Shown here: piece by piece, positions 1-64,000 of the stretch
Layout: every line of letters starts with the position of its first letter
Numbering within the stretch: position 1 is the stretch's first letter
DNA from: Ulva prolifera
Lineage: Eukaryota > Chlorophyta > Ulvophyceae > Ulvales > Ulvaceae
Direction: 5' to 3'
Assembly: GCA_023078555.1 (NCBI GenBank)
Contig: CM041200.1
Location: 9,296,356-9,360,355, forward strand
Length of the DNA: 64,000 bases
Made by a program: the position numbers and the translations under genes
Notes under the pieces: model-generated
What the model was told of the DNA's origin: nothing
Database searches by the model: none
The model's input: only the letters and a program-made list of their open reading frames with translations

Positions 1-1119
1 AGCTATTGCATGCGATGGCTCTCTGCAGATCCTGTCAAGGTGTGTATATCCGGCTTGCAACGGCATATCCTGTGCTCATGGCCTATGCTTTTGTAGCACT
101 GTGTGATACATGTGGAACATGCGAGTCGGTGTTCCAAGGAGCGGCAAAGTCACTGCGACTTTTTCAGCCGGAAGTATCCGGAAGTGTCGATCATCACATG
201 CCATTCTAGGCACTTACGCCCTCGTGCTACTTCGGACTCCCTGGTGGGATAAGCATGCGAGACTGGATGCAATGGTAAACCCCCCTGCCGACCCCCCGCC
301 CCAACAGCGGCTTCGTGCATGTTCACAGGCGCCGCTCCGCGGCGTCTTTGATTCCGGTACAACCCCGCAGCTCCAGTTCCCAGCAGAATGAGTTGCTGTT
401 CATGCAGGCCAGGACTCGGCAGCGCCCTCTACGCCGCTGTTCGCGACGGCGAGCTGCTGACCACCCCCTTCTGCTACTCGCCCGACAATTGCGTTGACAC
501 CCCGGTGGAGATCACGCCAGTCACCGGCACCACTGTCGCGTGGGTGGCGACCGCCGGTACCCCAACGGACACGCCCGGCATCATCTCCAAGGCCTCCGCC
601 ACCGTGCTTGCACTCGACCGGGACGGTCTATGGTGCGTCGGCCCTGGTGTCAGTTTCAGCGCAACGCGGACCCTGTATGAACTGGCATGTGTGTTGCTGG
701 ACTCCCGGGATGATGTGCCAACCGGGCCCCTCTTCCCGACACCTGGTGCCCCGGCGGAGGCGGCGACGCAGGACACGGTGGCCGCGGGCGGTGACGTCCC
801 AGCGGAGGCGGCGACGCAGGTTACGGTGGCGACGGGCGCTGACGCCCCGGCGGGGGCGGCGACGCAGGTTACGGTGGCGACGGGCGCTGACGCCCCGGCG
901 GGGGCGGGGGCGGAAGACACGGTGACCGGTGGCGCTGACGGCCCGGCGGCGGCGGGTGCAGAGGATCGGGCGGTGGCGGACGGCAACCCTTCCTCGGAGG
1001 CGAGTGCAGAGGTCGGGGCGGCCACGAACGGTGCCACATCCGCGGCGGCGCGTCCCAGTGTGCTGCCGCTTGTGGCCGCTGCAGTTGCCGCAGCGGCGTT
1101 GGGTACCGTGTGGGTGTGA
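1..1119 (+). CDS. Cys-rich secreted protein, copy A (3' end only, GPI-type tail)
   Basis: This is the 3' end of a gene that begins left of the window. The visible exons are 1-39, ending in the conserved ACDGSLQIL motif, and 408-1119. The intron is 40-407, with donor GTGTG and acceptor CATGCAG, and the junction codon is AG|G as in copies B and D. The last exon encodes a module of about 110 residues shared by all four copies (PG.G start, GTTVAW, SKASATVLALDR, CVGPG, LLDS.DDVP). After it come about four imperfect Ala/Thr/Gly-rich repeats of roughly 16 residues (TVATGADAPAGAA-like). The protein ends in a small-residue stretch plus a hydrophobic terminus (VLPLVAAAVAAAALG), which is what a GPI-attachment signal looks like. 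I know no named family for the module. A surface-anchored extracellular or cell-wall protein is inferred. Confidence 0.75.
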
Positions 1120-1799
1120 GCGGACAAAGACGCATCTCCCCGGCGTGGGTGAGCTTTTGGGCTACTGCAGTAATGGGGGTCGAACAACAACAGCAAGCCA
1201 CAGATGTGATTCTTCGTGCACGGATGCATGAAAACATCGCCCTGCACAGGTGTAACAGCACAGACGTAAAATTCAAAAACAGGTGGTTGACAGTGAGCAC
1301 TGCGGGCAAAACAGTGGTAGAAGGATATGCCACACAGGGCGCCCGCACGCACGCTTGTGGAGTGAACTTGAGTAGACAATAAAGCAGAGTTGAATATTGT
1401 GTGGAGCACTCTTGCAGATCATGTCGCTGGTCCGTAGCATGTGGCTTGGCGTGTACATCGATCAGGGACGCTTGCTGGAGGCCTGCTTCGAGTTTGAGCA
1501 TGCAAGTGGATGCAGCATGGGTCCGTTATGATGTCAGCATGGGACGCATATTATGATGGGAGCATCATTCTTGAGCTTAGCTGAGCTCGGACGTGTTGAC
1601 TGATGGCAGTGGGTTGGGCTGGACAGTCAATGATAGTGAGAGATGACTAGACGCAGAACCGAGTTGATGATTCTATTTGCTCGTTGACAGATGCAGATTG
1701 CTACAGAGCAACACGAACACTTGCACACCCGAGCCGAGGATTCGCAAAGCAGAACACTTGTGCTGGGGCATCTGAACACCTGGAATTGCATCCAGACAG
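1116..1799. repeat. Segmental duplication, left copy (A 3' flank)
   Basis: The stop codon, 3' flank and intergenic DNA of copy A are nearly identical to 12,798-13,488 after copy C. Identity is high in non-coding DNA, so the duplication is recent. Similarity stops abruptly at 1,799, where an inverted-repeat element begins, and resumes at 3,507. No gene is supported in this stretch. Confidence 0.85.
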
Positions 1800-3506
1800 A
1801 GGGGGGTGGGCACTCAGCCCTCATGCACGTCCACCGGGAGCGCGGGCACCTCAGAACGCTCTGGAAAGCGCTGGGAACGTCTACAGACTAATGAAAGCCT
1901 CCCGGGTGCCACTATACCTTTGTTCCAAGTCGCTGGGCAAAGTCGCACTTTTCCGGCATAATCGTATGCATGGCTGGGCATAAAGACAAGTTTTGCCCAA
2001 CGCTGCCCAGCGCTCGCCCACTGGGCTCAGAACATCCATTATAGTTATACATGGCCCATAACTAGGTTGTCTTGGTATTTGGTGGTGCTGTGGGCGGTTC
2101 AGCAGCAGTTTTGACATGCATGGGTCGCTGCACACCACCTGCAGCCTTCTTGGAAGCTAGACTGCACGAAACAAGCACCATAGATGTGTGATGTCAAGCA
2201 TTGAGCTCTCCTGCTGATGTACATGCTATTGCGCTGCCTCGATGGCTCAGGAAGCATTGTGCAGTGAGCAACACACTAATCTCAGACTGAGCAGTATGTG
2301 GCAGGCTGCTCACATCAGTATTAAAGGCTGGGTGGTTTACGAGCTAAACCTTGCTCGGGTCGTGTAACACTGAAAACATCCAGTTGTGTGACAATTAAAC
2401 CGCTTCTGTGTGACACAAGATACATGTGTAGATGCCATGAGTCCATATGATGCTGCTGCGTCTTTCAATCGGTGACTTATCAATTGTCGCGTCCGGTGTG
2501 GAGTCAGCTATGTTTTGTTGCAAGCCACTCCATGTGTGAGCACATGTAGGCGTGCTGACATGTTTGTGAACGTGCACAAGACATAGGTCTGATGCATCAG
2601 GTGATGTACCGCAGTGAGACAAAGCTGTTACTTCATGGTATGAGAAAACCAAAGCAGCATGCGTTGTGCGTCACTCTCATGGCATTGTGCACTGCACGCC
2701 AGATCAATGCTGAAGGCATGGCCTCAGCACAGCCTTTCCGTCTTGTGAATTCATAATCGGTGGACCACGGCCAGTAATGGACTGCTTCTTGCCTAGTGGC
2801 CAGGTACTGATCGGAAAGTGACACGTAAACATCGCGCTGGTTGAGTCTGGATATCGAGCTTTCAGCTCGAAGCCAGGATGGTGTCCTCATCAACCTGTTC
2901 CGGCAGATTGACACAAACGCTTTGTAGAGTAGATAGCAGACATAATATTCAGCAATGCATGCCTAATCGTGGCGATCAGCCCCGGCGAGCTGGTCGCTCG
3001 CCGTGGCCACGCTGACGAGTCGTCGCGACCCGTGCCGTCGAGTCAGACGGACTCTCAACAACCAGCTGACTTATGAATCATCACCAGTGACACATATTAT
3101 GGTGTTTTCCAGGTGTTCTCGGCCCACCGAGCACAATGGGCATGCGCTGGGCGCCATTTGACGCCATTTGAGCCGTGCTGGGCAAAACAGCACTTTTGGT
3201 CCTGGATCCTGCCGGACTGAGTTGTGAGTGCGGTTGTAGTGTTCGTGTGTGTGTGAGTGTATGTTGCAGTTGATTCGGATGAGATTCGGTTTCAGTGTTT
3301 GTTTTCTCCCGTTCACTCTTTTGTGAACGCACTTTTGGTCAAGAACCCCTCGTTTCGCTGGGCATTCACACCTGTTTCGCCCAGTATGCTTAAGACTGAT
3401 TCAAGTTGTTCTACTCAGTCTATAGCTCTTTAAAGCGTGTTCCAGAGCGTTCTGAGGTGCCCGCGCTCCCGGTGGACGTGCATGCAGACCGAGTGCCCAC
3501 CCCCCT
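1800..3506. mobile_element. hAT-like non-autonomous inverted-repeat element (1,707 bp)
   Basis: The left end reads AGGGGGGTGGGCACTC and the right end is its exact reverse complement. Inverted similarity extends about 80 bp inward (1,800-1,880 against 3,430-3,506). Both ends are flanked by the 8-bp direct repeat CCAGACAG (1,792-1,799 and 3,507-3,514). The duplicated locus at 13,481-13,488 carries a single CCAGACAG without the element, so this is a true insertion with a preserved empty site. An 8-bp target duplication and short G-rich inverted ends fit the hAT superfamily. No transposase-like reading frame is visible inside, so it must be mobilised in trans. A piece of the R1 retroposon family (3,197-3,328) lies within it. 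Confidence 0.85.
3197..3328 (+). repeat. R1 retroposon fragment inside the hAT-like element
   Basis: The segment contains GAGATTCGGTTTCAGTGTTT and ends CCCGTTCACTCTTTTGTG. It matches, in opposite orientation, 11,299-11,405 and 49,081-49,138, and in the same orientation 14,311-14,366 and 35,212-35,276. The shared 3' end and variable 5' extent fit a retroposon family. Confidence 0.7.
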
Positions 3507-3748
3507 CCAGACAGTCCATGGCCACACACAGTGCATCACGAGCAGCCCTCGATTTGAGGAATATCGCACACCGCAGTGGAAATTCCCGGTTGTATCCAGG
3601 TTCTTGTTGATCCCAGTTGTTCGTGATTGAGGCAGTCAGCGAAAGAGCATGCTGCAGCCTGGCTGCTCCACAAACATCACAGAAGTAAACGCACACTCTC
3701 CATGCGTAAGGACTCGATGATGAAGTTTTATGCCTTTTTCATTGACGT
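3507..3748. repeat. Segmental duplication, continuation
   Basis: The duplicated block resumes after the inserted element and matches 13,481-13,735. Similarity ends after CATTGACGTG, where the left copy switches to G-rich repeat DNA. Confidence 0.8.
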
Positions 3749-3974
3749 GTCCCGTGCGTGTTGCTCCGCCGGCCGGAGCTGTCCTGGTCGGGTGCGGGAG
3801 TGCCACGGTGGATGACGCCGATGGGGCATTGGGTTGGGGTGGCACCCCATGGGGGGTCGGGGGGACCCCGGTGGCTTCCGCATGGGGCCGGCGCCGGCCG
3901 GGCTGCCGCCTTGGGCTGCCACGGCCGCGCGGACGGCGGAGCCGTCTTGCATACTGGCGCGGGGTTCGTGTTAT

Positions 3975-4010
<36 letters not shown>

Positions 4011-4198
4011 GACCGGGCGGACCGGGCGCAGGTGCGCGGACGTGGTGTGGGGGTGGGTGGGTGTGGGAGTGTTGGTGCTTGTGACTTGACTTGGGGCGGT
4101 TTCGTGGTGGCTTTTGCTCCCCTGCAGCGTGTGCTCTGCGTTGTCCGTGTGCTTCCTCGTTGTCGGTGCTACCGGCAGCTCTGGCTTTGTCCCTTGTA
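3749..4198 (+). repeat. Family A interspersed repeat with 40-nt G tract
   Basis: G-rich, low-complexity DNA with an uninterrupted run of about 40 G around 3,972-4,011. It ends in the family A terminus GGCTTTGTCCCTTGTA. The same layout (G-rich body, TG-rich part, CTTTGTCCTTGTA end) recurs at 59,250-59,754 (+), 26,188-26,594 (-) and in the 31,241-33,890 block. The DNA just beyond (about 4,215-4,345) is related, in reverse complement, to 32,875-33,020, so a second repeat piece probably adjoins. Long open frames here are a by-product of composition. Confidence 0.6.
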
Positions 4199-5095
4199 AA
4201 ACAAACCCCACCCAGTGTTGATGGGGCAGGCAGTCCCGTCCGATGCCCTCACGCAGCTCACGGGCCAGCCGGCGCAAGCGGCACTGCACGCCCGCTGTGG
4301 CTGCTTGTTCGACGGTGGTTGCTGCGTACGCCCCATCCTGGTCCGCTTTGTGGTGGCGGTGGTCATGGCAAGTCGTTTGCCGAGGGTGACAAGCCTGGCG
4401 CTCGGCGTTCTGCGCTTTGATGTCGCCCCAGCCGGCGCCCTTGGCTCTGGTGCAAATTGTTGGCGCGCCAACGGTATGGCGCGCCTGTGTATGCATGGCT
4501 ATTGGCGAGGTTGTGTGGTGCCGTTTGCGGAGCTCCGCACCACCTCGAGGTATATACATATGGGGGTGCTGGCCCTGTGTTGCGTGTTGGTGATTGCATG
4601 GGTGTCCGTGCGCTGCGCTGCAACCTGCTGCGTCTCTGGCTTGGTGATGAAACACAGACCCCTGCCGGTTGAGGCCGAGCCCGGCCTGCCGCACAGGCTT
4701 GCCCCACAGCGGGTGCATATGCTACGGTATGCATGCTCAAGGCGGCTCGTAGGGCGCCCGGGCTGCGTTTTCTGCTGCGGCGATTCATGCTAGGGCCATC
4801 TCGAGAGCTCTCTACCGGAGGGGATACGTCTGGAAGCTTGCACCCTTCGGCGATCTGGCTGCGGCCCACCTGCCAATGGCACCGCGTTGGAGCGCATGGC
4901 CCCGCGTGTGAGATGTACAGAGCTCGGGCCTCGTAGCAATGTGTTGCCATGATATGCACAAACCCACACCGGAGGCTTGCAAATGACGCAGAAGGGGCCA
5001 TCGTGTTCTGAATCTAGAGCACAGAAGAGTACACTCGCTTGCGGACCAAAGTCTCTGCAGTTGCCAGCGCCACCCATCCGCCAAACGTACCAGCG
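4199..5095. other. Intergenic and promoter region of copy B, with repeat debris
   Basis: The left part (about 4,215-4,345) is repeat DNA related to 32,875-33,020. Near 4,855-4,880 a GCGGCCCACCTGCC-type segment resembles the DNA about 300 bp upstream of copy D's start (near 14,400), so part of the promoter region is shared. No gene is supported. Confidence 0.5.
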
Positions 5096-8000
5096 ATGGC
5101 GCCTACGCTGGGACGAAATCGGTGGTTTTCATGCTTCGTGCTACAGCTGCTGTCGATGCACATGGCGCTGGCGGCTCCAGGTGGACGGTCTTTGGTACAG
5201 GTGCGCGTGTGCTGTCAGCTGTTGACTCGAGTCGCTTGGTACGTGCTTGCTTCGGAGCCGAACAGGAGGCAACAATATACTCCTGTGTAAAACTAAGCTG
5301 GGGTCCTGTTGGGGTAGCGTTGGCGCTTACCCAGAACGCTGTCCGTGATGAGCCAGATATGGCTCCGCATCCAGCACGTCCATTTCGCTCGCCGGTTCCA
5401 TCGCTAATCTGTCAGATGCAACTTTCAGCAGACTTCGAAGATTCCCTTTGGTTGTGTGTATCTGTGTGCTAGTGTTCGGTGTGGTGTACCGGCAGCGCCC
5501 TCGTCGCAGGTCAACGCCATCGACATTCCATTTCCCAGCTAGCTGGCAAGCTGCATGGCCCACTGGTGACGCTGCCTGCAACCGCGAAGCAGCGAGCATA
5601 TGGACAGTCGGGCAAGTTGACATTTCCTCTTTCAACTGGACCTTGTTGGGGATACGGGCAGGTTGTCACAACCCCCCACGTAGTTCTGAACGAACTGACG
5701 ACCTCCAACGCCGCACCGCCGCGCAACATCACAAAGTAATGCACCAACAGACCTCCGAAAACAGCCGCTCGCAACACTTGTGTCCTCACGCCACGCACAC
5801 AGATTCGCTGTTGCACCCTGACGAATGCCCCACATTGTATTTGAAGCCTTCATTGTCCCCAACATCAACGTGTGATTCCTCGAGTCACACGTTGATTGAC
5901 ACACTCGTACGTTGCCTTTCGCGGTGCTGCCCGACTTGCTGCCTTTGTCCTTGTAACACACTCGTACGTTGCCTGCACGGTTGGGGACATGGCAGCCCCC
6001 GGGATCCAGTATGCATGCATATGCTATGTCAGTCGTCGTCTGAGCCGATGGAGTGGGACTGGTCATCCATCACCCCAATCACCGCATCTTTGGATCTTGT
6101 TTGGATGGTGCTGCTGGGAGCTCACTGGCAGGCCAAAGCGATTGGATGATCACGGCCGCACCGAGCAGGTTTGCCGGATACAGTGTGAACAGTACTACAC
6201 ATCAGGAACTTCATAATCATGCCTTTAACCATGCGTGTCCTGTTGCTGAAAGTGTGTGCAGGCGCCTGCGCAGCAACCGTAGGTGACCTGCATGTCGCAT
6301 TGACCCCGGGCCGGTCGCCTCCGTGTGCTCCGCTCAGGCGTGACTCATGATCTCTCCAGCTTGAAAGTACTACTGGTGACGAAAACACATGCAAAGCCTG
6401 TCTCCACTCTTCTCTGATGCAAGGCAATTCCTTTTCTTCTCGCTCCCACAGCCATCATAGCTGTGATACTGAGCAGCAATGAGTCCAATGGGTTGAGGAC
6501 GGATTAAAAGCTACCCCCTCCGTTTCAGGAGGTCGTGGGTTCGATTCTGCGTGCGCTTTGAGGAACCGAAACGGCCGTACGTGACCACCTCGCTTAGCGC
6601 AGGAGCAGGCCCTGTGAGTTGCGTACGGTCGTCTGAGGGGGGTTTCCAGGTGGTTTACCCCTTCGGCATATGTGGTCCCGTTAATTCGGAATTGTCAATG
6701 TCCAATAGGATACGGCTCAGTACATTCAGATTTTGTTTACTTTACTTTACAGTGTGCAGGCTAGCTGCGGGTCCTTGGGGGCCCCGTGTTGCGCCGGCCT
6801 CAGGGATGGCGATGGCGACAAGTGCCCTGCAGGGTACGGCTTCCGGGAAGATACCGATACTCTGACACTCGTGGACCAGGCTCTTGCCTGCAGGGGGCAG
6901 AAGTGTGTAGAGTGTGGCAGACAGGCACAGGTCTGCTGCAAGCGCTTCGAGGTTTCAACGCCCTCATGTGACCGTGGTCACATCTGTGCGGCAGGCAGGT
7001 GCACAGCCTGTGGCGACGAGGCGCTGCCCTGTTGTGCGGGACGCGAAAACATCGATCAATGCCCTGCAGGAAACAGCGCCTTCTCCCTTGACGCCAGCCT
7101 CAGCTGCAACAGCGAGGCGGGCGTGTGTGAGGCATGTGGCCAGACGAACGAGCCATGCTGCCAAACTTACTCATTCTCCACCCCTTCCTGTGCTGACGGT
7201 AACATTTGCACTGCTGGCGTATGCGAACAGTGTGGCCGGGAAAACCAGGCCTGCTGCCAGAAGTTTGGAGACCCTGAATGCGAAGTCGGGTTCAACTGCG
7301 CTGCCACAGGAAGCGGAAACACTCTCGGGGAGTGTGTGCGATGCGGCGGCCTGGGCGGACAATGCTGCGCCGCTGCTAATGGCCGCAGTCGAGCGGCGTG
7401 TGAACCGGGGGGCGCGTGTTCTGGGGGAGTGTGCGAGGAGTGTGGCGGGCTCGAGCAGCCGTGCTGCCCGGACGACAGTTCAAGGAACGACTTGTATGTC
7501 CGGTGCGGGCGAGTCGGTGCGCCCCTCAGCCTAACAGCAGTGGCGCAGCCTTCGCGGCTTGCACCTCTGCATGTCCCGATGACCGTGCATGTCGCTGCCA
7601 CTTGCTTGTTGTCCGCTTGTATACATGTGCCACTGTTGGATGGTCCATGTGTGGCAGGGTGCAGGTTCTCAGCCCGAATCCACACGACAGCACCTGTGCA
7701 TAGACACATACCCCCTTGCACAGCGGCACAACCTGGAAGAGGTTGCTCTTTGGTTTTCCGTGAATCAGCTGTGTGGGCCCGCAAGCACTGTATCTATGGC
7801 CCATCTCTCACGGGCGGAGGGATACGTTGTTACGAGGCACCCGGAAAGTGCGTGCAGCTGATATTTGCCCGGCTTCACACCACATTGTTGCATGCAGGCC
7901 ATGCGATGTGTCTAGAGGGCATCTGCACAGCATGCGGCCGGCCCGGGGAGCCATGCTGCACTGGGGACAACCATGGCCGCATCACTGGCGTCGGCTTCTC

Positions 8001-10043
8001 CGCAGACGACTTTGTTTGCTGGTCTGGTGCTGAATGCCCAAACTCGGTGCGTGTCTTCGGTGGCAGTGCACAGTCCTATGCTGAGGAGCCTGAGTTGTGT
8101 GCACTCCTGAACGCAACAGATGCCGCCCTGTTGGCTGGCCTCGTCAGCTGGGACGGGTGACCAGCAGCACTTGCCGCCCTACACGCACGAGCGCTGACAT
8201 GGCTATGTACACATGCATGTATATCTGTGTGGACCGGAAGACGATCCACAGGCACCAAGGCCACTCTGGCATAACTCGAGACCATCCATGTGCCGCGGGC
8301 CGCATGTGCTGCTTGTCTTCGCTCCCTATTACGTGATGTCCCCTGGCTTGTGTGCACTCGGGGTTTGTGCTTCACGTATGTATGTCGGCATCTGTGAAGA
8401 CGGGTGAGGCGAACATGAAGATGGGTGAGGCGAATATTTGAATAGTGCCACTGCAGTGTTTTCCTGGCACGGTACAGACACAGCACCTCCCCGGTATGCA
8501 GCGCGTGTGCCCCCCGGACCCCATTCCTGCCGCCTCTGCGGCGGAGAAGCGCCTCTGCACTGCGGACTTTGCCGAGGCGCAGCTGGGTGTGGAAGGGACG
8601 TACTTTGATGCATGCGTCAAGGCTGCAGCCAACACCAAGTGCGAGGACACCGTCCTGGCTCGCGCTGGCGGCAGCCGTATCGTCCCCGACTGGTGCATTG
8701 ACCAAACCAGCAATCGATCAAACCCGACATTCGGCTGTTCAGAAGGAGTGGCCACTGCGCAGAAGTATGTATATTGCGCAGAGTCAACCCGTACTGCGGA
8801 CTGCGGGAACACCTTCTGCCTGGGAGGGGCGACGGTGCGCAACGATTGCAGCTGCGTCATCTTGCCAATGCATGCCTGGTACTACTAGTAGCTGCACCGC
8901 TGCAAGCCCTGTGCCTCCTGCTGAAGCTGACAGGAAAACATGCAGCGGCACATGGCGCCCTGGCAACTGGCCTGCCCTTCGTCCAAAAGGCCTGCATCTT
9001 TTGGAGATGGGTCGGTAAATGCGCAATGTTGCAAAGACCGCATGCAGTACTTCGGCCACCCTGTACAGGGTGAGAAGTCTTTTGTGTTTGTATGATTGCT
9101 AATCTTTCCGACTGCCGTTTCATCGTTTGTGTAGGAATGTGGGACTTGGTCGCCCCGTGCGCAAGGGCCTTCTAGGCTCTACTCGCTCCAGCCCGGTACC
9201 GCCGGCGACCCAAGCCCCCCAACGCCGGCATTATACATGCCTGCTATCGCATGTGATGGCTCTCTGTATATTCTGGCAAGGTGCGCGCATCATGTGCCGT
9301 GCCCATCTGATGGCACTGTGCAACGAACTTAAGTGAAATTGACTCTGCACGGAGATCACGCGTCCAGGAATCTCAGCACGACACCAAAGATCTTTGCAGC
9401 TGCATCGTGCAAGATGATGACCTCGAGACACGCAGATCATAGCATGTAGTTCACCGCGCTTGATACCATGGTCAGAGCATTGGAGTCACGTTGTAGAAGC
9501 GGGCGCGTGCGCAAGCTATCGGAGATGCGCAAGGCTGCATCATCTGAGGCGCTGGCCACTGTCTCTGCCTGCATGACCTGTGGTTCCCGTCACCACCCGG
9601 CGGCTCAAGGCAGGTACCATGCATGCAGGCCAGGATTCGGCAATGGCATCTACGCCATAACCATCAACGGTCAGCTGCAGACCTTCCCCTTATGCTTCCC
9701 AGACACGGGCTGCGTCAACGCTCCTCTCGAGGACACGCCGATTACTGGCACGACCGTTGCATGGGCGGCCACAGCGGCCACCCCCACGGAGACGCCTGGC
9801 GCTACGTCCAAAGCCTCTGCCACTATCCTTGCACTGGACCGGGGCGGTCTTTATTGTATAGGCTCTGGAGAGAGCTATTCTGCTACACGGACACAGTACG
9901 AGTTGACGTGCCTGCTGTTGGAGTCCCCGGATGATGTGCCCACCACCCCCCTCTTCCCGGATGTCCCTCCCACACTGCCCCCCAGGTCATCAGGAGGTGG
10001 TTCAAATGCCACCAGAGGCAGAGCCATGTTGGTGGCAGCATGA
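5096..10043 (+). CDS. Secreted Cys-rich repeat protein, copy B
   Basis: Exon 1 (5,096-5,200) encodes 35 residues typical of a cleaved signal peptide, with core LQLLSMHMALAAPGG, and ends at donor GTGCGC. Copy D has a matching exon. One or more N-terminal exons between 5,201 and 6,759 are unresolved; an open stretch near 5,479-5,736 (GPCWGYGQ, HVVLNEL) is a candidate. Later exons are 6,760-7,516, 7,898-8,046, 8,502-8,834, 9,135-9,280 and 9,629-10,043; their phases join to an open 599-residue stretch. It carries eight CG-x5-CC modules (for example CGSLGAPCC, CGRPGEPCC), then a Cys-containing module (EKRLCTADFAEAQLG, DWCID, YVYCAE), then the shared C-terminal module. The tail is short and lacks the hydrophobic anchor of copies A and C, so the product is probably freely secreted. 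Dense paired Cys suggests a disulfide-rich extracellular or wall protein. The family is unnamed to me. Confidence 0.75.
5899..5974 (+). mobile_element. 38-bp truncated family A retroposon tail with 19-bp target duplication
   Basis: The perfect 19-bp direct repeat ACACACTCGTACGTTGCCT (5,899-5,917 and 5,956-5,974) flanks only 38 bp, ending CTGCCTTTGTCCTTGTA. This is the structure left by target-primed reverse transcription of a severely 5'-truncated transcript. It lies in the unresolved 5' part of copy B. Confidence 0.85.
6475..6752 (+). mobile_element. tRNA-derived SINE immediately upstream of copy B exon
   Basis: The head has a tRNA-like A-box region (TCCAATGGGTTGAGGAC) and a B box (GGGTTCGATTCT) about 40 bp apart. 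The body is shared with 46,462-46,733 (reverse strand) and the tail is a TTTAC pentamer repeat. Head, body and simple-repeat tail define a SINE. The tail ends about 7 bp before the splice acceptor TGTGCAG of the exon at 6,760. Confidence 0.75.
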
Positions 10044-10774
10044 CGTTCCATTATCGGGGGTGGCTAGTAGACGTCATGACCAACTTGAACAGGCTGCAGA
10101 TCAAGGGAGGTTCATCATGGTGGTGCTTCATTAAAACGCGTGACTGTTCGCGATGCGGGAAGCTGAATCATGGCAGATCGAGCGAGATTGCTGAGCCAAC
10201 CTGCCGTGTACTCTTCTGTTCTGATTCACCTTCTGGCACACATGCATCTGGGGTTTTGGCCAGATTGTGTGGGACAGATCGAGCGACGATACCTTTGCTT
10301 TTCCGCGAGTCCCAGTATGTGCAGCATGGCCAAATGATGGTGGGGCAGACGTCGCGGCCATATGCCCATGTGCATGTATGTCTGGCGACCGGTGTTGAGT
10401 CGTCGGGCCCGATCGGGATGTCATTTGTTACAATTCAATTCCGGAAGTTCCGAATGTTCATGCCTACTTCATGGGTGGCAGACATGGAAATGTTACAAAG
10501 CCAACCCTGCTGACGACCATCACAAGGTGGTCCTCCAGCGCACGACCACATAGGTATGATTAAGGAATTTGACCGGTACCGTGTGTTGTGATGCATGTCC
10601 TATCACTTGCATGGACAAATCCTCACATGTGTGCGCATGCGCTAGCTTGGCGCCACATGCCCTGCATTTGTGTGCAACTGCAATGCACCTCGATTTGTTG
10701 GCGCCCTCAGCATATGCGCGCAAATGCTTGCCTGTGGCGACCATATGCATTTCACGACACAAACAGTGCAATTG

Positions 10775-10830
10775 CAAAGTGAACCTAAATTTGCTAGTGC
10801 TGAGCCATAACCTATTGGACATTGACTTGT
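10775..10830 (-). repeat. SINE body fragment
   Basis: Contains AACCTATTGGACATTGAC, matching on the reverse strand the body of the SINEs at 6,475-6,752 and 46,462-46,733, but diverged and without the tRNA-like head. Confidence 0.6.
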
Positions 10831-11298
10831 TCCATGCTAAAGACTTGTGTCATCGGTTGCACAACCAACAACGAGTATTCTCTATCGCCCACACCCTTCA
10901 CGGCACATGCACAGGTCTACAGAACGATAGCAGAGGTTTCATGATTTGGACTGCTAGCTGTCACCCCTGATATACCGTCCCCGGGGCCTTCATCTTTGTT
11001 CGCGAACGTGAGTAGCGCAGTTGTTTATATATGTATTGCCAAGGCATACATTGGTTCCTTCCGGCGGTTCGGCCCCAAGGAGGCTCTGCAACTTGAGGAA
11101 TCTTTTGTAAAGATTCCTTGCCAAGACGCTGTTGGTCGATGATGCTCAAGTCAGCCGCTGATATGGCGACCGTATCATGTCACGCGGGTGCACATGTGCG
11201 GGTATATATTGACCACTTCAGCAACCGGACAGTCACGCGTACGTATGAATCAGCTGCCCTGGCCAATTCGTTGTTACGCTGACATATATGTGGGTTTT

Positions 11299-11405
11299 AG
11301 AAAAGAGTGAACGGGAGAAGACAAACACCGAATCTCCTCCGAATCAACAGCAACATACACACACACGAACACACTACCACCGCAACAACACCTCCGTCCG
11401 GCAGC
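11299..11405 (-). repeat. R1 retroposon fragment
   Basis: Starts AAAAGAGTGAACGGGAGAAG and is the reverse complement of the R1 sequence at 3,197-3,328, including the part with CACACACACG and the CCGTCCGGCAG end. Target duplications were not located. Confidence 0.65.
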
Positions 11406-11799
11406 ATCGCGTCCTCCAGGCCCATGTTTACAGTGGCCCCTGTCAAGGCGCGCTGCGGAACGTGGGAGAATATTTAAGATGCTGACAGCTGCAAGGGTGC
11501 AGCCACGGTGATCTTTGATCAACGCTGCATTATAGCCCTGCTCAACAGCTGTGCTGCATGCGTGGGCTGCTAGCATACTGTGCACTCTTCCTACGCATCT
11601 CGTCTTCATGCGGATACACACGATGCATGTTGTCACCTGGCTACATCAAACGGACTACAACAAGGGCGACCTTGCACATACTGATGATGCATGATTGCAG
11701 TCAGTGATTTCAGTAGAAGTGAGACGTGCACGGTGGTGGTCTCCCTGTGATGATGACGCCCTACACTGCATGAGCGTGGCATCGTCTACGCTTTACTAG

Positions 11800-12801
11800 G
11801 TGGACTCTGCGAGAGAGACCCTGCTGACGACCTCCGCCAAGTAGTACACGCTCCGGCCCGAGACCGCCGCCGACCCATACCCCTCGCTGCACGTGATGCA
11901 CATGTCTGCCATCACATGTGACGGTTCCCTGCAAATCCTGACAAGGTGTGTGGGTTGTCCGAGTTGGCTGTGTAACATTGTGCAATGTCAATTCCGCATG
12001 ACAAATTCGTATGAGATGTCGTGTGAGAGTCTCTGAGAGAGCTACCTGTGATGCGTGGACTTCAGGCAATAGTTCAGGGACATGGAGGGGACGGCGAGTT
12101 GTTGAAGGTACTTTGAATCATAGCTTGTACACCACAGTGACGTGGTGTAGCCGGGACCCCAGGCAAGAGCGGAAGTGTGTGTTGCATGCAGACCAGGATT
12201 TGGCGATGGCTTTTATACCGTGTTCCTCAGGTCTGTGCTGCAGACCGTCTTACTATGTCCATCCACCTGCCTCAGCGTCCCCGTGGATATCAGTCCCTCG
12301 TTTGGCACCACCGTCGCGTGGGTGGCCACCGCAGGCACCCCCACAGACACACCTGGGGCTGTCTCCAAAGCCTCCGCTACGATATTTGCACGCGACGGGG
12401 ACGGTGTGCATTGCGTTGGCCCTGGCATCAGCTATTTTGAGAACCTGACAAAGTTCGAGGTGACGTGCCTGCTGTTGGACTCCCCAGATGATGTGCCAAC
12501 GGGCCCCTCTTCCCGACGCCTGGAGCCCCGGCCGGAGGCGGGGGCGGAGGATACGGTGGCGACGGGCGGTGACGCCCCGGCGGGGGCGGGGACGGAAGCC
12601 ACGGTGAACGGTGGCGCTGACGCCCCGGCGGCGGCGGGGGCGGAGGATCGGGCGGTGGCGGACGGCAACGGCTCGGCGGACGCGAGTGCAGAGGTCGGGG
12701 CGGTCACGAACGGTGCCACATCCGCGGCGGCGCGTCGCAGCGTGTTGCCGCTTGTGGCGGCTGCAGTCGCCACAGCGGTGTTGGGAATTGTGTGGGTGTG
12801 A
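11800..12801 (+). pseudogene. Cys-rich protein, copy C (5'-truncated, nonsense codon)
   Basis: Only the last two exons are present. Exon d (11,800-11,945) has exactly the 146-bp length and donor position of the matching exons in B and D and keeps the CDGSLQIL end. However, it has lost the conserved Glu-Cys start and carries an in-frame TAG at 11,842-11,844. Exon e (12,192-12,801) is fully open, with the shared GTTVAWVATAGTPTDTPG module, Ala/Gly-rich repeats and a GPI-like hydrophobic terminus (VLPLVAAAVATAVLG) almost identical to copy A. No exons a-c or signal peptide were found upstream. It is probably a pseudogene. The open last exon may reflect recent duplication from A rather than selection. 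Confidence 0.75.
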
Positions 12802-13735
12802 GAGGACAAAGACACACCTCCCGGGCGTGGGTCAGTTCTTGGGCTTCCTCAGTAATGGGGGTGCGAACAACAACAGCAATCCACAGATGTTATTCTTCGT
12901 GCACGGATGCATGAAAACATCGCCCTGTACAGGTGTAACAGCAGACGTAAAATGTAAAAACTTGTGGTTGACAGTGAGCACTGCAGGCAAAACAGTAGGA
13001 GAAGGATATGCCACACAGGGCGCCCGCACGCACGCTTGTGAAGTGAACTTGAGTAGACAATAAAGCAGAGTTGAATATTGTGTGGAGCACTCTTGCAGAT
13101 CATGTCGCTGGTCCGTAGCATGTGGCTTGGCGTGTACGTTGATCAGGGACGCTTGCTGGAGGCCTGCTTCGAGTTTGAGTATGCATATGGATGCAGCATG
13201 GGCCCGTTATGATGTCAACATGGGACGCATGTTATGATGGGGGCATCATTCTTTAGCTCAGCTGAGCTCGGACGTGTTGACTGATGGCAGCAAGTGGGTC
13301 AGCCCGGGCTGAGGGCCAATGATAGTGACAGATGACTAGACGCAGAACCGAGTTGGTGATTCTATTTGCTCGTTGACAGATGCAGATTGCTACAGAGCAA
13401 CACGAACACTTGCACACCCAAGCCGACGATTCGCAAAGCAGAACACTTGTGCTAGGGCATCTGCACGCCTGGAACTGCATCCAGACAGTCCATATGCATG
13501 GCCACACACAGTGCATCACGAGCAGCCCTCGATTTGAGAAAAATTGCACACCGCAGTGGAACTTCTCGGTTGTATCCAGGTTCTTGTTGATCCCGGTTGT
13601 TCGTGATTGAGGCATTCAGCGAAAGAGCATGCTGCAGCCTGGCTGCTCCACAAACATCACAGAAGTAAACGCACACTCTCCTTCCGTAAGTAATCGATCA
13701 TGAAGTCTTATGCCTTTTCATTGACGTGGTGGGCA
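12798..13735. repeat. Segmental duplication, right copy (empty-site allele)
   Basis: Matches 1,116-1,799 and then, without interruption, 3,507-3,748. The single CCAGACAG at 13,481-13,488 marks the target of the element inserted in the left copy. No gene is supported. Confidence 0.85.
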
Positions 13736-14702
13736 GTCTGCGTGATTCAGCGTTTCCAACAGAAGCACAGACATCACTGGGACCAGACCTTTTGCGAGCT
13801 GTCCGACAGACCGCAACAGAAGGAGAAATGCTGCTCAAAAGGAGCAATGCGTTCAAACTCCGTAAATTGCGGGATTCATACTCAAGAACGAGGGCGATCA
13901 GCAGTAGTTGTAGCTGATGGGGCAGTCGTCGATTGTCAACAGCTACTGATGTCGACAGAGCTACCGGACAGGCAGCGACGCCAACAAAACACAAATTTCG
14001 AGCACCTGGAAGCGAGGGACCGGATTTTTGTCGTCGCCGCGATTTTTGTCGCTCGCGGAGGCTCCATACTGCCGCGATTCATGGTCAACGATTAGTGGTA
14101 GTGGCCACGTGTGTTATCGCTTGCGTGTTAAGGAAAATTCATACGTCGATGGAAGCACAGCTTAGCTCAAAACCATGGCGCCTGCCAACAATGCTCTCCG
14201 CCGGTATCGATCAGCGCCCGCGCTTGCAGCGGACTGGGGGCAGCCAGGCAGCATCGATTTCGCCGGATCTGTCGACTCCGACATAGTATATCGTATTTGA
14301 TATCGAGTTTTATTCCGGTGAGATTCGGTTTCAGTGTTTGTTTTCTTCCGTCCACTCGTTTGTAAAATATCGAGTTTCTGATTCGCCGCATGGCTTGACT
14401 GCGACCCACCTGCCGAGGGCCCCGCGGCCCGGGAGCAAGGGCTGACCGCATGCAGTCACATTGCAATGCATTGGCACACAAGGTAACGGAGCGCTCCAGC
14501 AATATTGTAGGGAGTACACGGAGCATCCCTGCGCCACGTTCCTGCATCAGTATACCCTCTGCGACGTGCTGCAGCTGATCGAGTACTTCGCTCGAAGTCA
14601 TTCACCCGCCATCGATCCTCGCGAGGAGCTCCCGCGACTTGGAACGTGGCTAGCGCTGCAGCCCAAGCGTGTGGACCAGCCGCAAGCGTCAGTCTATAAG
14701 CG
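13736..14702. other. Intergenic and promoter region of copy D
   Basis: An open frame of 131 codons ends at 14,095 and another frame overlaps it, but neither has a recognisable domain or a paralogue, so I do not call a gene. The stretch contains an R1 retroposon (14,311-14,366) and a CGACCCACCTGCC segment like that upstream of copy B. Confidence 0.5.
14300..14377 (+). mobile_element. 56-bp R1 retroposon with 11-bp target duplication
   Basis: ATATCGAGTTT at 14,300-14,310 and 14,367-14,377 flanks a 56-bp insert that holds GAGATTCGGTTTCAGTGTTT and ends CACTCGTTTGTAAA. The direct repeats show that this short fragment inserted as a unit. Confidence 0.75.
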
Positions 14703-17700
14703 ATGGCAAATGTTCTTCACATTTCATGCGTGACTGCATGTGTCATGCTACAACTGCTGGCTATTGCGCTGGCCTCCCCAGCTGGCAGGTCCTTGTCCCA
14801 GGTGTGCGCGCTTACGCTTGCAAGCAATTGGTCAGTGGTTTCATGGAGACTGTGCGTTTGCATCGCGCCCCCCGGGGGTGACACTGCAGGGCAATGGCAT
14901 GCACATAACCAGCCTTATGATGATCGAGTTGCGGTTTGCACTTCGATGCGCGCGTACCCACTGTTTGGCAGCTGCTTGGAAATGCATCCGTGGTTGTTTC
15001 TGGACAGGGCGTATCTGGAGCTTGGCATGTGCTTCGACAGCGACACCAAACGGCGATGTTCAAGCTACCAGTCAATGTTTGGTGTCTTTTTGAGAGGATA
15101 GGCGCTTGTCTATCCCGTTGCGTTTTTCCGCCCAGGCCAACTCTGCAGCTGCGGCCACACGCCAGCACCACGTCTTTCCCGTCAACGTCGCTCTGCTGCG
15201 ACACGAGTCTTAGCATGTCAACATTTATCTACGTATGGTTTTTTCACTCTATGTCGGGGCCTGTGTGCTGGCAGGGCCCGCGCTCGTGGTGTTAAATCAC
15301 ACTGTGAATGCCACGTTTCCTGCAAGATCGATGGCTGCCACAGTGCGAATCCATGTTCACTGATAAATACGAGCTGTCTCCGACGCGAAGGCCGTGGCAG
15401 TCTGTATTTCATCTGCAGAGCGCTGGCGCAGTGACCGAGCGGAACTCCCGACTGGTCGAATCTTGACACCAACAACCTCTGACGCCACCACGCCACAACA
15501 CTCTCGAACCCACGCATGCACAGACCTCCGACATCATGATGGCTGATGCATCAGCCACCTACCTCGCGCGCCGCCGCGGGCCATGCAATCAGATTCGCGG
15601 AGGCACCCTGACATGTACCGCGCCTGATGCTGGCGGCCGACGCTATCCTGAACCCATAACTCGTGCACACCCCCACCCGCACTACCTGCCTTGCTTGCTT
15701 TGTCCTTGTAACACACCCCCACCCGCACTACCTGCCTTGCTTGCTTTGTCCTTGTGACACACCCCTACCCGCACTACCTGCCTTGCTTGCTTTGTCCTTG
15801 TAACACACCCCCACCCGCACTCGGCATTCACGGTGTGCTTGTGGAGCACGTACCCTGTACGGATTCTCATGTTGAGCATCACAAGGGTGACGTGGTGTGG
15901 GACTGTGACCATACCTCCCGCGCGTGGCAGCTGGGTTTGTCACGCGTGCATTGGGGCAGACAGTCACGTGAGATGCCTGGCATCATGCATGTCTTCCCAA
16001 GTACCTGTGGCCGGAGGGGTCATGCATGATTGCTTCTTCATGGCAGTGATGTGAGCTCACATCGAAGTGCTCAAGCCTGGCTGGGAGGCCGCCACTGTGG
16101 TCGCGTAGCAGGGCGCGGGGAGGTAGGGGGGCAGTCAATGTCAACGCATGCATGAGGCTCTTCTGCATTCTCTTGTTCTGCACCTGCGCTGTCGCAGAGC
16201 GCTGGACGCAGAGCTACTGCATGTGAGTGCAGGCTAGGTCTAGGTGTGGGACCTTGGGTGCGTCCTGCTGTGGCGGAGCCGGTGACGGCGCACAGTGCCC
16301 CGCAGGCTACGGCCTCCAAGCTGACGGGACTTTCGCCGACCAGACGCTCGCCTGCAAGGGCCGGAAGTGTGTGGCGTGTGGCGGGCGCGGAGAACCCTGC
16401 TGCCAGCAATTCTCTTTCAGTCCGCCTTCGTGTGACCTCGGCAGCATCTGCACGAAGGGCAAGTGTGCAGCCTGCGGCGACAGCGGGAAACCCTGCTGTC
16501 CCTCCAGTTTGTCTTTCAGCTCCGTCTTGTGTCCTGGAGGCGACGACCTCCGATGCACTGGCAGCAATGGCGGGGGCACGTGCAAAAAGTGCGGCCGGGC
16601 CAACCAGATATGCTGCCTGCCAACTCAAGGCTCAGAGCCCGAGTGCGATGTCGGGTTCAACTGTGCCGGAGCAAGCCGTGGCGATCTCCGAGACGGAGAG
16701 TGCAAGAAGTGTGGGGGCCTCGGTCAGCAGTGCTGCGCCGCCGCGAACGGCATTCTGCGGGAACCCTGCAGTGAGGGGGGCGCGTGCTCTGGGGGAAAGT
16801 GCGTGGAGTGCGGCGGGCTCGGGCAGCCGTGTTGTCCGGACATTAACCAGGATCTGTGGAGGATGTGCGGACGAGCAGGTGCGGCCCGCAATGCATATGC
16901 TGACACCTGCGCAGCAGCGTGAAGTTTGCTGCTGCAGCTCTGCATGTGTCTTTCTCTGAGTCTTCACGCAGCTGCCGCCTACTTGTACCACGTACTGTGA
17001 CGATATGGCATCTACTCTGCAGCTGGCACCTCCTGCCGCGTGTCTATTGTATCTATTGTTTGGGATGGAGGTCGGGGTGCGGGGCGGCCATTTTCGCCAT
17101 TATCGCTAACACAAAGCTGCTGCAAGTGAGGATGCGGAGGGATGCGGACGCAACTGTATTGCGCTGCTTGGAACTGTACTCTGCATTTGTAAGGGTGTCA
17201 CGGTACTAGCCCTGCTGGAGCGCTCTTGTGCATGTGGCGCACTCTGGCACGTGTTTGCTGATGCATTGGACCCACGTGTGTCCAGCCACAAAGTCAGCGT
17301 GCACGCTGGCTTTGTGGGCTGTGCGTGGTTTGTTCCTGCCCTGGCCTGTCTACCTCACAGCTGGTGCGGTATACCGGGGCATACGTACAGTGAAGTAAAT
17401 CTGAATTTGCGGAGCCGTATGCTATTGGACGTTGACAACTCCGAGTTAACGGGACCACATGCTCATGATGTCGTGCCGGTAACGGGACCACATACGTATA
17501 CGTAGTAGTTGTCTACAGGTAGTCCAGCCTGAGCAGGGCGCGGGCCGTCTCATGAAGCAGTGCATGCAGGTCATGCGATGTGCGAGGATGGCGTATGCAC
17601 CGCATGTGGCCGGCCCGGGGAGCCATGCTGCACTGGCGACAGGCATAGCCGCATCACCGGCGTTGGCGTCTCCGACTTCAACTCTGTGTGCTGGTCTGGG

Positions 17701-19821
17701 GCTGCATGTCCAAGGTCGGTGCGCGGCAGCCTCCACCAATACCACCTGCTAGCTGCCTGCCCTCACCAGCATGTGGACAAGACAGGCAACAGTGCCTGTG
17801 TGGCTACAGGCCACCACACATGTTGAACAGTGCAGTACACCGTAGTATATACATTGATAGAATTCTAGTGTGGTATGTATTTAGCAGGGCTTGAGACACA
17901 ATCCACTGGACGGAGCTGCGCTACCAGTAGCTACTTTGAACACAGTTGTGGTGTCGGTAGCACTTCATGGGCGTCTCAGGTACCACTTCCACTCCAATCT
18001 GTCCTCGCCCCATCGGGGTTGACTGCTCCGTATGCATGGGCGGCATGCATTACTAGCGCTATGCATGTGCTTGTGCAATATTATGGACCTCTCCGCAGTC
18101 AGCATGCACCCTGACCACCACGACCTCTCTCCGAGAGTCAGAGATATGTCATGCCAACGGATGAACATGCTCAGGATGCCATAACAACATACGTACCAAG
18201 CTTCTATGCCAAACGCAACTCCGGGGTATACAGGGCAAGTGCCCGAACACAAAGGTCCCTGCCGCCACTGCGGCGGAGAAGCGCCTCTGCACTTCGGACT
18301 TCGCCGAGGCACAGCTGGGACTAGGGGGCACCTTCTTCGACGCCTGTGTGAAGGCTGCAGCCAACACCCAGTGCAAGGACACCGCCCTGGCTCGCGCCGG
18401 GGGCAGCCGCATCATCCCCGACTGGTGTATCGATCACTCCAGCGACCGGACGTTCGCGACTTTCAGCTGCCCTGGCCGCGTGAGCACAGCGCCGAAGTAT
18501 GTGTACTGCGCAGAGTCGAACCGCACCGCGGATTGCGGGAACACCTTCTGCTTGGGGGGGCCCACGGTGCGTGCTGAACGCAGCTCCAATTAGGTCAAGT
18601 GAATCTGTGTTGCTCTGTGGACAAAAGCCTACGTCAGCTGGCCCTGTCGCTCATTCTACAGAGCTATAGGTACAGACCATGCATATGATGTGCATGCTGG
18701 CGAGGCGATGGGCTTCAAGTTGAACTCGGCAAGCACAGCCTTGAGTTCTGGATATTTCAGACAGCTTCAATTTACTGCACTGAATATGAATCAAGCTGCT
18801 GTACAGCTCAGTGGACACTTCTTCAGGTGGCTTGGCGTGTAGGAATGTGACACCTGGTCTGCCCGGGACGAGGGCTTCTCGACGCTGTTTGAGCTCCGGC
18901 CCGGGACGGCGCGAGCCTTTTTCCCCAAGTCACCGGCGGCGTATATGCCTGCGCTTGCATGCGACGGCTCACTGCAGATCCTAACAAGGTGTGGGCACCG
19001 TCACAGCGGAGTTTGAGGACATGTACAGCACTGTGAATTGCGTCAGAGGGATTGTGCATGCATGCGGGCAACGCCTCAATGGTCAAGTTACAGCAAGTGC
19101 AGGAGTCGGTAGCAGCTGTGTATCGATGTTGTCATGCAAACATTAACAGGTCTCTATGGCCTCCACTTATCTCTTGCATGCAGTCCTGACAGCCACACTC
19201 CAGAACACCAGAATGCGTCGCGTGTGGGAAACCTGTGTTTCTATGCGTTCTGCATGGTTAGCCTTTGCAAGGGGCGTTTCTTGATAACCTGTCAGAGAGG
19301 CGCTGCGGATGCGGAGCGCCTGTGGCAATCCAGTGATATGGCCGCTATACCACTGGATTGCCACAGCGCCACATCGCGCCTCATCCCTGTTGGGCGTGAA
19401 GCCTCATGTGCTACTGGTATGTGAATGCTCACATCTACGTTGACACCACCCGGTGGAGGCGGTGCAACACAGAGGTTTTGCATGCAGGCCAGGGTTCGGC
19501 AATGCCCTCTACACGTACGCTGTGGAAGGTGAGCTTCAGACCACCCCCTTCTGCTTCCCCAATCAAGGCTGCGTCGAATCCCCGGTGCAATTCACGCCTC
19601 TGACCGGCACCACCGTTGCGTGGGCGGCCACCGCCGGCACCCCGACAAAGACACCCGGCGCTAGCTCCAAGGCCTCCGCCACGGTGCTGGTAGTGGATCG
19701 GGACGGTCTCCATTGCATTGGGCCTGGCGTGAGTTTCACGGCAACGCGGACGCAGTACCAGGCGACCTGCCTGCTACTCGACTCCAAGGATGATGTGCCC
19801 TCAGGCCGCCTCTTCCCATAG
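14703..19821 (+). CDS. Secreted Cys-rich repeat protein, copy D
   Basis: Exon 1 (14,703-14,801) encodes a 33-residue signal peptide (core LQLLAIALASPAGRS) ending at donor GTGTGC, homologous to exon 1 of copy B. N-terminal exons between 14,802 and 16,232 are unresolved; an open stretch near 15,280-15,340 (VVLNHTVNATF) resembles VVLNEL in B. Later exons are 16,233-16,878, 17,570-17,718, 18,234-18,566, 18,843-18,988 and 19,488-19,821; phases match B exactly and give 535 open residues. There are seven CG-x5-CC modules, one fewer than B. The Cys module (EKRLCTSDFAEAQLG) and terminal module are present. Translation stops at TAG 19,819 just after DDVPSGRLFP, so both the repeats and the GPI-like tail of copies A and C are absent. 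Likely role: secreted disulfide-rich protein; family not named. Confidence 0.75.
15684..15806 (+). repeat. Tandem array of family A tails
   Basis: Three units of about 48 bp read ACCTGCCTTGCTTGC followed by TTTGTCCTTGTA (or GTGA) and then ACACACCCCCACCCGCACT. Each unit is a family A 3' end plus one copy of the flanking sequence. The pattern fits an original retroposon flanked by a target duplication that later expanded in tandem. Confidence 0.7.
17389..17462 (-). repeat. SINE 3' fragment in copy D intron
   Basis: Contains GAGCCGTATGCTATTGGAC and GAGTTAACGGGACCACAT, matching the reverse complement of the SINE body at 6,660-6,730, and ends in AGTGAAGTAAA. It is truncated before the tRNA-like head. 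Confidence 0.65.
19321..19365. repeat. Inverted repeat with 15-bp arms
   Basis: Arms TGTGGCAATCCAGTG (19,321-19,335) and CACTGGATTGCCACA (19,351-19,365) are perfect reverse complements around a 15-bp loop ATATGGCCGCTATAC. A related, partly decayed copy lies at 41,301-41,376 in a P4 intron, so this is a small dispersed family. Confidence 0.7.
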
Positions 19822-21541
19822 TCAATGAACTCCCCAACCAGACTGGTCCTCAGATGAACAGCAAGCTATACCTGGTGTTGCTGCATTGTGTTGGCCAGCT
19901 TTGTGTTGGTAGAGCCGTTTGACAACGGAAAGCTTGAATTGGCCTCCAGTGGGGCGGATGAAGCAGCGAGGGCGGGAGCTGGACATGCTAGTCCCCAGTA
20001 CGATGGTAGAGCTGTTCATACTGCTGTGAACGGTTTTGTGTTTTGATGGCATTTCCCCAGCATCCACGGGCCGATGGCCCCCCATCAAGGCCTCACCAGG
20101 TGACCACAGCTGCAAGCAGAAAATCAGCCTCTCTGTCACATGATTGCGACTAATGTCTAGTATTCGCCGAATAAGACCCATCCGCTGTGCCACCATCACC
20201 ATGCAGAACCGGAAGTGGTGATGAAGTCGCTAGCCTCTGCACGTGGCCGTGCGGGGAGGGGTAGACGTTCGTGAGCAGCAGGCACATACGGCTTGTACGT
20301 GCAATGGCTACCGCTTGCTAGCTGCCCTCCCAAAGCTGAGTTTTTGGATGTGTGCGTCGACAATATTGCGCAGGAGATGCTTGTGCTTTGGGACCCGATT
20401 ACTCTACTGTAAGTTGCAAGCGACCCGTTTGAGCACAGATCAGTGTCAGGCTGCCTCAGCGCGTCTATGTGTGGACGTAAGCTTTGGCATTTGCATCGGC
20501 TATCGCCATACTGCACTGTATTCTTGCTGAACCGAGACCTCTGCAGCGCTTTCGTGCGTGTTTTGATGGTATCACCTTGCAGTATTGCAATGTATACAGC
20601 ACCTTGCCCTGTTGGAAATGAGCCATGGATGTCGATGCAACTGCAGTTGCATCGACAAATCCACGAGGGCAATGCAGAGGAGGTGCTACCAAGAGCAGGC
20701 CCAGTCGCGCATGCTACAGACCACCTCGAGCTCTGGCGATTGCAGCAGTATTCTCTCACTCGAGTAGACCCTCCAGAGCAAAGCATGGCTAGATTTGCAG
20801 TGCAGTCAGCTACTGCGGAGTCTCCCGACAGAATCAGCAGACCATTTCAAGACATTTCCTGTCGAGCTGTGGCGCTGGCATAACATTTCGTGTCCGGGAG
20901 GTAGGCATGGAGCCTGTCGCTCGTGGACGGAGAAACGGAAGTTGTCCAGCTGCATGCATGTCTCTGGATATGCAATGGTGCACCATGGTGCCCTTCCAAG
21001 GCACGGATAGTCCAATGTTCGGCACCAGGTACACAACTATAGGAGTGTCGTGTCGGTGCGTTCTGATTTTCAGCCGAAAGCACCGCTGTTCGCGATGAAT
21101 GCTGCCGAATTACCGCCGGTCGACACTTCTGTCGCCTCCTGCTTCAGCGCTTCAGCCATGTCGACTTTGGCGGAGATGAGGCAAACCACATCCTGGCCAG
21201 ACAAGTACGCAAAGCCAAGTACTGGGCCACAAGATGACAACTACACTCCACAGGTGCTCCCACTCAACCTGGTAGAAGCGTGGCATTGGGACTGGATTTG
21301 TGAGGCCGCGAGCTCGGGCTGTCAGCTAGATACGTCTCTGCCGGTCGTGTCCGGAACAACTGTGAAGGCTGTGCAAATGCGATGCATCAACCTCTTGCAG
21401 TGTTTAATCTTGATGATGTCGGGTCAGCTCCTCCGGCGCGCCTAGGCGCTGGGGCTAATTGAACGTCTCTGACGGACCACATTGCCTAAGCTCTGCAGCC
21501 TGGTTGGCATACGCTTGATAGCGTGGCCTGGTGTTTATGCA
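19822..21541. other. Intergenic between the two arrays
   Basis: No gene is supported; open frames of up to about 195 codons on the reverse strand have no domain or paralogue. The stretch contains a perfect 28-bp palindrome at 20,630-20,657. The TGTCTC-type palindrome found upstream of P2-P4 was not found upstream of P1. Confidence 0.5.
20630..20657. repeat. Perfect 28-bp palindrome
   Basis: The half-site TGTCGATGCAACTG is followed directly by its exact reverse complement with no spacer. It could be a protein-binding site or a cruciform-prone sequence. No copy was noticed elsewhere in the window. Confidence 0.7.
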
Positions 21542-24247
21542 ATGATGACTTCCGCGCTGCATCAGGTCACACTGCTGCCGGACGGCGTCACTTTTTCCAA
21601 CTACCTGCCCGTCACCAAGCGGAGCAAGGAATGCTACGATATCGTCTCGCCCTGTCACATTCCGAGCATCAAACTTTCCCTACTCATAGAAGATGACGAA
21701 GAGCAGCTGGCTATCAAGATCCCGACGGCCGTTCTCGACAAGATCCCAATGCTCAAGGACTTCAATCAGGTAGCCGTGGGCGAAGAGTTGGATCCTTCCA
21801 ACGCGGGCCCTGTGGCCACAAGCTATGCAGCTGGCAGTGCTCACACAGCTGAAGCCTTGAATGGGGGTCCTCCATCAGCCGAGAGTCCCGACAAATCGTC
21901 ACAGTGCAACACAGGCAGCGGAGATAGCAACTCGCGATCGAGCTCACAGATGGAGGCGACCTTTCCCAGAGTTGACGCCGCAGCACATGACGCCGGACCC
22001 GTGCCAGCGGCTCACAATTCCCCGCCAGCAGGCACCTGCTTTGAGAGCAACTCCGCGGTGCTGCAACTACCAGGAGGCTCGTGGGGGCTCCTGGTGATGC
22101 TGAAGGTGCTGCTGGACCGCCACGTCGACCTCGACCGAGTCCTCCTCGTTGATGCGATCGAGCCGGCCGGAGCCGCTGCCCTCGCGGTGTGCCTCTCACT
22201 CCTGCTCCGAGACTCTGCATGGCCATGAAGGCTTGTAGAAGGCCTTTTGTGCACGGCGAAGCGCCAACGCATGCCGTCAGTCGGTGCATGCTTGTGTGTG
22301 AATGTGTCCCCTACTGTACCAGGTAAAGTTCATAGATAATTGTCAAGGCACACCACAGTGTGTAGACCGGCTCCGGCTACTGTGTCATGTCAATAGCGCC
22401 ACTGGCACTACTTGATGCTCCATTGATGTCCATCACCACTCGCGGCTGCCGCATCCCTCTGTGACGAGAGGTTGAGATCTGTATACGCATCTAGTCCACA
22501 ATTGTGATCTGGCTGACATGGCTCTTCCTGAGGCTGGCGGTAGCGGTGCCGCACGCAAATCTCTGTCAGGGCTATGCCTGGGTGCAGACGGCCAAGTATC
22601 TCGGCTGCGATGCCGTTTGTGAGAGGATTCGGGAGTGGCTTGCGGCCGGCCTGGGGAAAATCTGCACAGACCACTCCAACAGCGGCGACGCAGACGCCAT
22701 TGCATGGCGCCAGGTGCACCCCGTGCCTCCTTGCTAAATGAATGACATAATGCTGCCTATGGATCCAGGTCAACACCTGTGTGGCGTGCCGACAGTGTGC
22801 AGCATGCCGGGACTCCTGGTACCCATGCATATATATGTGGCGCTACGGCAGAGAACTTGCTGTGGCATCAGATGCGCAAGCGGTACCCCAGAAATGGGCT
22901 GCAACTAAGATAGTTTTGTAAGGCGCGGGTTCTGAAGGCGCGGGTTCACGCGAATTCAGTTCTCGAGGACATGAATGTTACCAGTGTCACTGGACATGTG
23001 TTACAAGGACAAAGCAAGCGAGGCAGGTGGCACCGCAAGCAAGAACCAGGGGAACCGCACACCACGCAGCAAGCCACACAAAGCTCACACCAAAACACCC
23101 ACGCAACGGCAGCACTCGCGCCGGACACAGCCACACAGCCACACAGCCACACAGCCACACACACGCCCACACCCACACGCCCACCCCCATCCGAACCCCG
23201 CCCACTGGCCATGTGCAGGCCGCATTGGCGTTTGTGCATGGTGTGCCTTGTAGACGCTCTCAAACTGATCTGTTCCTGCTAGTGCTAGCATAATTGTGTG
23301 CACTGGCAGCAGTCTTTCATCAAGAGTGACAGGGATGAAGCCAGAGAGGCAGGTGGCACTGCAGGTCACCAGTAGGGGCACCACACACGAACAAGGCATC
23401 CATCATGTGCATGCATGGGCGCATGTAGGTGCTGGATGCACTCCCAGATGAGGAGTTCAGCATGTGCCTGAGGCAGCCGCACCAGCTCGTGTCCTCCACG
23501 GCAACAGCAGTGAAGTTGCCGGCAAGGCTGAAGGTGAAGTGGCTGCGAGCCGACTGCCTGTCCGTGTTGGACCTGTGCGCCCCAGAGGTCACGCTGACGC
23601 TGCCAGTGTGGAGGAGCCTCGTGATGTGCATCAGTGTGGTGCCCAACCTGAAGCAGCTGGCCTTGAGGCTGCCCCGAGGAGAGGGCCGGGCCGCGAACGT
23701 CATGATCAGCGCAAACTCGTCCAGACCACGCCCACTGTTGGCAAGCACCGTGCCCGTTGCAGCTGTGGGACAAGGAGACGTTGGCGCGTACGTGAGCGGC
23801 GAAGCCATCGTTGCCCTACTGCATGCATCAAACCACCTGAAGAGCCTCCGCACGCTGACTCTGGAGGACTCTCCGGTGGCTGCCGCTGACCTCGGCACCT
23901 TCTGTGACGTGCTTGTCAGCTTCTCTGGTAGCCTCACCGAGCTCAGCATCGATGCATGGAAGGCGAAGGACACCAGCACCAAGCCAATCACATCCTATGA
24001 TGTGAGTACCAGGCGCCAGGTGCTGGACTCCCTAGCGCGCCTGAAGCTACTGCAGGAGCTTCGCATTCGGGACTGGGCCAATTTAGTAGCCCGTGACTGT
24101 GAGGGGGGGAGAGTGCTTAGCCGATTGAGGTACCTGAAGTCGATCACTGTGGGTGCATCGTTTCCGTGCACCGTCGCTGCTTGCGCTGATGGCAAGTGCG
24201 CTCACTTTGATGGTGCCTTACCGTTCAAATCCGCCGTTGCTGAGTAG
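21542..24247 (+). CDS. BTB-like/LRR-like protein P1 (internally deleted paralogue)
   Basis: Exons are 21,542-22,186, 22,588-22,713 and 23,429-24,247, giving 529 residues; a second ATG at 21,545 aligns better with P2. Exon 1 has the conserved start (VTLLPDGV, KECYD, CHIP), IKIPTAVLDKIPMLKDF, a variable Ser-rich linker and LLVMLKVLLDRHVDLDRV. Exon 2 has AKYLGCDAV, which with the preceding helix resembles the end of a BTB/POZ fold. The last exon has VKWLRADCLSVLDL and leucine-rich-repeat-like LRTLTLEDSPVAAADLGTF, ending in a Cys/His motif. Unlike P2-P4, exons 3 and 4 are fused in one frame and about 70 residues with the CxxC pair are missing, so a deletion removed the intron and the knuckle. The role is probably as a protein-interaction adaptor (inferred). 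Confidence 0.75.
23002..23210 (-). repeat. Family A repeat in P1 intron 2
   Basis: On the reverse strand it ends CTTTGTCCTTGTA. The body carries CACAGC/CACACAGC repeats homologous to 31,500-31,690. The preceding flank ACATGTGT resembles that of the 26,188 copy, but a matching right-hand duplication was not found. Confidence 0.6.
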
Positions 24248-25241
24248 TCTGCCATGATTGTACATGCTCCTTGACATGATGGTTCGACAAGTTACAGAAT
24301 CTTTAAAATTGCACAGTGATCCCTAAAACCTCGTATCCGTGTATAAGAAGAGACCTGGGAGCCCATTACTGTCCAACGTGCACGTTGGTAAAATTTAGGT
24401 TGTGTGAGGTTAATCATCTGATTTTCACAACCAGGAAATGCACTGAAGCTGCAATGTCAGTGGAGTGAACTTGTGCATGCCGGATATCTGACCAGCAGCC
24501 ATAGGCCGAGGTATGATATGCCAAGCCAACTGCAAGTACGCACGGGCGTACACTTGTGCACAGAATGACCGCTGTGTAGTGCATCTGGATATGTAGCATA
24601 CGCCTCACTGATGCACGCACAAATCCACGCAACCAATGGATTCTATCTACACTGGCGCCTCAGAATGGAAGGCAGTTCCCTGGCGGACACATGCATGCGC
24701 AGTCCACACAGATGCTCTGGCCTAGCTAGGCCTGTGGGTGAACAAGGGTGCGCATACCATGCAACCGCTGCATACAGCTAGGCCCCTATACAGGTACTAC
24801 TAGTAGGCCCCTATACAGCTAATAGTAGGCCCCTGTACAGCTACGTCCTTAGGGTGCTGCTGGGTCCGAGGTTGTCCATGTTCCCTCACATGTAGTCGGC
24901 CGATACACCAGCACCCAGGTACGCAGACCGCACTCCCACTGCAATCTCTGATCATCAGTGTGCCCTGCATGCCAGAGGGACATGGTGATGTTTTTCGCAG
25001 TTGCCAATACGTGCACCACATGCCCTGGTAGCCACTGCAATTGTGGCCCTGGTAGCCACTTAAGTGCCTCGGCCGGACCCGCGGTGACATCGGCAAAGTC
25101 AGAGAGGCGGATAGCACAGCAGAACTGACGCTCATAAATAGACCTCATGATCAGCACCCCCCCGCCTTCATCGCACAGCTGAACGCTGCCAGCTTTTTTT
25201 TACACCAACTGTACAGCTGAACTCCATGCTCCAGCGTCCAG
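24248..25241. other. Intergenic, P1 to relic
   Basis: No gene seen. It includes a small tandem repeat at about 24,779-24,842, with three units of roughly TAGGCCCCTATACAGCTA. Confidence 0.5.
24779..24842. repeat. Short tandem repeat
   Basis: Three imperfect units containing AGGCCCCTATACAG are separated by ACTAGTAG-type spacers. Confidence 0.6.
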
Positions 25242-25812
25242 GTGTCAGAGCAGCCGCCAGGTGCGGAGTTCGGCGTGTCACCAGATACGTGTGAACAACT
25301 AGCTCCGCGACGCTGTGGAAGAGGTCACCTCTACAGCACTGTTGCTGCCTCCGCGGCTCAGAACAAAGTGGCTCCACGCAGACTGTCCCGTGACCCTCGA
25401 CAGCGCAATGGCCTCTGCAGCTGCCCAAGAGATGGAGGGATGTGGACGGAAGCCTCGTGGCCATGGAGTAGCGTTGTCGTTGCATGCGGTGCCCGGGGTG
25501 CTACAGCTGCGTGGGTATCCTCGCAGCGGTGTAGAACACGTCAGCAGTGCTGCATCATCTGAAGCGCTCAAGCCACATCGAGAAGTCATGTATCATCATG
25601 CAGTTTCGAATTCATCCACACACGCGGCGTCCGACTCCAGTTGGACGGCTGTTGGACCACAGTGTTGGTACTTGATTTACCACAGCTTGAGCCTTCCATT
25701 GATAGAGGCCCTGCAGTACTGCCCCCCGGCGTGCCTGGCAGCATGTGTCGGAGGCAAATTCCAGCCTGAAGATCCTACGTCTTCTCAGGATCGGTGACTG
25801 GACTCCGGATTG
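25242..25812 (+). pseudogene. Decayed P-family relic
   Basis: After an acceptor-like CCAG, the DNA at 25,242 matches the start of P-family exon 3 (GGAGTTCGGCGTG against GGAGTTCAGCGTG). In a shifted frame it then reads LPPRLRTKWLHADC, matching LPARLKVKWLRADC. Near 25,770-25,800 a third frame gives SLKILRLLRIGDWT, matching the exon 4 segment LKLLQELRIRDW. The required frame changes and missing middle show a dead copy lying between P1 and P2. Confidence 0.7.
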
Positions 25813-26173
25813 ACTCCGGACTGGACTCTGGACTGGACTCCGGTTTTCGGAAGAATTTGATTACAACTGACTGCGGTGTGGGGAGAGATCTGCACAGCGT
25901 CCCGGACGGCACGCCCACTGGCGTTTGCGGGCATCCCTACGTGTTCCACGCCGGCGGTGCGTGCACGTTGACCTGGGCCAAGAGCTTTCCAACCAGTGTC
26001 AACGAGGCTGTTCAGGCGTGCGAGACTCTCCCATAAGTACAGGCAGTGGTGATCAGTGGAGTCCACGAACCTCCTCAGCTTCGTCCGGCCCGATCCGGGA
26101 TCCAGGATCCGGGATCCGGGATCAGGGCAGTCAGGGTGGTTCGCAATCAAATTTGGCAACCCGTTGATGGCGT

Positions 26174-26608
26174 GTATGTACATGTGTTACAAGGACAAAG
26201 CAAGCAGGGCAGGTAGCACCCAAGCCCCCGCCACACCCAAGCCCCCGCAACCCACACCCACAAGCACACCCGCACGCCCACCCACACTCGCACCCCGCCC
26301 ACTGGCCCGGCTCCAGAGCCCCAAAAGCACACGCAGCCGAGGCTGCAAAGCCCAACACACCGAGACACCCACATCATGCCTCCCCCCCCCCCCCCCCCCC
26401 CCCCCCCCGAGAGGCCCCAGCCTCCCCTAGCAAACCCCACCCCGCCCAGCACCCACGCACCACCACGTCCGAGCGACCCGTCAACCCAGACCACCAACCC
26501 CCAATCCCCAGCCCGGCCCCCTGAACCCCCCTGGCCGCGCGCTGACGGCGGGCCAAACGCATGGCAAGGGAAGTGTCAAAGCGCGGCACGCTGAGTATGT
26601 ACATGTGT
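26174..26608 (-). mobile_element. Family A retroposon, 407 bp, with 14-bp target duplication
   Basis: GTATGTACATGTGT at 26,174-26,187 and 26,595-26,608 flanks 26,188-26,594. On the reverse strand the insert runs from G-rich DNA, through a G tract of about 27, into TG-rich sequence and ends GCTTGCTTTGTCCTTGTA. Direct repeats of this length with a fixed 3' end fit target-primed reverse transcription. No open frame in it resembles a reverse transcriptase, so it is non-autonomous or a truncated 3' region. Confidence 0.8.
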
Positions 26609-27410
26609 GTCCAAGCACCAGGACGCACACGTGTGTATGTGCAGCTGCGTTGGGGACGGTGTCTGTGCATGATGTGCTTTCGCCATGCCTGTGGCTGACT
26701 CAACTCGAGGCCCATGGTCGCAGTACGGATCCATCGATGCCGACTCCGAGTCGGATGTATACTTCACAACCATTACGCGCAGCAGCCTAGTGTCGGCTGT
26801 GCCGGCTTTTATGCATGCACGTGTGCGCAGGCACCCTGCAGCTGCCTGATAAAGCTTCTGTGACACTAGTGTCACAGAAACGTAAACAAACTCAGACTCT
26901 GTTGGCAAGCACGAGGCAGGCGTCTCCATTTGCTCTTGGGGATATCATGTGCAAGTGAGTTTGACAAGGACAAAGACGACGAGGCGGGCAGCACGGCAAG
27001 TTGAAGTGTAGTACTACACTAGTGATCATGAGCACCTCCAGGACATACTTCACCCAGTCCGGCGCGATGCAGCTTCGCCAGCACTAGCACAAACCGAATC
27101 CAAGCGCCTACACGGCTGCAACCGTACACCAACACGACCTCCACACATGCTCCCCCATGCATGTATGTGGCGCATGTGCACTCATTGTGCCTATAACATT
27201 TGATAGTTAAGGCCTCCGGAGGCTGTTTCGGGAGAAACTTTTGGGCCGTGTTTGTTCAGGCCGGTCACTGTTCTTCAACAGCTCATGGAGCTTCATGAGT
27301 TGGATCAAACTCTGTGCTGTGGGGGGATATCCAATATTAATGATCTAGTGGCCTAGACCGCACAGGCACTGCAGCTGAGCTCATGTCAGGGCGCACGCAT
27401 GCATGCATAC

Positions 27411-27444
27411 ATGAGATTGTCTCCCAGCTGGGAGACAATCTCAT
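27411..27444. promoter_or_regulatory. TGTCTC palindrome upstream of P2
   Basis: A perfect 34-bp palindrome whose half is ATGAGATTGTCTCCCAG, about 390 bp before the P2 ATG. It is preceded by GCATGCATGC. Equivalent palindromes precede P3 and P4 at similar distance, so it is a candidate regulatory element. TGTCTC is also the land-plant auxin-response core, but that link is only a resemblance. Confidence 0.6.
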
Positions 27445-27831
27445 CTTCCTGGGCAGCTGCATGTCGTGATTAGCCGCATCCTGAGGCCCGCGGACCTCCA
27501 AGTTTCGCCAGCAGTCTTTCCCGACTAGTACTGTGTTCATGGGCAGGAGCGACTCACATGGGCTTGCACCATTTACGCATCGACCACTTGAACGATCTGC
27601 TCGAGCTCTGGATGACGGCGGCTGCAAACGTACATGGTCGCAGCCGCTTCTTGGCTCTCGAGATCCGCCTGCGACAGTGACATTGTTGCTAACTATTGCA
27701 CCTGATCAGTACTAGCTATTCGCGACTCATAACAGGCTCCTAGCTGCAGCCTGGCCGACGTACACAGCGTCGCCTGACACTGACAAGGTCAGGTGCACCG
27801 CTGTAGATATATCCTTGTAACACTGTCGCAG

Positions 27832-30800
27832 ATGACGTCCAAGCATCGCGTCACGCTGCTGCCTGACGGCGTCCAGGTCTCCAACTTGCAGCCCGTCGCT
27901 AAACGCAGAAAGGAGTGCTACGAAAGCGTCATGCCCGGACACATTCCAAAAATCAGAGTCTGTATGAATCTGCAAGACGATTCCGAAGAGATATCCATCA
28001 AGATTCCGGTGAACGTTCTCGACAGAATTCCGATGCTCAAGGACTTTCAGCAGCTTGCGAAGGGCGAACTACTTGACGTGAAGCCTGTTCAAACGCTGCC
28101 TGTGGACACAGGAGATGCAGCCAGCGCTGGGGAACCTGACACAAGCACAGCTGCAGCCAAAAGTAAGGGTCGTTCATCGGCCCAGAATCCTGGCCATTTG
28201 TCAAAGGGAATCAGAGCCAACTGCCAGTGGCCGAAGCAGTACTTCACATCGCTCGTGGGCTCTGTCGACGCTGAGTCCGGCTCGAATTCACATGCTGGCA
28301 CGCGTGATCCAGTGTCTAGCGAGGCAATCCAAGAAAGTGGCTCTGCAGTGTTGCAGCTTCCAGGAGGATTGTGGGGGCTGCTGGTGATGCTGAAGGTGTT
28401 GCTGGACCGCCACATCGATCTCGACCGAGTCCTCCTGGTTGATGCCATCGAGCCAGCTGGAGCGGCCGCCCTTGCAGTGTGCCTCTCACTCACACTCCGG
28501 CATGCAGGCCGCAAGCGCGATGAGTGCACACTCTGGAAACCAGTTTTTCCGTCAGCTAGTGTTGCATGTGTGTCCCATGAATATGTGGCGCATACAGCTC
28601 TACTAGTAGAGCTGTGTGGTATGTACATAAGGCAGTGTATGGCATAGTGCAAGCTACCGTTTCATATCAACACAAATGTGCGCTGTGTCAATACCTCCTC
28701 TCAGGCTTGGCCTGTCTTCCAACTGGTTTCGTCCTACCATACTCAGTGATCGTCAGGCTACCGGTGGCGGGAACTTCTGGTCCGAAGATCTTGGGTCGAC
28801 CCTTTGCGCTGCACTCCGATTATTGCTGCTATTGCCCACGACTGTGGCATGCATGCTCATCTGCAACAGTGCCCAAGCATGTGCAGATGGCCAAGTATCT
28901 GGGATGCGATGAAGTGTCGATGAGAATCCGGCAGTGGCTTGCGGGCGGGCTGGGCAAAATGTGCTCAGCTGCGGGCCACTGCAAGAGCGGATACGATTGC
29001 AAGGACGCCATCGCATGGCAGCAGGTGCTGCAACCCGCGCCCACTTCTGAATCAGATCACGTGTGATACGTGTTGTTTGTGTGCGCACTTGACCTTTGCA
29101 GATTTTTTCAATTTTTGGGCGTGCATTCTTCGTTTGACCAGAATTGTTCAGGTCCGTACGCGTGTGCATTCTCAACTCATCACGCGTTTACATGGTGGCA
29201 TGCAGGTAGTGGATGCACTTCCGGACGAGGAGTTCAGTACAACTCAGAGGCAGCCGCACCAGCTCGTGTCCTCCATTTCAGAGGCCATCAAGCTACCGGC
29301 AAGGCTGAAAGTGAAGTGGCTACGGGCAGACTGCCTCTCCGTCCTGGACCTGCGTGCTCTGGAGGTGCCGCTGACACTGCCAACGTGGATCAGCCTGGTA
29401 ATGTGCATTTGTGTGGTGCCCAACTTGAAACTGCTTGCCTTGAAGCTGCCCCGGGGTGAGGTGCTCCAGCAAGGGCTCTACAATGCAAATGGTACACTGT
29501 TGGCAACCCAGTACCTGACCGACACCTTATGCCAGTATTGTGACAATGCTGCTTTCAACCAGATGCGCCAGGCAACCATCCAAGGAGGACCGGATTATCC
29601 GTTCACCGTCGACATCCCCATTGGAGTCACGGCTACATGCGGAAATAACCCCACGTGTACCCGCTGCCAGTGCGATTCCCCATCGCCTGAATATGCGAAG
29701 TATGTACACTTGTTACAAGCGTCTTTTCATTCTCCAAGTCTGCGTTCAAGTTGTAAACGTGTCTACACGATTGTCTGGCATATGAATTCGATACTGCGGG
29801 ACATGCCAGTGAATCTGCCTGGTGACTACTACTAGTAGACCCACTTCAACATTGCTGCACAAGCCTAGATGTGTGAAGCTCAATCGCACTTGCGGTCATG
29901 CCACCGGGAGCAGTGTGCAAGGTTGAGCAAGTCTTGGCCACATGTACACCCCACGTGTGGCCGGCCTTTCTGCATCTGCATCTGGTGGTCTCAGCCTGCA
30001 GGCTGATTCTGCGAGATATATGATAGCACGCTTGGCTCGTTGTGGTGTAGCGAACATGCAGTACTGACTAGTCACCCTTACCGTAGGGCGTGCTAGCATA
30101 TGCTATGGCCATGCATGTGCAGTTAACTGGTCGACGTACGTGACGCGCAATCCCCTCCGCCAAGAAACCCTGTGAGCTGTGGTGTTGTGGTGTCCTGATA
30201 TGGACTCCATAAGTATACCGGACATCCCGATGATGTGGACACATCATCGTCGCAGCGTTGATTTCAGCACAGTGCAAGGGCATGGCCTGTACAGTTAGCT
30301 GCACTGCACTCAAGTTGAGAATCAATTGAGAATCAAGCCTTACTGCAGGCTATGGACAACATTAATATTCTCATCCGGTTGTGCAGGCGTCAAGGGTCCT
30401 TGCTGGACTGCTCGCACCTATTACGACCACGTTGGCAATCGATGCAAACAGCAATGGCTGCGGCAAAAGGAGATGTGAGCTCATACGCGAGTGGCGAAGC
30501 CATTTCTGCTCTGCTACATGCATCAAATCATCTGAAGAGCCTGCACACCTTGATTCTGGAGGACTCTCCGGTGACCTCCGCTGATATTGGCATCTTCTGT
30601 GGCGCCCTTGTCAGCTTCTCCAGCAGCCTCACTGAGCTGCGCATCGATGCATGGACGGCCAAGGACAGCAGCACAAAGTTGCATACCACCTACGATGTGA
30701 GCGCCCGGTGCCAGGTCCTGGACTCTCTGGCAAGGCTCAAGCAGCTGCAGAAGCTCTGCATTCGGGACTGGGGCAATTTAGTGGCCGGTGACTGCGAGGG

Positions 30801-30936
30801 CGGCAGGGTGTTGAGCAGCCTAAAGTTTCTGAAGACAATCACTGTGGGTGGACAATACCCATGCACGGCGTGTGCAGAGGGCGAGTGTGCCCACTTTTTT
30901 GACGCCTTGCCATTCCAAGCTGCAGCTGGTAAGTAG
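27832..30936 (+). CDS. BTB-like/LRR-like protein P2
   Basis: Four exons: 27,832-28,476, 28,887-29,024, 29,206-29,669 and 30,387-30,936, giving 598 residues. Donors are GTGTGC, GTGCTG and GTGCGA; acceptors are GTGCAG, TGCAG and GTGCAG. Residues 1-75 are conserved among paralogues (HRVTLLPDGV, IKIPVNVLDRIPMLKDF) and about 76-163 form a variable linker. Residues 164-261 (LLVMLKVLLDRHIDLDRV, MAKYLGCDEV, IRQWLAGGLG) resemble the C-terminal helices of a BTB/POZ domain. Exon 3 has VKWLRADCLSVLDL and two CxxC pairs (CQYC, CTRC). Exon 4 has leucine-rich-repeat-like strands (LHTLILEDSP, LTELRIDAW) and a final C575-x2-C578-x4-C583-x-H585 motif. Known BTB proteins often recruit substrates to Cullin-3 ligases. 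That role, and the BTB assignment itself, are inferred from weak sequence resemblance. Confidence 0.8.
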
Positions 30937-31240
30937 TTTTGGGTTTCTGTATTAGCACGAATTACCAGTGCCAGTGCACAAGCAGCTGTGTTTGTTGGGG
31001 TTTGCGTGTGGTAAAGGAATTGTGTGCTAATCCGTGTTGGTGAGCGTGCACCACGTTTGGCATAGGAGGGCGTGGGCTACTTTGCTTCGCGGTGGTGATG
31101 AGCGGTTGCTGGTATCTGCAGGGGTCACTGGCTATACTTGGCTTGATTGCGCTTTGTATGGTGACCCAGTTCTGGTAACACTGTCCCCTCGGTGCTCCCT
31201 GCTTCCGAGGCCAATGAGTCATTGACTGTTCTATCACAAC
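30937..31240. other. Intergenic after P2
   Basis: Nothing recognised between the P2 stop codon and the G tract that opens the composite repeat block. Confidence 0.5.
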
Positions 31241-33890
<2,650 letters not shown>

Positions 33891-35211
33891 GCACATGCAC
33901 CCAGCAACCACACCTCTGTCCAAACGGGCTTGCGCCCCCGGGACGACCTATCTGTAACTACAGACCAGAAACAGCAGGCAGTGCAGGCGTGCAGGTGCTG
34001 GAAGTCTTAGCCATTGTTGTTTGGCTGCAGCGTCCCTCGTGACCGGTGATGGAGTCGGCGTTAACCCAGCACCTGCTGCGCCATACGGGCCTCACCAGCA
34101 AACTGTGGCATGAGCTCTGTCATTACAAATGCAACCTCCAGCACATTGGACAGTACGGTCACAGTCCATGCTTTGCTGCACATGTCCGCGACCTCTCACC
34201 TCAGGCACTCGCAACAGCATGTTTGATCAGTTCAATTGAGATTTGTCATCAGTGGGTTACAGCAGCCTGCATGCACCAGGCCTGAGACAGGTTCCCCCAC
34301 CTGGAGCCCCTGCTTGAAGACTTTTCTGCCACACATGTAGCGCTTCCCACGGCCGGGCCCATCCGCATAATCCCGAACATGTACAGCGGCAAGTTAGGGC
34401 AGCACTGGCCCCGACACAACAAGCCCGTTCAATGCAGCCAGCAACCGCGCAACGTGATGGACACAGCTGCACCTATCAAGACGGAGCGCGGGGGCCCTTT
34501 GGGGGACAGCGAACAGAGGACCAGGAGAGCAGAACGCTGCTCAGGCCCGATGTCATCTTCATGGAGCGAGATTTCCGGATGGGACCAACCTGGTTTACGT
34601 TGTCAAACCTCTACATGAGACTTCACATGTAGATGTAGACTGCATCAGCGCTGAAATAGTCTTGCCTACGTAGCGTGCCGTCAGCCGTCAGCGGGCAGCC
34701 GGGGGCGCCTAGCGAGCATGAAAGCAGGTGGAAATATTGCGGATAGCACTCTCAAAGAGAAGCTGTCTTTGGGTTGCGCCGCACCCTGCAGCCATGTCTG
34801 TCCGAGGCTGGCTGCTGAGGAATCCAACCGCAGCCGGGCCGGGGCCCCGGGGCACAAAACACCCCCGCATGCTAGCGCTTCCCCTCCTCCCCCAATTCCC
34901 CCATAAGGCGTCAACTGCACGGGTGATGAGGAGGCTTTGGCAGCATGCGCCGGAGGCGGACTTGGCCCCACCCCTGGCAGTGCACAGAGGTGCAGAGGAC
35001 TTGGGATGAATCAGGCCCCCGGGGCCTGTCTCTCTGATCTAGATCAGATCTGTTGCACCGACACCGAGCTGGCCCAGCTCCAGGATACAGGTGAGTCCTG
35101 CGCCGGCGCCATACCTAAATACCAGCTATGAAGCGTAATCCTGTGATTGTTTGAAACAGTTTGTACTTCGTCAGACGCTTGTGACATTGAGAAGGCAGTA
35201 GCAACACATCG

Positions 35212-35276
35212 GGTGAGATTCGGTTTCAATGTGTGTTTTCTATATCCTAGCTAGGAGAATTCTCCTGTTCACTCGT
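35212..35276 (+). repeat. R1 retroposon fragment
   Basis: Contains GTGAGATTCGGTTTCAATG and ends CTGTTCACTCGTTG, with an internal CTAGCTAGGAGAATTCTCC segment absent from other copies. Imperfect flanking repeats (GCAACACATC and GCTAAGCACATC) may be a decayed target duplication. Confidence 0.6.
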
Positions 35277-35427
35277 TGCTAAGCACATCAGAACTGGCTT
35301 TGCAACAACGATCACCGAGCTTGCGTTCTGTGCTACTAGCTATTAGTAATCGAAGAAGCGAACACAAGAACCAATGTTCGCAAAGCGGCTGCGGAATCCA
35401 CTTCCCCAGGGTCACGCGCATGCATGC

Positions 35428-35453
35428 GATTGTCTCCCGGCCGGGAGACAATC
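35428..35453. promoter_or_regulatory. TGTCTC palindrome upstream of P3
   Basis: A perfect 26-bp palindrome with half-site GATTGTCTCCCGG, about 270 bp before the P3 ATG and preceded by GCATGCATGC as at P2. The outer arms match the P2 element while the central bases differ (GGCC against AGCT). Confidence 0.6.
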
Positions 35454-35723
35454 TCGTCTGCGTACAGTCTTGAGGCGACCAGCAGACTGTAGCCATTCAT
35501 CTCTCATCCAACTGCCTCCAGATTGGCGATAAGCAACCCAAACCTCGTACAAGCTATAGACACCACTTCTACTGTCCTCTCTTGATGACTGTGTGCGGGG
35601 CAGCGGCTTGCCTTGGTGTTGGAGGTACGTGAAACACGACACCTTGTGAAGGAACCACCACTTGCAATTGTTCAGCCTAGCCGGTTCGCGAACGTTGAGC
35701 AGTTTGACCAAGCCATGCCCTAG

Positions 35724-38700
35724 ATGAATTCTTCGGTGCACAAGCATCGCATCACGCTGCTGCCGGACGGCGTCCGGGTCTCAGACTGCCAGCCCGTCAG
35801 CAAGCGCGGCAAGGAGTGTTATGACAGCGTCTCCCCCTGCCACATTCCGAAAATAACAGTCAGCATGAATACCCAAGCCGAATCCGAGCAGATCGCCATC
35901 AAGATCCCGTCGGACGTCCTTGACAAGATTCCAATGCTCAATGACTTTCAGCAACTGGCACTGCTCAATAGGAATGATCCTGTGCACGTTCGGCCTCTGA
36001 CCACTGGTGGCACCAGCGACATAGCTGCTGATTATACCACAGCTGCATCCAAGAAGGGGGGGCGAACATCAGCCAAGCCTTCTGATGGCGCATTGAAGAG
36101 GCTTCTCAGAAGCAGCGGCAGATCGCAGACCAAGGCTCCCGCGGCCTCCGGTGTAATTGCAAACGATGGCGACAGCTCCTCTCCACTGGCAGACGCTCAT
36201 GACTCCTCAGGAGCTGGGGATGAGAGCAAGTCCGCGGTGCTGCAGCTGCCGGGAGGCTCGTGGGGGCTCCTGGTGATGCTGAAGGTGCTGCTGGACCGCC
36301 GCGTCGACCTTGACCGAGTCCTGCTCGTTGATGCGATTGAGCCGGCCGGCGCTGCTGCCCTCGCGGTGTGCCTCTACCTATACCTGTAGCCGCTAGATAG
36401 AAAGTACTCCGGTGTGAAAGCAGCGACAATGGTAACACACAGTGGCATAGGCATTGATATTTGCTGTCCGCAACCAGTGGTACATGTGTAATACATGTAG
36501 TACTTGCGAGTGCCATGCAAATGTGGTGCACAGAGCTCTGTCGCAGAGCACAGTACATGTATATCACCGACGTATACACAGCTACGCGTCACTACTTTGC
36601 ATGGAGCTGGTTGCTACATCACATCAGCAGCAATTGTTGTTGTTGTTGTTGTTCTTGTAGTTTTTACACGTCTTCAATTCTGCTTGTCGCTCTGGTTGTG
36701 CATCACCTGAAAAGCTGATGTATCTATATATACTGATGGAGTCAAACCTTCGCTTCCATCAGTAAGCTGAAACGGTACCTCTGATCATCTTGAAGCACGC
36801 GCCACAGTGGCTTTGCATGTATTTGCCAAATACATGGTCCCGGATTTCGGAGTTGTCAATGTCCAAATGGATACGGCTATGCAATCATGCATGCGGCCTC
36901 TGTCCTTTGTAACTACATACATGTGGGCCCCATCTCAGAGTCTGCACTGCGGTGCTGAAAGTCCGTGCTCTCGCTGCAGACTGTGGCATGCACATGATAT
37001 GACCAACCCCCTCAGGCTGGCATGTGCAGATGGCTAAGTATCTGGGATGTGATGCCGTGTCCGTGAAAATCCGGCGATGGCTTGCGGGCGGCCTGGGCAT
37101 CATGCCCTCATCTGACGTCTCAGCGGATCAAGATCTTTCTCAAAGCGGGGACGAGGACGCCATCGCATGGCTGCAGGTGCGGCATCCCAGACCCTCTTTT
37201 GTGTCACCACAGACACTAGTACTTGGTATGAAGCTTGACCACGTTTGCTCCCAAATATTTGGCTCTACGTCAGCAGCTGTATGTGGAACACGTCCGAGTT
37301 CTAGTCAGATTTTGCCTATCAACTCTGAAGTAGTGATCACCTGAAGTTTTGACCCCGAGAGTCTGTGAGCATGCGAATTGTGACGCACATCGTCAACCTG
37401 AACAGGATCATGGCATTTTTGCAGTCCACATAAACTTGACATAGAAAGTACTCGTTGTGCATGTCCGACATGAGTCACACGGTGTAGTTTCCAATTGGAC
37501 AGAGTGTGCATGCTAGCTAGTGTACATGTGCAGCGACCTTTCCCCGCGCATCACGGTATGTGTGGTGCCATGCAGGTGCTAGATGCACTCCCGGACGATG
37601 AGTTCAGCGTGTGCCTGGCACAGCCACACCAGCTTGTGCCCTCCACTGCGATGGCAGTCAAACTGCCGGCAAGGCTGAAGGTGAAGTGGCTGCGAGCCGA
37701 CTGCCTCTCCGTGCTGGACCTGCGTGCCCCAGAGGTAAACGTAACGCTGCAAGCGTGGAGGAGCCTGGTGATGTGCATGACCGCGGTGCCTAGCCTGAAA
37801 GAGCTTGCAGTGAGGCTGCCCCAGGACGATCCTCCCCAGCCTCGGGATAACATCACACAACCTCGGTCACAGTACCTAAGAGGCTGTTTATGCAGTCGAT
37901 GTGACAGTGCCGCATATCGCCGACTTCTGCAAGCAGCCCGGAACGGACAAGCCAATGCTCAGTTCGCTCAGGCTGCCAACATTCCGGACGGAGTTGACGC
38001 GACATGGCAAAACCTTCAATGCGACGGTTGCAGGTGCGCTCTTGTGTGCGTGAACAAATGTGCAAGCAATAGGTTTGTTTTATGCGCTGCTGCTGCACCC
38101 TCTCGTGATCGACTGATGATCTCAGATAGAGATATATATAGCTAGTATTTTCTGCTCCCGTTCACTCTTGTGTACCAAATGTACGATATCGATCCAATTC
38201 CTGCGGCTGAACCAGATCTAGATCTGCACTGCAGATGTGGGCAACGTGACCAGACCGTCCTAGCTACCATACTGTCATATGGCATTCACGCGATTGCTCA
38301 TACCGTAGAGTATTCCAGAATAGGACTTTGGCGAGTTGGGCGAGATATATATATACTGCTACTGGTAGCACTAGCTAGTGCTACCAGTAGCAGTATCTCG
38401 CCCAACTATAGGCCTAGGGAGGGGCCCCTCCTTTGCAAGCTAAAGGGTGACGGCTAGCTGTAGTTGCATGCAATATTAATTGGAACTTGTTCGAGAGATC
38501 TGAACCAACAAATTTAAAGCTACATCATCCTTCTCGCAGAGGGTTTGAAATGCGATTGACTTCACCTCCCCACTGCAGTACACATGTGTAGGCAGACGGG
38601 GTATGTCGTGGACTGTTCACAGTGGCTAAGACTGCGTGGGCAGACCATGTCGGCTGCACCGGCTACAGCTGGAGCGCAAGGAGGTGTTTCTGGTCACGTG

Positions 38701-39159
38701 AGCAGTGAGTCCGTTGTGGCTCTGCTGCATGCATCAAATATACTGAAGAATCTCCACACGCTCATCCTGGAGGAGTCTCCGGTGGCCGCTGCCGACGTCG
38801 GCACCTTCTGTGGCGCCCTTGTCAGCTTCTCTGGCAGCCTCACCGAACTGAGCATTAATGCGTGGACCGCCGAGGACACCAGCACGCATCCGCATGCATG
38901 CTACGACGTGAGCATCCGGCGCCAGGTGCTCGACTCCTTGGCGCGGCTCAAGCTACTGCAACGACTTCACATTCGGGACTGGACGAATTTAGCTGCTGAT
39001 GACTGTGAGGGTGGGAGCGTGCTCACCAGTCTGAAGTGTCTGGAGTCGATCACTGTCGGTGCACAGTATCCATGCACTACCTGCAGTAAGGAAAAACAGA
39101 GAGTGGGAGAGTGTGTTCACTTTGATGATGCCTTGCCATTCAAGGCATCTGGTGCTTAG
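35724..39159 (+). CDS. BTB-like/LRR-like protein P3
   Basis: Exons are 35,724-36,365, 37,030-37,176, 37,576-38,033 and 38,592-39,159, giving 604 residues. The ATG aligns with those of P2 and P4 (HKHRITLLPDGVRVSD). Exon 1 keeps IKIPSDVLDKIPMLNDF, the variable linker and LLVMLKVLLDRRVDLDRV. Exon 2 has MAKYLGCDAVSVKIRRWL. Exon 3 has VKWLRADCLSVLDL and the pairs CSRC and CDGC. Exon 4 has LHTLILEESPVAAADVGTF and a final Cys motif with an inserted KEKQR stretch (TCSKEKQRVGECVHF), longer than in P2 and P4. Intron 1 carries a SINE-related fragment and intron 3 a long hairpin. No defect is visible. Confidence 0.8.
36838..36930 (+). repeat. SINE-related fragment in P3 intron 1
   Basis: CCCGGATTTCGGAGTTGTCA and CCAAATGGATACGGCTATG recur at 45,246-45,296. 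In both places a CCTCTGTCCTTTGTAACTAC segment follows, immediately here and about 60 bp on at 45,355. The first part resembles the SINE body at 6,680-6,720. Confidence 0.65.
38334..38407. repeat. Long hairpin in P3 intron 3
   Basis: Arms AGTTGGGCGAGATA... and ...GTATCTCGCCCAACT enclose CTGCTACTGGTAGCACTAG and its reverse complement. The result is a near-perfect stem of more than 30 bp, with only a TATATA stretch unpaired. The transcript would fold into one long hairpin. Confidence 0.75.
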
Positions 39160-40233
39160 CTGTACGGATTGTGTATACGAAGCAGCCTGAGGCCTCCAAC
39201 AACTTCAGCCCTACGTATTTTGGCAGTTGTATTGTATAGGGAACGAGACCCTAGGCCTGTGCTGTGAGAGCTACAAGTGGTGTGTTAAAAGGATGAAGGC
39301 GGCGAGGTAACTGTAGTATACAAGTGGTGTATCTGCTCTTCACAACCAGGACATACGTTGAGACATGTGCATGCCCAAAAACCATTGCCAGTCAGTTAAT
39401 GCCCTAGGGCGTGGGCCTGGGCGTAGGCCTGGGATGGGTAGCCAGGACAACATCATCTACAGCTCACAGCACGTCCAAACTGTTCATTGGCATGTGAAGA
39501 TCTGACTCGTTTCTACCCTGCGATGACGTTACTTAAGTTTGGATATATGGAGCTCCATATCCTCGAGGATATCCTCCAAGTAGCCTTATAATTAGGTTGC
39601 AGCAGTAGCAGCCACGGCGACAGCCAGCCAGTGCCGGGCGATGGCCCGGGCCACGCTGTGGTAGGAACATGTTTACACATGACTCAGAGTGCTTCAACAA
39701 ACGAGCCACTGCAAAGACTTAGATAGCAAATTCCCCGGACAATGACAGCTGCTGCAGCAAGCTGATATCAGCTCATCATCATGATCTGGTGCATGTCGCG
39801 TAGGGGTGCCCACAACAAAGATGATTGATCACACAGGTGGCTACCAGTGCCTCTCAGTGATCAGTGACCAGGCCCGTACACTCTTTGTCTGCACATGAGA
39901 TTGTCTCCCGGTCGAGATCTCGGAGACAATCTCAGCTGCGGCCCAGCTGAACGTCAGCTTCTTCGGTAGGCCCGCGGGCCTCAGACTGCGGCCATGGATG
40001 CGTCAGCGTAGCGTCTCGAGATAAGTATATATACGTTTCCAGTCTTCGCAAACGCTCTGTGTGGACCAGCTGTGCGTACTGTCTGCTGTGATTACTGCGG
40101 TTGTGACTGGTACACCAGCGTTGGCGCTGGGGCCGCACACCTCTTCGTGAAGGACAGCCGCTGCGGCAATTGCAAGGTCCTCAACCTAGCCCGTATACAT
40201 TTTGTTACGTGAATATTACCACAGGTAAAGTTG
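39160..40233. other. Intergenic and promoter region of P4
   Basis: No gene is supported. It contains the promoter inverted repeat at 39,896-39,934. Confidence 0.5.
39896..39934. promoter_or_regulatory. TGTCTC inverted repeat upstream of P4
   Basis: Arms TGAGATTGTCTCCCG and CGGAGACAATCTCA surround about 10 bp, roughly 300 bp before the P4 ATG. The arms are the same as in the P2 element and the spacing is slightly longer. Confidence 0.6.
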
Positions 40234-43200
40234 ATGTCTTCGAAGCTGCATAAGCATCGCGTAACGCTGCTGCCAGACGGGGTGAAGGTCTCCGACTTCC
40301 AGCCCGTCAGCAAGCGCAGCAAGGAATGCTACGATAGCGTCTCCCCCTGCCACATCCCGAAGATCAAAGTCTGCATGAACATACAAGATGACTACGAGCA
40401 GATGGCCATAAAGATTCCGACGGAGGTCCTGGACAAGATTCCAATGCTCAAGGACTTTCAGCAGCTTGTCGAGGATGAAGACTCAGATCCTGTGCCCGGG
40501 GAGCCTGTGGCCAACAGCAATGCAGCCAGAGATTCCGGCTCAGCTGCTCTCACAGGCGGAGGCCTTTTAGCAGCCAACGCTCTTGGTAAAGCGTCTGACC
40601 GGCACAAGACCAATGGATCGAAGCTGCAGGCGTCTATGGCCTCCAGTGCCGATGCCGATGCCGGATGTCTTTCTGGCGCACTTGACCCTCCGACCAACGG
40701 GGCGAATCATGAGAGCAACTCTGCGGTGCTGCAGCTGCCGGGGGGCTCGTGGGGGCTGCTGGTGATGCTGAAGGTGCTGCTGGACCGCCACGTGGACCTG
40801 AACCGAGTCCTCCTGGTTGATGCGATCGAGCCGGCCGGCGCCGCTGCCCTCGCGGTGTGCCCCTCAGTCCCGTTCTGCATGGTCATGAAGGTGTTTCACA
40901 CGTGTTGCAGTGCACTGCAAGTGCAGACACTGGCACATGCATGGGCTGCCTGCATGCTCCGAGTCATCCGTGTCACACGCAGAGCATGCATGTGTACTAG
41001 TATGGGTTTACAAAAGAGTGTACTAGTATATATTCTGAAGGCACATGTACACGTTGGGTGACGTTGGAGTCGAACGACGATGGAGTCGTTCGCACCGTAT
41101 CATTGGATATATCATATGATGAAATCGGCAGTGTTACGTATACATGCGGTTTACACCAAATGTGATATGATTCCGGTTGTGGTGAAGCGCATCGCGCGGG
41201 CACATGTGCACACAGTGTTTGGGGCACATGTAGTACACACGGATTCTGTCAGGCTCTCGACAGATCTGCTACACTCTTGTGTGTCACAGCATTACGTCTT
41301 TGGCAATCCAGTGACATGGCCGCTATACCACTGGATCCTAGGCCTTGCACATCGCGATATCAATGGATTGCCACAGTCTCCCTGTTCGTATTGCATGGTA
41401 TAGTGATTTCTCCAAGTACACATGTAGCTGAGCTTCACTGGCAGCTCACAACACACTCAGATCAGTGCCTGAGCCCTTTGCAGATGGCCAAGTATCTCGG
41501 ATGCGATGCTGTGTCCGCAAAGATCCGGCAGTGGCTTGCGGGCGGTCTGGGAAGGATGTGCTCAGACCGCTCCAAGAGCGGAGGCAAGAGGACAATCGCG
41601 TGGCGGCAGGTGCAACACTCTATCCTTGCGCGCTCTGTCCAGGCCCCGCCTACACGTGATCCAGGATGTATACATAAATTTCTGATTCTTCGTGCGCGGC
41701 GACCATTCTGTAGTGCTCCCTCTATCTCGAGATACGAGTGGTGCCATGCTGCGCAGGTGTTGGATGCACTCCCAGACGAGGAGTTCAGCATGAAATTGAG
41801 CCAGCCACACCAACTCATGACCTCCACCGCAGCCTCGGTGGCCCTTCCTGCGAGGCTGAAGGTGAAGTGGCTCCGGGCTGACTGCCTGTCTGTTCTGGAC
41901 TTGCGTGCACCACAGCTCAAGCTGAAGTTGCCGGAATGGAGGAGTCTGGTGATGTGTATGAGCGTTGTGCCTGGCTTGAAGCAGCTTGCCTTGAGGCTGC
42001 CCCGAGGGGAGGCCGCTCAGCCTCAGGCCAGTCCGGGCGCGAAATCTGTGAATGGTGCTAGGTCCGAGTACCTGACCGGCTACATATGCCATCAGTGTGA
42101 TTGTGATGCGTACAACCAGATGACCCAAGCAGTCAACCGCGGAGGGCCTGATTTCCCCTTCTCTGTCAACATCCCCAGCGGAGTTTCGGCTACGTGGCAA
42201 AGCCGTCCCATATGCGACCGCTGCCGGTGCGATTCCCATCAACAGCGATATGTAGAATGCAGTGTGCATCCAATTCGAAGAATCGCAGCTTCACTCAAAA
42301 AAACTAGATCGGTCGCTGTCCGAAACCTGTCCACCGATTCAGCGTTCCTTCAAATTCAAATTTGGACATGCCGAATAGTACTTGCCAACAGTGTGTGCAC
42401 GAATGCATCTGGCGGCCTCCGCGCCAAGTCACCGTGCATGACTTCTGTGGCACTTGCAACCCGATTCAAAAGTACTGACCATGATCCTGAAGCTCTATCG
42501 CTGGCCTGCGGTCATCTTGCGCTCCGTAGTTTGCAAGGCTCCGTAGCATTCGTAAGCCAGCATATGTAAGCTAAATCTACCTAATGCATGTGTAGACTGC
42601 TACTGACAGGCGTATGCTTCAGAGCTATCCAGCATCGTGCGCTAGCGACGCCTTGGCGTCACGAGCAGCTAACCATTCCTTAGGGAACAATCCCTGCAAT
42701 GGCAAGCTACTTACACATCTTGGAGCTCCTAAGGGGGTGACCGAGCTGTGTGGCCAAAAACATCGATCGGCATGTAATTATGTGTTGCTTATAAGCAACA
42801 CAGTTGCGGCTAGTTCAACAGTCGGAGGCAGATCACAACTTTTTGTTACAGTCATTGCACACGTGAGGCGTCAGATTTTAGGTGTGGCTAGCACATCCAC
42901 CTCATTTGCTAGTAGTACATCCAAGACCTACTAGTATAGTATGGCACACTAGTATAGTATGGCACTGCTGGCAGTGTGAGCACAAAGGTGTATTCAAGAC
43001 ACCTGTACAAGTTTTTCTGCATGAACTCCGCTTATTGTGCATCGATTGCCAGAATGATGGCACCACCGGTGTGCAGGGGACAACAACTAATGGACTGTAG
43101 CCACCTGCCACGACCACGTGGACACAACGCCACCACTGCGTCAGCCGCCAGCTGCAGACAAGGAGATGTCGCCGCGTATGTGAGTGGTGAAGCCATTGTT

Positions 43201-43623
43201 GCCCTACTGCATGCATCAAACATTCTGAAGAACCTGCACACGCTGACCCTAGAGGACTCGCCAGTGGCCGCCGCCGACATCGGCACCTTCTGTGACGCCC
43301 TTGTCAGCTTCTCTGGCCTCATCGATCTGAGCATCGATGCCTGGAAGGCGCAGGACGGCAGCACAAAGCCACCTACATGCTACAATGTGAGCACCCGGTG
43401 CCAGGTGCTGGACTCTCTAGCGAGGCTGAAGTTGCTACAGCGGCTGCACATCCGCGACTGGATCAACTTGGCTGCTAGTGACTGTAAGGGAGGTAGGGTG
43501 CTTGGTGGTCTGAAGTGTCTGGAGGCGATCACTGTGGGTGCACCGTACCCGTGCACGGCCTGCGCCGAGGGCGAGTGCGTTCATTTTGACGATACCTTGC
43601 CATTCAAAGCTGCCGATGCGTAG
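40234..43623 (+). CDS. BTB-like/LRR-like protein P4
   Basis: Exons are 40,234-40,854, 41,484-41,609, 41,757-42,226 and 43,077-43,623, giving 587 residues. The in-frame ATG at 40,234 aligns with the paralogue starts (LHKHRVTLLPDGVKVSD). Exon 1 is the shortest, with a reduced linker. Exon 2 has MAKYLGCDAVSAKIRQWL. Exon 3 has VKWLRADCLSVLDL and CxxC pairs CHQC and CDRC. Exon 4 has LHTLTLEDSPVAAADIGTF and the terminal YPCTACAEGECVHF motif. I placed the exon 3 donor at CTGCCG|GTGCGA because P2, P3 and N use the same GTGCG position and phase; reading past it leads to an unrelated tail. No defect seen. Confidence 0.8.
41301..41376. repeat. Decayed copy of the 19,321 inverted repeat
   Basis: TGGCAATCCAGTGACATGGC then CGCTATACCACTGGAT matches 19,323-19,358. 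A second TGGATTGCCACAG lies about 30 bp on. It sits in P4 intron 1. Confidence 0.6.
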
Positions 43624-44375
43624 TAGTCTCCAAGAACACAGCACAGGAGCCTCGGAACCGTATAGGAGGAGAAGTTTTGTGGTGCGAGATTCGTGTGGTA
43701 CATCTGCATGATGAAGCAACCAGAAGCTCTGCAGAGACTGTATGTCCCCCATCACAGATGTAGAGCATATGTAGGCCTGGACACGAGCTGTGTGTTGTGA
43801 AGGGAGTAGCAGCTGAGACGGAAATTTTGTGCACCATGGCATATCTTGTCGTGGATGGTGCAAATGTAACAACAATCATGCCCCTGGGCCATGGCTCTCG
43901 CCGGTGGCTAGATCGTCGTGATGTATTCGTCGACAATTTTGTTGACACCGCACCTCTGGCCGGGTCACAGCAGCATACAGAGGGAAGTCACGCTACAGCG
44001 GCTGTAGCCATGGTGCCGCAAGGAGTGGTCTTGCAGTCACCATGGGCAGCCGGCTGCAGCCGGAACTGCACATGCGCAACCTCTGCCTCGTCATCTGTCA
44101 CCATTACACCATCACATCAGAGTGGCTGGACTTGCTGCTCAGTTATTAGTGCAAGAGCCCATTGATTGGTGGGATGTTTGCCTTCTATGCATGCGAGTCA
44201 TGCAAGTCATCACACTAGTGGCCAGCACATCCCAGCCAGAAGGTGTGGGGTACCACGAGATGTTGGATTGTATGCTCAGTCAACGGAAAGCCTTCAGGTC
44301 AGAAGCAAAGGGATAGGTCTCTGCTGCGCATTCCTGAATTTGCATACGGCATCTTGCATCTCTTTTGTGAGTGAG
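43624..44375. other. Intergenic between convergent P4 and N
   Basis: Convergent 3' ends. An open frame at 43,797-44,165 has no domain or paralogue and is not called. Confidence 0.5.
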
Positions 44376-47300
44376 CTACTGTAAAGACTTGTACCGCAGC
44401 TTGCCCGGAAAATGACAGCAAGCTGAGTTGGTGCATTCCGCACAGGGGTACCCCGCAACAAAGACACTCTCGAGCCCCTTAAGCACTGCCACCTTCCTCG
44501 CGTCCAGGGCCTCAACGCTGCCAGCCACAACCACACCCCAGTCAGGCAGAGTCAACACCTTCAGCCCACTCAAACGGCAAATACCGTCCAGCAACACCCG
44601 GTTCAGTGCCACATGCCGGAACTCCTGCTCTGCTGCCTCCGCATCAAGTGCCGCACAGGGCCAGCAGTCAAGCTTCAGCTCCTCCAGCGAGGAAGAAAAG
44701 AATGTGAGCGCTCGCGCGAGTGCATGCGTCTGAGCCGGGGCAATCTGGGAGTGGTGCAGCTCCAGGAGCCGCAGTTGCGGCAGGACTGTTGGCAGATCGG
44801 CGAGTGTGTCGATTGCTGCAGTGCTGACGTGGCTGCGGACACCACCACGGCTGCTGCGAGTGTGTGGCGCAGCCTCCCAGGCGTCTTGGGATCCGGTGTG
44901 AGCTTGGGAGGGCTCTGGGGGTGTCTTGGGCGAGAGCTGAGCCGCTCCTTGTGGCCACTGTGGCATGTGGCTGCTGCACCTGGAGCACCAGCAGATGCTG
45001 TGAGCAAAGCAGCTTGAGAGAGAAAGAGTGTTATTTACAGAAGAGACGCAGAAGGCGTGCATCAGACCTTGGGGGCTAAATATTTATGCAACAGCAGCCA
45101 GGGGCAGGCGACTTCAAGTTGGTGTGCTGACGATGAAACGCTGCCCACAACAGAAGCCCCTACTGATCACCATATTGACCTGGTCACCATATGTCCGAAC
45201 TGAGTCACAGATGATGATAAACAACGAATGTGCACCACACGGATCGGTCCCGGATTTCGGAGTTGTCAATGTCCAAATGGATACGGCTATGTAATCATGC
45301 ATACATACATACACGTGTGCGTTTGCGTGTGTATTCCTGGCAACGGCTCGCTGCCCGGCCTCTGTCCTTTGTAACTACATACATACACGGTGAACAGTGG
45401 TAGGTGGTCAGGACAGATGTGAGCAAGTGGACATGTGGCACGGCGCAGCGCCCTCGGGCTGTCGGGCACGGCGCAGCGCTGTCGGGCATGCATCGATCTG
45501 GTCTACCTGCTGCTGTACTGCATCTGAGTACCGAGGTGCCACTGCGCCGCTGCGTAATACCAAAGGCATGCCCCGGGGCGCAGTCCGGGCATGGGGCATG
45601 AGTGGTGCAATCGCACCGTGCTTCCTCCTGTCTCAGCTGCTCGAGCAGGGGACTGCGTGCCGCGATGTCCGAAGGCGCAGCGCATGCCAGCTCACCGATT
45701 CGCCTGCGCATCTCATCGCAACGCCCGGCCACACCTCCTTGCCAGCTCAATGTATTCACATCCTCTCCAGCAGCCAGTGTCGGCGCATCGCCTGTGGCTG
45801 TCCGCTCCCCCGTCCCCCCGTCCCCCGGGCTGCAGGCGTCGCAGGGGGTGGCTACAGGTGCATCGCAGGGCAGCCGCACGCGCAGCTCCTCCAGCTGCGG
45901 GATCGCATGCATGCAGAAGGCGAGGCTCTGCCACGCGGCGGTCGTCCACGCGGCGCCGGGCCGCGTCACATCAAGGGCGGAGAGGCAGTCTGCGCGCAGC
46001 CACTTCACTTTCAGGCAAGGCGGCAACGCGAGCGCGGCGGCGGGGCTCCCCAGCAGCGCCTGTTGCGCGGGGGGCCCGGGCGCCGTTGTGAACTCCGCGT
46101 CCGGCAGCTGGGCCAGCCGCTGCACATGGCATGCATTGAGTGCACATGCATGGGGTACATGCGTTGTAAAATTGCTACGCATTGCCGGAGCAGGTGTGAG
46201 GCAGGCAGGTGGCGTGCATGCAATCTTGCAGCGATGGATGATTGCCAGAGGAGCGCTCACCGCGTGGATGGCAAACATCGGACTTTCCTGACATGCAGCG
46301 CCTTGCGGGGCAGCGAAAGGGTCCGTGGAGTCAAATGGGCGACCGCTTTGTATTCGTGTGGCGTGCGCATAGCCTTTGTTTGCGGAACGTCCCTCAGCGA
46401 CTGCGAGGCGAGGTGTTGCGCAAAGGTCACGACGCACATTCACAAATTGCATCACAAGTAGTAAAGTAAAGTAAACCTGAATTTACTGAGCCGTATCCTA
46501 TTGGACATTGACAACTCTGAGTTAACGGGACCACATATGCCGAAGGGGTAAACCACCTGGAAACCCCCCTCAGACGACCGTACGCAACTCACAGGACCTC
46601 CTCCTGTGCTAGGCGAGGTGGCCACGCACGGCCGATTCGAATCCCCAAAGCGCAAGCAGAATCGATCCCATCACCTCCTGAAACGGAGGGGGTAGCGTTT
46701 AATCCGTCCTCAACCCATTGGACCAGTCGTGTTGTGAAAATACAGCAGAAAGCACCACACTGCTGGCCGGCAACACCTCCAGCACTGAATTTCTGATTGC
46801 CGATACCAGATGACATCTGCTGAGGACGCACCTGGTACATGGCAGCTGTTTGGGGGCCTGGGGGGCCGCCACCGCCTCCAGCACTCAGGCCGACAGGCTC
46901 CAGCAGCGAGTCTCGGATGTGTGCCCTGGCCACGTCTGCAACATCATCGCAGCCGAGGTACTTTGCCATCTGCACACCAGCCTGCCTGAGGTCAGCATGG
47001 AGTGCACAGTGGCTCTGGGCACCTCGACTGATATGAGGGGAAACAGGCCTTACAATTTGCAGTGCAAGAATCTCTGAAGAAGCTCTTGTTGGATTTGCCG
47101 CGGGTGCTTTTTTCTGGATGCACACACGTGGCCAACTTCCTATTCTGCAGTTTCCGTGGATTCTGTGCGGTTTCCAGAGTCCCTGCCGCCGGCCTGATGC
47201 CTGTCTAGTGTTTCAACACGCCACTGGGCACACTTTCCGGCCCTGGGCAGTGTGTCAATTCAGTGAGGCGGCCCCGCTTCCACTGGAGGCCCCCGGCGGA

Positions 47301-48650
47301 GGCCCCCGGCTCTCAGAGCAGCGGTGAGTCCATCCGCAGAGGGCATGGCGTGTGTGTGGAGTTCTGCCGTGGGAGATTGTGATGCTGCCAGCAGACCGGT
47401 GTGAGTGCATTTGTGAGTGAGTGCCCGTGTTGGGTCGCTGTGCAGCATTTCCAGGGCTGCCACCCTGAAATTAGACCTGAATATTCAGAATTGCTACATG
47501 TGTCAGTGTTGGGTCGGGCATAGCAACCCTCAAGTTACTCCTCGCAATGATAACTCGATTTGCATGTTAACAAGTGTTTCGTGGCACTGCAGGATCACTG
47601 TTGCTGATTCTCACGCAAACAGGGCTACTTTGCTGCAACACAGACTCGGGGGTTCTTGAGTTGTCTCGCTGTGCAGCATTTCAAGGGCCACACCAGAAAT
47701 TAGACCTGAATATTCGGAACTGTTACATAAGTGAGTGCATGTGAGTTTGCTGCAGACTTGAGGTTAGGCAGCTGACGTCGGCGCTGTGACATTTAGTTTG
47801 TCTTCCATGCACCATTCCCAAAACTGGCTTTATGACATCTGTTACAACATCATAATTGATGTAGGCCTCATCAGGTGTGACAGTGAGCACAGATGGCATG
47901 TAGGCTCTTTGTTGGCTCTGACAATTGACCCCGGGAGGCGACTTCCAGGCACATGCCGCCATTGTAGACTCACACCCAGGCAACTCACAGTCTGGCCTCA
48001 CAGTGTGAACGATGGCATGTAATACACAGCGTAGAATCCCACATGGAGGCACACGCAGGTAGCAGCAAGGGCTGACCATGCGGGCTTTCATTCACCGAAG
48101 GCATGATTCAATTTGTGAACATGGTGTGTGAAGCTACAGCTCAGGAGATGGGGAACAGGGAGTCCCGCACCTCCAGGACGTCTAGCGCGGAGCAGGGCTC
48201 CTGATCATCGGCGCAAGCGTCGGGGAAGACTTCAGCGACGCTGTCCTCGCCTTCTAGCAAGATTTTCAGAGTAGCGAGCAGCGCCCAGATGGAGGACGGA
48301 AGGTGGACGGTACCTGAGCCCGGGAACGTCACCGCTGCCATCCGCGCCAGACTTTCGATCGAGTCATAGTGAGCAACGCCATCATCACCGAAGCTGATGG
48401 GATGGGGAGGATTGGCGTGGCCGGCGTTGGGGTCGTGACACGCTGCCAGCGCGGGGATCCGACTCGAAACAGATTCGACAGGAAGGCTTATGGAGAAGTG
48501 CTCTGCATCTTTGCTGAGGATCATCTGAATGGTGATATCGGGAATGTGAGAGAGGCCGAAGCGGTCGTAGCAATTCCTGCTGAGCTTGGGGCGCGGTCGA
48601 ACGTCGGACAGGGCGATGCTGTCCGCGTACACATCCACACGACAGATCAT
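44376..48650 (-). CDS. Divergent inverted BTB-like/LRR-like paralogue N
   Basis: On the reverse strand, exons are 48,650-48,171, 46,969-46,832, 46,119-45,617 and 44,997-44,376, with the same phases (0, 0, 2) as P2-P4, giving 580 residues. Exon 1 is shorter (160 codons; RNCYDRFGLSHIPDITIQM matches KECYDSVSPCHIPKIKVCM). Exon 2 begins MAKYLGCDDV but its second half is Gly/Pro-rich. Exon 3 begins with LPDAEF and keeps VKWLRADCLSALDV; donor GTGCGA is at the conserved place. Exon 4 has LRLLELHHSQIAPAQTHAL, LEELKLDCW and a terminal YPCAECTNSACCHF motif. The strong divergence suggests an older, possibly functionally distinct member. Intron 2 contains a SINE and intron 3 a SINE-related fragment. Confidence 0.75.
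45246..45390 (+). repeat. SINE-related fragment in N intron 3
   Basis: Matches 36,838-36,930 for GGAGTTGTCAATGTCC and GGCCTCTGTCCTTTGTAAC, with about 60 bp of CATACATACA-rich DNA between the two parts here. Confidence 0.6.
46462..46733 (-). mobile_element. tRNA-derived SINE in N intron 2
   Basis: Reverse-strand copy of the SINE at 6,475-6,752: head TGGTCCAATGGGTTGAGGAC, B box GGGATCGATTCT, a body with CGGTCGTCTGAGGGGGGTTT, and a TTTACTTTACTTTACT tail. It is complete at both ends relative to the other copy. Clear target duplications were not identified. Confidence 0.75.
47431..47735. repeat. Pair of 75-bp direct repeats in N intron 1
   Basis: CGCTGTGCAGCATTTC...ATTAGACCTGAATATTC occurs at about 47,431-47,505 and again at 47,661-47,735, with a few differences. 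Confidence 0.65.
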
Positions 48651-50192
48651 GCTGTGCTGTTGGTCGGCAATAGGCAAACGTGGAGCATGTATTAATTAGG
48701 CTAGATTGTCTTGGCAGTGCAGCACTTGCGGAAAATACTAAGCATCGTCGGATCGTGTCACAAACGACTACCGCTCTTGGACAGTCGATCAAGCAATTGC
48801 AAGCAGTCCTTCCGGGTGCATGCAATGCAACTGCTACTCTGTTCAGCGTGTGGCTGGGTTGCAGGCAGCTACTGTCACAAGTTGCGATCAGCACGCTAGC
48901 ATGTGCACTTGAAGCCACCGGGACGACGGCACATGCATTGCCCAAGGACGCATGCAAGGAATGCACATTGTCTCCCAGGTGAAATGTCTCCGGAAGCGGG
49001 ATTGCAGCGCGATGCCCGTTGTGAAGCATGGTACAAGTCCGCTGCCCACCTACAGGCAGCTCTGCAACTATGTACTTGAAGTGGGGGTTACAAAAGAGTG
49101 AACGGGAGAAAACAAACACTGAAACCGAATCTCATCCGACTATGTACTTGAAATTACACGATGTTTCTGAAGCACACATTGTCTCCAAAGCAGCACTGCC
49201 CCCCAACTCGGAGTCGCGAGACGCAATCATCTGGATGCATCCACATCGCACATCTCACTTGTGACGTTGGTGTGCTGAACTAGGGCCTGCTGTATGGACG
49301 CCACAGTCGGATCAACTCGTCTCAACCAACGACAGTACCAGCCTGTGTGTGTGAGCGCGTGCGCTTGCATGTGAGCTGGCTGGCCAATGAAGCTGACGAG
49401 TGTATCTAGAGTCCCCAAGCACTGTGCGCAGCGCTGCGTAGTAGCTACACCCCTCAAGACTTGCTCTGGGGTCCCAGGCCCACCCAGTGCGTTCAGGTCC
49501 AACAGAGAGCTCATTATCACAACTCCAGTCCAGACACAGGCACCAGCGTGAGCTTACACCCGCACGAGCATCCTTGCAGCCTCCACAGACCATGCATGGC
49601 CATCATGTGCAGGCGCGGCTGCAGGCAGGCTCGAGCGGCAGCCCTATGTGGCCTGCAACCTGCTCGGCCTGCCCCACAGCCTGTCCCTACCAGCTCAGGC
49701 AATGCCAATACCCACCAGCCAGCCGCCACAGCGTCGACAGCGGCATCTCAGGTGCCTCCGCAGACCCCCCCACAGCCACCCCCAACCCCCCCCCATCCCC
49801 CTGCCCCTCACACACCTAGTCCTACTTCACCCCTCAAGCGCTAGCATACTGAATCGTACATAATCATGGCGCCGCCGAAGCCGGGGCGCGCTGCGTCAAT
49901 CCTCCTGCACCGCCCCTATGTGCCATCCTGCGTCACAGTGTACAGTCAAATATGCAAGCATGCATGCAAGCATGCCTGCACGCGCCGCTCACGCACCACA
50001 CGACGCGCCCACACTCCTAACTCCTGCCGCACGGCTCGCCTCGCCATTTGCGCCGATATCCCTGTCTCACAGCACGTGTCATCAACATCCTGAAACGAGG
50101 CACACGCCTCAGCTTATGGTCGACGCCCGCAAGTGCCACACCAGTGAAATTACGCATGCGCGGCGACACGCATGCATTTGTCGCATGCGACA
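48651..50192. other. Intergenic between N and the U-box/WD40 gene
   Basis: Contains the N upstream region, with TGTCTCC half-sites at 48,966-48,995 and 49,178 but no full palindrome, and the R1 retroposon at 49,081-49,138. The right part lies downstream of the U-box/WD40 stop codon. No gene is supported. Confidence 0.5.
49067..49152 (-). mobile_element. 58-bp R1 retroposon with 14-bp target duplication
   Basis: ACTATGTACTTGAA at 49,067-49,080 and 49,139-49,152 flanks 58 bp. Read on the reverse strand, the insert carries GAGATTCGGTTTCAGTGTTT and ends CACTCTTTTGTAACCCCCAC. Confidence 0.8.
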
Positions 50193-53100
50193 TCACCACA
50201 TGCCAATCGCGCCGTCATACGCCCCGGACACAAAGCTGTCGCCGTATGCCTCGATCACCCTCACCGCGTCGGCGTGGCCCCGCGCGACCCGCACGCACTC
50301 AAACGTCGCGATGTCCCAGAACATCACAACACTGTCATAGCCGCCCGTCGCGAGCCGCGTGCGGCCGACCGCGAGCGCGAGCACCGCCTCGGTGTGGCCG
50401 TGGAGCACCCGCAGGCACGTCTGTGTGCGCGCGTCCCACACGCGCACCGTCTTGTCCCACGACCCCGAGAAGAGGAGGTGGGGGTGGTGCGGGGAGGCCG
50501 CAAGCACACGCACGTTGTCCGTGTGGCCCTCCATCGTCGCGACGTGCGTGAGGGTCTCCGCGTCCCAGGCGCGGATCGTCGCGTCGTCCGAGCCCGAGAA
50601 GACGAGGGTGTCTGTGGCGGCGAGGGCGCGGACCGAGACGGTGTGGCCCTCGAGGCGCGCTGCGAGCTCCGCTCTCTGCATGCATGTGGACAGCTGTGGC
50701 GCTGGTGTGGCGAGCGCCGGCCGGCAGCAGGAATCCACAGTGCGCTGTTGCGAGGGGTGACGTGCAGCTGCTCGTACGCTGTCCCACTGGGCTACACAGC
50801 CCAGAGCACAGATTGCGGACCGGCCACGGCGATTCCTGTCTGGAAGACAACAGGCATGCATGCAGAAGCAGACAGCGAGAATGACATGACTGCGCGCAGG
50901 GTTCTGGCTACTACAACAGTCGCACGGTCGCACATGCTGATATGGCGACGCCCAATGTGGGGGGCCGTGATCAGCAAATCGAATCTGGGTTTTCAGAGAG
51001 CTGATTGTGCAGGGTCCGACGGGGACATACAGGAGGCGCAGGATCGGGGGGGCGGGGGCAGCCCAGACGACTCGTAGGGGGGGGCTGGGGGGCGCACGTC
51101 GAGGCTCCAGGCGCAGACGGTGTGGTCGTAGCTGCCGCTGAAGAGGTAGCCCCCCGCAGCGGACAGCGTGCGGACGGGGCCGCTGTGGCAGCGCAGCGTG
51201 CGCTCGAGCTGCAGCGTCGTCGTGCTCCACGCGCGCACCGTGCCGTCGTAGCTGCCGCTGAACAGGCGGTCGCCGACGACCCGCAGCGCGCGCACCGCGT
51301 CGGTGTGCCCTGCACCACACCGCTCGCCTCGGCGGCAGCTCGTTGGCTGCCTGTTGCCAAAATCAATATGCAGAACACCTTCAAAGCGCCCCACTCGGAG
51401 GGCAGGTATGCCAATCACTAGCGGGGCAGCACACTGACATCGTCAACAGAAGTTCGCGATCACGCGTTGCGCAAGGAGGAACAGGAGTGCTGCGCGAGAC
51501 GGCTGGCAGCATAGTGCATCCCAGGCACAGCTCCGTGGGTCACTGAATGCACAGATCTGTGTGGGCTGTATGTAGCAGTACTCCTTCCGGGGCTGATGCT
51601 GCGTCAATGAGTGCCAGAAATCGGCCGATTCGGCGTTAGCTATGCCAATATGCACGCATCTGGGAGACTGAGATGGTGGCCGACACACTGCGGCGGGGTA
51701 AGCACAGCCACGCATATCGCGGCAGCGGCTTCGACCCACCACAGCGGGATGCACGGGCTTATGCACCGCAGCGGCATGCAGCGGTGCGGGCGCTGCGGTG
51801 CGCCTGCGCGGCGGCGGCCGGGGGGCACGCACCCGAGAGCGTCTTGACGCAGCGCATCGTCGCCATGTCCCACACCCGCACGCTGTGGTCGTAGCTGCCG
51901 CTGAAGAGGAAGGTGTCGCACGCCGCGAGCGCAAGCACCGGCCGCGCGTGGCCCTCCAGCACATGCATGCACCGCCCCTCCACCGCGTCCCACACCCGCA
52001 CGCTGCGGTCAGCAGACGCGGAGAAGAACCGCCGCCCGTGCTTCTGGATCGCCCACACGATCTCGTCGTGGCCGTCGGCGATGTTGCCGTCGTCGACGTC
52101 CGCGTCGTCTCCGTCGGCGGCTGCCGCCGCGGCGCCGGGGTGGCCGGCGGACGGCGTGTCGAGGCTGACGCAGTGCCGCTGCGCCCAGTCCTGCACTGCC
52201 CGGCACGCGTGAGACCCTTTGCGAGGGCATGGTGCAGTCCCACAGAGGATCGCGGGGAAGCAGGCGGTGGCACATTGTATGAGATGCAAAGGGACTCGCC
52301 CGCCGATTTGGGTGGTCTGGTGAGATCTGGCATTCTCGTTGGAGATGTGTGCCATTTTACGGCCATAGCAGGAAATTTTCTCGCACTCATAGAATAGGAC
52401 AGGTCGCGCAGAGGCACGTTCTCACGCGGCGACAGGCCAGTGGTGGCTGTATTGCTGCCGGGTGCTCCCATGACACACGCGCATGCATACATGCATGCAA
52501 GTGTGGGCAGGCACTGCAGCAACCTTGCCCCAGGCAGACTGCCAAACCATTGCATCATATTAGCAATTTTATGACACAATGGTCCCCGTAGATTACAGAG
52601 GTGGGCCGACATGGCATGCCAGGACATGCCAGGACATGCCATGCCAGTGCCTGCTTTGTCACAGGCCTGTCACGTGCCAGCCTGCCCACCACTGCAACTG
52701 GAGTTGGCCGGCCCCGGAGTGGGCTCCACAATCCTGGCAAAGCAGGAGGCACGTGATCACAGAAACAGCTGCATACGTCCATGCGTACACACCACTCCTG
52801 CTGAGGTCTGAGTATTGCGCGAGCTAGCATAGGCACTGGACGCTGTCGAGCAAGAGGTGTTGCTGGGCACAGTAGGACTTGCTGTTTGGGTTGTCTGGCA
52901 TGCGGTGCATGCTGATGCTGCTGTGTGAGAGGACTGACATGCATCAAACACTATGCCACACCAGTGTCTAGTACAAGTGTGGTTGTTGTGGCTGTTCAAT
53001 AGCTGCTAGACAGCCTCGTGGTGCAGGAGCATGGCTCTACCCGGGGCAGGGGTATGCCGTGTGTTTTGCAAGAGCAGACGCCGCTAGGCGATCAGCACCG

Positions 53101-54725
53101 CGAAGTGGATGCTGTTTTCCGGCCAAGTAGGTCCTGGCGCCCCGTTTAAGCGGAGCACGGCCATCGCTGTGCCCCCGCCAGACTACTCGGCAACATCGCG
53201 AGGACGATACCACTGCGCCCTCGTCGTGGAACGGGTGCAGACACGTACGCAGCTGCACATCGGGAAACGTGGGACGCAGTTTGTCAGCACGGTACTGCAT
53301 GCATACACGCAGCGAGCAGCCTCGCGTGTTCCGAACGAGGCTACGAACAGGGTTGCGAAACCGTCCCCTCATCTGCCATCGCACGGTTTTACCAGAAGCT
53401 CATGTAGAAGCAAAAGGTGGGCGCGGACAAGATCAACACGAGCCGCTCGCTGAGTCTCACCGAGGTGGCCCAGTCGTGCCAGGCTCCAAACATGTTGATG
53501 TCGAGTTGCCGTGTTGCAAGTTCACACTAGCCGCGTGTCGTGCCAATGACGTCTGTATGCATGCCTGACCATGCAGTTACCGTGAGTAATGCTCGGAAGC
53601 AGGTGGCCGAAGCCTCATCTGAGCTCAGATGACGAGAAGCACCGGGCAACAGTAGCCCCCTCGATGCTGATCTGATTCTGTTTTCAGATGGCGAATCTGG
53701 CAGGTGTACTATGTGGGAAACTTCTGAGTATCTGACACATATTAGCATTTCAATGCAGCCATGAGAACATTGCATATGCACTAGCAGAGGTTTGGATGTA
53801 GAGAAGGAGCATGTGCATTGGAGACTGCTGTGCCATGCTGCCCATGTTCAACACAACAGCAGCTGCAACAAGGATGACACAGTGTTTGCATGCAAACTTT
53901 ACTCATGCCAGGCATGCTACTGCTGGCAGGTTTAGGTGGTGTTTGTATGCTATAGCAATCTGAGATTGCAGCAGCCCGGAGCATAAAGTGATTGCAGGTG
54001 ATGTTTCATACACAGGAGCTGCTGTAGCACATGCAAGAGACCTTGGAAGTGCGCACATGGATGATGCTACGGAGAGCGATGTTAGGAGTGAGCTCTGTGT
54101 GGCGCAATCGCACTCCACTTTTGGGGCATGTCCGCTTGCCACTGTGGATCCACCTTTCTATGCACGGGCGATCATATGACTGGCCGGTCGCTACCATGAC
54201 TGGATCCCGCATGATGTCCATGCTTATTGGGCAACAGAAGTCAGGTGGGATTGCTGGTTTGCATTGCTGACTTGGGTATGTTGAGAATGCTGCATCTTCG
54301 GGGCTATCAGGGCTATCTGATAGGTCTAGGCTTGGCCTGGCTGTACCCATATCCTGGTGCTGGTATAAGGACTGGTCGCGTACAGCCGCTGTGCGTAACG
54401 ATGGAAAATCCTGGGCGTCTGGCGAGCACAGATGCAGTGAAGACATAGCGTTGGCAAATGCTGACGAGTCCAAGGACGCCCTCGACGGGTGTAGCTCTCT
54501 GTGCCTACATGCCGAACACATCTTCCACATGGCGGATGCTTCAAAGATTTCATATAATATTTCTGAAATGTCTTCGTCGACATGCTTGTCTCCTCGTGCT
54601 TGCTTGGGCAGGAGCTCATCGCGGGCAACGGGCATGGGAATGCGCATCGGCACAGGTGACATGCCTTGCTTGCCAATGCGCAGTGATAAAGCACAAGACA
54701 GCACGCAAACTGCAATGCAGATCAT
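50193..54725 (-). CDS. U-box/WD40-repeat protein, probable E3 ubiquitin ligase
   Basis: Reverse-strand exons are 54,725-54,057, 52,190-51,833, 51,309-51,098 and 50,675-50,193, giving 573 residues. Donors are GTGCGC, GTGCGT and GTGCGC; acceptors are GTGCAG and TGCAG. The U-box covers about residues 159-233: PPDFCCPISMDIMRDPVM, then YDRPCIERWI and LTPNIALRSIIH, completed across intron 1 by DWAQRHC. Eight WD40 repeats follow (two, two and four in exons 2-4), each ending in forms such as SGSYDHSVRVWD; the last is SGAYDGAIGMW and stops. U-box proteins bind E2 enzymes, and WD40 propellers bind substrates, so this is likely a ubiquitin ligase in cytosol or nucleus. The first ATG at 54,725 is uncertain because an acceptor-like ATTGCAG lies just inside; a 5' exon may exist. 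Confidence 0.85.
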
Positions 54726-57700
54726 TGCGGTAGATGAATGTCAAGGCATGCTGTACGCATGATAGCAGGGGCGCACCGGTCTGCCTGAGCGGACCCTTCC
54801 TCCATGCGCCCTTGATGATCAACGGCAAGGTATCTTGGCATGCCGACAATAAGAGCCTGGAAATATCCTCTACTCTCAATGGCTGGGTTGCCGAACCGAA
54901 GCGTCTTGACTATACAGTCACAACGGAGGCCTTATGACCAGCATCTCTCCCGTCGCCCTAGTGCAATTGCGAAGAAGCTGAATTCAAGGTGTACCATATG
55001 ATAGCAGGTGGATCCAGGGATCTGAAGCGTAGACGGCAAAAGTTTCGCACGTCTGGGCTTACAACAGGCTGAAAATCGGTGCCTAAATACGCACTATTTG
55101 TCAGCAACTAGCATTCGGGCGGCCTCACATGACAGGTACGGAAACTGAAGTATGCATGGGCTTGCTCGGACACATCCGTGAATGAATGAAGAGGCAGTTA
55201 CTTTTACGCAACGTATATAACTGGGCCCAAGCGCTGGGGACTGGTAGCGAGTGCTGGGTGGTGTAAGTATGGCGGCAATGCAGGGCGACATGCGTGGCGT
55301 CATCAAACATCCATCGATCGTCAGCAATGACAACAACCTTCACAGTCCAGCCGGGCGGACTTCGGTTGCCTGGCTGATGCAGTCGCGTTACATCGCCCTG
55401 CAACTGTAATATACGTTTGCGATGTACTATGTGGTGCCCGTGTACATTCACACTCTCTCATGCTCGCCAGACGCTGGTAATTATATACTCACACTTTATT
55501 GTTCGGTCATGGAGGCAGGGCCGCCTGCGCTGTGCACCTCCATGTATACATGCCCACACATGTCTTCCTCTAGACAGATCTGTCACATTTCGCTAGACCA
55601 TGAAACAGCTATGCAGAATTTGGCTCTGTGTAACAATGATACAACTTGACAGGTCACACCTGTGGTATGGCATCGATCATTTACAACCGAGCGGCGGTGA
55701 TAGGACTCGCCCGTGGCCTGCTGCAGTGATGTTCACAGCTGGACGGATTTGCGTTGGAGACTGGACGTACCATAAAATCACAAGATATATCATGATTCAT
55801 ATGCGTCGAACGTAAGTGGACATAAGTATGCGCGTCGTGAGCAGCATGGGCCGGAGATGCGAGGGCTGTCGCGGTAATGAGGAATCATCACTTGTACATT
55901 ATACTAAAATGGCATTATCTCAGGCCGCTTCACGTGCAGACCTTGCGAATGTAGTATACATAACAACTACAAGCGCATTTTTGACTGCCTTCATAGCCAC
56001 TGAGCTGGTTTCCGGTCCAGATGGTAGCCAGAGCTTCACACAGCACATTGGCCACAGTTGCAGCCTCAGTAGGAGCTGCTAGAGTATTTTCCAGCCAATC
56101 AGTGGCTCAGTCAACACATGCATATATGCAATACCTATTGAAAGGTGGGATGTTGGAGGATGCTGCAGCTGAACAAACTTATCAATTGCACTCATCATGA
56201 AGCATGCAATGGGCACTTGGAGCCCACAGATCCTCTGTGTGATGCCCGGGCATGGGAACAGTCTCTAAATGGTGGGCAGAATGTGAGTTCACTGATGTGC
56301 AGAAACATGAAGAGGGCCAGATCAGGTGTTTGGTCCACTCCGTTTGGGTCGGAAGTGTTGGATCCCAAACAGCTATATGAAAGACACCAGCTTCCACTTC
56401 AATCCAGAGGCCTGCATCGAAGGCTCCTGCTGTTTCACTGTCATTAAATGCGCAGCACCCATCTTGTGTGCCACCTGGCGCCACCTCTTGCTTGGTGCCT
56501 CATGACGATCGTGCTGGTGGGGTGCTTGGTGTTGATCGCTGCTCACCTGTCCCCTCTTTCTCAGTTTGCTCGGTCAAGACAGTGGCACCAGCCAGAGTCT
56601 CCACCACATATGATAGTATGTGCTCGTATGTCCCCTGTCCCCGGTTGGTGCTGCTTAAGAAATTGTCACTGGCCTCGTGGATATGGCTTTGTTGCACATG
56701 CATGCAGGAGTGCATCCACTGCGCCACCGTTTCGCCGCTGCGAGCGTCCCGCCTGTCCAGTGCATGGTGCCTTGCTATCGACAACTCACCTGAGTTGCGT
56801 CACTGGAACATTCTTTCAGGGCTGTTATCCAGAGATCAGACCAAAATAGCCAGAATTGTCCCATGTGATGTGGCACGACTCCCCCGCAAGGTGCACACAT
56901 TCTGCGGTGCTGCCTGCCTCGTTCACTCGCTCTTTGTGACACAGTTTGTACCGGGATGAGCTGGCCTTTCAGCGGACTTCCTGAACAGCTGAAACAAAAC
57001 TGAACATTTGAATCACCTGCCCAGCCAATAAGCAGGCATATTCTAACAGCATAGAATGGAGCCGATACTGGAGCACCGCTGCGATGCGAACCGCATGCAC
57101 AGTCGAGTCTGCCAATGAGGGAGGAGGCGGTGGCAACGGGGTGCATCGTGCATGCAGCAGCCGTTCTGGGAGATCGCCAGCGCGTTGGGATGCCCTTCTG
57201 TGTCAGTATGTTCTGCATCTCCTCTTCTCTGCAACCTGCTGCAAGGAGCCCTGCCCCAAGAAGCTGCCAGGACGCCCGCTTTGTCGTAAGGGGCATCTGG
57301 AGCACACACCACCGCATCACTCTATCCTCCTGCCGCAGCCATGCGTAGACTTTGACTTGACCAGGGAGGAATGCAGTGAAGATGCTGCTCGTATGATAGG
57401 GGGATCAGAACCAGTCCACCCAGCGGTTATCATACAATCTGGGCTGTCAAACCGCTTGCACATCTGAGTGAGGGATGCAGACACTCACATGCCGGTCGAG
57501 CCTGTAGCACGACGATCCGTCAACAGGTATGTGGTTCTTCGAAGTCACTCTGACCGCAGCGACGACGTGAATGCCGTGACTGGGCGACAATGTGAGCTGT
57601 GCAAAACTCCGCATGCTGAGGTCGATTGGCGACAGCTTGTCGCTGCGCCGCGACCAGAGTCGAAGGCGTCAAGTTTAGCAACTATGTAGTTCTGAGGACA

Positions 57701-59249
57701 GCGCAAGGCGCCCGCCTGATGCGGAGACACGCTATCACAAGACAACGGAGACGCTGTCACGAGGCAACGACCGCCGCGTTGTCAAGGTGTGTTGTGGATT
57801 AACTGGCAAACCGCACATACTGTCAGCACTACTGTACTGATCGCGATACGTGTGGATCGCTGGAGGCTGCGGACGCGGGCAGCCCGGCGCACGTCGGTAA
57901 AAAAATGTCGTTTGCGCAGCCCGACAGCAGAGACGACCGTGACTTTGCAGTGTCAACATGACGGACTAGATACGTAGCTTCTGAGGTAGGTCCCGTCAGC
58001 AACGAGATCGCGCCTTGAAATTCTCGGGTAATGCGCGCGAACAGAAGCGCTTGACAAGGTGGGCGATGTGATCACAGCCGCAGATGTCACACCTCCGCGG
58101 TGTGGCCGGCAGCCAGCACACAGTCTGGTGTTGTAATAAACTGCATGAGCAGTCAAGAGGCGATTATCAGATACTGGAATGTGAGACACTTGCCGTTCTG
58201 CTGGTTCACTTTCAGTGGCTGAGTCTCGAAAGCGCACGCTCAGCAGGCGGCCTCGGGTACAGTAAAAACGTCGATTCGGTGACACAGTAGCTTGAATATA
58301 CTCCCTGAAAGCTCCATCCATTGGGATGGAATGATACCGCTAGCGGCACGATGCACGCAAGAGGGGCGGGCAAGGGGTGTCGAACAGCATCAAACATGAA
58401 ATTGCCACGTGAGCAACTGGCACAACAGTAGTGGCTGCTGTATACCCAAGCCCAGTATATGCATTGCCACTGATGCTGATTGTCTACGAAGAATTGGTGT
58501 CCCGGTGCGCAAACGTAAATCGCATGCTACGACGCAGGCTGCGCACACCTGTAGCTACGTCGCAGCCCTACGCCAGACGAGCTGCGTACATCTGGCTCGA
58601 AGATGAACACTGACATGCACAGGGTTATGCCATAAGTGGATTGTACCAGTCGCTGGTGAAAGAAGAGATGATCGTTCAACTGTTCGCAGCGGGTCTGTGA
58701 CATGCAGCACTGGCCGGTGAAAGTGGGAACATGGAGCCATTCTTCTGTGACTCCGAACTCTGCAAGGGAAATAGTGTGTGTGGGCCACTCAGGATTTCTT
58801 GGCATGATGATGTTGTGTGCGCAGCTGCAACGAAGCAAGTCCGGTGGTCCGATCACCCTGTGGAACAAAAGATTGATGTTCGGAACTGACATTCACACCT
58901 GAGAAGGGAGTCAGCTGATCATCTTCCAATCTTCGTGAGGCTCCGCTGAAAAGGCTGCTCCTTGAATACAATGTCTGGGCTATTGTGGCTGTACCATGCC
59001 ATGGAAATCAGTGCCACTTGTGCTGCCGTTCTGTCTGCACAGCAACCATGAATCACCTTGCTGCGGTTGTTGTGTGGCAGGCAGCCCGGGCCTGCACACT
59101 GTCAGTGGTCATGGCCTGTGTGTTCCGTCCAGTTGCCTTGACTACATATTACTGAGACATGCGATCCTGATCTCACACAGTAGATCTCTGTCTCATCATA
59201 CACTGAAAACATTGCCCAAACTTGCAACCTTTTCAGTGACTGCCAGCCG

Positions 59250-59754
59250 GGTCCGGTGGGTGTGCGGGATGCCTTCGTTGGCATGTGCAGGGACTGCGAA
59301 GACAGCTTGGGCGATGCATTGTCCTGGGTGCGGTGCGGCGTGGGCCGGCGAGGCTGCGCGGCGGTGTGCCGGGCTGGCGTGGTGTGCTGTGGCTCGGTGG
59401 GGTGGGGGTGGGTCTTGGGGCCAGGGCGGCCCCCGGCGATCGGGCGGCCATGATGGGCGGCCTCAGGCAGCAGTGTGTTGGGTTTGGCCCTGTCGTACGG
59501 CGGCGGGCGTTGTGGTGCTGGTGGTTGTGATGTTGTGTGTCGGCCGTGGGGTTTGTGCGTGCGTGTGTGGGTTTGGGTTTGTGGGTGTGTGGGTGTGTGC
59601 TTGGCGGTCTGCGGATCTGTGTCTTCTGCGCCGGTGCTGGGGGTTTTTTTTTTTGGGCGTGGTGGGTGTTGCGTGCGTGGGTGTCTGTGTGTTTGCTTCG
59701 TCTGTTTGCTTCTTTCGCGGTGCTGCCCGCCTTGCTGCCTTTGTCCTTGTAACA
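59250..59754 (+). repeat. Family A repeat
   Basis: G-rich start, TG-rich middle (GGGTTTGTGGGTGTGTGGG) and the canonical end CGCCTTGCTGCCTTTGTCCTTGTA. It includes a T run of about 12 near 59,645. No target duplication was found. Its 3' part matches the 38-bp insert at 5,918 (TTCGCGGTGCTGCCC). Confidence 0.7.
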
Positions 59755-60149
59755 CACCTGCCAGTGGCAACACCTTGGTGGGCAGCTTCATGAATCTCTC
59801 AAGTGTTCAGCCGCTCCAGCCCATTGGTTCCAAAAGGTCTCCAGTATTACATGACTCGGCTGGGTGTACTGACACCTGCCAGAAGGATTATCTTTGAGGT
59901 GAGGTGCCTGAACAGCACTTCAACACAGGGTCCCCTGCTGCATGCTCGGCCACTTAAATGTGAGACTCAGCTGCAGCCCCAAGGCAGCGCAGCCAGTGCC
60001 ATGGTGGACGGATCATACAGGCTGCATTTTATCTGACACCCACCCACTGCATTCCTTACAGCCCAGAGAGTGTGGACATATATATCTTCACCTTTGATCA
60101 TCGATGCATCTTTCCATTGCTGAGAGGGTCATGGGTGTTCTGCGCGTGA

Positions 60150-60265
60150 TGGGTGTGGCGTGCGTGAGTGTCTGGGTGTGGCGTGCGTGAGTGTCTGGGT
60201 GTGTGCTTGCTCTGCTTGCTTCTTTCGCGGTGCTGCCTTCCTTGCCACCTTAATCCTTGAAACAC
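60150..60265 (+). repeat. Degenerate family A tail
   Basis: Contains GCTTCTTTCGCGGTGCTGCC and ends CCTTAATCCTTGAAACACC, a mutated version of the family A end. Just before it, GGCGTGCGTGAGTGTCTGGG is repeated twice. Confidence 0.55.
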
Positions 60266-60782
60266 CTTTCCGTTTGACGAGTTCCCTTCCTGTCTCTGGA
60301 CACCGCTTGGACGTCATGCTGCCGCGTGTCCCTGCACCCTCTTCTTCTTGCCCCCTCGTGCACGGCCTCTTTTGAACTCTGCGGCATCAGCCAGCGTCGG
60401 AGCGGGTGGTGCGGCCAGGGCTGGCTGGGTGCGGGCCGTGTGCGCGTGGCGTGGCTTGCGGCCCCTCTGTTGCACGCTGTTGGCCTGGCCCTCCGCCGGA
60501 GTGCTATATGATGATGCCATGCCGCCCCGCATGCCCCCTCCTTCTTGCTTGTGCGAAAGGCGCTGCTGTTTCCTCTGCAGGCAAGTCTGTGTTGTCACTG
60601 CTGCTGGTGCCCAAAACTTCAAAGGTTCAAACATGGTTCAGTCGACAGCAAGCATGGCACCACAGCACCGGCATGGAGAGGCAATGTAGTCGCGAGTGGC
60701 TCTGGGATGGAAATTGGTGCTCTTTACCATCACCGCAGTTTTTGCATGTGTAGGCACAGCATGGAACACCAGTCAACAGCTG

Positions 60783-62896
60783 TCATGCGGCAGCATCCAT
60801 GGAGCGCATAGGCTGCGCCCCCCTTGGAGTGACTCCAGCCACACACAGGGGTAATGGAGCTGTCCTGTTGAAGCCGGGCCGACTGCCAAAAACACCTGAC
60901 TTGCTCACGATGGCGTGCTCGTTCACGGGATCATGCAGCGGGCACACCTGTGTGGGCGAAATGGAGCCAGGCTTGCGCTCATGCCCCCGCCGGCCACGCT
61001 GGCCATTAGCGAACACTGGTGGCCACGGCACGACCCGGCCTGGCTGCGCGCCGCTGTGTGACGACTGGACAGTGTTGGGGCGGCCTCGTGAGTGCTCCTG
61101 GACGCGGACACCATGATGTGGGCGCGGTGCCGGCGCCGGCACCGTGCTGTGGCCGGTCTGCTGCGTCCATTCCGCATGCGGGGGCACGTGCTGCTGCTGG
61201 TGCATCGCTTCCTGTGAGCAAGGGCTGTCGAGATCCATCGCGTCTGGGGATTCGCGATTGTGGCAGGCGGCCTCAGGGGGGCTCCCTTGTGGCACTGGAG
61301 CCAAGTGGCCGCTGAAGTCAGCGGGAAGCATCAGGCTGTGTGGCGGGAATGCCCCGGGGTAGCCGTGGGGTCCTGGAGGCGCCTGCATGTGCACAGGTCT
61401 TGCGAGCAACCATCGTGGGGGCCAAGGCTGTATGGTGTACTCCCACAGCTGCGACTGAGGGTGATTGTTGCGAGGCAGGTGGACGGCAGCAGTCGTGCCC
61501 AGAGGTGGCATCGGTTCCTGATGGTCGTGGTGGTGGTTGGGCGTCGCCTCCCCAAGTGACATGCCACCATGTGCAACAACTGCCCATAGACATCTGGTTG
61601 ACGCCCTGCGGTTCTCGTCAACATGCTGCGATATGCGTGCGCGTATGCAGCTTCTGAATCAGGCGGAGGTTTCAGACAGCTGCAGTGCCTTCACCTGTCT
61701 GCATCTCAACAATAGACAGCGCGGTTGCTGACTGACAACTTGTATCAGTATGCAGCACCGACGTCTAGTGGTATGCATGCGGGGCTGCGCAAGGCGCTCG
61801 GAGTGCCAGCATGTGGCGTAGGGGTGTGTACCATGTGTGACAACGGCACAGGCATGTGCGGCCCCGGCCACCGACCGCCAGCGTGGGCACCTGTGGACTG
61901 CACGGTGTGATGCCACGGCGGAGGCGGCGGTGGTGCGTGCGGGTAATGCTGGCCGGCGGAGACGTCCCAGCCCGCGGTAGCCTCCGGCCTCATGTAGGTG
62001 TCTCTGGGTGCATGTGTCTGCCCCGCATCCAACGCCCGCCCGGGGAAAAGCGCCAGGTCCCTCCACTGCACCACGTTCCGGGTCCTGGCGTGCAGGCTTG
62101 CCCCGCCTTCCCCGGTGCCACTGCCTGTTCCACCTCGTGTTCCCCTGGCACCGCCTCCCACGCGTACGCCTGCTGTCGTTGGTACGAGCGTGCTGCGGGA
62201 GGGTGCAGCCGGCCGCACCCAGCCAACAACAATCACAGGAGACGGCTCCGCATCGGGCGTGCATCCACCGCCGCGCATCCTCAGTACGCCTGCTCTGCCG
62301 CGGCTCTGAATGACACCGCCCATCCGCATGCTGCGGTCGGTGTAGCGGGGGTCCCAGTCGCAGCTGGCAGCATGCGTTGTGGTCGCCGGTGTAGCACTTG
62401 TAGAAGCGCACTCGGCCGCCGATCCAACTCCATCGCCTCCGAAGTCCACATCATCTGCGCGTGTATGGCGATGTGGAGCCGGCACAAGCGCCTCCACTTG
62501 TAGATGTGACGCATCCTTTTCCACAGAGGGCACGCTGCTAGCGGCATTGCCGGCGGTGCCACTGACGGCAGTACAGCCGCCACCAATCGGCGCAGTGACG
62601 GTGCCTGCGGCCGGCGGGCCCGGCGAGGGTTTCGGCGCGAGGTCAGGGGCCGACGCCGGGGCGGCCGGGCGGGTGATGAGCAAGCCACCGGCACCGTTGC
62701 CACGGCAGATGCCCCTGAGCGCGGCGACCTTGTCGGCGCGGGAGGGCAGGAGGCGGTCGTAGCGGAGGCGCAGCGTGTGGGGTGTGATGCCGGCGACCTC
62801 CAGGGCGTGCAGGAGGACGGGGAGGGCCCGATCGGCCTCGACCAGCGGCGGCGGCGGACCGGCCGAGGCGGATGCCGGCGCGAGCATCTCGTAGAA
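60783..62896 (-). CDS. Unrecognised gene, Pro/His/Gly-rich C-terminal exons
   Basis: Two reverse-strand exons fit together. The first is 62,896-61,759 (acceptor CCGTGCAG, start FYEMLAPASASAG, donor GTGCTG, phase 1). The second is 61,579-60,783 (acceptor GGGCAG, ending in TGA). The joined frame is 645 residues. The first part has a possibly folded stretch (LPVLLHALEVAGITPHTLRLRYDR split by turns, ADKVAALRGICRGNGAGG). The rest is rich in Pro, His, Gly, Ala and Gln and looks disordered. I do not recognise the family. It is probably the C-terminal part of a gene that starts right of the window, with the exon at 63,939-63,772. The intron between the two exons is inferred from phase agreement only. 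Confidence 0.5.
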
Positions 62897-63339
62897 CTGC
62901 ACGGGAAGCAGATGTGACAGCGAGCAGGGACAGGCAGTGTTTGCGGTGATGTACAGAAAAGTACACGTATGGTGATGCATGCGCACGCAGGTTTGCTGCT
63001 GTGGCCAGCCCACAAAGGCAAGGCAGCGTGCATGCACGCACAGAGTCTGCACCCAGGTGTGCGCACGAGGGTGTGCCACACACAGAGGCTTGGCACATGA
63101 TCCCGTTCCCATAGCACCGGACGCGGTGTGCAAGGAGCACATAGTGTAGCGATGGCACCGGCCGGCACCACTGTACACGGAAACGGAAAGAGTCCATACA
63201 GTCCTCTGTATGGTGGTGCGCAAACGGGGCTCGATGCGAGCTCAGGCGGCACAATTGCAGCAGGTGGAGACCGCGGCCGCCAGGCACGGGCCTCCCATCT
63301 CAGCGCAGCTGGTCACGTCGCTACAACAAGGTGCACAAC

Positions 63340-63478
63340 CATACGTGTCATGGCAGTGTGAGACGCGGACTCCAAGACGGTGTGCAGCGTCAGAGGGGTT
63401 TGCGTCACAGCACCGTCGCGGCGCGATGGCGGCCAGCGTTTGAGGTGCAGCTGGTGGCCCAGGAGCAGGCGTTCCAAC
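63340..63478 (-). CDS. Candidate exon of the right-edge gene
   Basis: The reverse-strand stretch 63,478-63,340 follows a GACACAG acceptor and is open in one frame (ERLLLGHQLHLKRW, TLHTVLESASHTAMTRM). It can end at donor GTTGTG in phase 0, compatible with the exon at 62,896. The phase link to the 63,772 exon is not resolved, and another small exon between them is likely. No domain recognised. Confidence 0.35.
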
Positions 63479-63771
63479 CTGTGTCAGGAGACGCAAAGCA
63501 CCCCCTTTGCACCGGCCATGCGAGAAGGGTAGTGAACCTCCTTGTGCGCAGGCGGCTATGACCACTCGGAGAGCATACGCAGGTACCGACTGCCGCAGCG
63601 GCACTGCTGAGGCACGGACTCTCTTTCACACCAAGAGCAGACGATTGAAAAAAAAAACAAACAACCACAGTGAGAAAGCCTCCACCGGATCAGGCACTGT
63701 CTGACACAGCGGCACTGCCAAGGATGGGGCGGGAGCTAGAGAGAAGGATGGGGGCACGGCAGGCTGCGCAC

Positions 63772-63939
63772 CTCGTGGGGGCTCAGCATGCCGTGGCAGA
63801 TGAGGCGCCCCACGTGGTGCCCGACAAGCGCCACGGCAGGGCAGTGCGCCTCGAAGAGTGGCAGTGCCAAGGTTGAGACCACAAGCGCGACTGCCGCGTG
63901 GATGCTCAGTCCAGCATAGCGCAGAGGCTCAAAAATCAC
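63772..63939 (-). CDS. Candidate membrane-segment exon of the right-edge gene
   Basis: Reverse-strand exon 63,939-63,772 lies between acceptor CTATGTAG and donor GTGCGC, 56 codons, phase 0 at both ends. It encodes IFEPLRYAGLSI followed by a hydrophobic run (AAVALVVSTLALPLF) and AVALVGHHVGRLICHG, consistent with one or two membrane segments. The gene continues beyond the right edge. Family not recognised. Confidence 0.5.
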
Positions 63940-64000
63940 CTACATAGCACAGAGGCATTGTGGCGTACTGTCTGGCTGCTGGTGTGTATGTTGCACCACA

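Follow-up and report, generated by a model that had tools for sequence, protein, structure and literature searches.

We analysed a window of 64,000 nucleotides of the Ulva prolifera genome (assembly GCA_023078555.1, contig CM041200.1, positions 9,296,356 to 9,360,355, forward strand). It contains the rightwards-transcribed genes P1–P4 and the leftwards-transcribed gene N, members of one family, and palindromic or repeated motifs are situated upstream of all of these except P1. The genes and motifs are as follows (coordinates are those of the window; exon ends are approximate):

21542..22213, plus strand: first coding exon of P1, a close paralogue without half-sites
27411..27444, no strand: P2 palindrome, perfect, 34 bp, 17-bp arms and no spacer; half-sites 27416-27424 (+) and 27431-27439 (-)
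27483..27498, no strand: second palindrome, imperfect, CCGCGG core (at -344 from the ATG), 3′ of the P2 palindrome and resembling that of P4
27832..28488, plus strand: first coding exon of P2
35428..35453, no strand: P3 palindrome, perfect, 26 bp, 13-bp arms and no spacer; half-sites 35429-35437 (+) and 35444-35452 (-)
35724..36371, plus strand: first coding exon of P3
39896..39934, no strand: P4 inverted repeat, 13-bp arms and 13-nt centre; half-sites 39900-39908 (+) and 39922-39930 (-)
39968..39981, no strand: second palindrome, perfect, AGGCCCGCGGGCCT, 3′ of the P4 palindrome
40234..40866, plus strand: first coding exon of P4
48141..48650, minus strand: first coding exon of N, a distant paralogue with half-sites not arranged as a palindrome
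48967..48975, plus strand: N half-site, exact ATTGTCTCC, 325 bp before the N ATG
48983..48991, plus strand: N half-site with one mismatch, 341 bp before the ATG, a direct repeat with 48967..48975
49178..49186, plus strand: N half-site, exact ATTGTCTCC, 536 bp before the ATG

Fourfold sites are only 50–59% identical among P2, P3 and P4, which are thus, judged by their sequences, old duplicates. N groups with L013, a family gene on a different contig (C3), in a clade separate from the other members (support 99/98 in the tree). Pfam gives no match over the cut-off for the family exons, and structure predictions for two exons, C-terminal in P1 and N-terminal in P4, are unusable (mean pLDDT 39 and 36, respectively). 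A PDB sequence search with the P1 C-terminal exon alone returned a single weak ribonuclease-inhibitor match (E 0.044), at most a hint of leucine-rich repeats. This exon has no relative in the viral contigs; an inverted repeat with the P2–P4 palindrome arms is present in two of them.

The palindromes before P2, P3 and P4 are confirmed. They end 387 bp, 270 bp and 299 bp before the respective ATGs, which agrees with the roughly 390, 270 and 300 bp given in an earlier note on this DNA; the fixed position proposed there holds roughly but not strictly (range 270–387 bp), and 27,411, 35,428 and 39,896, taken as ATG positions, are the palindrome starts, with the ATGs at 27832, 35724 and 40234. All three had been called near-perfect; those of P2 and P3 are in fact perfect, and the P4 arms flank an asymmetric centre. 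As the note also stated, the arms are kept and the centres differ: the 10-bp arms are identical across P2–P4, the P2 and P3 centres differ symmetrically (CAGCTG versus CGGCCG), and the P4 centre is longer. Both 10-bp arms, exact and with a spacer of 0–14 bp, are found at three places in the 88.9-Mb genome, all at P2–P4, and a reversed-pattern control is found at none. A 12-mer from the arm, GAGATTGTCTCC, occurs at nine places, five of them at P2–P4 (control 4). When the 1.5 kb upstream regions of P2–P4 are compared by blastn, all cross-gene matches below E 0.01 lie within the palindrome block (42–97 bp) and the remainder is unalignable; two symmetric half-sites are kept amid diverged sequence, as a site for a dimeric factor would have them.

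From sequence comparison, the unit of these palindromes is a 9-bp half-site, ATTGTCTCC. With up to one mismatch, GATTGTCTCC occurs 12 times in the window compared with 3.1 expected, and bare TGTCTC is not enriched there (33 seen, 34.6 expected). In line with the earlier note, N carries half-sites without a palindrome near 48,970, and P1 has none, here within 700 bp upstream even with one mismatch allowed. Two half-sites lie no more than 540 bp upstream in five of the eight members with a placeable start codon (P2, P3, P4, N and L013), N and L013 having two exact copies each; spacing and orientation are not constant, the copies being inverted with spacers of 6 bp (P2 and P3), 13 bp (P4) or 54 bp (L013) and in the same orientation at N. 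The exact half-site is absent upstream of P1, L010 and the L037 locus, and L011 has one half-site with one mismatch.

Genome-wide there are 480 copies of ATTGTCTCC, nearly all outside the family, and the reversed control is half as common (223). The expected number is therefore 0.0038 per 700 bp, and the two copies at L013, which took no part in defining the motif and is one of four further family loci checked, have a Poisson P of 7e-6. Among the 100 sites listed of these 480, no two are within 2.9 kb of each other. Convergent pairs with spacers of 0–24 or 26–56 bp number four genome-wide (the outer bases of the 9-mer were checked for spacers of 0–24), and all four are upstream of members of the P/N/L013 family. 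Elsewhere, TTGTCTCC...GGAGACAA pairs occur at C1:1019775, C1:7528071 and C3:9222161, each one outer base short of the 9-mer, and the open frames at these places show no recognisable gene. The observed three segments, each repeating the same rare 9-mer, were equalled by one of 600 sets, each made up of six random 700-bp segments. With the pairing requirement dropped, 169 of 600 sets have at least three segments sharing a rare 9-mer; ignoring pairing, a common rare 9-mer in three of six independent promoters is ordinary. A chance origin of the half-site pattern was rejected, since none of 100 shuffles of the window reaches 12 copies, the arm pair is found three times versus none in the control, and the L013 pair has so low a P value.

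The palindromic form itself is less special than first thought, given that perfect palindromes of unrelated sequence are overrepresented: those with no spacer and arms of at least 10 bp number eight in the window (0.2 expected) and three in a 200-kb genome sample (0.3 expected), and this abundance may underlie the exact symmetry at P2–P4. Arm-to-arm copying by template switching is a plausible partial source of the near-perfect symmetry, and would also account for the symmetrically altered centres and for the abundance of unrelated palindromes, in all of which the locus resembles the template-switched quasi-palindromes of yeast described in PMC3820800. Such copying could maintain a functionless ancestral palindrome inherited through duplication, but it unifies arms within a palindrome and not across paralogues with 41–50% fourfold difference, and it leaves unexplained why distant paralogues such as N and L013 share the half-site; we consider this unlikely. 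A stem-loop in a putative transcribed 5′ leader of P2–P4, controlling translation or stability, would agree with the stable folding of the three regions relative to shuffles (z -3.7, -3.2 and -3.5) and with the compensatory difference between the P2 and P3 centres. However, good folding is expected of any perfect palindrome, a search of the window with Rfam gives no family at the gathering threshold, and N and L013 have no equivalent compact stem because their half-sites are same-oriented and 54 bp apart, respectively, such that the stem is not found in all members bearing the sequence. Such variation in orientation and spacing is more in keeping with DNA sites than with an RNA stem, and a leader hairpin is quite improbable.

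Inverted repeats may be the ends of mobile elements, and tandem paralogues may accumulate insertions. A mobile-element end or remnant, or another dispersed repeat, is nonetheless very improbable here, as there are just three exact copies in the genome, a search with a 6-bp spacer and up to three mismatches adds just two places (both asymmetric, on C6), and the copies have no homologous body outside the short block. Because the exact arm pair is found only at P2–P4 in 88.9 Mb, a dispersed repeat, with many copies outside the gene family, was rejected at this sensitivity; the earlier note had set this beforehand as the outcome that would undo its reading. Binding of an ARF dimer to an auxin response element is suggested by TGTCTC-N8-GAGACA at P2 and P3, since parts of PMC10690724 place TGTCTC inverted repeats at 8-bp spacing in the class bound by land-plant ARFs, and by one Pfam ARF_AD match in the genome. 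This match encouraged the auxin reading, which was dropped since an ARID match adjoins it within about 1.2 kb (with sub-threshold Tudor matches further along) and B3 is absent: a genome-wide six-frame exon search, which an intron-split B3 could escape, finds two B3 matches, both on other contigs, and no full ARF gene, in which a B3 domain would interrupt the dimerisation/ancillary fold. AD-like folds are also present in non-ARF chromatin proteins, according to sections of PMC11685440. The inverted TGTCTC half-sites upstream of genes are like ARF-bound IR7/IR8 elements, but the conserved half-site ATTGTCTCC is longer, and a TGTCNN inverted repeat with 7–8 bp spacing is present at P2 and P3 (8) and absent at P4 (15), N and L013. 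A general grammar of TGTCTC inverted repeats was rejected, these not being enriched genome-wide (176 versus 197 in the control); among the 50 matches listed of these 176, two have spacing 8 and twelve have spacing 3. With no ARF gene found and the P4 spacing wrong, an auxin element is highly unlikely, and a different factor, as the earlier note proposed, fits better.

We favour, with reasonable though incomplete confidence, the interpretation that the palindromes are paired 9–10 bp regulatory half-sites, ATTGTCTCC / GGAGACAAT, situated in promoters of a single small family. The half-site is probably a docking site for a regulator of the P/N/L013 family, because it is also doubled before two distant members, one of them on another contig. 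The earlier suggestion of selection on two half-sites is strengthened by these other arrangements at N and L013 and by the identity of the P2–P4 arms despite their fourfold divergence, and its interpretation is supported, with protein binding as an inferred step. A predicted sequence-specific DNA-binding protein, probably as two molecules or a flexible dimer, would bind the pair and co-regulate P2–P4, N and L013; the pair would be old in the family, lost in P1, and absent or eroded in the group at 9.12 Mb on C5. Counting against paired regulatory half-sites are the varied spacing and orientation, which would be unusual for a rigid dimer, the frequency of ATTGTCTCC (twice that of the reversed control and mostly outside the family), and the lack of an exact half-site at P1, L010 and the L037 locus.

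SPE2, a family-specific promoter element of Plasmodium var genes, is bound by an ApiAP2 factor. The motif described here is likewise compound and mostly confined to one family's promoters, but the organism and sequence differ and several members are without it. Among the literature matches listed for five 10-mers no title deals with algae or with a motif of this kind, and those listed for palindromes in green algae concern mostly organelle genomes. More tentatively, and with rather low confidence, the family could form a private regulon in which a single dedicated factor, perhaps one encoded within or by this very family, recognises doubled ATTGTCTCC on members wherever they are located, and template switching repeatedly folds the pair into palindromes; if so, the mutational habit of the genome would shape its promoter grammar.

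The excess of perfect palindromes nearby poses the question of how promoter symmetry is shaped by mutation and selection together. This candidate cis-element comes in several natural forms (inverted with spacers of 6, 13 or 54 bp, and direct), P1 can serve as a natural negative control, and the near-exclusive tie of close convergent half-site pairs to one family would provide a clean entry to finding the factor.

Inverted copies of the 10-bp arm GATTGTCTCC precede the plus-strand genes P2, P3 and P4, three of four neighbouring paralogues (P1–P4) in the window (C5:9296356-9360355; contig C5 of a searched genome of 88.9 Mb in 44 contigs):

27411-27444, before P2: perfect palindrome of 34 bp, ending 387 bp before the ATG at 27832
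35428-35453, before P3: perfect palindrome of 26 bp, ending 270 bp before the ATG at 35724
39896-39934, before P4: 13-bp arms with a 13-nt centre, ending 299 bp before the ATG at 40234

These distances agree with the ~390, 270 and 300 bp of the earlier note, as do the kept arms and differing centres that it described: the change from CAGCTG (P2) to CGGCCG (P3) is symmetric, and the P4 centre is longer and asymmetric. With up to one mismatch the arm occurs 12 times in the window (3.1 expected; 12 was reached by none of 100 shuffles), and both arms with a 0–14 spacer occur three times in the genome, all at P2–P4, against none for the reversed-pattern control, which rules out a chance origin. A dispersed repeat, named in the earlier note as the reading contrary to its own, is ruled out at this sensitivity by the same three copies (genome-wide counts are lower bounds); arms with a 6-bp spacer and up to three mismatches add just two places, both asymmetric, on contig C6. 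Bare TGTCTC, the auxin-response core, is at expectation in the window (33 vs 34.6), and TGTCTC-N2-22-GAGACA is at control level genome-wide (176 vs 197).

From identities at fourfold degenerate sites (P2-P3 55%, P2-P4 50%, P3-P4 59%), P2, P3 and P4 are old duplicates; motif-free P1 is no more distant (58–68%). Across genes, their introns match only within the first one, in a stretch that, by the frames inspected, reads as an internal exon. In the 1.5 kb upstream, cross-gene blastn matches below E 0.01 are confined to the palindrome block:

P2-P3: 42 bp, 88% identity
P3-P4: 47 bp, 77% identity
P2-P4: 97 bp, 69% identity, extending to a second palindrome centred on CCGCGG

Start codons could be placed in eight family members: P1–P4, the distant minus-strand paralogue N, L010 and L011 (C5:9.12 Mb), and L013 on contig C3; the family also includes fragments and L037, a ninth locus in which the first exon is not readable in one frame. 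The exact 9-mer half-site ATTGTCTCC is present on either strand within 700 bp upstream in two copies each at P2, P3, P4, N and L013, and is absent at P1, L010 and L011 (one copy with a mismatch at L011), bearing out the earlier observation of half-sites at N and none at P1; L037 has none in 3.2 kb, even allowing one mismatch. Nine of the ten exact copies lie between -267 and -416 and the remaining one at -536. The genome-wide count is 480 copies, which gives 0.0038 expected per 700 bp. It is about twice that of the reversed control (223), whereas bare TGTCTC inverted pairs are not in excess. For L013, which is independent of the motif definition, two or more half-sites have P = 7e-6, with no correction for L013 having been picked out among four further loci inspected. 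A 200-kb sample (20 places, C1–C6) has none, with ~1 expected, so that zero is not telling. The half-site is the unit of the motif. Second, GC-rich palindromes with a CCGCGG core lie within ~50 bp of a half-site at P2 (27483-27498), P4 (39968-39981) and L013 (-366 to -349 upstream); CCGCGG is absent from the 900 bp upstream of P3 and of N.

Convergent half-site pairs are private to this gene family at spacers of 0–24 and 26–56, all four in the genome lying upstream of its members. Spacers 0–24 gave six matches, three of which were dropped on reading the flanks because each lacks one outer base of the 9-mer, leaving P2, P3 and P4; spacers 26–56 gave one, at L013. Of the 480 sites, the first 100 are listed (from C1 and part of C2), and among these no pair is as close as 2.9 kb. 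When six 700-bp segments were drawn at random 600 times, only one set had three segments each repeating the same rare 9-mer, the observed case being P2, N and L013. Sharing alone, pairing ignored, is ordinary in six promoters (169 of 600 random sets reach three or more); five of the eight family promoters have the 9-mer, a number reached by 1/600 random sets, but P2–P4 are relatives. Away from known family members, at C3:9222160-9222322 (L042:960-1122), two exact and two one-mismatch half-sites form a looser cluster in 163 bp where no gene was recognised.

N and L013 group together, separate from P1–P4 and L010/L011 (support 99/98), in a tree of eight short sequences with three of five inner branches weak and the root at the midpoint only. 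The presence of the motif on both sides of this split points to an old origin within the family and to a later loss in P1; since P1 is no more distant than P2–P4 are from one another, its missing motif looks like loss. With the tree rooted only at its midpoint, the motif-free state of L010/L011 may reflect a loss or may be ancestral. Between P1 and P2, 25324-25410 weakly matches the family C-terminal part (E 0.065) and is perhaps a decayed copy.

Zero-spacer palindromes with arms of at least 10 bp are in excess in the window (8, where a third-order Markov model predicts 0.2) and in a 200-kb genome sample (3 vs 0.3). All but one of the eight fall within 20630-42802, in and around the P1–P4 cluster; two of these seven are those of P2 and P3 and the rest are of unrelated sequence, including the following perfect palindromes:

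20630-20657: 28 bp
26856-26879: 24 bp
28594-28615: 22 bp
38353-38396: 44 bp
42781-42802: 22 bp

The sample includes a perfect 52-bp palindrome at C3:2909719-2909770 (L024:9719-9770), so long palindromes also occur outside the window. Between P2 and P3 (31250-32470), a G run leads into a CA repeat almost 800 bp long, next to GC-rich sequence. A yeast study describes imperfect palindromes made perfect by template switching (PMC3820800). Selection would maintain the half-sites, and template switching, as a mutational habit, may perfect their symmetry.

The palindromes could instead act as RNA stems, and the three regions are more stable than shuffles (z -3.7, -3.2 and -3.5; 0, 1 and 0 of 200 shuffles equally good). 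However, better folding is expected of any palindrome, and N and L013 have the half-site without a compact stem. The paired half-sites are a real promoter motif of this one gene family, apparently under selection, with a putative binding factor and effect. This supports the selection on two half-sites that the earlier note suggested.

The P2 and P3 palindromes match the IR8 class described as bound by ARFs, the land-plant auxin factors (PMC10690724). The genome has one ARF_AD match, in the locus at L034 about 3858-6148 (C3:8677218 region). It scores 42.4 bits against a Pfam cut-off of 27, and the BRWD/PHIP model reaches 30.3 bits there, short of its cut-off of 40. On the same strand, ~1.2 kb or less away, is an ARID match above cut-off (35.9 bits), with two Tudor matches, below cut-offs, further along; together these probably constitute one gene. 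A genome-wide B3 search gave two matches, on C2 and C5 (the latter marginal), and none at the ARF_AD locus. Chromatin proteins other than ARFs are reported to share the ARF ancillary fold, and ARFs themselves are described as specific to streptophytes (PMC11685440; also PMC6797205). For these reasons an ARF is not likely to be the factor, in keeping with the different factor that the earlier note thought likely. The locus with the ARF-type domain may shed light on how the ARF DNA-binding scaffold arose.
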